Positions 1-64,000 of a stretch of DNA of 64,000 nucleotides are shown piece by piece; positions within the stretch are counted from its first letter, which is position 1, and every line of letters begins with the position of its first letter. A model generated the notes under the pieces. The model worked only from the letters and a program-made list of their open reading frames with translations. It searched no databases and was not told the DNA's origin. The DNA is from Lunularia cruciata (taxonomy: Eukaryota > Streptophyta > Marchantiopsida > Lunulariales > Lunulariaceae): NCBI GenBank assembly GCA_948567375.1, contig OX419761.1, positions 14,546,243 through 14,610,242 of the forward strand. Reading direction: 5' to 3'. A program made the position numbers and the translations under genes.

Positions 1-14
1 CATCACTGGAGAGA

Positions 15-1070
15 ATGTCCCTCGAATGTGCTCAGTTGAGGGAATTGCCCGCTTCGATCTTGGAGACGCAATCCCTTCGGAACTTGAGACTAAAAGGCTG
101 CTCAGCTCTCACAAACTGGCCTGTACAATCTGTTCCGAAGAAATTTCGGTCGATTGTCGACACTCATTTGTGTAATCTCGTAAATCTGAGACTAGAAGAG
201 TTGCCTTTGTTGACAGATCTGCCTGAATCTTTCGGGCTCTTGAAGTCTCTCCGGACACTGACTTTGACCAAATGCTCGGCAATGGAAAAACTGCCTGAGG
301 GTTTTGGAGGGTTGCAACAGTTGATGGAGCTCAGCATTAGTGACTGTGGTAGCTTGGAGCTTCTGTGCGACAGCCTCGGGAAACTTCGATCTCTTCGGAA
401 GCTGGAGGTTGAGCATTGTCCACAATTCTCTCGTCTTCCTGATTCGATTGGATGTCTCCAGTCGCTTGAATATTTGGTACTAGTAGGTGGAAAATTGAAG
501 AGCTTGCCCACGTCTACAGGGAAGCTTTCCAGGCTAACCACCTTGCAGCTAAGGGAATGCCACAGCATCGAAAGACTGCCTGAATCGATTGGGGAGCTCA
601 AAGCACTTGATGGTTTACATCTGAAGAGTAATAACAGTCTTGAAAGCCTTCCTGTGTCACTGAGTCAGCTTAATGCAATGGAAACGTTGGTAGTAACAGA
701 ATGCCACAGATGCAGCTTCTCAGAGCTGAAAGACCACGACGGGTTTGATTCCTTGAAGTATTTTGCAATAGACATGAGTGAAAGAGTAAATCTAGAAACC
801 CTACCTGGAATTGTAGGATGCCTCAAATCATTGAGTTTATTGTCCCTTGGTAATTGTGGCTCTATTCAGTTGAAGGGCTTGCCTGATCGATATCAGCTTG
901 AAGACCTGCGATCTTTAGATATACCCCGGAGTGAAAGCTTCCAAAGATTGCGTGTGGCTTTACAACAGTTACGTCTCGAGAAATTTAGCGACTTACAATT
1001 ACATTTTGATGGGGCATTCATCAACCTAGATTTAACTGGCGGTAATGCTCATCAGTTAATCCAGATGTAG
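15..1070 (+). CDS. Leucine-rich-repeat protein, C-terminal part (NLR/LRR disease-resistance style)
   Basis: The frame stays open from the window edge to a TAG ending at 1070, so the Met at 15 is probably internal and the gene starts upstream. The 351 residues are a run of plant-type LRRs of about 23-24 residues, with the recurring pattern LPxSxGxLxxLxxLxLxxC (for example LPESFGLLKSL, LPDSIGCLQSL, LPESIGELKAL). Such LRRs form the recognition/regulatory end of plant NLR proteins, but no NB-ARC, TIR or kinase domain lies in the window, so the full architecture is unknown. The last 60 residues leave the LRR pattern. The last 100 bp or so recur immediately downstream. Antisense frames at 164-601 and 192-425 are shadows. 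Being an LRR protein is near certain; a resistance role is inference from family style. Confidence 0.85.
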   Translation: MSLECAQLRELPASILETQSLRNLRLKGCSALTNWPVQSVPKKFRSIVDTHLCNLVNLRLEELPLLTDLPESFGLLKSLRTLTLTKCSAMEKLPEGFGGLQQLMELSISDCGSLELLCDSLGKLRSLRKLEVEHCPQFSRLPDSIGCLQSLEYLVLVGGKLKSLPTSTGKLSRLTTLQLRECHSIERLPESIGELKALDGLHLKSNNSLESLPVSLSQLNAMETLVVTECHRCSFSELKDHDGFDSLKYFAIDMSERVNLETLPGIVGCLKSLSLLSLGNCGSIQLKGLPDRYQLEDLRSLDIPRSESFQRLRVALQQLRLEKFSDLQLHFDGAFINLDLTGGNAHQLIQM

Positions 1071-1214
1071 GTTGCGAAATAAAAATGCACTTAAGTCTTG
1101 AGAAACATAGCGACTTACAGTTGCACTTTGATGGCGCATTCATCGACCTAGAGTTAGCTGGCGGTAATGCTCATCACTTAATCTCGACCTAGGTTGCAAA
1201 CTAAAACTGCACTT
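971..1214 (+). repeat. 122-bp tandem duplication of the LRR gene's 3' end
   Basis: Units 971-1092 and 1093-1214 align at a constant offset of 122 bp. Both encode a tail like SDLQLHFDGAFI(N/D)L(D/E)L followed by a stop and the shared 3' flank. The second unit lies beyond the stop of the first and is presumably 3' UTR. Confidence 0.85.
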
Positions 1215-1229
1215 GTGATGAAAAATGGC

Positions 1230-1745
1230 TTCCTTAGATGTACATGGTCTCAAGCTTCAAATCTCCATCTTAATCTGATTGATTGGGGCTTAGCTCCAGT
1301 TTAACTATTAGGTTTTATCCTTGTCAGTCAGAATGGGGCTTAGCCTATTCTACCTCTTGGGCTTTATCCCTTAACGGTTTGAAGGGGTCTTCCCATCCTT
1401 CTGGTTAGCCTGTGCGTGTCCCTTCCTTACCGGGGAAGAGGAAAATGTGATTGGTTTGGATGCGATATTCGATTCCTTAGTTTACTGAACAAGGTGAACC
1501 CTTCATTTGCGAAGCAAAGAATGGTTTGACTCTCTCACATATTGATCTGGGAACATTACAAAACCTTCTACAAACATTTGGTTCATTATAGAAGGTTGAT
1601 GCTTTGGTTCATGATCAACGAAGTGGTTGATTATGAAAACAGAGACAAAATGAAGTCATATTATATTGAAGTTCAAATCAATTCAAGGCCGTTCTTGAAT
1701 TGACCAACCGGATAACTCTTGGCAGCGGAATGCAAGCAGTCATTC
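1230..1745. other. No gene seen; degenerate repeat related to the short element at 35685
   Basis: I find no convincing coding sequence. About 1283-1400 contains two rounds of a GGGGCTTAGC...GGGCTTTATCC...GGGGTCTTC motif. The same motif makes up the 78-bp insertion at 35685-35762, so this is probably an older mobile-element remnant. The short frame at 1750-1989 is unsupported. Confidence 0.4.
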
Positions 1746-1945
1746 ACGAATGCAATCGTTGTCGATGACTGTTCGTTCATTCCAGGAAGTAACGACGGAG
1801 TCTGATTCTACTTCCCTACGAACGCAAATTGAAGAACCTGGAGATCACTCTGCACAAGAGACAGTGATTCTGAACGGAAACAGATCAACGTCAACTTCAA
1901 GAAGCGACTGTTTAGTTGAAGTTAGTCGAAGCATTGCTCTCTCAA

Positions 1946-2400
1946 TTATGACTTTAGCTTTTCATACCAAGCTCTCGAAGCTTGCTTAGGGCCATGTAAG
2001 GCCTTCTTAAGCAAACATATTTTCCATTTGCCTTCAACATACCCGTCTAGAATATCCATATCGATGGTCTCTATCAGATCTGCGTTAAAAAGTGCTATCT
2101 TGACATCATACCCGTCTAGAATATCCATATAGATGGTCTCTATCTGATCTGTGTTAAAAAATGCTAACTTGACATTTAATTGCTCCACTTCCCAATCTCT
2201 CTTTGGTGTAATTGTTAGAAGCATCCGGACAGATCCATACTTAGCCATAGATGCAAATTTTTTTGTATAGACTACGGTTGCTTTTTGGTTGAAGCTCTTC
2301 CGTACAAGTCTTGCTTTCTTCTTCAAGATCTCATTTTCTATTCCATATTTGACTTTAAATACCCATTTACAACCAATTGCTTTCTATCAGGTGATAAATA
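1946..2400 (-). pseudogene. Ty1/copia reverse-transcriptase fragment
   Basis: Read on the minus strand, the fragment shows the copia RT landmarks in order: a degenerate AIGCKWVFKVKY block near 2380-2340, then KKKARLVRKSF, SVRMLLTI, WEVEQLNVKLAFFN, IYMDILDGY, and LLKKALHGPKQASRAWYEKL. In copia RT these correspond to the canonical YKARLVAKGF, VR-LL, QLDVK-AFLNG and L-KSLYGLKQ-PR-W blocks. It is disrupted by a 69-bp internal duplication and has no YVDD catalytic block in the window, so it is a dead fragment. Confidence 0.8.
2041..2178 (-). repeat. 69-bp tandem duplication inside the copia RT fragment
   Basis: Units 2041-2109 and 2110-2178 differ at only a few bases. The 69-bp length keeps the frame, so the minus-strand protein reads the block V-K-(L/I)-A-x-F-N-(T/A)-D-x-I-E-T-I twice in succession. 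Confidence 0.85.
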
Positions 2401-2578
2401 GTCCAATACAAATACGTATGTACCGTTGGTCTATCAGGTGAGAAATCGTTGAATATATATGTACCACTGGTCTGAAAGCACTTCTCTTTTCTTCTAGTAC
2501 AATAAACTTCTATTGACTTCAATCTGATCTAAACATTGTTTCTTTTTAAGTTTCAATATCCTTATCTATCTCAGTGCA

Positions 2579-2815
2579 CTATGTTTCATCTAGTATCACT
2601 TTAGGCACATGTGAGTGTTGCTCCAAATGAAAGCTAAATATGCACATAGTCTTTATTATTCTCTTTGACCTTCTTTGACCTTCACTTAGGGTTTCCATGT
2701 CATCTATTGATCTCTCTGGAAATTCTACACCCAAAGTTACCTTGTAAGAGTCTTTGACTCTATTTCTAGCACGAGGATAAGTAACTACTATACGCTTCAA
2801 ATGCTTCCTATACAC
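2579..2815 (-). pseudogene. Ty1/copia integrase-RT linker fragment
   Basis: A 78-residue minus-strand frame with RRSKRIIK and FPERSIDD resembles the variable linker between integrase and RT in copia polyproteins (the RRS-R-R region). It lies upstream, in the minus-strand sense, of the RT fragment ending at 1946, so both probably come from one decayed element. The 2400-2579 stretch between them has no readable frame. Confidence 0.5.
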
Positions 2816-2936
2816 CTCAAGATCTATTTAGATGGTTAGCTAGGTTCATGTAAGGACTGTCCTTCTGATGGCTGGGTGGTTCACACCTTCCCATTCTTTT
2901 GTGTAAAATTATTTTATTTATAAATTGCAAATTTTA

Positions 2937-3430
2937 AAGGAAGTACTAGTCTATTCTTCCATTTTGATTGTAGATAATGTATTTTTTGCAGTTGTGACTC
3001 TTGAGCCAACAACACAAATGGCAAAGTTTGGGTCAGAGGAATATCTAAAGGAAGAATGAATGAATCCAACTGGGGACCAAAGGGTGCTAGAAGGCAAATG
3101 GATAGGAGGGGGGGGGGGGGGGGGGGGGGGGGTGCTTTTGCTTGAGGGTGACTTTTGGCCCAGTAGCACTTTGCTTGATAAGTGAAATGCTTGCCTCCTG
3201 CACTTCTTTTTGGACCTGAGACATGACAAGCACCGACTACCAATTTGAATGCATTTTCAAGGAAGACCGCTCTAAATCAAAAAGTGTGGTTCACATTCTG
3301 AGGAGGACTATTGTCATTTGGCCCAATGCACGTATTGGAATCTGGACCATTGGGAAGAGTGATGGTTTGCAGGTGCAAGCAGTACTCAGCATTGAATGAC
3401 TGACAAGGTTTGATGGGAAATTTAACATCC
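2937..3430 (+). mobile_element. 3' end of the gag-only LTR-type element (copy L0), containing the G run
   Basis: This stretch matches 8780-9300, 59880-60060 and 61625-62130: TACTAGTCTATTCTTC, then GGGTGCT(C/A)(A/G)AAGGCAAATGG, then GGCAAGCACC, TTTGAATGCA, and a purine-rich AGGAGGAC just before a (TG/TA)TTG...GCCCAATGCA block that looks like an LTR start. Predicted antisense proteins here (2914-3243) are artefacts of the G run, which reads as polyproline. Confidence 0.6.
3108..3132 (+). repeat. 25-nt uninterrupted G homopolymer
   Basis: Twenty-five consecutive G residues replace a stretch that in the sister copies at 8960 and 61775 is ordinary mixed sequence. The length may be an assembly or sequencing estimate. 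Confidence 0.9.
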
Positions 3431-3458
3431 AAATGAATTTATGGTATTTGCTTGCCAG

Positions 3459-5962
3459 GTTTTGCGCCGTTAACCGAAGGAAGTGTTTGTGCCGTTAACC
3501 GTGGGTGGTGGTATTCGTGATTTTACTGACTCCACTGGCAGGTATACTATGTTGTTCACTTCTTTCTCACATCATATTTTAGTCTGGTGAAAGTGTTATT
3601 AAGAATGTTACTAACCATCACCCGATGTTGATCATTACGATTTTATGGCTGATATTATTCGAAGTAAATCTCTGTGCTTCAGTTGTTACTGAAGTTTCGG
3701 AAGTTCTTCTCGTTTATTCTATGACTGAAACTTAATTTGATGTCTGTTTGGAAACTTGTCACGTGTGAAAGTCGTCCATTTAGAACTTGATGAGTAGAGC
3801 ATTACGTTCTTGTTTCAGGCGCTTGGATTAAGAATGCAGGTTTCCTGCATTCCTCATTACTAGGAACACAATGGAAATCCAGATCATGTTTTGACGTAGA
3901 CAATAAATTATTATGTGTTCTTCCATTTGTGCAGGTACTACTCAAGTCTGGAAGTAGCTTCGGAGTATTTCAGATCTGGGGCCGATAAGATTTCTATCGG
4001 AAGTGATGCTGTTTATGCGGCAGAGGAGTATCTGAAAACGCAGGTACTTGATGGAAGGGTTTGGTGTTTGATAACTCTCAAGTTCCTGAAAGTACCAACA
4101 CCCAGCGGATGGAAGTCTGGTTGCCCATGTTATTGTCGGTTCTTCATAACTTATTGTTGTAGTGTCTTTACTTCTTATACCTCATTCACTATGCCATGCC
4201 TCGTCCAGTGTTAAGTGGATATTGAACCATGTTCTAACAAACGGGTTCCGTATCCATACACTCCATATATTGTTGCAGGGAAATTGGGTAGCACTTAGAA
4301 GCATTCATCTTCAAGTTGTTTACCTTACCTTGTCGTCTCTGCAGGAAAAGACAGGGAAGACAAGTTTGGAGCAAATTTCTTACGTTTATGGAAATCAGGT
4401 GGACACGAGCCCTCTGCCATCTTTTAAGGACATCCCTTAGAGCCCCGCGAAAATGGTGGTAGACACCGGTGGCAGGGATGATTTTCGTATCAAGTGAATT
4501 AGTACTTTGACTCAATGTTGGGAACCTAAGATTCCGGTAGCTGTTTCTACCAGTGTCTCCGGTATTTCGTAAGCACTGGTATTTGTGAATATCAAAAGTA
4601 GTTCCAACAACTGGTCCAACTTAAGGGTAAAGAGATCAGTAGTGGAAATAACGCTACAGATGCTCATGAACAACGTCGATCTCATGTAGACCTGTGTGTG
4701 ATGGGCTGTCGACAGGCTGTAGTGGTCAGCATTGACCCTCGAAGAGTTTTCGTTAAAGATCCGAGTGAAGTACCTCACAAAACAGTGAAATGCAGTAAGC
4801 CAGGTGTGTTATCTAAATTCTATAGTTTCATCATCTTCATCTACATATCCTGGACAAGACCGAAGGCATGCCCTTGTTAATTCAAGCCTTTACTACATGA
4901 GTCTTGACTACTCTATTCTACAGGCCCAAACGGAGAGGAGTATGCCTGGTATCAATGCACGGTATTTGACCTGCTGCACTTTCAGCTCCTGTTGTTGTGG
5001 ATAGTGTTAGATCAGCGCTGTGACTTCTATCTTTGTTACTGCAGTTTTTTCAAGACCGTCTGTTCAAAGGGACGTTAATCCGTAAACGAGTTTTGCAGGA
5101 ACTTAATTTGCCTGATTTTGACGTAAATGTACGGAGTAGGGCTGAGAATTTGGATGAACTTTCTGACGTCTACTCTTTACCTGTCTTATAAGGTCAACGG
5201 TGGTCGGGAAGGCAGACCAATCGGCGCATATGAGTTGGCCAGAGCAGTGGAAGAGCTAGGCGCTGGTGAAATCCTCCTAAATTGCATCGACTGTGATGGT
5301 AAAGAGCTCTCTGACCCGATAGCGTATTGTGTTCGCTGATCGAGTATCGGTGTGCTTATCAACCACTTCGGAACTATCATAAAGTTTGTTCATTAGTTTG
5401 TAATTATAACTGACTGAGAGAGCTAAGAGACATGCACTCTCTCAGTCAATATGGACGTCCTAAACTGAACGAAGATTGCGTTGAAAAGCTGACGAAACAT
5501 CTTGTCATCTTAATTGATTGCCTGTGAGTTGCAGGTCAAGGGCAGGGATTCGACACGGATCTAGTTAAACTGGTGTCCGAAGCTGTCAATATCCCTGTCA
5601 TTGCTAGCAGTGGTGCAGGTGCAGTAGAACATTTTGCTGAAGTGTTCGACAAAACCCTAGCTTCTGCTGCTCTTGCTGCTGGAATCTTTCACCGGAAAGA
5701 AGTAATTGTCTCACCAACCTATATTTCATATTTCCCTGCATCTCACAATTGTGGCTGCAGATTACGTTTCTTCTGTACTCCTAAATAGAGCGTATCTCAA
5801 GAGTTGAGTGCACGTACTGTGTGAATCAGGATTGCAGTTGTATCATTAGCAACTTTTGGAGATTGATTTCTGGTTAATTTTGTACTTCCTTTGTTGCAGA
5901 TTTCTATAGCCTCAGTCAAAGAACACTTGGTTGAATCTGGAATGGAGATGAGACTAGTGTAG
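3459..5962 (+). pseudogene. HISN4: Imidazole glycerol phosphate synthase hisHF, C-terminal (HisF cyclase) half, 5'-truncated
   Basis: HISN4 is the plastid bifunctional enzyme that joins a glutamine amidotransferase to the HisF cyclase and makes imidazole glycerol phosphate and AICAR in histidine synthesis. Eight exons can be read: 3459-3541, 3935-4043, 4345-4398, 4716-4803, 4924-4961, 5193-5298, 5535-5701 and 5900-5962 (stop TAG). All junctions are GT/AG and keep phase. Visible HisF landmarks are [43 protein letters not shown] (its Asp is the second catalytic Asp), [44 protein letters not shown] (phosphate site), FHRKE and SVKEHL. Missing are the glutaminase domain and the HisF N-terminal half with the first catalytic Asp; 1230-3430 upstream is transposon debris. 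The first exon reads V-L-R-R then TAA (3471-3473) before rejoining the family sequence. From E-V-F-V onward the frame is clean. It is most likely a truncated copy; a transcript starting inside it cannot be excluded. Confidence 0.9.
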
Positions 5963-6984
5963 TCACTGCAGTTCGTGGGAGGAATGTGGGAACACCCTAA
6001 CTTTGGAGGAGATTGGTGTCGCCTTCTTTACGCTTCATTGATGCATAACAAGTTTTGTCTCTTGCTTAGTTCAAGGAGTGTACAATTCTATTTGTTGGCC
6101 TATACGGAATCAGTTCAAGTTGTACACACGAGTCTTTAGATCATCACGGAAAGTAAATGTGGACGTTCCCTCAATAATGAACTTCGAGATTTTTATTCAA
6201 TCTACATGAATTTCTACGCAGAACCAAGTGACCTGTGTCCCGTCATTTTCTGCTAGTTAATTTCTTGTCTGTGTTTCCAGATGTTGTCCAATTCCTTTCT
6301 TGTCTGGAAAAGATTGTAAAGATTTTGTCATGCTCTATTGCATGGGATATTTAGTTTGCAAGTTCTCTCCTTCTCCTTCAGTTCTAACTAGACTTCTGCA
6401 CGCTATCAGTTATCATTCAAGAACACATAAGAAGATAAATTAATATATTCATAGTTTGCTTGTGCTTTAACATCTCCAGAACCCAACCCTCCCACCAAAG
6501 GGCCAGCTCCAAGGCCGGGCTATCTAGGCTTTGCAGTTCTCCTACTCTTCGGTGTCAAACCAATATCGCGATAGTTCCATGTCAAGGAACACCATCTCTT
6601 CCATCTAGAAGCATAAAACATGCTGACGATCGGCCTGTGTGTAGCCTCTGTCGTTTGATGAAAATCAACCTACGTGTTTTCTCCAAATACCGCATTGTAT
6701 GGTTGTCTATACATTTATCATCCTCTCGAAGCTTCTCTGATTTGCACCATCTGACCAAAGGCCCAGAGTCTGAAGGTATGAATATGAAGTCAGTTACCGA
6801 TCTATCTTCGGCCACCCACTCAGAAGCTTAAAAGCGGTTCCCGCTCCAAAGTTTGGCCGTGAGGCTGATGTGCGCGGTTAGTCCTAGACCACGTGCAGTA
6901 CTTCCATGGGAAGCCACTTAGAGGAGGGCCACGTATATGCATTCAATCTGCAGAAACTCGAACATGCTAATTGGATGGCAGTCC
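5963..6984. other. HISN4 3' flank; no recognised gene
   Basis: This stretch would hold the HISN4 3' UTR followed by unassigned DNA. The frame at 6460-6831 (123 residues) has no motif I recognise, and its antisense partner 6582-6815 is no better. I make no functional claim. Confidence 0.4.
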
Positions 6985-7440
6985 TTTGTACCACTTTCTG
7001 GCCAAAGAATGTCTAAAGACTTTGCCTAAAAAGAAGTGGGGAATGGCCATTTCCACTTTTGCCTTGCACAATCAATCTTGAATTCAATCTTTGCTGCTAT
7101 AGTTTTATAGTCTTGGAAGCCAAACCAACCTTTTCTTTTAATCCTTAGTCTGTTAGAGAATGTTGTTCATTCTGAAACCCATGAGGAAGCCTCCCCAAAT
7201 CCCCCCTTTGAAGCCCAACAATGAATGCTTGGATGGGTTACTATAGGAGAGAGTTGATTCTGAGCAAGCATATGGGATTCTTGCTTTGGGATTAGGATAC
7301 AACCAATTTAGAGATAATTCATGAGACAATGAGCCAAAGTAGAGAAGTAGTAAGGACTTGATAGGGAAACCCATGGGCTGGACAAAGGATAATTGGAGGA
7401 ATGTTCATGGTTTGGATGTAGGACCAACCCTAGCAAAAAA
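6985..7440 (+). mobile_element. LTR/leader-like repeat, copy L1
   Basis: It aligns with 9300-9770 and 60060-60560: CCAAAGAATG-C-AAAGACTTTGC, AAGTGGGGAAT, a poly-T-rich stretch, GCCCAACAATGAATGCTTGG, AGGAGAGAGTTGATTCTGAGCAAGCATATGGGATT, then ACCCATGGGCTGGA. In copy L2 a TATA-like CTTATAAAAC lies at the equivalent place, so this looks like an LTR promoter and leader. The 5' part present in L2 is missing here, so copy L1 is truncated against the HISN4 flank. Confidence 0.6.
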
Positions 7441-7850
7441 AATAGACACCAAGGTCTATGATTGGGAGGTGACCCAAGAGATCAAAGACACCTTTGGGGA
7501 ACCTTGCAACCATAACAATTGTTGGCTATAAGGACACAACTCAACGAGCAATTGTAGAAGTGGTTATGAAGTTGTTTCATCATAAATAAAAAACTTACTT
7601 AACAAATACCCAAGCTATCTTCTTTCACAAGATGTACAAAGGTGAGCCTATAGATTGGGCTTGCACGTTCTACTTACAGTACCAAACCCTTCACCAAGAC
7701 TTCTTGGATGAGAGAGGAGTCACTTACCTAGCCCCGTTTGCAATCCATTTCTACATGGGTCTTAATTTGTTAAACAAGAAGAAGCGCATGAGATTTTTGA
7801 GCCATTATCATGCTGCATATTACTTTGCTTCCCAGCCCGAGTGATGTGTA
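7441..7850 (+). pseudogene. Gag-like protein of the dispersed family, copy g1
   Basis: The readable part starts near 7560 and is open from the Met at 7632 to 7844. It shows the family signature: IFF-KMYKGEPIDWACTFY, then QTLHQDFLDERG, then PFAIHFYMGLNLLNKK, then LSHYHAAYYFASQ. Upstream frames carry stops. No domain family could be named with certainty; position after an LTR-like leader and before a Lys/Glu-rich tail suggests a retroelement Gag. At least seven other copies of the signature occur in the window. Confidence 0.5.
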
Positions 7851-8780
7851 GTCTACCACCAAACTCCCAAATAGTTGTGATCTTGCAAGAGAAGGAAGAA
7901 GGATTGAGCTAAACCACTGCTAGTTGATTTTTGGAGGGAGCTCACTTTATCATTCTTTTGGTGGAGGTGGTTTGTAGTTGATTGAACTCTTGCTACCATA
8001 GTACTAGCACAAGTGTCCAAAGATCATGGATTATACCACCTTGGTGCAAAGCATACACAAGGAAATTTATACAAGGAAGGCCCAAGAGAGTATGCACTAG
8101 GAGAAAGTGACCCGGAGTCAAGATAGCTACAAGGAAGAAGTAAAGAAGGTGAACTCCTTGATACAAGAAGAGACAAAGCAAAGCAAAAGTCTTATCTTGC
8201 CTCCACTCTCCAAGGTCAAGAGAAGGAATTGGGTAGAGTACAACCTGACTTTTAAGAATGGAGAAGAAGAAAGAAGAACTCCAGCAGGTGGAAGAAGTCC
8301 ATACATAATTCATAGAAATGCTCTAGGAAGTAGCCAAAGGGAGAGCTACAAATTGCAAGATTCATGAAGGTGGTTTCAAGCTCATAAGCTGAAAGGGAAA
8401 ACTTACAAGGAAGAATAGACCAGCTTGCTCTCCGGCTTCAAGGACATGTGGATACAAAATTCAACAAAGCAAACACTCATACTTGTTGAAGATTGTTGAT
8501 TACAAGGAGCAGACTAAAGAAGTTCTTTGACAACTCAAGGGCAAAGTATGTTCTTCCCAATAGAGTGTGGAGCCAAAGACAACCAAAAAAAAAAAAGGAA
8601 CCATAAGATTGGATCAATGTACATTTTTTTTTTATCTTAGTTACTTGCAAGAACTCCCATCCTATCCTCTTGGATGTGGAAGTTCTTTGTACATTTTTAA
8701 TTTAGTAATTAGACCAAAGGCTGTGTGTGGTGCACACCCTTTTTTTGTTATCTAATTTCTTTTTTATTTCAATTTTTCTG
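7851..8780 (+). other. Lys/Glu-rich degenerate tail of element 1, no intact gene
   Basis: Short frames (for example 8107-8367) are rich in K, E, Q and S and suggest a former coiled coil. 8400-8560 aligns with 12100-12290 (DQLAL-R... then a KFNK-like block), and 8620-8740 aligns with 12340-12470 (TTGCAAGAACTCC...GACCAAAGGCT). No protease, integrase or RT motif is present on either strand. Confidence 0.5.
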
Positions 8781-9180
8781 GTGAGGAATTACTAGTCTAT
8801 TCTTCAAATAAGATTGGAAAATCTATAGATAAGTGCATTCTTTGAGTTGGGACTCCAAATCTAGCAACCTGAATGATAGAGTCTGAGTCAGAGGAACACC
8901 TAGAGGAAGGATGCACAAAATTGACTTGGGACAAAAGGGTGCTCAAAGGCAAATGGTTCCCCAAGGGGAATACTTTGGCCAAAAGGTATCTGTATGGATT
9001 TTCATTTAGCCCGGTAGCACTTTGCTTGACAATTGAAACTCAAAAAAACGAGTTTACCTTGTTGCATTTCTTTTTAGACCCAACACATGGCAAGCACCAT
9101 ACAAAAATTTGAATGCACCACTAACAAATTCAAGGATGACCATTCCAAATCAAGAAAGGTGTTTGCATTCTAGGGAGGAC
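8780..9180 (+). mobile_element. 3' pre-LTR block of element 1
   Basis: A full-length copy of the block at 2937-3308 and 61625-62000. It ends in the purine-rich TAGGGAGGAC at 9171-9180, a plausible polypurine tract directly before the TGTTGG that would begin an LTR at 9181. The frame 8873-9112 reads SESEEHLEEGCTKLTWDKRV and is conserved at 61700 only in fragments. Confidence 0.5.
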
Positions 9181-9770
9181 TGTTGGAATTTGGCACAATG
9201 CATGCATCAGAACTTGGATTATTGGGGGAGAATGATGGTTCATATGTGAAAGTAATACTTGACACTGAAGCTGTGACAAAGAATAAGGACTAACTAACCA
9301 CTTTTTGACCAAAGAATGACTAAAGACTTTGCTTATAAAACAAAGTGGGGAATGACCATTTCCTCTTTTCAAATTGCAAGAGATCAATAAACCACAAATG
9401 ATCCCAAATTCAAGAATTTTCTATGACAGTTTTTTATTCTTTTAGGCCAAATTAGCTTTTGCTTCCATTCCATAGTTCTTGAGAGATGTTGTTTGTCCAA
9501 AAACCAATGAGAAAGGACTCCAAAGGCATCCTCTAAAGCCAAACAATGAATACTTGGGTGGTCTATTGTAGGAGAGAGATTATTTGTAGCAAGCATATGG
9601 GATTCTTGCTTTGAGATTGGGATGCAACCAACTTTAAAATCATCCACAAGACCATGAGCCGGAGGATGAGAAGTAGTGGGGACCTAAGTGAGGAAACCCC
9701 ATGGGTTGGACATAATGAAATTGGAGAAATGTACTTGGTCCCAATCTAGGTGTAATGTTTTGAAGATAGG
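9181..9770 (+). mobile_element. LTR-like repeat, copy L2 (most complete)
   Basis: It begins TGTTGGAATTTGGC after a purine tract, contains a TATA-like CTTATAAAAC at about 9332, and then follows the same leader as L1 and L3 up to CCCATGGGTTGGA. It can be the 3' LTR of element 1 and the 5' LTR of the next element. No clean TG...CA boundary or target-site duplication could be fixed by eye. Confidence 0.5.
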
Positions 9771-10190
9771 AGAAAATCCAAAGAGAAATATAAAAGAAGA
9801 AACAGAAGAGAAACACAAGACTTCCATCCCTCAATACTCTGATGCCCCAAAGGAGCACCTTGGCTTTACTATGTAGTAAGAGGATCCACTCAAACAAAGC
9901 TACACCCTTGGATCAAATACATTGATTGGTGACATGTCAACAAGCTCCACCCTTAGATTAGCCATATGGATTGGTGACATGTTGATCTTTGTTTTATTTG
10001 GTTGGTCAAACATGTTTTATAAGAGGGAATCTTTGAGGAATTGTTGTATAGGAAGTTCAAAACAACATAGATGAGGTACGATTAGAGAGCTCTTGATGAG
10101 AAAAATAATAGAGAAGAGTGGGAGAGGGAGAGGGAGGGGGAGGATCAACACCTTTTTTCCTTGGAGGGGAGAAATTTTTTTCATTTCTTG
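9771..10190. other. Unassigned interval with a purine-rich low-complexity run
   Basis: No gene is visible. It contains two imperfect copies of a GATTGGTGACATGTTGA/CAAC block (near 9925 and 9970) and a GGGAGA/GGGAGG simple repeat at about 10117-10143. Confidence 0.4.
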
Positions 10191-10830
10191 AGGTCTAATT
10201 CATCAATTTAGATTCCCAAAATTGGCTCTGAAGTTTTTAGGGTTTTTTTGCCATTTGCCCTATTAGTGGAAGTACTCTTTGTGAAAAATCTATCTAACTA
10301 CTTAGATCATTATATATAACATCCCTTAAGATTTTACCAAGCTAATTTCTATCTCTGGATAATATGTCTAGCTAATGGTATTACAACATGCCAAACAAGA
10401 GCAATGACCATTGGTACCAAGTTCTATGATCGAGAGATGACCCAAGAGATCAAAGATGCCTTTGTAAAATCTCACAACCACAAAAATGGTTGGTGGGTTC
10501 TCAATTATAAGGACCCATCTCAATGAGCAATAGTAGAAGTGATTATGAAATTTTTTTTTCACAAGCAGACATTAACCAATACCCAAGTCTTCATCTTTCA
10601 TAAGATGTATAAAGAGGAGCATATAAATTGGACTTGCATGTTCTATTTATAGGCCCAAACTCTTCATAACAATTTCTTAGATTAGAGGGGAGCCAGTTTG
10701 CAATCCATTTCTACATGGGGTTTGACTTGTTGAACAAGGAAGGGTGCAAAGATTTTTGAGTCATTATCATGCCAAAGATTACTTTGCTAAGGGGAAGTTG
10801 ATGATTAAGAAATATTGGGGCACAAATGCA
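10191..10830 (+). pseudogene. Gag-like protein, copy g2, with its leader
   Basis: It aligns over its whole length with 62690-63235: CAAAATTGGCTCT(G/A)AAGTTTT, ATATATAACATCCCTTAAG, AATGGTATTACAA, then the gag-like block around 10560-10740 (HKMYKEEHINWTCMFY, then a broken L-EERG and FAIHFYMGFDLLNKE). It contains several stops and frameshifts, so it is dead. Confidence 0.5.
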
Positions 10831-12480
10831 AATTTGCCAAAATTAGCAAGTTTGTGCTAGTGGAGGAGGAGGTGGTCAACACCAAGCCAAAGAAGCACCA
10901 CTAGCCTAAATTTCCACACCCATCAAGAAGCAAGCAAAGAAGAACCCTACAATCATTGATGTGACTTCCAAAACCAAAGAGGAGGAAGAAGTTGGTTTGG
11001 AGGAAGAAACCCAAGAAGAAGAAGGGTCCTTCATCTTGAAGTCAAAGGAGGAGGACCATGAAGAAGACCAATTTGAGGATGCCCAGTTTGCCCCCAATTC
11101 CTAGTATCTAAAGATCAAGAAGAAGTACAATAGAAGGGTGATGAAGCCCAAGAGGATTTGATTGGCCTAGAGCTAAAACTCCCAAGCTGCACTCCTTGAT
11201 CGCCATCTTTTGGAGAAAAAGAATACCCACTTGGAAGAACTTTGGCCCAAAGTTCCAAAGGTTGTTCAACCCCAAGACAAGGACAAGGCCAAACCTAAAG
11301 AAGACATAGGTGTCAAGGCAAAGGAGACTCTAGTGTGGATTACCAAAGAAGTGGAAGTTCCAGTCTTGTAGGAGAAAGAAGAAGGATCAAGCCAAATGAC
11401 TACTAGTTGAGTTTTGGAGGGGGCCAAATTTGTTATTCATTTGGTGTGGTCAATTTTGCAATTGAGAGAACTCTTACTATCCTAATACCAGCATGAGCGT
11501 CCAGAGATTATAGACCATACCACCTTGGTATGGAGGATGCACAAGGAGATTTATACATGAAGGCCAAGAGAGTAAGCTCTAGGAGGAAGTGACCCAAAGC
11601 CAAGATTGCTACAAGGAGGAAGCAAAGAAGGTAAACTCCTTGATGCAAGATGTCTTTGCTTCTGCATGAATGAACCAAGAGAAGGAATTGGGCCAAATAC
11701 AATTGTAGTTGGGGAATCTGCAAATGGAGAAGAAGGAGAAGGAGCTACAAAGATCAACTTGAGGAGGTGTAGAGCTTGCACTAGGAGCTAAATGACACCA
11801 AATTTTGTAATGCAACTTTGAATTTGTAGATGTTCAAGTACTGAAAGGAAGTAGTAGCATAGTTGGAGGCCTAAGCAAAGGAATTGTCTTTGGCCATGGA
11901 GAAATAGGCCAAACAAGAGAACTTGCATAAAAAATTGAATGAAGAATTTCAAGCAATGTGCTTGTAGATTGAAGAAAAGAAGAATGAGGAACTCCAACAG
12001 GTGGAGGAAGTCTAGGCACAATTCATGGAGATGCTCCATGAAGAAGCCAAAGGGAAAGCAACTAATTGCTAAGTCCATGAATTGTGGTTCTAGGCTCAGA
12101 AGCTGAAGGAGAGAAGTACAAGGAAGAACCATTGGACCAGCTTGCTCTCCGACGTTGGGGATGTACGGAGAGGAAATTCAACAAAGTAAAGAACTCCTAT
12201 CTGTTGAAGATTGTTGACTGCAAGGAGTGGACTGAAGAAGTCCTTTGACAACTCAAGGATGAAGGATTTTCTTCCCAATATTGCAGAGCTGAAGGAACCA
12301 GAGATAACATAAGGAATCATAGTGTTAGCCTAGCTTACATTCTTACATCTTTTCTAACAATTGTACATAGGACTTAGCAATTATTGCAAGAACTCCTAAC
12401 CCATCCTCTAATATGTGAATATTTTTGGTACATTGTAAGTAGGAACAAGACCAAAGGCTTTGGCTTGGTACACTTTCATG
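10831..12480 (+). other. Lys/Glu-rich tail of element 2, degenerate
   Basis: Remnant plus-strand frames are strongly K/E/P-rich (for example around 10900-11100, 11230-11350 and 11850-12010), as expected for a disordered or coiled-coil protein. 11470-11800 repeats the arrangement at 7990-8300 (TACCACCTTGG-...-CACAAGGA, GAGAGTA-GC-CTAGGAG-AAGTGACCC). The many minus-strand frames here are shadows of this composition. No pol motif was found. Confidence 0.45.
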
Positions 12481-13250
12481 AAAAATGACATTTGGTCAAG
12501 TTCTAGTCGAAGAACCCTTTGGTGCAATAGCTTAGGCGGACATTCATTACTTGCAACATATACTTAGGGGAAGAACTGACAACTTCCATGTCACTTGACA
12601 AAGTCTCATTTAGCAGTTAAGAGTAAGATAAGATAGGAATTAAGACCATAATTGGTGGCAACAAAGTAGTTAGATTTGGCAAGGACACTTTTTGGGCAAA
12701 TTAGAGTAGCACTAGGAAAATATACATAAGGCTTTGGCCCAATAATGAACAAGTCCACTTTTCCATACAAGTCTGTATCAATATGATGAATTTGATCAGT
12801 CCTAAGTGCCATCTATAAAATAGAATCAAAACTTAGGGACATTCATTGCAAGTTGTGACCCACCCGCCCACTTCTTTCTAAAGTACACATCTAAACTTGT
12901 GAAGCTTAACTAAGAAGAGTGCAGAAATAGTGAAGTAAGCAAGAAGATGGGAGGTTTATGATTGGCTTTCAAATAAGAAATCTTTGGCAAGGAACCATTT
13001 GTCCTAAGAGATCTTTGTTTTGAAAAGAGACCTTTGCCTTTGGATGACCTTTGGCTAGGAAAGCCATTTGACCTAAAAGTTCCTTTCAGCCTAAAATTTC
13101 ATGAGTAAATGTGGTACCAACAGATCAAGAACTACAATTGATGACCATTCAATTTTACTGACCACTCACATGTATGAGCAATGATTGCTCACCAAAGTGC
13201 ATGCTAATTGAAAGCTCATAACAGTTGAATTGTCACCTTAAATATCCATA
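12481..13250. other. No gene seen
   Basis: Mixed AT-rich sequence between two gag-like elements. It has several TTTGGC/CCTTTGG-type short repeats but no coding frame I can defend. Confidence 0.4.
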
Positions 13251-14800
13251 TGGGGCTTGGATCCTTTTCAATTTATTCAGAGTTAACCAAAGCAAGACTT
13301 GCTGGGGTTTCTTCAACCTTGGTAGGAAGTTTTATCACTTAGAAATTCAAAGTAGGAGAGTTTGTGCATGTGCAAGGAAGATTGAGAAGAGAGAAGTGAA
13401 GTAAGAATGATGAAAGGATAGAAAGGAAGAAAGGAGCTATCCCTAAAGCACCAAGGAGGATGAGAAGTGCACCTGAATTCATAACTCAGGCTCTAGGATT
13501 GGTTAAGGGAGGATTGCATGGTAGGTAAGAATTGGTTTGTAATACGAAGTTAGAGATCTTGCAGTGAAATTGGGAATTGAGTGATCATGTGATGCTACAT
13601 GAAACTAGAGATAATTGCAATTCAAGGATAGAGAACCTAAGAGGGAATATCTTTGCTTGGACCAAAGAGTATTGGTAGAGGTGTCAAGGCTTAGAAATTC
13701 TCTCCCAAACAACATTACTTAGGATAGCACTTGGACTCACCTTGACTTGACAATTGAAGCCAAGTCCAAGGCAACATTCAAAGATAGTAAAAGCAACAAT
13801 GGTTGGTCAAAGAGGCTACAATGAGGATATTGGTAGAGTCAGTCATGATGTTATTCAAGTTTAAACAAATAACTTACTTGAACAAAAGTCAACCAATTAT
13901 CTTTGAGTATTTATACCAAGGAAAACCTATCAATTGGGCAGCAATGTTTTGGGCAAGGACAGAGAAAGCTTGCCAGAACAGTGAAAAAGGAAGGAGGAGT
14001 GACTTTGGTGTCCTCCTTGGTTATCCATTTCCAATGGAGATGGATTTGTTGACCCCAAAGGGGGAGAAGAAGTACTTTGACCACTTCTTCCCCATAGGAC
14101 AGTTTTACATGCTCAAAGAAAGATCACTAATGGTGGGAAAAATATACTGAAGTAGATGTGGAATTTACATGCACAAGGAAATACATGGAGGTGAAAGAAG
14201 CATATAATACGCAGGGCTTTGAGAAGCAGAGGCAACAAGAGACCACCGTAGAGCCAGCAATCAAGAAGAAGAAGAAGAAGTGAGTCAATAAAATCAGCTT
14301 GAGGAAAAGGTGAAGGGCGAAGAGGAAGAAATCTACACACTCAAGGGAGAAGTAGAAAAGTTGAAAGTGGCTCTCATTGCAACAGAAGTTTGTCATCAAG
14401 AGGAACTGCAAGTGACCAAAGTGCATTGTGAAGAAGCTCACAAAAAGTATCAAGTAGAAAGAAGAGGAATGTGAGAAAGATATTGCAGCCATTCAAGAAG
14501 AGATTGTGACAGAGATGGAGGAGAGTTGGACCCAATTCAACAAAGAGAAGACTGCAATTTTAGCAAGGTTGGAGATGGCACGGGACTATCTTGAAGAAAT
14601 TGAAGGCTTGGGACTCAAGATCCCAAGTGCATACTCTCATGGCAACACTGTACATGGACAAGAGCTTGCAAAAGCTAACCAATAAGCTAATTGAACACAC
14701 CTAAGAGAAGTTTGAGTAGTCCACAAAGATGACATTGAAGGAGACCATAGAGTATTGGGATTGCGTAGAATTTCTAGCTAAGATTCATAAGGGCAAAGGT
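13251..14800 (+). pseudogene. Gag-like protein of subfamily B, copy g3, with leader and coiled-coil tail
   Basis: The leader at 13251-13800 aligns with 54170-54780 and, for its first 150 bp, with 36140-36290. The clearest frame is 13803-14150 (115 residues): ITYLNKSQPIIFEYLYQGKP, then NWAAMFWA, then KKYFDHFFPIGQFY. After a stop, other frames continue as Lys/Glu-rich helix, best at 14460-14690 (EECEKDIAAIQEEIVTEMEE). The block -IFFEYLYQGK--(N/E)WAAMF-A- is shared with 54850-54900, which makes this the same domain as g1/g2 in diverged form. No catalytic domain follows. Confidence 0.5.
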
Positions 14801-15690
14801 AGTTCCTCATAGTAGATTTTAGGAGAAAGAGATTCTGGCTGAAAGGGAGTAGGTGGATACATATTAAGTATAGAATGCACATTTTTTCCTAATAATTATC
14901 TTCAGCTTGCAAAGTTCTTCATCTTTGAAGACCTTTGTCTTGACTTCTTTATGAATACACAACAATTTTGAAACCAAAGATTTTATAATTATGCACAAAG
15001 TAAACAACAGTAGTAGTTGTGATTGGTGGTGGTTTGCTTAATTTGCACTTCTTAATTTGCTTAGGATAAGATCAGGAGGTAGGATTAGTGATAAATGGAG
15101 TGGGTGTAATTAGAATATTTACAACACTCTTAGCCATTATCATCTTTCTTAGCCATTATCATCTTCATCAAAGAGTTAGGAAACTATACATATGGGTTCT
15201 GTCCAAGAAAAACTATGTCTACTTCATAATCCAAGTATTTAGTGTAAAAATATTTGTGAGTTCTTTGTGTTGGATAGCTTTTGTTTACATATTTGGTTAT
15301 ACATTTGGTCAAGTAGAGGTAATAAATCTTGCAGTAGGAGTGTGTGTTTGAGTACATGCTTAGGAAATTTGCACTGAATCAAGGAAGTTACTTATGACAT
15401 TCAACGGCAAATGAGTGCTTGAGTACCTACTCAAGAAATTTGCACATGATCACAGAAATTTACCCTTGACATTTTGATTGAGTGAGTCAATGTGAGGAAG
15501 GGTTTTGGGAACAATAGAGCACTGAGAGTATTGGAGAATAGAAAGCCAAGTAGACAATCCATTTTGGATTTTGTGAGATTGATTGTTTTGGAAAGAGGTG
15601 CATGTAGTCATTAATGGCATCAAGGTGAAAGAACCTTTGGCCTGAAAAAAAACTCTTGTGATGAATTATACCTTTGGAGAGGGACTAGCT
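14801..15690. repeat. Non-coding tail of subfamily B element with an imperfect direct repeat
   Basis: No gene is supported; the 15088-15351 frame looks like chance in AT-rich DNA. About 15338-15403 and 15411-15473 are imperfect copies of GAGTAC-T-CTTAGGAAATTTGCAC...TTGACATT. Confidence 0.5.
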
Positions 15691-15693
15691 GCC

Positions 15694-15710
15694 ACGGTAA
15701 AAGATACCGT
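15694..15710. repeat. Small hairpin next to the large one
   Basis: ACGGTA (15694-15699), a 5-nt loop, then TACCGT (15705-15710). It abuts the 83-bp hairpin that starts at 15710. Confidence 0.7.
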
Positions 15711-15792
15711 TTAGGAGGAAGAGGCCTTATGCATGAAGTGAACCACCACTATCAGGTGGTTCACTTCATGCGGAAGGCCTCTTCCTCCTAAA
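15710..15792. repeat. 83-bp near-perfect inverted repeat (38-bp arms, 7-nt loop)
   Basis: The left arm 15710-15747 and the right arm 15755-15792 are reverse complements except for one 2-nt mismatch (AT against the GG opposite, about 15729-15730). The arms run from TTTAGGAGGAAGAGGCCTT to GAAGTGAACCACC. It could be a tiny foldback element or a hairpin-RNA locus; the sequence alone does not say which. Confidence 0.9.
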
Positions 15793-15844
15793 GAGCATCT
15801 ATTGTGATTAGAACTTTGTGAGAGTGGTTGTTAATTTCTCTTTT

Positions 15845-16335
15845 TTTAGGGTGGGTGTCTCTATCCTCTTTTGGGAGTGTTTTCTACCCCAAGAGGTTAA
15901 ACCACCACAAATAGACTATTTGTGACATTGTGACACTTTATTCTCATTTCTGGTCATTTCTAACTCATATCCTCCTAGGAACAATGTCTTCTTACCTATT
16001 ATATTACTAGTATGTTGATATTGGGTTGTCATACAAGCTAGGCCCTTTGGTTGTGTGCCTTTGGGGAAGGGTAGTACATGCTATCAAGTTTGGTGGATTT
16101 GGTGCAAAGTGCACCATCACCTTCAGAGTTACTTTGGTTACAACTAGTTTTGAGAGTGATTTAGGAGATTTTTTCATTTCTATACAGTGGCATAGTTGGT
16201 TCCTCTACTCTCATACAAGGAGTGGTTTTTTCCCAAGAGCTTAAACAAACAAACAAACAAACTGTAACTTGTGACACTTTCCCTTAACTTCTAGCCATTT
16301 TTGACTCAAATCTTCATAGGATCAACTGGTAGTAC
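15845..16335. repeat. Imperfect direct duplication with (AAAC)5
   Basis: About 15845-16005 and 16190-16335 share the order CTC-T...GGAGTG-TTTT-(T)-CCCAAGAG-TTAAAC, TGTGACA(C)TT, CATTTCT(A/G)A-TC and CCT-(A)TAGGA-CAA. The second copy carries the simple repeat (AAAC)5 at 16243-16262. No gene is present; the frame 16026-16244 is unsupported. Confidence 0.5.
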
Positions 16336-17239
16336 ATCAACAGTGGGTTGATAAGGTTGCATCTGAAGAGAATCCTGTAACTTGGGAAGATAGGCTGATC
16401 ACATTGATCATCTAATTCCAACAACTCTCCATTGATTTTACCCTAACTTATCAAATACAAAATCCATATTTCTCATAACCCTTTGGTCTTAGGATTGAAA
16501 AGAAGTTATCATTCCAAACACTCTTCATAACCTTAGATTTGGCAGTAATTCAAATATTTCACAATTATAAGTTACTTTCACAATTACCCACCCTTTGCGG
16601 AAAACTGTAACTTTTGGTTAAAAGTGAATGCAATAAAGATACGAATTTTAAGACCTTAATAAAAAATTAAAAACATAGATTTAATAGTAAGAAAATAAGT
16701 ATGAGTTTGAAGTACTTACTTTTATGAAGAAACAAACTTGTAAAATTATCTCCCGTGAAGAGAGTTCACTTGTCCCTAATCGCATTATACTTGGAAATTC
16801 ACCCTATTGAAGTCATGTGAGATTGTTTACTTGCTCATTGTACACCTCATGCGAATGCATATTGTCCCTTCCTATCCATTCCCTCTTCAAAATCAATATC
16901 AACGTGGGACATTTTCTACGAAACTGGTCAACTTTGATTAACTTTTGATTTCTCTTTATTCTGATTTAGGTGGCCTCGTGATATACATCAATACCCTATT
17001 CTACTAAAATTTTCATAAAATTGAGTGAAATAACTGATTCAAATATTTTTAATCATTGAAAAAATTACAATTTATATATGAAATTATTTATAATAGTTAA
17101 ATTTTGATTTGTATGAGTGGACGATGACAATCAAATGGAGACAACAACTCAATATGAATCCATTCAATTTCAATGTAATTGTTTAAAAAAAAATTAGGCT
17201 ACAAGTATACTTTAATTTGAGTGATATAATGATAATGTT

Positions 17240-19070
17240 TAAAAAACCGTTAAGTCCTTTGATATACCATATATTATTGAAATCGAAATTCCTTATGTTG
17301 CATTCTTAATTAGTATTAAGAACTTTTAACACTTTATATTGAAATACGATCTATGGAAGTAATATCGTGGTAAAAGAGATTGGTAATGGCAAAATAGATT
17401 ATTTTTCGCCGACAAAATCACATCAAAAGCTTATCAAGCTTATCATTTAATATTTATATCACTAGATAATGCACTCCTAATTATATTTGAAAACATTTAC
17501 TCAATTGGAACTTAGCTGGTTATATGGCCTCCTTGGTAACCCTTCGAGCAATGATTGCGATTCAAGATTTAATTTCACATTGATCTCTAATTTAATTTAG
17601 ATATATGGTTTTCCAATACAGCCTTGTAGTTGAAAATGTGAGATGTTCATCGAAATCAATCCAAAGAAGCTAAAAGTGGTAAATAAAATCACTCAGAAAT
17701 TTGAGTAATGGTAAATAAGAACCGATATGAAACGTAGGTAGAAGAGGATGGTAATCTTATAAAGGAATCAAATACAGAAGTTGTAACCCCAAGGTCCATG
17801 GATTCGGCTTGAGCAGTGCAGAGAAGAAACTATAAATGTTATGTAAAATTGTCTTCAAACCTGTCATTGAAGTGGGCCTTTGTACACTATCTTGTTTACA
17901 AAATTTGTATTCTTTTACGTTGGGGTGTTGCTGGAATGCCTTGGGGTACGTTCGATTGTGCGGGGTGAAGCTAAGGTGCACTGGGATGCGCGTTGGAGTT
18001 CGTTTGGGGAAGCAGGGTTGTTGGGTTTTGTTAGGTGTGTTATGCAAAAGTGGGATGTTGTTTGGTGTTCCTGTGGTGTCATTGTTGCCAATTCCATATT
18101 AGTTTGTGTAGCTGTAGCAAATTTTGAAGTACTCGGAAAATGTCCTTATCAAGTTGGGGTACTGCTAAATCCATCGTCAATCTTTAGTTTAAGTCATGCT
18201 TCTCTACGGTTTCGATTAGCGATTGTCGAGAGGAGTTCAAATGATAAAAAGTTAGAAAATAATAATAACCAGAAAACTTTGAGAATTTTGGTTGTAATTA
18301 ACCTTACATATCTCTATTACTGATTCATTTGTTTTTATCAATTTATAATCAAGATACTTACAGTAAGCTGTTGTAACAGTTAATATACTCCTTGATAGTG
18401 AAAATGCTTCAGGTATTGAAGGTTACACCCTATGAGATATAAATAGAATTTGATGTGATAATATAATTATGGAATACTTTCCATAGATGTTTTCAAGATC
18501 ATCTCAAGTGAATAACCACGTTATTATGTCATTTCTAAGTAACTTTACTTCCACTCGACTAATAATAAACACGAAAAAAATGGTTTCCTCAATATCATCT
18601 CTGACAAAGAATTATATTAGATCATGATTTAAGTAAGTTTTTCAACTGTACTAATTACAAATAAAATAATTAATTAAGAAGTTACTTTACCGTAAAACGA
18701 GTTTCTTCCATTGCTTGCAACTGATAGTAAACATTCAACGTTAGTCTTTCTCAAATTTTAATGAACGAGAACAATCTGCGTTTTCACTTGATATTATTTT
18801 AACTACCATGGAAACATCACCTAACTGTGTCCTTGGCTTTATTCCTGCACTGTTCTATCTGGTGATGGCCAAGGTTGCATGAAGGAAAAGATAACATTCG
18901 GACGAAAAGGTGTCGCACGAAGTATCATAAAGAACCCTAGTGATAGTGTTGGCAAATGGTTATTTCCCATGATTTTGGACTCTTATAGTTTTAAAGGTGG
19001 TCTCCGGAAACTACTCTAGGGCTAGCGAATAATTACTTTCATAATTTGGATAACCATTATGGAAAATATT
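17240..19070. other. R1-specific 1.83-kb segment absent from R2
   Basis: R2 passes directly from GATAATGTT to CAGGTGTTA near 43088, while R1 has 1,831 bp between these words. It contains GT-rich sequence at 17880-18080 and a 147-residue frame (17880-18323) that I cannot assign. No clear terminal repeats were found, so insertion in R1 and deletion in R2 are both possible. Confidence 0.6.
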
Positions 19071-19351
19071 CAGGTGTTACATGTACCCTATAACGAACAA
19101 AAATATCTAAGGTAAAATCTTGCAGAAAACTATAACTTTTACCAATTTTCCTTTGTCTCTTTAACGTGATAAAGGTAATCTGCAAGATTTAGTGAGACTG
19201 ATTATTATAAAACTTACTTTTAAAGAGAGTCTACTTCATATGAAAGTTACTAAAGTTAATTTTTTTTAATAAAATTGTTTCTTGTTTTTACACTTTCTCT
19301 AATTGAGCATTTATTTAGGGAGGCCGCTAGGATGACACCCTATTACTAATC

Positions 19352-22300
19352 TGACACCCTTGCCAGAGTGTACAATTGTGACTGAACTCTAAATTATCTG
19401 TTTTGCATTTTAGTGTCTGCTTTAATTTATCCAACACCATTCCAAAATTATATTTTCCATTTCTATCCCTGTCATATTCAGTTTCCGTCACAAGTTCACA
19501 CAGAAATGACAGGTGTGTAGTATATGGTCCCCCATGCAACTTGATCATGAGATTCTTTTAGTTTACTTAACATGTAGGTTAATTGCTTGGAGCAAGGCCA
19601 TGGGACACAACAGAAGGAATGGAGCCCATGATCCTTCAACAAATAAAGTAGAGGAGAAGGATTGACGGGGATTCAATGACTGCAAATTGCAGAAGCATTG
19701 ACATATTCAAAGAGCATGTGATATTAATAAATCTCATTCTTGTGGACTTCCATTAATTCTTCTCTCTTGCACGATTATAAACAAGGGCTTTCATCAGTCT
19801 GTTTCTTTTCTTATATTTAGTGGTGAGTCTATTTTGATGTTTGTATTCACTTGATATCATATAAACTTGCAGTATCATTGGGTTTGTCTTGGACTCAATG
19901 AAATTGAATCATACACACTTCTTAGGTATTGCTGAAAATATTCTTAAAGACAAAATCCTGTGTAATATCATTCTAAGATGAATTTTTATGGAGTCCGACG
20001 GTGAATACGAGACTATCTTCTTGACCTTAGATCAGTTATTGCATGAAACATATTTCTTGATTAAGCTTTTCTACAGTATCGGCCTCAGGTTAAGCTCATC
20101 TGAGGTTTCAACTCATCTGAGTCTTGTTGTTTTCAAGTGTCCTTTTTACTTCTGAAGGTGCTTAGTTTCCCTGTTTGTGCATAGTTCTACTTAATGAGTT
20201 AGTGGATTATATTTAATAGATCTCTAATAAAGATTTTCTTACCAAAGATCTCAAAAGTTAAGCCAGTTTATTTGGAATGTGGCACAAAAGGGTGATTAGG
20301 AATACTAGATATTGATATTCACTTCTATAGATACGATCAGGTGTCAATCAATCAGCCGGACTGTCTTGCAATCATGTACTTAAGCTCTAGAAATACCAAA
20401 CATTGTGGGAGATATTAAACAAACTGGACTAGGGTGCATTGATGATGATGATTATGGGTATGGACTGCATTACAGAGCAACTAAAACAGTGCAGGCAACA
20501 TTTTTAGCCAACTTGAGTTGATAGTACAAGCTGGGATAGAAAATTGGCACTCAAGATCTGCATGGGATTCAAATTAAGGTATGTATCAGATCTGAACAAA
20601 CCCCAAAGTTGTGGTTCTCAAGTTGCTGAGGGCCAAGCAGTAATTGAAAAATCAGACGCTTTCAATGATCAGAAAATGCAATACCTTCAGGTAAGCTTAG
20701 AAACAATATACATATTGGAGAAATTGACTAGAAATGTGAGTAGATTAGGAAATTTAACAAATGCTCTACCTATTACGAGTAAATTAGAAAATTTGACAAA
20801 TGCTCTACCTATTACGGTAGCTAGATTAATGAGTACAATAGAGGTTGAACTAGCACAGATTCCTTTCCAGATGTGATTTAGATGATGTCTGCCTCAAAGT
20901 CTCCATAGCTGCTACTTTGATCCCAGAAGAAAATGCAAATGTGTAATAGCTTATATCCTCATATTTTAACCAATGACAGATTAACAACAGCAAGTAATTC
21001 TATTGGTCTAGTTCTCCTTTCAATATCACATGTAATAAAGTTCTTCTATGGCATAATCAAAACCATCAGTAAGGGTATGCAAATGTGCACATTTATGACC
21101 TTGATTTAAATCACTAGCCTCATTTGGAAGCACAATTTAGGTGACTGGCTCAGTGCAAGTACATGTGGTAGTGGGCTCCACTCATGACCAAGCTGAACTG
21201 GAATTAAATCACTAACCTCATTTAGAAGCACAATTGAGGTGATTGGCTCAATGTAAGTACATGTGAGAGTGGTAGTGGGCTTCACTCATGACCAAGCTTT
21301 GCTTAAAGAATCTCATGGCCAAGGTAAGGATATTCAAATTTGTACATTTATGACCTTGGATAAAATCACTAACCTCATTTAGAAGCAAAATTCAAGTGAC
21401 TGGCTCAGTGCAAAAGCCCATGACCAAGCTGTGCTAAAAGAATCTCATGACCAAGGTAAGGATATTCAAAGGTGTAAATTTATGACCTTGATTAAATCAC
21501 TAATCTCATTTAGAAGCACAATTGAGGTGACTGGCTCAGTGCATGTACATGTGGTAGTGTGCTCCACTCATGACCAAGCTGTGCTAAAAGAATCTCATGA
21601 CAAAGGTAGAAATATTCAGATGTGTACATTTATGACTTGGACTAAAATCACTTACCTCATTCAAAAGCATAATTCAGGTGACTGGCTCAGTGCAAGTACA
21701 TGTGGTAGTTAGCTCCACTCAGGACCAAGGTAAGGATATTCAAATTTGTACATCTATGACCTGGATTAAAATCACTAACCTCATTTAGAAGCATAATTCA
21801 GGTCATGGCCTCAGTGCAAGTACATGTGGTAGTGGGCTCCACTCATGAACATGCTGTGCTAAAAGAATCTCATGACCAAGGTAAGGATATTCAACTGTGT
21901 ACATTTATGACCTGGATTAAAATCAGTAATCTCATTTAGAAGCACACTTCAGTTGACTGGCTCAGTGCAAGTTCATGTGGTAGTGGGCTCCACTCATGAC
22001 CAAGCTGTGCCAAAAGAATCTCATGACAAAGGTGAGGATATTCAAATGTGTACATTTATGAACTGGAATTAAATCACTAACCTCATTTAGAAGCAAAATT
22101 GAGGTGACTGGCTCAGTGCAAGTACATATGAGAGTGGGCTCCACTCATGACCAAGCTGTGCTAAAAGAATCTCATGACCAAGGTAAGGATATTCAAAGGT
22201 GTAAATTTATGACCTTGATTAAATCACTAATCTCATTTAGAAGCACAATTGAGGTGACTGGCTCAGTGCAGGTACATGTGGTAGTGGGCTCCACTCATGA

Positions 22301-23205
22301 CCAAGCTGTGCTAAGAGAATCTCATGACCAAGGTAGAAATATTCAGATGTGTACATTTATGATGGACTAAAATCACTTACCTCATTCAGAAGCATAATTC
22401 AGGTAACTAGCTCAGTGCAAGTACATGTGGTAGTTAGCTCCACTCAGGACCAAGGTAAGGATATTCAAATTTGTACATCTATGACCTGGATTAAAATCAC
22501 TAACCTCATTTAGAAGCACAATTCAGGTCATGGCCTCAGTGCAAGTACATGTGGTAGTGGGCTCCACTCATGAACATGCTGTGCTAAAAGAATCTCATGA
22601 CCAAGGTAAGGATATTCAAATGTGTACATTTATGACCTGGATTAAAATCACTAATGTCATTTAGAAGCTTCAGTTGACTGGCTCAGTGCAAGTTCATGTG
22701 GTAGTGGGCTCCACTCATGACCAAGCTGTGCCAAAAGAATCTCATGAAAAAGGTAAGGATATTCAAATGTGTACATTTATGAACTGGAATTAAATCACTA
22801 ACCTCATTTAGAAGCACAATTGGGGTGACTGGCTCAGTGCAAGTACATATGAGAGTGGGCTCCACTCATGACCAAGCTGTGTTAAGAATCTCATGACCAA
22901 GGTAAGGATATTCAAATGTGTACATTTATGACCTGGACTAAAATCACTGACCTCATTTAGAATCATAATTCAGGTGACTGGCTCAGTGCAGGTACATGTG
23001 GTAGTGGGCTCCACTCATGACCAAGCCATGCTAAAGAAATCTCATGACCAAGCTGCACATGGGTCCATATAGTGTGCACCAGTCGTTCTGCAGGGACTTG
23101 TGAGGGGAAACTGAATATTGATATGGAGAGAAACAGATAATGCAATTTTTGAAATTCAATCACTTTCATATACTGTGGCACTCAAACACTCTGGCAGGGG
23201 TGTCA
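19352..23205. mobile_element. TIR-bounded element in R1 (3.85 kb) containing a satellite-like array
   Basis: TGACACCCTTGCCAGAGTGT at 19352-19371 is matched in inverted orientation at 23186-23205 with one mismatch in 20. The equivalent words bound the shorter R2 copy (43366-43385 and 46063-46082). There is no transposase; the only frame of note, 20544-20876, is not recognised. It could be a non-autonomous DNA transposon whose right half is a tandem array. No target-site duplication was recognised, so this call is tentative. Confidence 0.45.
21070..23060 (+). repeat. 151-bp tandem array, about 14 monomers, with a 727-bp higher-order period
   Basis: The consensus monomer contains GTGACTGGCTCAGTGCAAGT, ACATGTGGTAGTGGGCTCCA, CTCATGACCAAGCTGTGCTA, AAGGATATTCAAATGTGTAC and CTAACCTCATTTAGAAGCAC. 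Monomer starts are near 21140, 21240, 21397, 21530, 21679, 21804, 21955, 22107, 22255, 22404, 22531, 22677, 22826 and 22977. Variants such as CAAAGGTGTAAATTTATGACC recur at 21465 and 22192, giving a five-monomer (about 727 bp) higher-order repeat. Open frames across the array are by-products. Confidence 0.9.
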
Positions 23206-23227
23206 AAACTGCAAGAGTGTAACCAAT

Positions 23228-23450
23228 AGCTAATAGTAATTGGAATATTTTAATATAAAGTTGAGCTAAGATCCAAGAGCATCCTTACTAGACTATAGAG
23301 AGTGTCAAAGGAGTGTCACTCTTGCTTCTCCTTATTTATTCATAGTCTACCCATTTATTCTATGTGCTATTAGGGTAAATTTCGTTCTTGTAAAAATGCT
23401 CTCAGTTCTTAGCTCAACTTTATATTAAAACATTCCAATAGCTGCTAGCT
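23228..23450. mobile_element. Foldback MITE, R1 copy (internally shortened)
   Basis: AGCTAATAG-AATTGGAATATTTTAATATAAAG... on the left is mirrored by ...CTTTATATTAAAACATTCCAAT-GC-GCTAGCT on the right. Compared with the R2 copy the left arm has lost about 40 bp (the AACAAAACTTACCC...AAATAGGT part). It has no coding capacity. Confidence 0.75.
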
Positions 23451-24598
23451 ATTTCACTACAACTATCCTGTTCCATCTTCTTCTTGTTATCCCCTGTGGG
23501 TCGCTTCATTAGCGCCATGTCCAGGTAAGCACATGTTCTTGTTATCCTGTGTACTTCTCTTTCGACAGTGACAGCTAACAGTGACAAATATTTTGGCACC
23601 GTGTTTCTTTAGCGCCATGTTCAGATTTGCACATATTCAGCTAGTGTTTGTCCCAATTTAGCGCACGACGGTAGAGTTTAACGCAGAGATGGATTAAACA
23701 GTACTTTTTGCAGAGATGGATTTAACATTACTTTTTTGGAGTTTAATGGATTTAACAGTACTTTTTTAAGAGTTTAAAGCAGAGATGGATTTAACAGTAC
23801 TTTTTTGGCACAGAGATCTACCGACAACATAAGTTGACGGAAAGATTTAAAAGTATCTTTTGATGCCGCAGCCTTACTTGTAATTCTGTTGTCATTGTTA
23901 ACAATGGTGGCTCCGTTTCTGTAGCCAATGTTCTTGTCAACGTATTAGACCCTGGGGTGGGAGGCTGGGGGGGCGGGTTGGGTTTAGATTTAGAAATTGT
24001 GTGTTTGTTCGGGCATTCGTAACAAGTTTTACAGATATTTATAAAAATATTCATAAATATTATTTTTAAAGTTACAGCAAGTTATAGTTGCCTTCCTCCA
24101 TCTCAACATCCGCAGCAATTGGGAACATGCAATTCGTAAGCTAAACGTTGGCCGCGAGGTCGAAAGTGGAGAGCCAGTCAGCGTTGCTTTGTAGCATCCA
24201 ATGAATCCGGAAATATGTATGAACATTTGACTTTTTCCTCACTGACCTTCTATCTGCGATTGAATGTTCGGTGCTCGTCGATTGATTCCATCAGAGCTCC
24301 CCCAATTCTGCAGGAGCCACTTTTAGTGCCGTATACTGGCCTGATCCCGGGCTTGAGAAGAACCTGTTCAGAGTTAACCTTGGCTTTGAAAAAGTGAGCA
24401 ACACCGAGATAAAGGAGTGATGCCAAGCTTGCCGAACAGTTGCAACTCGGAGCTCTGTGACTCTCGTACTTAAACTCAGCTAGCTCCCAGCCCGAAACAA
24501 CGTCAAGAAACTGTAATAGAGCATCCTCCCATCAGTGTGCGTTGTAGTCTTCGGTATTGTGAGGTAAGGAAAGCACCATTAGGTGGTCAACAGGAACT
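23451..24598 (+). promoter_or_regulatory. Upstream region of early-nodulin-like gene a (R1)
   Basis: No gene is visible. 23606-24307 (about 700 bp) is present only in R1, because R2 joins CACCGTGTT directly to CTGCAGGAG at about 46530. The segment 24308-24598 (CTGCAGGAG-CACTTTTAGTGCCGTATACTGG...) is conserved in both units immediately before the start codon, so it is the likely core promoter and 5' UTR. It contains no obvious TATA box. Four ATGGATTTAACAGTACTTTTT-like repeats lie at 23690-23805. Confidence 0.4.
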
Positions 24599-25972
24599 AT
24601 GGAGATAAGTAGAATAACAAAGACGGCATGTTTTATAGCCGTGGCTACGAGCTTGTGCTTTCTATCAGTCGCGGAAGAGACAATTGGACAAAGTTACGTG
24701 GTCGGGGGCATGAGCGTTTGGTCTGTTCCGGATGATCCCAAGTTCTACGAGAAATGGGCCGCCCAGTTCACATTCCACGTTGGCGACGGTTTAAGTACTT
24801 GCTTGGAAACCTTTTCTTGCTCACTTTTCTTGACCGCTCTATTATTCCGACTTGCTTGGCTTCACTGTATTTGTAAATGTATATATCCTACCGCATGCAT
24901 CGATCTCTACATTCTCGACATAAATCTTTGGCTGAACTACCTCCGAGCACAAGAAGTTCTACATATCGAGATTCTGTAAGGTCATTCTATCGAGGTCATA
25001 CTTCAAGCACCAGTGGGTCTCACCACTTTTCTAGCTTTGAGTAACTTGCCAGCATTAACAATTCAACGATTAATCACCAGCGTTGAGACAATAAAACTAG
25101 AAATTGAATCTGCGCTTTGCCATGTCTGGTTCCAGCGTTCGAGTCGATCTACCCCGACTCTAATGTAGTACAAGTCCTTGAAGCGGACTTCCTTGCGTGC
25201 TCCACTAATGGAGCACTACTCGTTGGCGTTGGGACGGTCACAATTACACGAGCAGGAACACTCTTCTTTGTAGATAGTGCTGTCTCTCGATGCAAGGCAG
25301 GGCTGAAGCTCAAACTCGTTGCGAATCGCACCAGGGGCAGTAGACCTGTAGCTGACTCTCCACCCGTTCAGACAAGAATTCCAACAACTCCTGTTACTAA
25401 CACTCCAGCTCCAAACTCTGCTCCAAGAATTGCCACAGGTACGCCAAAGTTTGAGGGATCTCTCGTCTTTTCTTATATACATTTGGAGAAACATCTATAT
25501 TCTCAATCAGGTTTTCCTATATATCAGGGAATGTTTTGAACTTCAGAAGAATGATAGTGGAAAAGAAGCAACTCACAGCCGGGTGACACTCATCGCACAC
25601 TCACGTACCAATGCATTTGCAACAAAATTCAGTATCTTGCTATCTTTGTATATTTGTATATTTGTTAGTTATCAAGTTTATTCGTGGGACTTACTAGCTT
25701 CTTTGATCTCGAAATCAAGATTATCGTTAATGTACAGTAGGAAGGTTGCTACCTCCGACCCAAACCTTTCTAGAGCAATGGCTCCCAACCATTCAGGGCG
25801 GGGGTCAGTTCATTCACTTAACTTCACACTTCTAATTAATTAGTTCAAAACGACTGGACTAATGTGTGTCTTCGGACAGTCAAGTAACACTGCAAGCGCG
25901 TGGGATCGTGCAGGTGCTGCGCTCTCTGTCGTGCTCACTGTGGTTGCTGCCTTCGCCATTTTGAGTCAATAG
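24599..25972 (+). CDS. Early nodulin-like phytocyanin, copy R1a
   Basis: Exons: 24599-24788, 25136-25438 and 25880-25972. Exon 1 begins with a signal peptide (hydrophobic ACFIAVATSLCFLSVA) followed by SYVVGG-SVWSVPDDPKFYEKWAAQFTFHVGD, the N-terminal strand set of phytocyanins. Exon 2 gives FESIYPDS, VVQVLEADFLACST, GTVTITRAGTLFFVD, SRCKAGLKLKL and then a Pro/Thr-rich stretch (TTPV repeats). Exon 3 codes SSNTASAWDRAGAALS followed by a hydrophobic tail, typical of GPI anchoring. The two Cys of the fold are present, but the usual copper-binding His positions are Asn (PDSN) and Arg (SRC), so it is an early-nodulin-like protein without copper, likely at the cell surface. Caution: exon 2 ends in phase 1 and exon 3 is open in phase 0, so the obvious GT-AG pair does not close. 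Confidence 0.75.
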
Positions 25973-26401
25973 TACAAATTCATTTTTTCAGTTACTTTCT
26001 ATACTCAAGGACGGATCTGAAATCTGAATGATCGACTATTTGTTAGATTGACAGGATCTAAGAGCCCGCAAAGTTGAACCGAAAATAGATTCTAAACATT
26101 ACAACTAAACGCCTTTACAGTGCTTTGAAGAGTCCAGTTCCGCGTGTTGCGCAATGAATCTAGACAGACCTCCGAAGCTCTTCAAAGTAGCTGGTTTCAC
26201 GTCTCGCATTGAGGCTTGGATCATACACCTCTGTTTAAATGCTGATAGAAAGCCAATCAGATTTATGTAGTTTTATGATTGAGAGTCAACTGCCACGTAG
26301 AGATTCCCTCAAGTCCGTATTTGAATAACTACTGGACTAACCTGAAGATCTGGTGTGACTTAAGCATGGCATACTTACATGTTGATGGTTGAAACATACT
26401 C

Positions 26402-27744
26402 GTGGCAGAGACAACTGGACAAAGTTACGTGGTCGGAGGGACGAGCGTTTGGTCTGTTCCGGATGATCCCAAGTCCTACGAGAAATGGGCCGCCCAGTTC
26501 AAATTCCACGTTGGCGACGGTTTAAGTACTTGCTTGGAAACCTTTTCTTGCTCACTTTTCTTGACCGCTCTATTATTCCGACTGGCTTGGCTTCACAGTA
26601 TTTGTAAATGCATATATCCTACCGCATGCATCAATCTCTACATACTCGACATAAATCTTTGGCTGAACTACCTCCGAGCACAAGAAGTTCTTCATATCGA
26701 GATTCTGTAAGGTCATTCTATCGAGGTCATACTTCAAGCACCAGTGGGTCTCACCACTGTACGAGCTTTGAGGTTCATTGATGCTTGAGTAACTTGCTGG
26801 CACTAACAATTCAACGATTAATCACCAGCGTTGAGACAATAAAACTAGAAATTGAATCTGCGCTTTGCCATGTCTGGTTCCAGCGTTCGAGTCGATCTAC
26901 CCCGACTCTAGTGTAGTACAAGTCCTTGAAGCGGACTTCCTTGCGTGCTCCACTAATGGAGCACTACTCGTTGGCGTTGGGACGGTCACAATTACACGAG
27001 CAGGAACACTCTTCTTTGTAGATAGTGCTGTCTCTCGATGCAAGGCAGGGCTGAAGCTCAAACTCGTTGCGAAGCCCACCAGGAGCAGTAAAACCCTAGC
27101 TGACTCTCCACCCGTTCAGACAAGAATTCCAACAACTCCTGTTATTCGACCAACTCCTGTTGCTCGACCTCCTGTTCCTCCAAACTCTGCTCCAAGAACT
27201 GCCACAGGTACGCCAAAGTTTGAGTGATCTCTCGTCTTTTCTTATATACATTTGGAGAAACATCTATATTCTCAATCAGGTTTTTCTATATATCAGGGAA
27301 TGTTTTGAACTTCAGAAGAATGACAGCGGAAAAGAAGGAACCCACAGCCGGGTGACACTCATCGCACACTCACGTACCAATGCATTTGCAACAGAAATTC
27401 AGTATCTTGCTATCTTTGTATATTTGTATATTTGTTAGTTATCAAGTTTATTCGTGGGACTTACTAGCTTCTTTGATCTCGAAATCAAGATTATCGTTAA
27501 TGTACAGTAGGAAGGTTGCTACTTCCGACCCAAACCTTCCTAGAGCAATGGCTCCCAACCATTCAGGGCGGGGGTCAGTTCATTCACTTAACTTCACACT
27601 TCCAATTGATTAGAGTTCAAAACGACTGGACTAATGTGTGTCTTCTGACAGTCAAGTAACACTGCAAGCGCGTGGGATCGTGCAGGTGCTGCGCTCTCTG
27701 TCGTGCTCACTGTGGTTGCTGCCTTCGCCGTTTTGAGTCAATAG
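26402..27744 (+). pseudogene. Early nodulin-like phytocyanin, copy R1b, lacking signal peptide
   Basis: Exons: 26402-26519, 26884-27207 and 27652-27744. Sequence is nearly identical to copy a from the residue after the signal peptide (ETTGQSYVVGG) to the hydrophobic C-tail. Upstream of GTG at 26402 the sequence is the 3' flank of copy a (GTTGAAACATACTC), not a promoter or start exon. The duplication point therefore lies just after the signal-peptide codons. Exon 2 has a longer Pro-rich part (RPTPVARPPVPP). No ATG start and no signal peptide are visible, so expression as a secreted protein would need splicing from the copy a first exon. The same exon 2/exon 3 phase mismatch is present. Confidence 0.75.
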
Positions 27745-28169
27745 TACAAATTCATTTTTTCAGTTACTTTCTATACTCAAGGACGGATCTGAAATCTGAA
27801 TGATCGACTATTTCTTAGATTGACAGGATCTAAGAGCCCGCAAAGTTGAACCGAAAATAGATTCTAAACATTACAACTAAACGCCTTTACAGTGCTTTGA
27901 AGAGTCCAGCTCTGCATGTTGCGCAAGAAATCTAGACAGACCTCCGAAGCTCTTCAAAGTAGCTGGTTTCACGTCTCGCATTGAGGCTTGGATCATACAC
28001 CTCTGTTTAAATGCTGATAGAAAGCCAATCAGATTTATGTAGTTTTATGATTGAGAGTCAACTGCCATGTAGAGATTCCCCCAAGTCCGTATTTGAATAA
28101 ATCCGGTACTACTGTCAAGAACTGGTGTGACTTAAGCATGGCATACTTGCATGTTGATGGTTGGAACAT

Positions 28170-28894
28170 ACTCCGAATTTACACGCAAGATGATGAGCTA
28201 CTTATCAGCTAACTGAATCGACAATCTAAAGTCAATTTTGAGGAGAGAACTTCGACGGGGGTAACTACAAGTGAGGACTCTTCAATGGAATTTATACAGT
28301 TAGCAGCTGTAGGGTTCCTCCTAGTTTTTCTTGAAATAGTGGATAAGTATTTTCAGCGGAGACTGATTGACGGGTAAATGCACATGTGTTATTTCCCTAC
28401 ACATTTGGGAGCGGAAAATCTCTGCGTCACCATGCACGTTGGCATATCACTTCCTAAAAGATCGAAATGGCCAGGAAATGTCTCTGTCTACGTCGCACAG
28501 AAGGTCAGAGTCTTGTCTGCGTGGAGAAGAGTTTTCAGCAATTTCTACTGCTACCCACCATTTTTTACCTCTTGAGCTCTCACTGCTCCAGAAACAGCTG
28601 TGAACCTACCTGGCTCTAGCTATAAATCCTCCTGTTCGTCTGTAAATCCCGGATATTGGCATCCGTGTGGAAGTGCCCTGATACGTCAGGCTCGCTCAGC
28701 AAAATGGATAGAAAATTCTCGGATGGATTGCAATTCCCTTCGTTCAAATCGATTCGGGTCCTTTCTATAACGTCCTGCAAGATGTCATGAATTCATGATC
28801 TTCACTTGAAACCTTTATAATACTGAAAGCCAGGCAGATAGATGGGAAGAGCTAGCATCCCTTTTGCAAACTCTGAAAACAGGGGTACTAGTTC
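28170..28894. other. 3' flank of early-nodulin-like copy b; junction of a P450 deletion
   Basis: It aligns with 50385-50853 and then 52274-52522 of R2. The junction near 28651 (TGTAAATCCCGG) is where R1 lacks about 1.42 kb that R2 retains, including a downstream P450 exon. Frames 28367-28603 and 28378-28575 have no recognisable motif. Confidence 0.6.
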
Positions 28895-29542
28895 CTATAT
28901 CATGGACGACTCGTTGATGCCCATAATCAGGTCTGCAATGACCGAGAACGTGTAAGTCCGCAGAAGCTCAACCGCCTTCACCTCTGCACCGGTACCTTCT
29001 CTTGACAACCAGAATTTATGATTATGGTCCACTGCCTTGTGCTCCATTGCTGGTAGATAGCGGGTCACAAGGTCCAAGCCACCAAATTTCTCCACCATGT
29101 GAACCTCGTTTGTGTTATGTATTCCTTCTCGGATCTTGTCACTAACATGTCTGGTCCCAGAAGTTTCACTAAACCAGGAGGCCCACATCCCCCGGACCAT
29201 AATTTTATCTGTCTGGCTTAACACCAGTTTAATGCCATCGGGAGCGTCCGTAAAAGCAGTTCTCGAACCGAATATGTATGCTCTGAAGACAAATCCGTAC
29301 CTTTTGGTCTTGATTTCGAACCACTTAGCTGTTTCGTAATTCCTGTATGCAGAAATATACTCGAATCTATCTCCAACAAATGGCCAACCGAAATCTCCAG
29401 GCGGCAGAGATCCTCCTTTATCCTTGCTGAAGAAATACCATAAAGTACAAACGCACGCAAGAGTCAGAAAGCAGAATGAGATCAGAAGTACGGTCATATC
29501 ACGAGTATCACCTCCACTTACAGACTTAAAAAAGTTGAGCAT
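28895..29542 (-). pseudogene. Cytochrome P450 (CYP85-clan-like), first exon only, R1 copy
   Basis: The 215-residue minus-strand frame starts with Met at 29542. It has a membrane anchor (TVLLISFCFLTLACVCTLWYFF), the proline hinge LPPGDFGWPFVGDRFEY, KRYGFVFRAYIFG, TDAPDGIKLVLSQ, a short KFGGLDLVTRYLP, HKFWLSREG and LLRTYTFSVIADLIMGI, matching the N-terminal third of CYP716/CYP720-type oxidases of triterpenoid or diterpenoid metabolism. The I-helix, ExxR and haem-Cys regions are absent: the frame ends at a stop and 1.42 kb of downstream gene has been deleted relative to R2. The substrate cannot be inferred. The copia element begins 11 bp upstream of the start codon, so the promoter is also displaced. 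Confidence 0.75.
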
Positions 29543-30000
29543 TGGACTAAAACTGTAGAATATTAACTAGTGTGAACAGTGATAATATAGAGTAGGCCAA
29601 AGCTTCCTGTAAGGGTGCAAAGGGGGTAACGGTGCAAAGGGGTTGGCACCCCCTTGGCCTTCAACCCCCTCTTGGGGTATAGATCACTTTGTCTCTTGTT
29701 CCTTATTAATTGTTCACTTTCAGTCTTTGGCAATTCTCTCTCCCTCTCAAGGCTCACACACACATACACTCTTGTGCATGATCTCTCTCTAGTATACTTA
29801 GTCTAGCTTTTCCTTTATGGTATCAGAGCACAGATTGTTAGAACTAGCATGCCAATAACATAGATGATAGTTAGACGTAGACTATAGAGACTACCGCGAT
29901 CAGGGGGCGCCTTGATTGCAAGCGTGGAGGACGCTCCTCGCACAATAGACTGCAGCGCTAAAAGAGCAAGCTCGTGCTCAAGTGATAAAACTGTACAAGA

Positions 30001-30790
30001 TGACAGCACCATTCAATACCAAAGGCTGGGCAATCTTTGACGGGACATTCTTTATGTTTTGGAAACAAAAAATGACTCTCCGCCTTGATGCCGAAGAGGT
30101 CCTCAATATAGTAGATGGAACAACACCCCGTCCTTGAGCAGCAACACTGGGTGGTACAGCAACACCCGCTGCCACCGGTATGGAACCTGGGAGTGTCGTG
30201 GAATGGGAGAAGAGAAATAAAAATGCTCTCACCGTGATCAATGAATGATGTGAGAATTTGGTTGTCGAGCACATCCTTGCATGCAAAATAGTGCATGATG
30301 CGTGGACAACTCTAACCAACAACTTTGCTGGCCAGGACACGGTAACGCAGATGCATCTCCGTGAAAAGTTCAGGCTTATGCGTCTAAAACCCAATGAGAC
30401 CATTACTTTGCATATCAACAATTTCAAAGCACTGGTCTAACAGCTAGGTCATCAGGCATCATTGTCAATGACAAAGAGCAGATTCTTTCCTTAATGGGCA
30501 GCATGCCACCAAATTACCAAACATTCTTGCATGCTGTGTGTACTAATCCCGCCCTCACACTACCAGATCTCATCTGTTTCTTGATTGAAGAAGAAACCAT
30601 GTCCCAGAAAATGTCCATGGAAACTCCACAGCGCTATTTGCTGGCCACAGGCAGCAAGGGCATGGCTGATCAAACAACCATACAAGTTTTCAACCACCTT
30701 GCAAATACCCGCCTGATGCCAGTGAACGCTGTTTTGACTGCGATAAAACAGGTCACTGCATTGCAGACTGTCCAACCTCACCAATAGCAG
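30001..30790 (+). pseudogene. Copia gag with zinc knuckle
   Basis: In shifting frames it reads TAPFNTKGWAIFDGTFFMFW, VVEHILACKIVHDAWTTL, MHLREKFRLMRLKPNETI, QILSLMGSMPPNYQTF and LIEEE, the usual Gag_2/UBN2 landmarks. A CCHC knuckle CFDCDKTGHCIADC is encoded at 30730-30771 in a different frame. At least three internal stops or frameshifts break it. Confidence 0.8.
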
Positions 30791-30895
30791 CAACCAACAA
30801 AAAATTGGCATAACCGCCGATCAGGAGGCTGCCCGAATAACTCCCAGCGTGGCAGACAACCGTCCAATAATAACAATAGTGCACAATGTGTTCTC

Positions 30896-31258
30896 ATGAC
30901 CATGAAATCAACGGGGATGAGCATGTTATTGCCAGCCAATCCTCTGTGGTATGTGGACACCGGTGCCACCCACCACATGGTGCATAAGAAGTGTCAATTG
31001 AACAACTACACCTCATATAGCAAAGAGAGTGGACAAAATGACAAAATCCTCCTGAATGACAACAGCACTATCTATATCAATGGCACTTGCACAATAGAAA
31101 TCAAGCTCTTGAGCTGTGAATGCGTACACATCCAAGACGTGCTACATGTGCCGGTGCTCCACAAGAATCTCTTCTCTGAAAGGCAATTTGATGCAAAAGG
31201 TGGTTGGTGTCTCATTGGTAACCGCATCTGCTACCTTGAAGCCTATGTATGGATGTAG
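30896..31258 (+). pseudogene. Copia aspartic protease
   Basis: LWYVDTGATHHM holds the catalytic DTGA motif, followed by the family features ILLNDNSTIYINGTC and IQDVLHVPVLHKNLFS. The frame ends at 1258 past position 30000, and 31260-31760 downstream is degenerate (no readable frame until the pre-integrase region). Confidence 0.8.
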
Positions 31259-31764
31259 CCTATGCTCTTGCCCACTTCCTAACTATTTGTATTTGCTGTG
31301 CAACTCCATGTTCTCCCTTGCACACACAGCCTTGATGCACACCACTGCTGCCTCTCTCGACATAGACACACAACCCCCAAACACTCCTACCTGAAGTCCA
31401 TGTGCCCTCATTTGATTCCCTGTTGCCTTCCCAGACAAATGAACCAAAATTCTTATTTTCTTGAAGTCCACTCCCCTTGCAGCCTAAATAGACACAAGAA
31501 ATTTCCTTTCCATCAGGAACTCATTGAAATTCTTCCCACCATTGAATCCACCCATAATCCTCCATGAGGATTGCCTCCTCTGGCACCAAGCATCATGCCC
31601 CTCGAGTGACAGGATGGTCATCCTGCCAGCTGTTGGGAGGGCAACCCCACGGCCCACCTCTTCCACACATCGCCTCCCCATGTGATTGGCCACCTCCTTG
31701 ACACTGCCCCTCATGCACCCACTTACTCTGCTTGCTTAGCTTCTGCGCACGACCTTGATGCCCT

Positions 31765-32757
31765 TTGGCATTGTTTCTTAGCAAGCACCGTCTCGACCAA
31801 CTCCATGCCCACAATTTTGTAAACGGCCTGAACTTGAAGCTTGTCCACGACCATATTAGCCCTGATTGTCAACATGGCAAACAACATCACACAATATTTC
31901 CACGCGTGGCAACAACTTGGGCCACTGCACCACTAGAGCTCATCCACACCGATGTTAGTGGCCACATTTCACCTTGCACCTTCTCTGGCTATAAATACTT
32001 TTTGACATTTATCGATGATTATTCCCAACATTCTGTTGTCCGGTTACTCCACTATAAGAGCGATTGCTTCCAAGTTTTCAAGGAATTCCATGTCTTTGCC
32101 GTACAGCAAACTGGATACAAGCTGAAAACCCTTTTCTTTGACAATGGCGGTGAGTATCACTCCACAATGTTTGATGCATACTGTCTCCAATTTGGCATTC
32201 AATGTCAATTGACAATTCCACATTTCCCTCAACAAAATGGCGTTGCAAAGCGCAAGATTTGCACTTTACTAAATTTTGTTTGCTCCATGCTCCATGCACC
32301 CTGCCTCCCCAAACCATATTGGGGTGAGGCAATCACTTGTGCAAACTACGTGCAAAATTGGTGTCCCACCAAGGCCTTTGAGCCGCACATGACCCCCTTC
32401 CAATTGTGGCACAATTGCAAACCTGACATCTCTCACTTACGTGTTTTTGGGTGCACTGCCTATTCCCAAGTTGCTGCACATCTTAGATCCAAAGTAGATG
32501 ATCATTCTTATGCATGCATCATGTTAGGCTATAGTGCACACAGTAAGGCTTATTGCCTTCAGCAAAAATCTGACTGTCATACTTTTGTCACTTGTGATGT
32601 CATCTTTGATGAGTCCCCTCCAGCTCTTGCTCATTCCTCTTCTTTTCACAATCCATCTGTGCTTCTTGAAGAATTCTCTTTGAACAACATACAGTTCTAC
32701 AACCACACTCCTGTCCCAATTGTTTCCCAACTGCACGCCCCTCCAGTTTCAGTCTGA
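31765..32757 (+). pseudogene. Copia integrase with catalytic Glu replaced by Lys
   Basis: The frame covers the pre-integrase zinc region (DCQHGKQHHTIFP), the first Asp (LIHTDVSGHIS), the second Asp (LFFDNGGEYHS), and the third catalytic position in PQQNGVAKRK, where the family has AER. The Lys codon AAG is at 32248-32250, 36 residues after the second Asp. The C-terminal PYWGEAI, FGC-AY and MLGYS-HSKAY blocks are intact. As read, the protein would not be catalytic. Confidence 0.85.
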
Positions 32758-33210
32758 GCTTTGCCCTCTCCCATTGATGCGCCTTCCCCTGTTCCTCTGA
32801 TTCCTGGTCCACCCGTATCTCACATATCTGCTTCCCATTCTGCTGGAGGAGGAGGTGGTGGAGGAGGTGCTACATCAACCTTGACTCCATCAAGTCCTTC
32901 AAGCCCACTCTCCAATGGGAGTCAAAGACTGACACATGTGACTCCTTCGACCATACTAAGGTCACCAACATCTCCATCTAGTTATTGGTAACGAGATTCT
33001 CTTGAAGTTGAGAATATCAGCCAATTCCATCTTTTACTTAAAGACAACATCACTGAGCATTCAACAATGTTGGCCACCAACAGAAATCCAAGCACCAGAA
33101 ACATCAGGTGCAGAATCTCCACATGATGATTCTTTACTCCATGAGAAGAGATCATTTCACGAACATTGACTTCAGATCCTCTAGTACTTCAACGTTCAGC
33201 TTGACAATCA

Positions 33211-34678
33211 GTGCCTCCAAAGTGCGACCCTGCAGAAGCTTATGACTCCCCTCCCGGTGGTTCTAAGCCAAAGAAACCTAACCCTAAACCTAAGAAACCG
33301 GAGGGCACCTTGCTGGTAACCCTTATACCAATGCCTATGGAACTTGTATCGTATAAAGATGCATTGTCTTCTCCTAATGCTAAACAGTGGGAGAAGGCCA
33401 TACAAGAGGAACTTGAGTCTTATGATGCTAACGGGACGTGGACGTGTGTTGACCTACCAAAAGACAAACATCCAATAATGAATAAATGGACGTTCACGTT
33501 GAAGTTGAACTCGGATGGCTCCATCTCGCGCTATAAAGCACAATTGGTAGCACGAGGTTTCACTCAAATCTACGGACTGGACTATACAGATACATTTCTC
33601 ACCAGTGGTAAGATTTCAGTCAGTACATTTGATTTAAGCAATTTCAGCCCAACACAACCTTCATGTTCACCAAAGACTCAAAGACTGCTTTCCTGAATGG
33701 TACTTTAAATGAGGAGATATACATGAACATTCTTGAAGGATTGACTCCACCAAAAGATGGTCAAGTGTGTAAATTATTACGCACACTATATGGCCTAAAA
33801 CAATCCTCCCGAGAATAGTACTTAATCATTGACAACTTCCTTACATCTCTTGGCTTTGCTAAGTCTGGAGCTGATGGGAATGTCTATTATTTGTATAAGG
33901 GAAATAAGTTTGTAATCTCAGCCTTGTACTCGGATGACACCATAATTGCAAGTAGCCACATGGAGTTGTTGAATTATGTCAAAGAACAACTTAGCTCCAG
34001 ATTCCAGATGACAGACATCGGGCCAGTTCATCACTGTCTAAGTATCTAGATTGATAGAGATAGGTCACATGGATGGCTTAGACTAAGTCAATCCTTAAAC
34101 CTGATCCAAAAGTTATATTAATTTGGTCTTGAGAACGGTAAACCAACCAGTACGCCCATGACTCCTAATGAGAAGCTACTAGTCAACAACCCCCCAATCA
34201 ACGAGGAGGAGAAGGTCCTATGCACCACTTACCTATATCAGAGTGCAACGGGATCAATCAACTGGGCAGCAGTGTGTACCCGCCCAGACTTGGCATATAC
34301 AATTAGTGTGTTGTCACAACATGGTAAATCCAGGACGAACACACATCAAAGCAATGAAAAGAGCTTTCAGATACATCAAAGGAACTCTCGTCTATTGTAT
34401 TGAATACAAGTATATCTCTTAGCCACGCTCCACCTTCGGGCTATTGTGATGCTGATTGGGGAGGTGACACTCAGTCAAGACGCTCTACATCTGGAAACTG
34501 CTTTATCTACTCAAATGGAGCAATAAGCTGGTCCTCCAAGAGACAACAAGCAGTAGCATTGTCAAGTATAGAAGCAGAGTATGTAGCACTAAGCACTAGC
34601 TCTGGAGGCTATCTGGCTCCAACAACTCCTTGCAGACGTCGGATTGGAAGATCAAGAACCAACTGTTATATTCTGTGA
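33211..34678 (+). pseudogene. Copia reverse transcriptase and RNase H, frameshifted
   Basis: Frames in order: 33211-33696 (QWEKAIQEELESY, IMNKWTFTLKLNSDG, RYKAQLVARGFTQIYGLDY), then another frame from about 33680 (TAFLNGTLNEEIYM, LRTLYGLKQSSRE), the catalytic box LYSDD at 33924-33938 instead of the usual YVDD, RFQMTDIG, 34158-34403 (YQSATGSINWAAVCTRPDLAY), and RNase H at 34400-34678 (GYCDADWGGDTQSRRSTSG, ALSSIEAEYVALS). Multiple stops separate the blocks. 32761-33210 between integrase and RT is a low-complexity Pro/Ser/Gly linker. Confidence 0.85.
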
Positions 34679-35061
34679 TAACCAAAGTGCTGTCACACTT
34701 GTGGATACTTCAAAGTTTCAAGATGGAACAAAGCACATCGACATTAGATATCACTTTATAAAAGATTAGGTTGCTCGGAAGATCATAACAGTACATTTAT
34801 TACCAGAGCTAGGACTATTTAGAAATAATCACTGAGTGGGAGTGTAGAATATCAACTAGTGTGAACAGTGATAATATAGAGTAGGTCAAAGCTTCTGGTA
34901 AGGTAAGGGTGCAAAGGGCTTGACACCACTTGGCCTTCAACCCCCTCTTGGGGTATAAATCACTTTGTCTCTCTCGCAATTCTCTCTCCCTCTCGAGGGT
35001 CACACACATACAGTCTTGTGCATGATCTCTCTCCGGTCGAATTAGTCTAGCTTTTCCTTTA

Positions 35062-36290
35062 CGGAACGGGCTCATGGTTCTTCAGGGAACACTCGCGGCC
35101 AGCTATCGCTTGAGAGATAACTTGCAATGAATCCAAAAGTTTATGAAGCAATGTGCGTTCTTATGGATAACTCCAATATACGATCGAGAGCGCTTTTAGG
35201 CATGAAGGAGATTCCCAGTACACGACTTTTCACGCATTAAAGGTGCGCTTTTTGACCAGGCCGGAAGTCTTCGCATATACAGTCGACTTCTAGCTCGAGG
35301 TACAATCTACTCGATGCACACTCCTTAAGTACGAAGTTCCGCAACCTAGTGACAAACATTAATACAAATCCACGTTTTGGGTCATCCTCCCAAGGTTGAA
35401 TTTCGCAATGGACTGTAGGATACCGGACTTTTAAGGCCCGACAGCAGGATATCGGGCTCTAAAAGATCCTAGCCCAAATGGGCACAAATGAACCCAAATA
35501 AGCCCAAATTAACGTCTGGGAGCTCATTTCACTTTCTAGTCAACAGACTGCTGAGTAGAAAGTCAGGCTGATGGATAAATTTACTTAAGCACTATTCTCC
35601 TTTCCAGTTGTGACCGGGTGGTGCACTATATAGGGGTTTGGTCAACAGCATTTCCTCAGCATTACATTTCTCAACTTGTGAAATTGAGGCTTAGCCCCAG
35701 TTTACCTCTCTTGTCTCACCCTTGTATGGCTTGATGGGGTCTCGATCGCCCTTTGTTTACTCGTGAAATGAAGAAGTATACTGTGTCATACATCTAGTTA
35801 CGTAATGCAAGCTAGCTCTTCGTTGATTTGAGATCCAACTATAGTGAAAAATAATGATAGAGTTTGCAAAACAATCAACGTGTTAAAATTATAAATAAGT
35901 AAATTAATTTTGTTTTTTGATGAATATGCAAAATATACTTGCTTGGTCGTATACTATTTTTCACCCAGATCAGATGAGTATGCAGAGTTATGATTTTCAT
36001 GATTATATATTATTTTTAAATGGTATCCAACTATTCTAGACCTTTCCAATCAATGATATTATGTTGAAGCACAAAATTTATTGAAATATTATATTTTTTG
36101 AGTTTCATGATTTATATACTACCTTGTGATAACACAATTGAAGTTTAAGATAGGCCGTCACTTTAATTATCCACTCGGGGTTTGGATCCTCTCACTTTTT
36201 GCAATATCAACCCAAGCAAGACCTATTGTGCTTTCCTCACCTTCACCGGGAAATTTTTACTTGGACATTAAAAATTTTGAAAGAGAAGCG
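35062..36290. other. R1 sequence upstream of the P450 exon, non-coding
   Basis: It matches 53160-54285 in R2. It contains no gene. The last 150 bp (36140-36290, GG(G/A)TTTGGATCCTCT...CAAGCAAGACCTATTGTGC) belong to the subfamily B gag-like leader also seen at 13250 and 54170. Confidence 0.6.
35678..35769. mobile_element. 78-bp insertion flanked by a 7-bp target duplication
   Basis: R2 reads CTTGTGAAATGAAGAAG without interruption, while R1 has GTGAAAT (35678-35684), then 78 bp, then GTGAAAT again (35763-35769). The insert begins TGAGGCTTAGCCCCAG and contains TTGATGGGGTCTCGATCGCC. Related sequence is at 1283-1400. Confidence 0.8.
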
Positions 36291-36409
36291 CTAATGAAGC
36301 GCCAGTTGTACCAGCTACTACTATTTCCTATTTTCTTTAAACATTAATCCAAAATGTATCCATCACTTCATTAGAACATCACACGTGTTAAATGTTTAAG
36401 TTCAAGCTT

Positions 36410-36462
36410 TGACTTTAGGTCTAGAACCCTGGACCTAAGCTGCCACAGCTGCGCCACCCATA
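36410..36462 (-). mobile_element. tRNA-like SINE head
   Basis: On the minus strand GGGTGGCGCAGCTGTGGCAG is followed 15-20 nt later by GGTTCTAGACC. These fit the Pol III A box (TGGCGCAGCTGTGG, 36456-36443) and B box (GGTTCNANNCC, 36428-36418). The surrounding sequence does not fold as a complete tRNA, so a tRNA-derived SINE is more likely. The 3' end and target-site duplication were not identified. Confidence 0.45.
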
Positions 36463-37626
36463 TATACAGCAGCGTAAGTTTGACCGTTGGATAGATGAAC
36501 TAGTAATCTAGACACTTACGGGACTAATGTCCGTTACCTGTTATAGCCAGTATAAGTATTCAATAATTCTCCTGATTAAATCAATCGATTACTTCCATAT
36601 ATGTATTAATAGCAGCTAGTTCTCGGATTGTGAACTACCACTTCACCCATTTGGCATGAACCGTAAAGCAAGATATTTACACCTTACAATCATTCACTGG
36701 CACATTAACTAATGTAATCCGCGAGACATGACTGGAGTTTTTAATCTATCTCGCACATGCTGTAATCTCATACATTGAAAGGAGCCTGGGGACATAAGTA
36801 CTGATTCTTCTTATCATCCCGTTCAAGCTTTTGATATCCAGTTTAGATTCATATTAGTCACACAACATTCTTGATCATGATCATTATGAGAACCATCAAC
36901 AATTTCCCTTTCTTACTCGTTCAGTTGGCACAGAGTCGTGATGGATCCATTCTGCTCAACTCCTCCGTTAACAACTCAGCAGAAAACGAAGCACTTAGCA
37001 ACTTTGGAATCAGGGGGATCCCTGAAATCGATGGTAACAAGGAAGGTGCCGAGACGGCTTGTCTGGGTGTCGTCTCAAGTGCAGAAGCTGTTGCTCTTGC
37101 ATCACATGACGGCACGCTGAAAGTAAGGTACTTTCCAGGTTCCAGACTGTTCCTCACATTGAGGACTATAGCGAAAAATCTAGGGCAGATTGAAGACGAA
37201 AAAAGTAGCTCTGGGGACTGAAATTCGACCACCTTGAGTTGAAATTTCATAGCTGGACTGCTTCTCACGTTAGGGAATCACATAGTTCGTAGCTAAAATC
37301 TAGGGCAGATCGGACACATAGCATACATAAAGATAGTCCGGAAAGGTAAAGTACTAAGTCACATATATAAATATGTATGTTTCCAACATCGGAAGACAGT
37401 AAACTCGAAGTGAGCGAAGGAAGAAACCAGACATCTTAGGAATAAATCAAGAGGGATCTACAAAGGGCTTTATGTACAGCGGAGGTACGCAATCAAGTAT
37501 GGCCGTCGCTCAAGAGAACAGAATGCAAAGTTGATCCAACAACTTTGCATTCTGTTGAGACACCCTGTCGATGAGCATCGATGAAATATCTGTACAAACA
37601 TTAGTCTAATACTCCTATCAGCACAT
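36463..37626. other. Spacer with one exon-like frame, not identified
   Basis: A possible exon at about 36926-37110 (plus strand) is preceded by a pyrimidine-rich CTTACTCGTTCAG and followed by a GTAAGG donor-like word. It reads LAQSRDGSILLNSSVNNSAE and onward but matches nothing I recognise. The rest shows no gene. Confidence 0.2.
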
Positions 37627-38324
37627 TTAGTCGAACCACCAGTAACAGTTGCCATGGTGCCTACTATGAACATGCGTGCAGAAATCGCAGTTTGTAAAAC
37701 AGCCAAAGTCATCAACTTTGTAGGATTGCCGGAAAGCCTGTGAGCCAGAGATGATTTGCGGATCAATGTCCACTTTGCAGTGTATTTTTGACCTAAATCT
37801 TCCACCTCGATTTTTCAGTCCGTCTTTACCAAATTTATAAGTTGTGATTGCATCAAGTCTAATTGACAATTGTAGCTTTCGTGCCTCACAAAAAATGCTT
37901 GCTCTGATGAAAGCAGTGATCTAATGGTACCATATAAAGTTGTTTTAGTCTTACTTGGTTGAGTAAATCCAGGCAGTTCACTTACTACCGGATTTATACG
38001 CTTGATCTGTGTTTGATCTGTTTTATACACCAGCACATTGAAGATGTCCTAGTAGATTTCCACCTTTTTGCTTTTGTTCTCTGTGTCGATCGTGAAAGAG
38101 CTCTGGATCTCCGAGGTGGGGACTTCATAGATACCTGAAAGATTGAAATTCCTGACCCTGTACTTTGGCAGCATTTCATACTTGCTATTGCGAAGAATTT
38201 CTACAGTTTCATAGGAGAAAGCGCTGAGTATCACAGCAAGGATGACGAGGAAAAAGAAACAAAATATTTTGGCAGTACAACCCATAAGTGATATCATTGG
38301 CATCTTCTGCAATACCAGACGCAC
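37627..38324 (-). pseudogene. NDR1/HIN1-like (LEA-2 fold) membrane protein, broken
   Basis: From Met at 38324 the minus strand reads a single membrane span (KIFCFFFLVILAVILSAFSY), then YRVRNFNLSGIYEVPTSE, SSFTIDTENKSKKVEIY, a TAG stop (38049-38051), and in the same frame DIFNVLVYKTDQTQIKRINP, ELPGFTQPSKTKTTLYGTI. A frameshift near 37870 leads to TTYKFGKDGLKNRGGRFRSK, IHCKVDID. This order (one TM, N-F-x-L, Asn-rich strand, Y-D-x-x-V, LPGF-QP, K-H-C-V-V) is that of the plant NHL/LEA-2 proteins involved in pathogen response and membrane contacts. One stop and one frameshift make it a pseudogene unless the TAG is a sequencing error. Confidence 0.55.
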
Positions 38325-40718
38325 TACAAAAGGAAACAGCTAATCTCTACCAACCTTATTTCCATCTAGAGAGGAAATCGAACGGATATGCACAGCACCA
38401 TGAGCAAGAAGTTTATTGAAGAGACTCGCTTGAATATTTCCAACACTGGGGTCTGCAGTTCCATCTTGAGAGCGTCGATGGTCATACCGACGCACGGCGA
38501 GAAGTCGGAGATCCCCCCCGAAGTAGGATGGCAGCTAGCTGTTGGGGAAGGCAAAAACGATTGTTCTAGCTAACTGGACTAGACAAAGAGAGTAAAACGC
38601 TGCAGCACGGGTTGTAGGATCTTCGAGGTACCTATGTAGTGTTCGAGATTACAGTTCGACATGGGAAGCTTAAGTTTGAAGATGGGAATCATCGAATCCT
38701 ACACTTACGTACACGTAAGTGATCTAGGATGTGACGCCTACAGAGAGGTTAATCAATTGAACAGATAAGAACATGGAGAACTGAGAGGCACTGGATTGAC
38801 TTGTTCCACTGCCTTCCTGCAGTCGTTAAGTTCCACCAATGCCACGATCCGCTCAGTGGTAGGAAGCTTCTTTATCGAGTGATTGTAAAGTATCAAGTTC
38901 CAGTCGCTATAAGTGTTTAAGTGAGGCCGCCAGCTTCCTGGAAAAGAAGCGTCGCTCTCGACAGTAGATCGTCACGATGTCCTACTACTAAATGCTGAGT
39001 TGACTTAACCCGCGTCAAAAAGCCTAGAATCTTGTCATTGGTCGTCTGGCATCAAGGAGATGTATTGTATGAAAGTCCCAATCACCAAGAGCTAACAATA
39101 GCTGCAGGTTGTCAATTTATTGTCAATAGTCAGGCTAGAACGCTGACACCGTCTACATTCAACGAAATAACGTAGCTGCACACCTCAGATCAGGGACATA
39201 TTAGTTTTAATCCCAGCGGCTTCTGTTCTGTACAGGCAAAAGTGAGATCTCTCATTACTTTCAAAGATCTGAGAAAAAATTTAGAACAATCCTCCCAATT
39301 AGCGGTCATAACAATTCAGAGAGCAAATTCTCTTTCTCACCCAGTTCATGGATCAGTAATCCGATTCCTAACCTCAATTAGAAAAAAATTATCCTTAAAA
39401 TCTCATACATAAGGTAAACAGTTTACTACCGAATGACATACTGAATACTTGTGTCCTAAAGTTTGCTTAAATATAAAACTTTTAAAAGTATGACTTTTAT
39501 TACTGCTAATTTTGATCACTCCCTTATGAAATGTAAACTTCAGTTACTAAAATGCATTGGACGCTTGTCCATTTGAAGTCTGAAGCTGGAAAAAGAAAAG
39601 AAGAAATGTAGCCAAAGATATGGTTCTCTCAACGACAGTGTCATGGACTGACATTCAAAAATTACTGATCGATGACCACCAGGTAACTTTATAGTTTATT
39701 TATCAGTCCTATAACATGTCCAGTACCTATAGTAAGTTAGGTTTCCTCAAGGGTGAAAATCTAGTTAAAACGCGGAAGGTCAATAGTCATACCTGGCGCA
39801 AAAAGTTCAATATTTATATACAGTAAGTAAAAATGGCCAAATCGCTTCCCCACCTGGAACAAATGTCAGGAAGTACTTGGGAATTCGGCAAAGGTAGAAA
39901 TGACGGGAGAAAACCCTGCTCCAAGTTGATGATCTCCTTCTCTGCCAGATTTAAGTGCTTTTAACATCCTAAATTAATGCTTAATATTTATTTCTAATCA
40001 CAACAATGTTATGTAGGGACTCACCAAGAATCTGAAAACTTCTAATTTTCAAATAGAAAAACACTCGCTGCTTTTCATGCTTATGAATCAGTCGACGATT
40101 TGTAGCATCATTAAAAGCTCAAAATCCCACACAATTCGGATCAAAGTTTCAATGTATGCACATAAATTCAGATCAGGTATATTGTTTCATGTGTAGTACA
40201 GGTTATATAAATCTAATTGATCAATTAAATGAATTATCAGTGACAAAGTTTAACCATGATGTTCAATGCAGCTCAATCTGCAAGTCAAATTTTACTAAAA
40301 AGAATCACCCTGATATATCACATATATCAGGGTACTATTGTACTCTACATAATCAATTTCAAGTCATGACTCTTTGACTACTGATCAACTCCAGGTCAAA
40401 ATAACTGAATCAGTATCAATTACATATGGCGGTAGTTCTCGCAAAGTAGGGACTATATTCCATATATTCCATATATCAGGATACTATTGTTCTACATGAT
40501 CGATTTCAGTTCATAACTCCATTGGCTAGTGATTATCCTTCTTATTGGTTACAACGGCTGCAATAGACACGGTAACCTTATCAGATTGTACAAAGATATG
40601 TGAGAAAACCTTACAGCCAACTAAAACACTGAATAATCTACTCACCTTCCTTTCCATGCAATAGCTATATTTTGTAAGTACGTTCAGCTTTATGGACAAC
40701 CAAAAATTTCCAACTTTC
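38325..40718. other. No gene seen
   Basis: About 2.4 kb without a defendable gene. Notable only are the palindrome at 40307-40333 and a partial duplicate of its flank at 40474-40523. Frames at 38366-38573 and 40156-40377 are probably chance. Confidence 0.4.
40307..40333. repeat. Perfect 12-bp inverted repeat with 3-nt loop
   Basis: ACCCTGATATAT, CAC, ATATATCAGGGT. The right arm and the following sequence (ATATATCAGG-TACTATTGT) recur about 150 bp downstream at 40474-40495. Confidence 0.8.
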
Positions 40719-41133
40719 CTACGTCCTGTAAATCCTTTGCTCTGCTAGAGAGAGTGATCGGCATTCACCGCCAAACATAAAACTCCCATTTACATGTATT
40801 TTCTGCACATTCGCGTGAGTGAATCCAGGAAAGTTTCCTTGTCCCAGTTTCATGCGCTTAATCTGAGGTTCACCTAGCAAACTGAAATTGTTGTAGGAAA
40901 TCACTATCCACTTACGCTACTTTCGAAAGAGACATTGGTCTCGAGATCTCACTGGGCGGGGATTTCATAATCACCTGAAAAATTGGAATTGGTTGACTCT
41001 GTAATTTGAACAACATATTTCCCATTGCGGGCACATTTACGATGACATAGGTGGAAAAAGCGAGAATACCAATAAGGATAAACAACCGACACAGAAAGAG
41101 TATCCAGTCCAAACTGCATCCCGCCTTCCTCAT
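40719..41133 (-). pseudogene. Second NDR1/HIN1-like (LEA-2 fold) remnant
   Basis: The minus strand starts with a membrane span (WILFLCRLFILIGILAFSTYV) and then passes through three frames: LFKLQSQPIPIFQ, SGDYEIPAQ followed by a stop, and YNNFSLLGEPQIKRMKLGQG, NFPGFTHANVQKIHVNGS. The blocks SG-YE-P and (L)PGFT-(P/A) are the same as in the 37627-38324 remnant, which argues for a tandem family. It is clearly non-functional. Confidence 0.45.
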
Positions 41134-42365
41134 TCGAAAGGTGTTAGATGCAGTTCAATCTGTGGAGTTCTAGGTTTTCAGAAACAGTCAGGAAAATGTT
41201 GCGTGTAGACGGAGAATCGGAATATGGATCGAGGCGAACTCAATGTGAACTTTCGAGTTCAAATCGGGCTCAGAACTTACGATGAATAACTTGACACGAG
41301 TATCAATCCAAACTCTCCACAATTGATACTAATGACTACAAAATTTGTAACGTGGTCAATTTCTGGGGAACAGTGGAGATCACAAAGTGCGCGGTCACAG
41401 TCTAGAGTTCAGACAAAGTAAAATGAGACAAAGCACAGTAAAATAAATGGATCGCTTCAAAGGCTTGATCAGCGGGGATATGATGGTCTTACGTACGGCG
41501 TTCACATGCAGGTAATTTACCTTGCCGTTAGAACTGTTTACATGCAGTAATGGCGTTTCCCAGCGTCAGCGTCAATTTTCAACTCAGTTCCTGAAGTTGT
41601 CCAAAATTTAGCAGATACACAAGCCAATGTTTCAGATATCCCCATCTCCACAACGTACTGAAAGTTCTTGCCTCGAGATTTCCCTGACGCAGTGGTAGCA
41701 GATGTAGACCTGATTTGTTTAAGTAGGGATCAACAGAAGTCTGGGGACTTTCAGACCTACAACCTCCTCAATATACACGAAATGTCTTCGTTCTTGGTGT
41801 TCTCCATTGTCTTGAATCTTGCTTTTGGACTCCGTCATTTTTGTTGGCTGAAAGGCCTGTTTGACACAACGGGGATCCTGAAAATAGGTCCTGACCAAGG
41901 TAGACCACAGTGGTGAGATGAAAATTACGAAAGTTAGGCGCAATGCTGCAAGAATGATCTTTGGCTCGTCCATCTTCTGTGGTTAGAACTAGTTTGGTAG
42001 TGGATCCGCATCAGATAGACATTGGATGAATTTTCCAAGAGTACAGGTCCTAGACGGAGGTTTAGAGTGCGAGACATGAGTCGTCTAGTGCAGGATACCA
42101 GTAAAGACAATAGGTTCAAATTCGCTGGAAGCGACCTGTTGCGAGCTTCATTGTTGATCTCTCAATCATTACTTGTAATTTTGACGGCAAGAAGTTTTCT
42201 GTAGCACTGAAATTTCCTAATGTTCATTTCCGAGACCTGAAATCCACCCGAGCGCACAAATGCGTGAGGATATTATCCACACGACATTTCCTCAATTTTC
42301 ATGTCCAACTCTCAACCACGTGGTTTCTTCGGTTCGTACCTGTCCCCAGGATCGCATTTATGCAG
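41134..42365. other. Spacer, possible third LEA-2-like remnant
   Basis: The minus-strand frame 41719-41973 begins with a hydrophobic segment after MDEPK and is followed by SRGKNFQYVVEMGI-like sequence at about 41680-41640. This could be a third copy of the same family, but the match is weak. Nothing else was found. Confidence 0.2.
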
Positions 42366-43365
42366 GTTTGGCAGTAATACAAATGTTTCACAATTATAAG
42401 TTTCTTTCACAATTACCCACCCTTTGTGGACAACGGTAACTTTTGGCTAAAAGTGAATGGAATAAAGATACAGATTTTAGGACCTCAATGAAAAATAAAA
42501 AACGTTGATTTAATAGTAAGAAAATAAGTATGATTTTGAAGTACTTACTTTTATGAAGAACACACTTGTAAAATTATCTCTAGTGAAGAGAGTTCACTCG
42601 TCCCTAATCACAATATACTTGCAATTTCACCATCCTCAAGCCATGTAAGATTGTTTACTTGCTCATTGTACACCTCGTGCGACCATGTACAATGTATATC
42701 GTCCCTTCCGTTCCGCTCCCTCTTCGAAATCAATATCAATGGGGGACATGTTCCACGAAAATGCCATCTTCGATTAACTTTTGATTTCATTTTATCCTGA
42801 TTTAGAAGGTTACGTGATTTACATCTATTCTGCATCTACATTATTCTACTAAAATTTGTATAACATTGAGTGAAATAACTGATTCAAATATTTCAAATAA
42901 TTGACAAAATACAGTTTATATATGGAGTTCTTTGTCATAGTTAACTTTGATTTGTATGAGGGGATGGGGACAATCAATCAAATGGTAACAAAAACTCAAT
43001 ATGAATAATTCAATCTCAATGTAATTATTTTAAACACAATTATGCTACGAGTTTATTCTTAGTTGTGTGATATAAGGATAATGTTCAGGTGTTATCTACA
43101 TCCTATAACGAAAAAAATTACCCCAGGTAAAATATTGTAGAAAATTATAATCTTTTACCAATTCTCATTTGCCTCTTAAACGTGATAAAGGTAATCCACG
43201 AGATGTAGTGAAACTAATTATTATAAAAATCACAATTACAGAGAGTCTATTTCATATGAAACTTACTAAAGTTGATCTTTTTGTAAAAATGTGTTTGTTG
43301 TGAAAATTTCTCTAATTGAGCATTTATCTAGGGAAGCCACCAGGATGACACGTTATTTATGAATT

Positions 43366-46082
43366 TGACACCCCTACCTGAGTGTACAAATTTGATTGAA
43401 CTCCAATTGATCTGTTTGCATTTTAGTGTGCCTTAATTTATCCGACATCATTTCCAAAATTATATTTTCATTTCTTGATCATGAGATTTATTTTGTTTAC
43501 ATATCATGTAACTTAATTGCTTAGAGCAGGGCGAAGAGACACAGAACATAACGAAGGGAGCCCATGATCCTTCCACTAACAAAGTAGAGGAGGATAAAAA
43601 ATGATTGAAAATTACCTAAGCATTGGCATATTCAAAAAACATGTCATATTATTAAATCTCATATCTGTAGACTTCCTTAGATTCATCAATTCTATTCTCA
43701 AGCACATTTAAAAAAAAAGGGTTTCCATCCGTCTGTTCTGTTCTTATGTCTAATGGTGAGTATATTTGGATGTTTCTATTCACTTGATATCATTATGTCC
43801 ACCTGTTTGTTGGAATCAATCAATCAAATTGAATCATGCACACTTCTTAGGTATTGCTAATATCATTCTTAGATGAACTTGCATGGAGTCCAACAATGAA
43901 AACTAGACTACCTTCTTGATCTTAAATCAGTTATTGCATGCCACATATTTCTTGATTAAGCTTTTCTACAGTATCAACCTCAGGTTAAGTTCAGCTGAGG
44001 TGTCAACTCATCTGAGCCTTGTTGTTCTCACCCATCCTTTTACTTCTGGAGGTGTTTAGTTTTCTGGTTAATGTTGTCCATAGTTCTACTTAATGATTAA
44101 GTGGATCATATTTAATAGATCTGTATCAAGGATGTTTTCACCAAAGACCTCAAAAGTTAAGCAAGTCTTTTTGGACTGTGGCACGAAGGGGTGATTAAGA
44201 ATAATAGATATTGAAATTCACTTCTGTAGATAAGATCGGATGTCAATCAACCAGCCGGACTGTCTTGCAATCATGTGCTGAAGCTCTAGAAATACCAAAC
44301 ATGTGGGAGACATTGAATGAAGAACTGGACTAGGGTGCAATGATGATGGGGATGGATGGTATTACAGAGCTACTAAAACAGTGCAGGTGACATTTAAGCC
44401 AACTTGAGTTGATAGTACAAGCTGGGATAGAAAATTGGCACTCGAGATATGCATGGGATTCAAATGAAAGTATGCATCAGATCTGAACAAACTCCAAAAT
44501 TGTGGTTCAAATTAAGGTATGCATCAGATCTGAACAAACCCCAAAATTGTGGTTCTCACTTTGCTGAGGGCCAAGCAGTAACTGAAAAATCAGAAGCTTC
44601 CAGTGATCAGCAAATGCAGTGCTTTCAAGTCAGCATAGAAACAACATACTAACTGGAGAAATTGACCAGAAATGTGAGTAAATTACAAAATTTCGTAGTG
44701 CTCTACCTATTACGGTAGCTTTGATGAATGAGTACAACAGAGAGTGAACTAGCACAGATTCCATTCCAAATGAGATTTAGATGAATGTCTGCCTCAAAGC
44801 CTCCGGAGCTGCTCCTTTGATACTAGAAGAAAATGCAATTTCGTAATAAAGCTTACATCAATTCAACCAATAACAGATTTCTGACAACAAGTAATTCTAT
44901 CAGTCTACTTCTCCTTTCAATATCACATGAGTAAATTTCTCCTACAGTATAATCAAAACCTCAGGTTAGGATAGAATGTGTACATTTATGACCTGGGCTA
45001 AAATCACTAACCTCATTTGGAAGTACATGTGGTAGTGGGCTCTATTCATGATCAAGATGTCCCAAAAGCATCTCATGACCAAGGTAAGGATATTCTAATG
45101 TGTTCATTTATGAACTGGATTAAAATCACTAACCTTATTTAGAAGCACAATTCAAGTGACTGGTTCTATGCAAGTACATGTGGTAGTGGGCTCCACTTAT
45201 GACCAAGCTGTGCTAAAAGAATCTCATGACCAAGGTAAAGATATTCAGACGTGTACGTTTATGACCAGGATTAAAATCACTAACCTAGCAATTCAAGTGA
45301 CTGGCTCAGTTCAAGTACATGTGGTAGTGGGCTCCACTCATGATCAAGATGTCCTAAAAGCATCTCATGACAAAGGTAAGGATATTCAAATGTGTACATT
45401 TATGAACTGGATTAAAATCACTAACCTTATTTAGAAGGGCAATTCAAGTGACTGGTTCAATGCAAGTACATGTGGTAGTGGGCTCCACTTATGACCAAGC
45501 TGAGCTAAAAGAATCTCATGACCAAGGTAAAGATATTCAAATGTGTAAGTTTATGACCAGGATTCAAATCACTAACCTAGCAATTCAAGTGACTGGCTCA
45601 GTGCAAGTACATGTGGTAGTGGGCTCCACTCATGATCAAGATGTCCTAAAAGCATCTCATGAAAAAGGTAAGGATATTCAAATGTGTACATTTATGAACT
45701 GGATCAAAATCACTAACCTTATTTTAGAAGCACAATTCCAGTGACTGGTTCAATGCAAGTACATGTGGTAGTGGGCTCCACTTATGACCCAGGTAAAGAT
45801 ATTCAAATGTGTACGTTTATGACCAAGATTAAAATCACAAACCTAACAATTCAAGTGACTGGCTCAGTGCAAGCACATGTGGTAGTGGGCTCCACTCATG
45901 ACCAAGCTGGGCTAAAAGAATCTCATGACCAAGTTGTTGACCATATAGTGTGCACCAGTCATTTCTGCAGGGACTGGTGAGGAGAAACTGAATATTGATA
46001 GGGATAGAAACAGATAACATAAGGTTTGAAATCCAATCACTTTCATATACTCTGGCATTCATACACTCTGGAAGGGGTGTCA
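43366..46082. mobile_element. TIR-bounded element in R2 (2.7 kb)
   Basis: Termini TGACACCCCTACCTGAGTGT (43366-43385) and, inverted, ACACTCTGGAAGGGGTGTCA (46063-46082). It is shorter than the R1 copy because the tandem array has fewer monomers. The internal frame 44449-44652 matches 20544 onward in R1 and contains a local 60-bp duplication (GTATGCATCAGATCTGAACAAAC... at 44470 and 44517). Confidence 0.45.
44960..45940 (+). repeat. 151-bp-family tandem array in R2, about 7 monomers, 293-bp dimer period
   Basis: Same monomer as the R1 array, but organised as dimers: one long monomer (GACTGGTTC(A/T)ATGCAAG...) and one shorter by deletion of the CTCATTTAGAAGCA part (ACCTAGCAATTCAAGTGACTGG). Units at 45157-45449 and 45450-45742 are nearly identical. 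R1 shows a five-monomer period instead. Confidence 0.85.
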
Positions 46083-46104
46083 AAACTGCCAGAGTGTACC
46101 CAAT

Positions 46105-46373
46105 AGCTAATAGTGATTGGAATATTTTAATATAAAGTTGAGCTAAAATCTAAGTGCATCCTTATTAGAACAAAACTTACCCTAATAGCACATAGAATAA
46201 ATAGGTAGACTATAGAGAGTGAACAAACTGCCAGAGTGTCGCCCTATCCTCTCCTTATTTATTTATAGTCTGACCATTTATTCTATGTGCTATTTGGTTA
46301 AATTTTGTTCTAGTAAAAATGCTCTTAAATCTTAGGTCAACTTTATATTAAAATGTTCCAATTGCTATTAGCT
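46105..46373. mobile_element. Foldback MITE, R2 copy (complete)
   Basis: Two arms of about 110-125 bp are mutually inverted: AGCTAATAGTGATTGGAA-TATTTTAATATAAAGTTGAGCTAAAATCTAAG...CACATAGAATAAATAGG, then a short centre, then the reverse complement ending CCAATTGCTATTAGCT. It has no coding capacity. It lies 23 bp outside the right TIR of the larger element in both units, so both predate the segmental duplication. Confidence 0.8.
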
Positions 46374-46820
46374 CTTTCACTATAAATGTCCTGTTCCATC
46401 CTTCTTCTTGTTATCCATGTGGGTCGCTTCATTAGCGCCATGTCCAGGTAAGCACATATTCTTGTTATCATGTGTGCTTCTCTTTCGAATTTGATAGTGC
46501 TAACAGTGACAAATATTTTGGCACCGTGTTCTGCAGGAGGCACTTTTAGTGCCGTATACTGGCCTGATCCCGGGCTTGAGAAGAACCTGTCCAGAGTTAA
46601 CCTCGGCTTTGAAAAAGTGAGCAACACCGAAATAAATGGGTGATGCCAAGCTTGCCGAACAGTTGCAACCCGGAGCTCTGTGTCTCTCCTACTTAAACTC
46701 AGCTAGCTCCCAGACCGAAACAACGTCAAGAAACTGTAACAGAGCATTCTGCCTTCAGTGTGCGTTGTACTCTAGGTAGTGGGAAGTAAGGAAAGCACCA
46801 TTAGGTGGTCAACAGGAACT
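46374..46820 (+). promoter_or_regulatory. Upstream region of early-nodulin-like gene a (R2)
   Basis: 46531-46820 matches the 290 bp before the R1a start codon, with CTGCAGGAG-CACTTTTAGTGCC at its 5' edge and AACAGGAACTATGGAGATA at the start. R1's additional 700 bp further upstream is missing. Function as a promoter is inferred only from position and conservation. Confidence 0.4.
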
Positions 46821-48205
46821 ATGGAGATATGTAGAATAAGAAAGATTGCATGTTTTATGTCCATGGCTACGAGCTTGTGCTCTCTATCACTTGCGGCAGA
46901 GACAACTGGACAAACTTACGTCGTCGGAGGCAAGAGCGTTTGGTCTGTTCCGGATGATCCCAAGTTCTACGAGAAATGGGCCGCCCAGTTCACATTCCAC
47001 GTTGGCGACAGTTTAAGTACTTCCTTGGAAACCTTTTCTTAACCGCTTTATTATTTCGATTTGCTTGGCTTCACAGTATTTGAAAATGTATATAATGCAT
47101 CGATCTCTACATACTCGACATCAATCTTTGGCTGGACTACCTCAGAGCACAAGAAGTTCTAGATATCGAAATTCTTTAAGGTCATTCTATCGAGGTCATA
47201 CTTTAAGGACCAGTGGGTCTCACCGCTGTACGAGCTTTGACGTTCACTGATGCTTGAGTAACTTGCTGGCATTAACAATTCAACGATTAATCTCTATCGT
47301 TGTGACAATAAAACTAGAAATTGAATCTGCGCTTTGCCATGTCTGCTTCCAGCGTTCGAGTCGATCTACTCCGACTCTAGTGTAGTACAAGTCCTCGAAG
47401 CGGACTTCCTTGAGTGCTCCACTAATGGAGCACTACTCGTTGACGTTGGGACGGTCATAATTACAGGAGCTGGAACACTCTTCTTTGTAGATAGCGCTGT
47501 CTCTCGATGCAACGCAGGGCTGAAGCTCAAACTCGTTGCCAATCCCACCAGGGTCAGTACACCCGTAGCTGACTCTCCACCCGAAGCTGCCGCTCCACCC
47601 GTTCAGACAAGAACTCCAACAACTCCTGTTTCTAACACTCCAGCTCCAAACGCTGCTCCAAGAACTGCCACAGGTACGCCAAAGTTTGAGGGATCTCTCA
47701 TCTTTTCTTATATACGTTCGGATAAACATCTATATTCTCAATCAGGGTTTTCTATATATAAGGGAATGCTTTGAACTTCAGAAGAATGATAGCAGAAAAA
47801 AAGCAACTCACAGCCGTGTGACACTCACCGAACACTCACTTACCAATGCACTTGCACAGAATTCAGTATGATCTTGCTATCTTTGTATATTTGAAGACGC
47901 CCGGCGTATAGAGGATTTGTTTGTTATCAAGTTTATTCGTGGGACTTACTCAGCATCTTTGATCTTGAGATCAAGAATATTGTTAATGTATAGTAGGAAG
48001 TTTGCTGCTTCCGACCCAAACCTTCCTAGAGCGGGCCAGTTCATTCACTTAACTTCACAATTCTAATTGATTACGGTTCAAAACGACTGGACTAATGTGT
48101 GCCTTCCAACAGTCTAGTAACACTGCAAGTGCGTGGGATCGTGCAGGTGCTGCGCTCTCTGCCGTGCTCACTGTGGTTGCTGCCTTCGCCGTTTTGAGTC
48201 AATAG
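46821..48205 (+). CDS. Early nodulin-like phytocyanin, copy R2a
   Basis: Exons: 46821-47010, 47353-47673 and 48113-48205. The start at 46821 was chosen over an in-frame ATG at 46779 because it matches the R1a start and gives a proper signal peptide (KIACFMSMATSLCSLSLAA). The mature domain matches R1a: TYVVGGKSVWSVPDDPKFYE, FHVGD, FESIYSDSSVVQVLEADF, GAGTLFFVD, SRCNAGLKLKL, then a Pro/Ala/Thr-rich segment slightly longer than R1a's, and a GPI-type hydrophobic tail in exon 3. His copper ligands are replaced (Ser, Arg), so copper binding is unlikely. No stop interrupts the exons. The exon 2/exon 3 phase problem is shared with R1a. Confidence 0.75.
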
Positions 48206-48628
48206 TACAAATTCATTTGTTCAGTGACTTTCTATACTGAAGGGCCCGATCTGAAATCTGATGGATTCACTATCTCTTAGATTGGCAGGATCTAAGAGTC
48301 CGCATCCAAAATAGATTCTTAACATTACAAATGAACGCCTTTGCAGTCCTTTGAAGAGTCCAGTTCCCCTTGTTGCGCATTAAATCCAGACAGACCTCCG
48401 AAGCTCTTCAAACTAGCTGGTTTCACGTCTCGCATTGAGGCTTGGACCATACATCTCTGTTTATATGCTCATAGAAAGCCAATCAGATTTATGTACTTTC
48501 ATGATTGAGAGCCAACTGGCGTGTAGAGATTCCCTCAAGTCCGTATTTGAATAACTCCGGGACTACCCTCAAGAATTGGTCTGACTTAAGCATGGCATAC
48601 TTGCAAGCTGATGGTTGAAACACACTCG

Positions 48629-49959
48629 TTGCAGAGACAACTGGACAAAGTTACGTGGTCGGAGGGATGAGCGTTTGGTCTGTTCCAGATGATCCCAAGT
48701 TCTACGAGAAATGGGCCGCCCAGTTCACATTCCACGTTGGCGACAGTTTAAGTACTTCCTTGGAAACCTTTTCTTAACCGCTTTATTATTTCGATTTGCT
48801 TGGCTTCACAGTATTTGTAAATGTATATAATGCATCGATCTCTACATACTCCACATCAATCTTTGGCTGAACTACCTCAGAGCACAAATTCTAGATATCG
48901 AGATTCTTCAAGGTCATTCTATCGAAGTCATACTTCAAGCACCAGTGGGTCTCACCACTGTACGAGCTTTGATGTTCATTGATGTTTGAGGAACTTGCTG
49001 GCATTAACCATTCAACGATTAGTCTCCATCGTTGTGACAATAAAACTAGAAATTGAATCTGCGCTTTGCCATGTCTGCTTCCAGCGTTCGAGTCCATCTA
49101 CCCCGACTCTAGTGTAGTACAAGTCCTTGAAGCGGACTTCCTTGCGTGCTCCACTGATGGAGCACTATTCGTTGGCGTTGGGACGGTTACAATTACAGGA
49201 GCTGGAACACTCTTCTTTGTAGATAGCGCTGTCTCTCGATGCAAGGCAGGGCTGAAGGTCAAACTCGTTGCCAATCCCACCAGGGTCAGCACACCCGTAG
49301 CTGACTCTCCACCCCTTCAGACAAGAACTTCAACAACTCCTGCTACTCGAACAACTTCTTTTTCTCCTGTTAGTTCAAAGTCTGCTCCAAGAACTGCCAC
49401 AGGTAAGCCAAAGTTTGAGGGATCTCTCGTCTTTTCTTATATACATTTGGAGAAACATCTATATTCTCAATCAGGTTTTTATATAAAAGGGAATGTTTTG
49501 AAGTCCAGAAGAATGATAGCGGAAAGAAGCAACTCAGAGCTGTGTGACACTCATCGAACACTCACACTGATGCACTTGCACTTGCAGTAGAATTCAGTAT
49601 GATCTTGCTTATCTTTGTACATTTGAAGGGGCCCGGCGTATAGAGGGTTTGTTAGTTATCCAGTTTATTCGTGGGACTTACTCAGCCTCTTTGATCTCGA
49701 AATCAAGAATATTGCTAATGTACAGTAGGAAGTTTGGTAGTTCCGACCCAAACCTTCCTAGAGCAATGGCTCCCGACCATTCAGGGCGGGTCAGTTCATT
49801 CGGTTAACTTCACACTTCTAATGGATTAGGTTTCAAACGACTGGACTAATATTTGTCTTCCAACATTCAAGTAACGCTGTAAGTGCGTGGGATCGCGCAG
49901 GTGCTGCGCTCTCTACCGTGCTCACTGTGGTTGCTGCCTTCGCCATTTTGAGTCAATAG
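48629..49959 (+). pseudogene. Early nodulin-like phytocyanin, copy R2b, no signal peptide, acceptor lost
   Basis: Exons by homology: 48629-48745, 49085-49402 and 49867-49959. As in R1b, the coding homology starts right after the signal-peptide codons and is preceded by the copy a 3' flank (GTTGAAACACACTC). Here the position equivalent to the GTG of R1b is TTG. The donor after exon 2 is a consensus GTAAGC. The acceptor used in the other copies (ACAG) has become ACAT just before exon 3. Truncation plus splice-site loss point to a pseudogene, although the exon 3 tail frame (SAWDRAGAALSTVL) is still open. Confidence 0.75.
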
Positions 49960-50384
49960 TACAAATTCATTTTTTCAGTGGACTCTCTATACTCAAGGTC
50001 GATCTGAAATCTGATTGATCGACTATTTCTTACATTAACAGGATCTAAGAGTCCGCAAAGTTGAACCCAAAATAGATTCTAAACTCACAACTAAACGCCT
50101 TTACAGTGCTTTGAAGAGGCCAGCTCCCCCTGTTGCACAATAACTGTAGACAGACCTCCGAATCTCTTCAAACTAGCTGGTTTCCCGTCTCGCATTGAGG
50201 CTCGGATCAGACACGTCTGTTTATATGCTGATAGAGAGCCAATCAGATTTATGTACTTTTATGATTGGGAGTCAACTGGCATGTAGACTTCCCTCGAATC
50301 CTTATTGGAATAAATCCGGGACTAATCTCAAGAACTGGTCTGACTTAAGCATGGCAGACTTGCATGTTGATGGTTGAAACATAC

Positions 50385-51597
50385 TCCGAATTTTGCACGC
50401 AAGATGATGAGCTACTTATCAGCTAATTGTATCGACAATCTAAAGTCAATTTTGAGGAGAGAACTTCGAGGGGGTTAACTACAAGTGAGGACTCTTCAAG
50501 GGAATTTATACAGTTATCAGCTGTAGGGCTCCTCCTAGTTTTTCGTGAAATATTGGATAAGCATTTTCAGCGGAGACTGATCGAAGGGTAAATGCACATG
50601 TGTTATTTCCCCACACATTTGGGAGCTGAAAATCTCTGTGTCATCATGCATATCACTTCCTAAAAGATCGAAATGTCCAGGAAATGTCTCTGTCTACGTC
50701 GCACAGAAGGTCAGAGTCTTGTCTGCGTGGAGCAGAGTCTTCAGCAATTTCTACTGCTACCCACCAACTTTTTACGTCTTGGGCTCTCACTGCTCGAGAA
50801 ATAGCTGTGAAACTACCTGGCTCTAGCTATAAATCCTCCTGTTCGTGTGTAAACTCAATTGATGATCATCAAGTTGTGTCGCCCGTCAGTTCTGATATCC
50901 GGATAGTACGGGATGAGAAGAGAGTGAGAAAAGTGAAAACCTTGAACTCAGACAAACGCGAACCTCGGGGGCACACTAGTTACAAAGGACCAGGAAGGCA
51001 CCGTACGTTGCCACATCCGGATGTGAGGACGATTCAGATCGTCTTGCCCATAAGACAATCCAACAGATGGACTTCAATTCCAATGAAGCATATGGATAGA
51101 CGTTTCTTTGCTGTCATTTACGCGTACATTCCAAGAACTTGTACTTTCTCGATTTTTATTGCTCCAAAGAGAATGAGAGATACTTATGAAAACAGAAACA
51201 ATCGGATACCTTGTTGGGACTCCATTGGAATTTGGAATATACCAAGAACCTGAGTATCTAGGACTGAGAAGGGTTTAGGGCTTAGGGTCCTTTGGCAATT
51301 ATTCCCATGTGCTTCATAGATTTGATCCAAGAGTCTTCGGTAGTAAATGTTCAAAGCTCGTGGTGAGACCTTACAGCCCCTTGCTATAAATCAAACTTTG
51401 ATTTTTCCGGTCAATTACTTCTTCAAAGAGGCCTTGGGATTGAGGATATGATACGAATACTAATACAATTACCTCGTCAGAATATAATGAGTCAGCTACT
51501 TAAAACAGTTGTCATCATGTGGAAGTATTTTGGATAAGAAAGCAACCTTTCATGATCAGTGAATTCTGTGACATTCGACTTAGCGTAATGTCCTTAC
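50385..51597. other. R2 region retaining sequence deleted from R1; no intact gene
   Basis: 50385-50853 aligns with R1. From 50854 it is R2-specific (deleted in R1). The plus-strand frame 50684-51253 (189 residues) spans that junction and shows no recognisable domain. I looked for a P450 haem-binding FxxGxRxCxG on the minus strand here and did not find one. Confidence 0.4.
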
Positions 51598-51798
51598 CTT
51601 GTAGCCCTTTGGGATTATGTAGCCTTTGTAGTGTATGTCAGTCTGGGCCAGACGACTTAAATCTGTCATGGAAGGATGCAACCGGATAGATTCTTGAACT
51701 ACACCACACGAGAATCTCATGGACAACGTATCTTGTCTAGTAAGCGGTTCACCCTCTGCCTTACTTGAGCAAATACTCGTGATTTCCGTATGGTACAC
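51598..51798 (-). pseudogene. P450 exon with the K-helix ExxR motif (R2)
   Basis: Minus-strand sequence reads SSKAEGEPLTRQDTLSMRFS, then VVQESIRLHP, then DIHYKGYIIPKGYK followed by a consensus GTAAGG donor (51597-51592). QESIRLHP holds the ExxR pair of the K-helix and the following YKGY-IPKG is typical of the CYP85 clan. It lies downstream, in the minus-strand sense, of the exon at 52523-53145 and belongs to the same gene. A clear upstream acceptor was not found. R1 has lost this exon. Confidence 0.75.
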
Positions 51799-52522
51799 AT
51801 GATAGAGTTTGTCAGTCCATAAATTTTACATGAACACACCACCAAACAGTAGAAAGATTTTCAAATAACATCAGGGCATGAGTTTTACTACAAACATAGC
51901 TTCCGAAACAGGCAGATTGTGACAGTGGACTCGGTCGAATACTTTAAGAAATCGATGCATGAGTGTCAGGAGCCCAGGCGCAGGATGCATGTCCGGTACA
52001 TACGCCCAAGTATATGCTAGGCTGAAGAGGAGGTTAGAGTAAGTGATGATCATGAATTAGATAAAAGAAAACATGCACAGAACAGGGATTGAATTACTGT
52101 TACAGTCGCTATGAGTATTCTTATCCAGGTTGGATGATATATTCTCCAAAGTAAAGTCGAGCTTACCGTTGTGCATTGTTTCGTATGCTTCAAGGTTTTT
52201 ACTCAGATTCATTACCATCAAGGACTAGTGCTTGCAGTCGTGTCGAAACCTGACAGACAGTAGTCGTCACTAAATCCCGGATCTCCGCATCCCTGTGGAA
52301 ATGGCCAGCTACGTCAGGCTCGCTCAGCGGAATGGATATATACAATTCGCGGATGGACTGCATTTCCTTCGTTCAAATCGATTCGGGTCTTTTCTATAAC
52401 GTCCTGCAAGATATCATGAATTCGTGATCTTCAGTTGAAAGCTTTATAATACTGAAACCCAGGCAGATAGATGGGAAGAGGTAGCATCCCTTTGCAAATC
52501 TGAGAAACAAGGGTACTACTTG
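51799..52522. other. Intervening P450 sequence in R2, no clear exon
   Basis: The minus-strand frame 51871-52053 does not show I-helix or other P450 motifs I recognise. 52274-52522 aligns with R1 28651-28894. Confidence 0.4.
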
Positions 52523-53145
52523 CTATATCACAAACGGCTTGCTGATGCCCATAATCAGGTCTGCAATGACCGAGAACGTGTAAGTCCGCAAAAGGTTAAC
52601 CGCCTTCACCTCTGCACCGGTGCCTTCTCTTGACAACCAGAATTTATGAATATGGTCCACTGCCCTGTGAGTCACAAGGTCCAAGCCACAAAATTTCTCC
52701 ACCATGAACCTCTTTTGTATTATGTGTTCCTTCCCGGATCTTGTCATTAGCATCTCTGGTCTCAGAAGTTTCACTAAACCAGGAGGCCACATCCCCCGGA
52801 CCATATTTTCATCTGCCTGGCTTAACACCAGTTTAAAGCCATCTGGAGCGTCCACAAAAACAGTTCTCGAACCGAATATGTATGCTCTGAAGACAGATCC
52901 ATATTTTTTTGTCTTGATTTCGAACCACTTAGCTGTTTCACAATTCCTGTATGCAGAAATATACTCGAAGCTATCTCCAACAAATGGCCAACCGAAATCT
53001 TCAGGCGGCAGAGATACTCCTTTATCCTTGCTGAAGAAATATCATAAAGTACATACGCACGCAAGAGTCAAAAGCAGAATGACCTCAGAAGTACGGTCAT
53101 ATCACGAGCATCACCCCTACTCACAAAGTTGAAAAAGTTGAGCAC
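52523..53145 (-). pseudogene. Cytochrome P450 (CYP85-clan-like) first exon, R2 copy, frameshifted
   Basis: It aligns with the R1 exon (28895-29542). Its start codon is GTG instead of ATG (53145-53143). A 1-nt deletion near 53070 creates TGA in the membrane anchor. A second deletion near WPPGLVKLL shifts the frame, and a 2-nt loss before MVEKFCGLDLVT restores it. A 24-nt in-frame loss removes the RYLPAMEH part. Remaining landmarks include LPPEDFGWPFVGDSFEY and LLRTYTFSVIADLIMGI. Thus R2 keeps the downstream exon but has a dead first exon, while R1 has the reverse. Confidence 0.8.
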
Positions 53146-53159
53146 TAGACTAAAAACTG

Positions 53160-54165
53160 CATGGAACGGGGCCATGGTTCTTCAGGGCTGACTCGCGGTC
53201 AGCTATCACTTGAGAGATACCTTGCAATGAATCCAAAAGTTTATGAAGCAATGTGGGTTCTTATGGAGAACTCCAAGATACGATCGAGAGCTCTTTTAGG
53301 CATGAAGGAGATTCCCAGTACGCGACTTTTCACGCATTAAAGGTACGCTTTTTGACCAGACTGGAAGTCTTCGCATATACAGTGGACTTCTAGCTCGAGG
53401 TACAATCTACATGATGCATACTCCTTAAGTACAGAATTCCGCAACCTAGTGACAAGCGTTACTGCAAATCCACGTTTTGGATCCTCCTCCCAAGGTTGAA
53501 CTTCGCAATGGACTGTAGGATACCGGATTTTTAAGGTCCGACCGCAGGATATCGGGCTCTAAAAGATCCTAGCCCAAATAAGCCCAAATGAACGTCTGGG
53601 ATCTCATTTCACTTTCTAGTCAACAGACTGTGCTGACTAGAAAGTCAGCCTGATGGATAAATTTACTTAAGCACCATTCTCCTCCATTTGTCGACGGGTG
53701 GTGCATCTACATAGGGTTTAGTCAACAGCATTTCCTCGGCATGACATCTCTCAACTTGTGAAATGAAGAAGCATAATGTGTCCTACATAAAGATACGTAA
53801 TGCAAGGTAGCTTTTCATTGATTTGAGGTCCAACTATAGTGAAAAAATAATGATAGAGTTTGCAGAATAATCCACGTGTTAAAATTATAAATCAGTAAAT
53901 AAATTTTTATTTTTTGATGAATATGCAAAACATAATTGCTTGATCGTATACTATTCTTCACCAAGATCAGATGAGTATGCAGAGTTATATTATCATGATT
54001 ATATTTTATTTTTAACTAGTATCTAACTATTCTAGACTTTTTCAATCAAGAGTATTCTGTTGAAGCACAAAGATTTATTGGAGTGTCAAATTTTTTGAAT
54101 TTCATAACTGTTATCCTACTTTGTGATAACACAAGTTTAAGATAGGCAGTCACCTTAATTATCAT
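53160..54165. other. R2 upstream region of the P450, non-coding
   Basis: It matches 35062-36130. No gene was found. It is the intact ('empty') counterpart for the copia insertion in R1. Confidence 0.6.
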
Positions 54166-55480
54166 TTTCCACTTGGGATTTGGATCCTCTTCACTTTTTG
54201 CAAAATCAACCCAAGCAAGACCTATTGTGCTTTCCTCACCTCAGCGAGAAGTTTTTACTTAGACATTCAAAATTTTGAAAGAGTGTGTCTGTGGGAGGAT
54301 GGTCAAGGAGTGAGAAGCAAACTGGAAATGCTGAGAGAACAAAAAGGAAAAGAAGCGGCTGACCCTAGTCCACCGAGGATGATGAGAAGTGCACCTAAAT
54401 TCACAATCAAGGCCCAGGATTAGTAAAGTGTGGATTTACTGTAACAAGAATTAGTCAACAGCAAGAAATTAGAGTTCTTGCTGTGGAATTAGGAATTGAG
54501 AGATCATGCAATGTTGCATGAAATAAGGGATAATCATGTAACAGCTAGAGAACCTGCAGGGGGGGAATTTTTGCCTGGACCAAAGAACATTGGCTGAGTG
54601 CTTGAGTGCTGAGTGCTTGGACCTAGCAATTCTCCCCCAGACAGCATTACTCTAGATAGCCTTTGGACTTGCCCATACTTGACTATAAATGCCAAGTTCA
54701 AGGCAACGACTAGGGACAAAAAGACCAACAATGGTTGGCCTATTCCATGTATCAAAGATATAGTGCAAGGACTATCGTAGTAGAATAAGTCATGAAGTTG
54801 CCCAAATCAGCACTAACTACCTACTTGAACAATAGTTACTCTATCTTCTTTGAGTATTTATACCAAGGAAAACTTGTTGAGTGGGCAGCTATGTTCTAGG
54901 CAAAGGAGAGAGAGCTTGCAAGAACAATGACTGAGGAAGGAGGAGTAACTTTGGTGTCTCCAATTGTTGTCCATTTCTACTTGGGATGGATTTGCTGACA
55001 CCTGAACAAATGAAGAAGTACCCAGACCACTTCTTCCCTATAGGACATTTTGACAAACCCATAGAATGAGCACTGATGGTATGAAATTGTAGGAAATTAG
55101 CTGGAGGTGGATGTAGAATTCATGTAGACACAGGGAAGTACATGGAAGTGAAGGAAGCTTACAGCACTTTGGGCTTCACTTTGGGAAGAAGTAGAGGCAG
55201 GAGGAGATTTCTGCGGAGCCTATACTCAAGAAAAAACGTATGACTCCTTCTACCCAAAGGTTAAGGCTACCAAGGGGACAATGAGATCCTTGTGATCAAG
55301 AAGAGGAGGATGAAGGAGAAGAAGTCCAAGACACAGGTGGCATTGGACCACAACCAGATCCTACCCCAATGGCCAATGAACAATAGTTCACAAGGACTTT
55401 AATATTGCCAAACAAGTACATGGTGGTAGACTAGGGTGGAGAAGTAAAATTTACTTTAGCCTAAATCCCTGCAAGAACAA
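54166..55480 (+). pseudogene. Gag-like protein of subfamily B, copy g4
   Basis: The leader aligns with 13250-13800 (TTTGGATCC, CAAGCAAGAC, AGGATGATGAGAAGTGCACCT-AATTCA). At 54820-55060 the degenerate frame reads TYLNNSYSIFFEYLYQGKL, VEWAAMF, KERELARTMTEEGGVTLVSP, IVVHFYLGW, the same domain as g3. Several stops make it dead. The minus-strand frame 54534-54755 is a shadow. Confidence 0.55.
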
Positions 55481-56190
55481 ATATTTTTCAAGAGGATGAC
55501 AAAATGCCCACCCTTGGGAGATATGATGGAGAAGCTGGACCTTCTAGTCCTAGGAATAGTATGGCAAAGGGTCAGGAGATGAAAATATCTTGTCTATTTG
55601 AACATATAAGAGAAGTGGAACTAAGAAAAGAAGGAGTTCTTTGTGCAGAAGAAGTGCTTGAGGTAGAAGATATTGCCTCCTGCTATGACAAGGAAGGACA
55701 TCATTCCAAAGTTGGACTCTGGGGAGAAGAAGAAAAAAAAGGGTATAATGATCCTACTCATCACATGGTGGTGATCTCACTCATGAAGAACTTCAAATCA
55801 ACAAGGAAAATTTATGTCGACAATGGGCAGGCCATCTTCTTCCAGCTGCTGCACAAAGGAAACCCCTGTGGACTGGGGCAAATATGTTTTATCATTGCTC
55901 AGAAGATGATGGAGTAGCTCTAAATGCATGGAGAAAACACTTTCCTCTCTCCATTTGTCTTGCATTTTTACATTGCGATGCAGCTATTGAAGAAGGAGAA
56001 TCTAACACTCTTTCCAATGCATTACTACCCGGTGGGCTACCATCAGGACCAATCCAGACATGTGGTTGAGACCATGAAGTACAAGGAGGCTTCTTGCATT
56101 ACCAAAAGATTGGGAAATGGGCCCCAATAGACAACGTTGAGGGAGAAAACATGAGCAAAAAAAGGTCAATTGCAACACCAGCCCAATCAA
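55481..56190 (+). pseudogene. Gag-like protein of subfamily C, copy g5
   Basis: Frame 55504-55917 begins MPTLGRYDGEAGPSSPRNSM and runs to HMVVISLMKNFKS, YVDNGQAIFFQLLHKGNP, FIIAQKMME. After a stop another frame (55924-56130) continues MHGENTFLSPFVLHFYIAMQ, LLKKENLTLFPMHYYPVGYH, QDQSRHVVETMKYKEA. IFFQLLHKG and PFVLHFYIAM correspond to IFF-KMYKG and PFAIHFYMG of subfamily A. The last block recurs at 59480-59570. Confidence 0.55.
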
Positions 56191-59150
56191 GAAAGTGGCA
56201 GCACCCTAATCCTCAAATTTTTAATTCTTCCAACAAGGAGAATCCATGATCCACAGGTGTGTTGTGGTTGGGAAGCAAGAATGAGAGTGAATATCACACA
56301 CGAAAACTTCCCCATGTCAAAAAACCCCAAGCAAGTGGGGAGAGAGAATTGTCCCCATTGAACAAGGAAGCATCCCTAGCATGGGAGACTTCCTTCTCCT
56401 TCATTGATGTGTTCTCCAAAGAAGTAGTCGAGATAGAGCAAGGTGTGGATGTGAAATCTACCCTTTTTGCTGTGGTGGTACAAAAAATATCGGACTAGCC
56501 CACCACCAAGAGAGAAGAAGAAATTACCGTGGATGAGGAGGAGCATGTTTTGATATCCCAGTTTCAACTCAAGAAGACTCCTCCTCCAACACCAAAAGTT
56601 GAGACAATGCGGAGCTCACCAGTGGTGCCTTCCAAAGGGCAATGGGTGGTGACTCCACCCCATGTACCTATATTTGAGGACATCTAGATGACACCCTGAG
56701 AATCGCATAAAAGGAGGTTCTCAAGTGCAAAGAAGGAGAAAGGTTTAAGGAGACAACTCTTCTTAGACTTGGACAAAGTGATTGCAGCATCAATAGCTAT
56801 TGCTAAAACCATAGCATCATCTGAAGTATCAAGGTGGGGAAGAGGTCAGCAAGGGAGAAGGGAATGTTGAGTTCTCCACCAAGACCTCATAAGGACCACA
56901 GCTCAATGGCCATGACATTTGTTCATGACCACTCCCAAAACCTGGAAGTGGTACCGATACCACAACAAGAAGGGATGAGGGCCATCCCACCCCACCATCC
57001 TATGAGGAGCCAAGAATGTGAAGCTATCTTGTGAATTACCCACCCCTCTTAACATGTGTTGTTCACATGCACGGGAAAATACTGAAGGCCATGAAAGATC
57101 AGCTGCCTGAATATCAAGAAATAGACCCTACCATGATGGATTAAAGGTGCTTGATATAGTTCTTACACTATCAAATCCAAAAGGCCGTTAGGGAGAAGTT
57201 GGGAGCAGAGAAAGAGTTAACCAAGGTTCACGCTAGTATTGTGCACCCAAAGATGCAGCTATCTGAGCTCTGGGGACATTTTCAATACCTAGCTTGGGAG
57301 ATGGACCAGCTAGTAGCTCATGATGTCATGTTGTGTGGAAGGAGTTCCATGGTCATGAGAGGAAGAAGTTGTGAGCATGAGTAAACTTCAGCAAATCAGA
57401 CCAGACAAGGAGAAATGGTCCTGAGTGCCAACTTGTCATGAGGATGCAAGCTTGAGGAGGCTTTTGTAGAAAAGGACATGGAGCTACAAAGAGCTAGAGA
57501 GGAGCGGGATGTATTGTGTTCAAATCAAAAAGGTGTGGAAGAAGGACAGTGACACCTTGTTGAACCTATACAAAATGGAGCTGCACCAAGTTGAAGGCCA
57601 AACTTGTTGTGATGAAGGTTGGAACAGCCCAACACAAACAATCATTCAAAGTGTACAAGGTGGCCTAGGATAAGAAGCTAAACATGATGAAGAAGGAAAT
57701 ATTAGGGATACAATAGCAAAAGCCTGGATTTCAACATACTAACACTTAACAATTGGTCCAAGCATTGTGTTGAGGAGATGAAGAGGAAACGTGAGAAGCA
57801 ATTGAGTGCTAAGGAAGAGGAGCTGGCATCCCCCCAGTGGGAACTAAAGGTTCTCCGTAGGCAAAGGACCAAAGACAAACATGCGCTTAACAAAGAAGTG
57901 GAGAAGGCTTGGATGTGCATTGAAGAACTGACCACAATTCTCAGTGGCCACAAAGACCATGAGCAGATCCTCCATGTGCAGACATGCAGGAGGTAGACAT
58001 GGGGTGCAATCCATCCAGGATAACCTGGATGAGGAGTGAATGTGAGTGATCATTGTAGTGAAGGACACCAGAACCAGCTGAAATTTCTAACATAAGTTCA
58101 GTCATGCAAAGCTCTTGGAGTTGAAGTTGCCCTAAGAACATGCCCATAGGGACAAAGAAGTATTCATTGGAGCAATTGGCCAAGTTGGATGAGAAGCTAC
58201 AAAATCACATCAATGACTGTAATAGCCCACTTGATGTTAGGTGGATTTTCTATAAAAGAAGTTTTTGTTTTCTCCAATAGTGTAATCATCTTGAGTAGGA
58301 TGATACTTGACGATATAAACTGTAGCTTATATCCTAGTTGCCACAAAAAGTTTCTAAAGAGTCACCTGAAGAGGGGAGCAAATGTTTGAGCAAATGTTTG
58401 TGGTACCACAAACAAAAGTTTGGGTGACATGTTGGAGGCCATTGTCAGTCAATAATGCTTGAACTTCTTGCTTAATGAGGAATTGACACATGAGATAAAG
58501 AACTAGTTTTAGTCTCCATCAATCCTTGCAACACTTCACACATGCACTGATCATGATGCTTCACCAAAAATGCCCGCCAAAATCTCAAACAGATTGATTA
58601 AAGTGCTTAAATGCAATACCTCACCAAGAGGTAAGGTTCAATTGAGTTGAATCTTACCTCCTATCAATCAATGCTTTACTCATTCTTAGAGCATTTAGGG
58701 TTGTGTGAGTGGGAACATTTTAGGAGCAAGAAGAGCTTTGAGCAATTCAAGAGATTTTGAACAAGGGTGATAGGGATTAAGAACACAAAGTGAGAATAAG
58801 GGTCAAGGTGCACTTTCATATCATGATGTCTCCCACAAAGAAGAAGATGTGCATTGAATTGCAATCACCTAGAGTAGAGGAGTGGGTGCATTAGTGCTAT
58901 ATAGAGTACTTGAATTTGACACATTTATGCTTTCTATTGTGGATTTGGGATTTTGCATGCCTCCTAATAGTAGTAGAGATTAAGGAGAAGAAGAACTCAA
59001 ACTTCTCCAACTTGAGAGGAAACATGTTTACATAGACTGAGGAGCGCTTGCAAAAAGTGCACACGTCCAATTCATCATTAGGAGCAATGCAACTTAATCA
59101 AGACTTGTCTTAAGAAGAGAAATGATAAGGGAGTTCAAGTCCTTGTTCAA
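56191..59150 (+). other. Degenerate Lys/Glu-rich tail of subfamily C element, no intact gene
   Basis: About 3 kb of broken plus-strand frames rich in K, E, Q and P (for example 56259-56498, 56834-57034, 57199-57384, 57778-57996), consistent with a former coiled-coil protein. 58220-58440 includes a 12-bp direct repeat (AGCAAATGTTTG twice at 58377-58400). No protease, integrase or RT signature was seen on either strand. Confidence 0.45.
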
Positions 59151-59830
59151 ACACAAGAAGATGGGGAATGGTTAGACGTATAGGGATATGATGACCTTGC
59201 TCAATTCACCATAGTAACCTTGATTATGAAGTTGTTCAAATCCTCAAGGACAACATACATGAAAAATAAGTAAACAACTTTCTTCCAACAGGTACATGAA
59301 GCAAAAAACCACAGATTAAGAGAGGATGTTCTATCATCAAACCAAAGAACTTATGGAGCAGTTGCAAACAACAGAAAGAACTTCTTTCTCTTACCATTCA
59401 TGCTGCATTTTTATATCAAAATGAGACTACTACAGAAGTAGAAGAGGAAGCTCTTCCACATTCCTATCTCTTAGGATATCATCAGCACCAACCAAAATAT
59501 GAAAGAGAGATTAAGAAGTACAAGGATGCCTTCATCAAATACAAGACGATAGGTGAGTGGGTATCCATAGACAAGGATGCTAGGAAAGGAACCAGCAAAC
59601 TAAAGGTGTTTGTGACTTTGCCAAGGACTGGGAAGAGACACAAACTGAATCCTCAAGTGGTGGAGTCTTTGGAGGAGGAGGCTTCCCAGGCCAATGATGA
59701 ACTGCAATGGGGAATTGGTGGGAGACCTGAGCAAGATTCACAAGGTGCCCTAGTGAAGCGATAGTGCTCAAAGATAAAGAGAGGGAACTTTTGTACATTG
59801 TGGAATTAGCACCCCCATAGCAAGAGAAAT
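59151..59830 (+). pseudogene. Gag-like protein of subfamily C, copy g6
   Basis: Broken frames give LLLTIHAAFLYQNET-like remnants of PF--HFYI-M, then a readable stretch at about 59450-59760: SYLLGYHQHQPKYEREIKKY, KDAFIKYKTIGEWVSIDKDA. The block GYHQ-Q-----E-KKYKDA---YK-IG-W matches g5 at 56030-56120, extending the conserved region C-terminally. Confidence 0.5.
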
Positions 59831-59879
59831 CCTTCTCCATGATAGAGGTATCTTGATAGAGGATAAGCTCCAGACACCA

Positions 59880-60600
59880 ATTTGAATGCAATGCTAGCAA
59901 GTTCAAGGACAACAACTCAAAATCAAGAATTGTTATTCACATTCTGAGGAGGACTGTTAGAATTTTGCCCAATGCACATACTAAAACCCAGACCATTGGG
60001 ACGAGTGATTGCTTGCATGTGCAAGTACTACTCAGCATTGAATGAGTGACAAGGAAGAAGGATGACCCAACCACTTTATAGCCAAAGAATTTCTGAAAAC
60101 TTTGCCTATGTAACAAAGTGGGGAATAGACTCATTTACACTCTTGCATGGCAAGTGATAACTAAGCATAATCAATCTTCAATTCAATCCTTTGCTGTTGA
60201 TTTTTCTAGTCGTTGAAGCCAAACCAACCTTTGCTTTTGATCCTTAGTCTTTGAGAGATGGAGTTTATTCAAAATGAGGAAGCCCCCCTCACCAACCAAA
60301 GCTATCCTTTCAAGCCCAACAATGAATGCTTGGGCAGTGTACTATAGGAGAGAGTTGATTCTGAGCAAGCATATGGGATTTTGCTTTGGGATTGGGATGC
60401 AAACAACTTAGAGATAATCCATGAAACAATGAGCCAAAAGGAGATAAGTAGTGAGGACTTGAGAGGAACCCCATGGGCTGGATAAAGGGGAATTGGAGGA
60501 ATGTCATTGGTCCAGATGTAGGCCCAATTGAAGCAATAACAGAAGAAACCAAGTTCTATGATTGAGAGGTGACCCAAGATGTCAAAGGCACCTTTGGGGA
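59880..60600 (+). mobile_element. Pre-LTR end and LTR/leader-like repeat, copy L3
   Basis: TTTGAATGCAATGCTAGCAA leads into the purine tract CTGAGGAGGAC (59944-59953) and TGTTAGAATTTTGCCCAATG from 59954. The leader then follows L1 and L2 (ACTTTGCCTATG-AACAAAGTGGGGAAT, CAACAATGAATGCTTGG, CCCATGGGCTGGA) and runs directly into the gag-like copy g7. Confidence 0.55.
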
Positions 60601-60990
60601 ACCTTGCAACTGCAACAATGGTTGGCTGTAAGGACCAAGCTCAACAAGTAATTTCATAAGTCATTTTGAAGTTTTTTCATCACAAACAAACAACTTACTT
60701 AGCAAATACCAAAACCATCTTCTTTAACAAGATGTACAAAGGTGAGCTTGTGAATTGGGCTTGCATATTCTACTTCTACGTCCAAACCCTTCACCAAGAC
60801 TTCTTGGATGAGAGAGGAGCCACTTACCAGCCTCATTTGCTATCCATTTCTACAAGGGTCTCAAGTCATTAGCCAAGGTGAAGTGCATGACATTTCCAAG
60901 CCATTATCATGTTGCAGACTACTTTGCTTAGTCGCCCAAGGGAAAGTTGATGATCAAGAAATATTGGGAGGTGGATGCAAAATCTGCCTA
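60601..60990 (+). pseudogene. Gag-like protein of subfamily A, copy g7
   Basis: Frame 60666-60872 reads FFHHKQTTYLANTKTIFFNK, MYKGELVNWACIFYFYVQTL, HQDFLDERGATYQPH. A frameshift then breaks the HFY-G block. It is very close to g1 (7632-7844). Confidence 0.55.
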
Positions 60991-61624
60991 AAGAAGCAAG
61001 TTCATGCCTATGGATGAAGAAGTGGTGAGTACCAAGTTGAAAGGAAAACAAGCACCGGCAACCCAAGCAACCACACCAACAAAGAAGTGGGCAAAGAAGA
61101 ACACTTCAGTCATCAAAGTGACTTCTAATATTAAAAAAATTTAAACTGGTACGGAGACCGAGGAGGAAGAAGAATGGGCTGTCATTTTCTAGTCCAAGGG
61201 AAGGACCATGAAGAAGAAAAAAATTACATAGATGCTTAGTGTGCCCTCAAACTCTCCTTAATCAAAAAGAACATGAAGAAGCAAGAGATGATGGTGACAA
61301 GGTAGATGAAGTGTAGAAGGAGGTGACCAAAATAGAGCCCAAACTCCCAAGCCCCACTCCTTGATCTCCATCTTTGGTAAATAAGGAGAAGCACTCAGAG
61401 GAAGGAGAGGAACTTCAGCCCAAAGTCCCAAATGTCATTTGGTCCAAAGATAAAGATGAGGCCAAAGTAGTATAAGGTACACCTGAGGATGCACAAGCAA
61501 ATTTAAACAAGAAAGGCCCAAGCAAGTATGCTCTAGAAGAAAGTGACATGGAGTGAAGATTGCTACAAGGAGGACAGAAAGAAGGCAATCTCCTACAAGA
61601 AATGTTTGAAGAGACAAAACAAAT
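60991..61624 (+). other. Lys/Glu-rich tail of element carrying g7
   Basis: Same composition and order as 7850-8560 and 10830-11560 (AAGCACC, AAAGAAG, GAAGAAGA-TGG, then GAGGATGCACAAG-A-ATTTA--CA(A)GAA(A)GGCC). No intact frame. Confidence 0.45.
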
Positions 61625-62130
61625 TTGATAAGAAAACCTATAGATAAGTGCAATCTTTGAGTTGGGACTCCAAAGCCAACAACTTAAATGAGAGAGTCTG
61701 GTTTGGAGGAACACCTTGAGGAAGAATGCAAAAAATTGACTTGCAACCAAAGGGTGCTCAAAGGCAAATGGTTCCCAAGGGTAGCAAGTAATTTGGCCTG
61801 GAAGGTATTTGTATAGAATGTCATTTAGCCCAAATAGCTCTTTTCTTGTCTATTGAATCTCAACCAAATGAGCTTGCCTTGTTGCATTTCTTTCCAAACC
61901 AACCACATGGCAAGCACCATATACCCATTTGAACGCATTGCTAACAAAGTCCACAACAACCATTCCAAATCAAGAAGCATGTTTTTCATTTTGAGGAGTA
62001 CTATTAGCATTTGGCCCAATGTACGCATCAAAACTCAAAAAATTGGGGGAGAATGATGATTCATGTGTGTGAGTAATACTTGACATTGAAGATGTGACAA
62101 GGAATAAGGAGCACCTAACCATTCTTTGGT
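61625..62130 (+). mobile_element. 3' pre-LTR block and LTR start, copy L4
   Basis: It aligns with 2937-3430 and 8810-9300: AAACCTATAGATAAGTGCA, GAGAGTCTG, AAAGGGTGCTCAAAGGCAAA, GGCAAGCACCAT, and the purine word GAGGAGTAC before TATTAGCATTTGGCCC. Confidence 0.5.
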
Positions 62131-62229
62131 GGAATTGTTCCTTCAATCAGCAGATAGTCAGTTACAAAAAGAGTTGGATGTCTTACTAGAAGATGGATCA
62201 AAGGATAATGGATTGACATCTGATTTGGA

Positions 62230-62595
62230 GTGTCTGAAGTGGTGAGTATTCTTGCCAAGCAAGAATACCATAGAGGGAAAGTGGTGGTAAGACCGGAAGC
62301 CATACCACCGATGGTTGCAAGAGCTTCAAGGCAACTAGTGATACCTATTACCATAGCACCAATGGTTCTTAATCCAATTGTCACCACTCTATTAGAAAAA
62401 ACCACCATTAATGATTTGGTGAAAGGAATAAGAGATTTGCAAATCAAATTGGTGAGATTGGAGGAGAAAGGGACCAATTTTGAAACAAGAATGGTGACAA
62501 AGCAAGCTACGTACAAAGGTGCATCTAGTGTGATGGAACCAAACGGACCTAGAAGGAGTGTGGTGACTTTTCTAATATTATTCAATAAGGAGTGA
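62230..62595 (+). pseudogene. Ty3/gypsy-type gag fragment
   Basis: A 121-residue frame with PPMVARASRQLVIPITIAPM, then TINDLVKGIRDLQIKLVRLE, EKGTNFETRM. The I(N/D)DL-KGI-DL-IKLARLE block resembles a segment seen in gag proteins of plant Ty3/gypsy elements. Neither protease nor RT follows before 62690, where a copy of the g2-type leader begins. Confidence 0.4.
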
Positions 62596-62689
62596 TTTTC
62601 TAGAAAGATGGGAAAATTGCATTGAAAGACACAAGAGAAATCTTGAAAACCAATTTTGGGAAAGGAGGAATGCGGAAGATATTGGAGGA

Positions 62690-63235
62690 TTTCAAATTTT
62701 TAAGCCTAATTTAGATCTTCAAAATTGGCTCTAAAGTTTTAGGGTTTTTTTTGGCCTCTACCCTATTAGTGAAAGTACTTTTTTGGTGACATCTCCACTT
62801 GATCTACTTAGATTAGCATATAAAACATTCCTCAAGATATTACCAAGCTAACTTCCACTTCTATATAAAGTGTGTAGCTAATGGTATTACAATAGGCCTA
62901 GCAAGAGCAATGACCATTGTACAGCAAGTTCTATGATTGAGAGTTGACCCAGGAGATCAAAGACACCCTTGTTGAATCTTGCAACCACAAAAATGGTTGG
63001 TGAGTTCTCAATTAGAAGGACCCACCTCAACTAGCAATAGTAGAAGCAATTATAAGTTGTTTTGTCAGAAAGAGGCCACTTAACAAATACCCAAGCCATC
63101 TTCTTTCATAAGATGCACAAAGGGGAGCCTATAAATTAGGCTTGTACGTTCTACTTATAGGCTCTAACTCCTCATCATGATTTCTCAAATTAGAGAGGAG
63201 CATTTTTGCAATTCATTCATACACGGTGTCTTGTT
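62690..63235 (+). pseudogene. Gag-like protein of subfamily A, copy g8, with leader
   Basis: It is collinear with 10191-10750 (CAAAATTGGCTCT, TATATAAA-TG, GACCCA-GAGATCAAAGA, ATGGTTGGTG-GTTCTCAATTA). The gag-like part is in pieces around 63080-63220 (IFFHKMHKGEPIN, then EERS, FAIHSYTVSC). Confidence 0.5.
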
Positions 63236-64000
63236 GTGACTTGCATAGTCCATGAAAAAGTAAATTAACGTGGCTTATCTCCACATTAGTGCAGTAGGTT
63301 GTATGATGTATCCCACAATTGAGATGTTACCATATGAGTAATCTATGTACATGTATGTGATTGGCCATATGGATTACAATCATATCCTTTTGAAGGACTC
63401 TGATGTATATATGTGGTGGAGAGTTGAGAGAGAGTGGGTGTTCTAATAAGAGGAGTCTTGAGCGGGAGGAGGACGTTGAGAGAGAGAGAATTGTAGTGGA
63501 GTGTGCAGATTGGGGGCATCAACAAGAGAAATTGAGTAGGAGATGTCCCATGCTCTCAATCTGCCACTCCCATATCCTTTTCTCATCAGGTTTTAGATTC
63601 TACACCACGACGGCTTATGAGTCTAGATGGTGATACATTTTGGTCAGCATTCATGGAATCAATGATTGGAAACTTGGATCCTATCATCCTTCTAGTGCTT
63701 GCTTATGAAAAAATATCTGGGATTAGCAATCTATGTGCTCTTATAGATGAAGAACAATTGAATTTTGCTCATGAGCTTCAAGGTGGATTTGTGGGTCCAT
63801 TTGGTCCATTTGTCAAAATGTGAAGAGACTAAATGAATAAACTTGCAAGCCATTGGGTCCCAAGAGAACTCTGGAGTTTTTCAACCATCAAAGTAGTTCA
63901 AAGAGTGAATTTGAGGAGTAAAGACCACGGTTGGAGAGATGAGCTAACATGCTACAATTTGAAGACAAAAAGTAGATGATTTGAGCAAATTAAATGAGGG
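63236..64000. other. Unassigned right edge
   Basis: A GA-rich stretch at 63415-63530 and two short frames (63403-63633 and 63617-63823). The second contains FWSAFMESMIGNLDPIILLV but matches no family I recognise. The sequence may be part of another element that continues past the window. Confidence 0.3.

Follow-up and report, generated by a model that had tools for sequence, protein, structure and literature searches.

Probable remains of protein-coding long terminal repeats of a Ty3/gypsy lineage in Lunularia cruciata

Introduction

Long terminal repeats (LTRs) are usually seen as regulatory DNA at an element's ends, which makes gene-bearing ones unusual; solo LTRs pass for dead relics. MMTV is an animal retrovirus whose sag ORF lies in U3, and its protein is unrelated to the LTR protein described here. 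The MMTV superantigen gene sag is located in U3 and encodes an accessory protein in the LTR, so that it is present in both LTRs (PMC9412291). Among plant elements, PF20167 (Transposase_32) is reported in Athila 14 ORF(+), related to Athila ORF1 (PF03078) (PMC11728184). Retrosat2, RIRE3 and RIRE8 of grasses have LTRs longer than 3 kb and an extra ORF0 (PMC3485330), and in TR-GAG elements a gag ORF is flanked by two LTRs (PMC9784723).

Here we analyze a 64,000-nucleotide stretch of L. cruciata DNA ("the window") containing repeated copies of a conserved protein block. We conclude, with a probability of about 0.9, that these blocks are remains of protein-coding LTRs of an abundant Ty3/gypsy lineage whose gag-pol lies between the LTRs. 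Like Athila/Tat, this is a plant Ty3/gypsy lineage with gag-pol, an accessory ORF 3' of integrase and a weak PF20167 match. It differs from Athila/Tat in that the LTR encloses the ORF, which hence stands on the 5' side of gag as well; the PF20167 match falls below the cut-off, and membership in the Athila lineage is putative. An accessory protein gene inside the LTR is shared with MMTV, but here a conserved TATA stands 5' of an ORF of ~750-830 codons. Retrosat2, RIRE3 and RIRE8 share the LTRs of more than 3 kb and an extra ORF, yet their ORF0 is described as 5' of the gag-pol ORF and listed apart from the LTR. With TR-GAG and LARD elements the copies have in common their multi-copy nature, a gag-like ORF and the lack of pol in the copy itself; here, however, the LTR itself contains the ORF, and gag-pol is present in the family. 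In the literature searched, mostly papers open without subscription, we found no report of a plant LTR that encloses an accessory ORF, though such cases may exist elsewhere.

Results

Blocks and LTR units in the window

The original prediction described a multi-copy, LTR-type family of gag-only elements, with eight block copies, leader-like repeats and no polymerase. With one window ORF and four block fragments taken from other parts of the genome as the five queries, tblastn (E<=0.01) recovered all eight copies, at 7.5, 10.5, 13.8, 54.7, 55.7, 59.2, 60.6 and 63.0 kb. Leader-like direct repeats are present as well, for example 6990-7411/9297-9739 (73% identity), and a second pair, 6990-7830/60070-60929, is 80% identical; our analysis did not bear out the "purine tract before TGTT" in that form. 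That no polymerase accompanies the window copies agrees with our Pfam search (E<=1), in which nine window ORFs or fragments showed no retro-enzyme family: their only matches, to Peptidase_M3_N, DDE_Tnp_ISL3 and RHS, fell in two coil-rich frames and were all below cut-off. Gag, RT, RNase H and integrase pieces of family C, described below, gave no match in the window at E<=0.01, and no tRNA genes were found in it. The stretch at 6985-14800, previously read as gag-only copies, instead comprises a type-A remnant (A1), a type-A LTR starting at ~8729 (A2) and a type-B unit within A2:

6985-8728, + strand: A1, type-A LTR remnant, ending where A2 starts; holds the leader, the block (7518-7838) and part of the coiled-coil tail
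8729-16350, + strand: A2, type-A LTR; 5' end TGTGGTGCACACC, 3' end near 16350, decayed
9334-9339, + strand: TATAAA of A2, aligned to the TATA-like position of other type-A LTR copies
10482-10907, + strand: A2 block, decayed coding sequence (tblastn)
12849-12853, + strand: left target-site duplicate of B, CAAGT
12854-16033, + strand: B, complete 3180-bp LTR unit, TGTGACCCACC...GGGTTGTCATA, inserted in A2
13791-14150, + strand: open block stretch of B, 119 aa plus stop
16034-16038, + strand: right target-site duplicate of B, CAAGC, 4/5 letters equal to the left
54149-55235, + strand: second type-B stretch, block at 54726-55081
55738-56094, + strand: diverged block of the same protein family (tblastn)
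59178-59522, + strand: most diverged and weakest block (tblastn, a single query, E 2e-6)
59865-61621, + strand: A3, type-A LTR fragment, block 60630-61057
61619-63201, + strand: A4, type-A LTR fragment in pieces 61619-62129 and 62893-63201, block 62992-63202

A2 is broken up by an insert of ~640 bp (about 9752-10390) and by the B unit. B was inserted as a whole 3180-bp unit between the 5-bp duplicates CAAGT/CAAGC, in line with LTR nature, and two type-A copies (L029 and L030) continue through the B insertion site without the insert. No internal region was found within or beside the B unit (12854-16033).

Type-A units in the genome

Six near-complete genome copies give a type-A unit length of ~4.06 kb. 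These units have TG..CA-type termini of the same kind as the LTR ends of family C, and have no terminal repeats of their own. Direct repeats longer than 100 bp occur in 9/20 loci, away from the unit ends except for one in L017, which is the end of another such unit. Of the best 40 3'-end copies, 36 stop within 7 bases of the query's end. Our set of 3' ends has 45 rows representing 44 distinct places, because L071 is the same place as L017 and L062/L063 are a duplicated region. Two loci, L049 and L053, have common downstream DNA, which may stem from a regional duplication or from one target repeat hit twice.

A shared leader stands behind four of the 44 distinct 3' ends. In one of these leaders 15/18 positions match a primer site, a score that none of 900 shuffles reached (maximum 12), and a gag-related stretch follows (E 1.9e-7); the other three score 10-11. 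Target duplications are weak (4/5 in L031, 3/5 in L016, others unreadable), and none of the genome loci examined yielded a complete type-A element, from LTR to LTR with pol. A segment common to L012, L015, L017, L019, L027 and L032 was rejected as the type-A interior because it adjoins A units in either orientation and, read as in L019, shows by eye a frame resembling integrase; the segment is distinct from the young L042 element.

Full-length relatives with gag-pol

In family C, from the same genome, ~3.8-kb LTRs enclose gag, RT, RNase H and integrase, and a long ORF in these LTRs includes the block. The C2 element runs from a 5' LTR (L043, reverse strand 1267-5080) through gag, RT, RNase H, integrase and the PPT GAGGGAGGGAGTA to a 3' LTR (to L041 reverse 1195). 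Identity between its two LTRs is 93.6% across 2573 compared columns and 96.8% across 1195; they have the ends TGTGGTGCCC..GTTGTCACA (CATA in the 3' copy). A primer-site-like TGGCACCGCTGCCGGGGA, presumably matching tRNA-Asp, lies 7 nt past the 5' LTR end, and a perfect 5-bp target duplication, GTGGA/GTGGA, flanks the element. Family C has the TG..CA-type ends, PBS, PPT and TSD of a Ty3/gypsy LTR retrotransposon. Pfam identifies Retrotrans_gag (PF03732, 4.5e-11), RVT_1 (3.6e-19), RT_RNaseH (3e-28) and rve (2.7e-13) in Ty3/gypsy order, with protease and zinc knuckles recognized by eye only. A second element, on C6, has the same PPT and repeat as C2, but a shortened 5' LTR that runs directly into gag. 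Splicing was considered as the origin of the block-gag fusion in L037; the join has no clean GT..AG, and we take this single copy as a deletion.

Among scored matches, the spacing of blocks and gag across the genome shows the same arrangement, with two sharp peaks. A first look gave 21311 block and 6417 gag candidates; 133 scored block and 150 scored gag matches form 17 same-strand pairs within 30 kb, with 7/17 at -3561 to -3716, 7/17 at +6143 to +6254 and 3/17 at +12.6 to +14.0 kb, and 5 opposite-strand pairs.

Selection on the LTR ORF

The LTR ORF spans ~750-830 codons and is followed by ~0.8-1.1 kb of non-coding DNA; each A unit has one ORF region only. In type C, codon periodicity keeps one phase in 17/17 windows across alignment columns 451-3000 (15/17 at p<0.05), while 0/9 flanking windows reach p<0.05. 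In type A, none of 2000 shuffles was as strong as columns 751-3000 (flanks, p 0.93 and 0.43); singly, 9/15 ORF windows reach p<0.05, one window is in a different phase, and p<0.05 is seen in two non-coding windows at the ends as well, again out of phase. Between elements, three unsaturated pairs give dN/dS values of 0.16, 0.18 and 0.17 over 663-680 codons, against 0.88-1.15 off frame. Comparison of the two LTRs of one element gave no frame signal. The LTR ORF was under purifying selection in the past. An ORF kept by selection within an LTR is the organization of sag; the likeness is of organization only, and we claim no kinship of the proteins.

Identity of the LTR protein

Four of ten block fragments match PF20167 at 13.7-21.8 bits (E 1.9e-4 to 0.058), all short of its curated cut-off of 45 bits; the other six, including the window ORF, show no PF20167 match. 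A genome-wide PF20167 search (E<=1) returned four matches (0.04-0.32), all on such blocks. The LTR protein thus appears to resemble PF20167 weakly; its Transposase_32/Athila-accessory-like domain precedes a coiled-coil-like tail rich in Lys and Glu. A PDB profile search yielded only two chance-level matches (E 1.6 and 1.8), and AlphaFold2 without alignment gave the 119-aa window block a mean pLDDT of 43, and the model was set aside. The family does have a protein of its own, as predicted, but this is not the capsid/nucleocapsid gag, which is a separate PF03732 domain (E 4.5e-11) 3' of the LTR. The LTR protein may be an accessory factor aiding the element in packaging, nuclear entry or silencing escape, rather than a capsid.

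A conserved TATA box 5' of the ORF

TATAAA lies just 5' of the LTR ORF in 8/8 aligned C-type copies. In type A it is exact in 9/16 copies and within one mismatch in 15/16, the sole position passing the one-mismatch test. The conserved TATA stands at LTR position 379 in C and 593 in A. Transcription would plausibly start at this TATA, with protein made from the LTR. We tentatively propose, at a little under even odds, that the LTR has been turned into a gene comprising promoter, accessory ORF of ~750-830 codons and trailer, such that solo LTRs are stand-alone transcription units supplying a putative helper in trans. With all three parts inside the LTR, each insertion would carry two copies and genomic RNA would begin with the accessory ORF; should polyadenylation occur downstream of that ORF, the RNA would end with it too.

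Somewhat doubtful, though a serious contender, is the arrangement in which the ORF belongs to U3: genomic RNA would start near the LTR 3' end, and the ORF would be expressed from its own upstream promoter, from the 3' LTR or solo LTRs, as with MMTV sag. The last ~400 bp are the best conserved in 2/3 C-LTR comparisons spanning the whole ORF (82-90%), as expected of a regulatory region, and the conserved TATA is compatible with a gene promoter inside U3. However, past the ORF no exact TATAAA is common to the C copies (one-mismatch forms occur only at 3049, 3196 and 3248) and none passes in type A; in either type, promoters lacking a TATA may still exist.

Discussion

An LTR-retrotransposon origin in many copies, as first proposed, is borne out by the block copies and the full family C relatives. 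The LARD-like gag-only unit is refuted, since the block lies inside an LTR and relatives with ordinary gag-pol exist (C2, C6). Such relatives had been named in advance as evidence against it, and a type-A end is likewise followed by a primer-site-like stretch and a gag-related fragment. A non-autonomous gag-only element (LARD or TR-GAG), with the block between two LTRs and pol supplied by another element, could account for window blocks without adjoining pol and for the single ORF region per A unit. We consider it very improbable: A units have no terminal repeats of their own and direct repeats miss the unit ends (L017 excepted), C elements carry the block in both LTRs around gag-pol, and no pol-less copy with an ORF, or nothing, between two LTRs was found.

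Equally improbable is that the ORF is a conventional 3' accessory ORF of Athila type, located between integrase and LTR, and that neighboring or nested elements contributed the upstream copy. Nested copies are common here, and PF20167 is reported from an Athila 3' accessory ORF (PMC11728184). But the C2 repeat starts right after the PPT and stops right before the primer-site-like stretch, the 5-bp duplication surrounds the whole C2 element, and the two-peak block-gag spacing recurs in other elements. A non-LTR retroelement, raised because 3' ends outnumbered blocks in the first look (1067 vs 406 candidates), and a DNA transposon, suggested by short imperfect terminal similarity, were both dropped in view of the termini, the LTR pairs and the target duplication of B.

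What is new here is the protein-coding LTR. Our model is a Ty3/gypsy LTR of 3.2-4.1 kb with a TATA near its 5' end, a long ORF and a non-coding stretch. At each insertion, reverse transcription would place a copy of the accessory gene in either LTR, and once recombination has reduced the element to a solo LTR, a promoter-plus-gene unit would be left, which an observer may mistake for a gag-only element. Repeat annotation may misread such LTRs as gag-only elements, host genes or LARDs. How gag-pol is translated when so long an ORF precedes it is a further question posed by this arrangement. For the Athila-type accessory protein, long unexplained, the arrangement offers a setting in which spread can be traced apart from gag-pol. 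Because the LTR of an abundant plant family carries a gene that was under purifying selection, solo LTRs become possible gene donors; if the proposed LTR-turned-gene is real, thousands of solo LTRs would keep the element's helper gene in reserve throughout the genome.

Nested LTR units in the window

The original prediction counted eight copies of a gag-like block in the window (G000:C11:14546243-14610242, within the 566-Mb genome), and tblastn (E ≤ 0.01; weakest match 2e-6) recovered all eight, using as queries one of the window's own ORFs together with four pieces of the block that come from other chromosomes. The interval 6985-14800 thus holds A1, A2 and B, nested: a complete B unit interrupts A2, which resumes at 16034. 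Type B is 3180 bp long (12854-16033, TGTGACCCACC..GGGTTGTCATA) and is flanked by CAAGT on one side and CAAGC on the other. Two uninterrupted A copies (L029, L030) continue across the B insertion site without a break, and the terminal ~200 bp of B resembles A-copy 3' ends (68-76%) in 10 of 10 compared. Also inside A2 lies a ~640-bp insert (9752-10390, ends TGTAATG..GGTATTACA), perhaps a solo LTR from another family, whose 3' part recurs at 62.7-62.9 kb (62708-62893) and at the 5' edge of locus L020.

Elsewhere in the window, a segment is duplicated (21000-29500 and 45000-53100; copies ~90-98% alike across unit repeats), with repeat arrays at 21-23 and 45-46 kb, phytocyanin-like frames at 24.6-28.2 and 46.8-50.6 kb, and a P450-like frame at 28.9-29.6 and 52.5-53.1 kb. 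The phytocyanin-like and P450-like frames were recognized by eye, as was a BELL-homeodomain-like frame in another genomic locus; such genes point to a land plant. A copia element (29566-35062) interrupts the first P450-like copy; since the second (52787-53073 and 53163-53462; repeats D13, D14) lacks it, the insertion postdates the duplication.

The type-A unit resembles an LTR

We took the best genomic matches to window 7500-8000 and examined twenty surrounding loci of 9.5 kb, plus five loci at copies of the 3' end. The type-A unit spans ~4.06 kb, is near-complete in six copies (L016, L019, L022, L024, L031 and L033; ~69-75% identity where compared with L016), and starts with TGTGGTGCCCACC and ends with GGGTTGTTACA, or near variants. 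Among 40 scored 3'-end copies, 36 terminate within 7 bases of the query end. No copy examined has terminal repeats belonging to the unit; direct repeats longer than 100 bp occur in 9 of the 20 loci, placed elsewhere than the unit ends except in L017, where one marks the end of a further unit of this kind. With sharp ends and no terminal repeats of its own, the unit thus looked like an LTR itself, not an element bearing LTRs. Seven copies (L009, L011, L013, L018, L023, L025 and L028) are truncated at one identical point and share upstream DNA; they lie mainly at C1:16.36-16.79 Mb, within a cluster of segmental copies close to LRR-kinase-like frames.

Type-C Ty3/gypsy elements carry the block in both LTRs

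The Transposase_32 profile PF20167 matches 4 of 10 block fragments, below cut-off. A genome search with it gave four weak matches among seven candidates (E 0.04-0.32, none above cut-off), all on related blocks (L034-L037). Full Ty3/gypsy elements with type-C LTRs surround two of these four, on C2 and C6.

Features of the C2 element, in order
5' LTR, ~3.81 kb
Primer-site-like stretch, TGGCACCGCTGCCGGGGA, 7 nt after the 5' LTR
gag, PF03732, 4.5e-11
Nested younger LTR element, LTRs 99.7% identical
RT, 3.6e-19
RNase H, 3e-28
Integrase, 2.7e-13
Purine tract, GAGGGAGGGAGTA, after integrase and before the 3' LTR
Outer flanks, GTGGA on both sides of the whole element

The C2 element measures ~21.5 kb with the nested insert and ~13.7 kb without, and both of its LTRs contain the block and its Lys/Glu-rich tail. 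In the group L042, L040, L078, L012, L021 and L027, the young element nested in the C2 gag has LTRs of at least 669 bp, and several loci hold relatives 86-95% identical. The C6 element has the purine tract and 3' LTR as in C2; its 5' LTR is shortened and joined in frame to gag, in one copy. This block-gag join (L037, 1820-1900) yields a 361-aa open frame, with one TAA within the PF20167 match, and is most simply explained by a deletion.

We scored 133 block matches (of 21311 first-look candidates) and 150 gag matches (of 6417) genome-wide. Seventeen same-strand block-gag pairs lie within 30 kb: seven at -3716 to -3561 bp, one of them the C2 element, seven at +6143 to +6254 bp, and three at +12.6 to +14.0 kb; opposite-strand pairs number five. 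The two sharp peaks are the prediction of an ORF in both LTRs. The longest open frame among stop-free block matches is 738 aa; therefore, fairly intact copies exist.

Type A is probably related to the gag-pol family

Mutually similar leaders follow 4 of 44 distinct A-type 3' ends (L032, L064, L070 and L076), with pair scores up to 98 versus a maximum of 35 in 1000 shuffles. One leader has a 15/18 primer-site match (maximum 12 in 900 shuffles) and is followed by a segment with similarity to C-type gag (46% over 35 aa, one internal stop, E 1.9e-7); the other three score 10-11, singly not significant. On these sequence comparisons, we take type A to be probably the same kind of LTR as type C. The other 40 A-type 3' ends are 3' or solo LTRs; because no purine tract was seen ahead of type-A 5' ends among those read, we infer that most are solo.

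A selected coding frame follows a conserved TATA

Column variability reveals one coding frame in both LTR types. For type C (11 rows, columns 451-3000), the phase is identical in 17/17 windows, with p<0.05 in 15; of the flank windows, 0/9 reach p<0.05. In type A, with 19 rows, the signal over columns 751-3000 is stronger than in each of 2000 shuffles; the flanks give p 0.93 and 0.43. Single type-A windows are weaker (p<0.05 in 9/15, phase 2 in 14/15). Two windows at the far 3' end are also below p 0.05, in phases other than this one.

Comparisons among C elements give dN/dS values of 0.16, 0.18 and 0.17 (663-680 codons; dS ~0.9-1.3), against an off-frame control of 0.88-1.15; three more distant pairs, with saturated dS, give 0.26, 0.12 and one value not computable. 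The two LTRs within one element give 0.45 and 0.56, not below their off-frame values (0.40-0.62 and 0.46-0.82). Selection therefore acted along the lineage rather than on copies once inserted.

TATAAA occurs at LTR position 379 in 8/8 C rows, and at position 593 in type A (exact in 9/16, at most one mismatch in 15/16), preceding the coding-phase start by 120-165 bp; 3' of the ORF, neither C nor A rows show a TATA signal comparable to the upstream one. Alternatively, and less probably, RNA might start near the LTR 3' end, with the ORF in U3 under its own promoter, as in MMTV sag (PMC9412291).

Implications

PF20167 is reported in an accessory ORF located 3' of pol in Athila, and a relation to Athila ORF1 is noted (PMC11728184); Retrosat2 has LTRs >3.2 kb, and its ORF0 reportedly lies upstream of gag-pol (PMC3485330), and TR-GAG has its gag ORF between the LTRs (PMC9784723). 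A literature search in a partial library found no plant LTR enclosing an accessory ORF.

Overall, these LTRs contain a gene, maintained by selection, downstream of a conserved TATA. RNA would start at this TATA, so that the accessory ORF would come first in the genomic RNA. The LTR protein may act as a helper, and solo LTRs would also carry its ORF, as a promoter-plus-gene unit.
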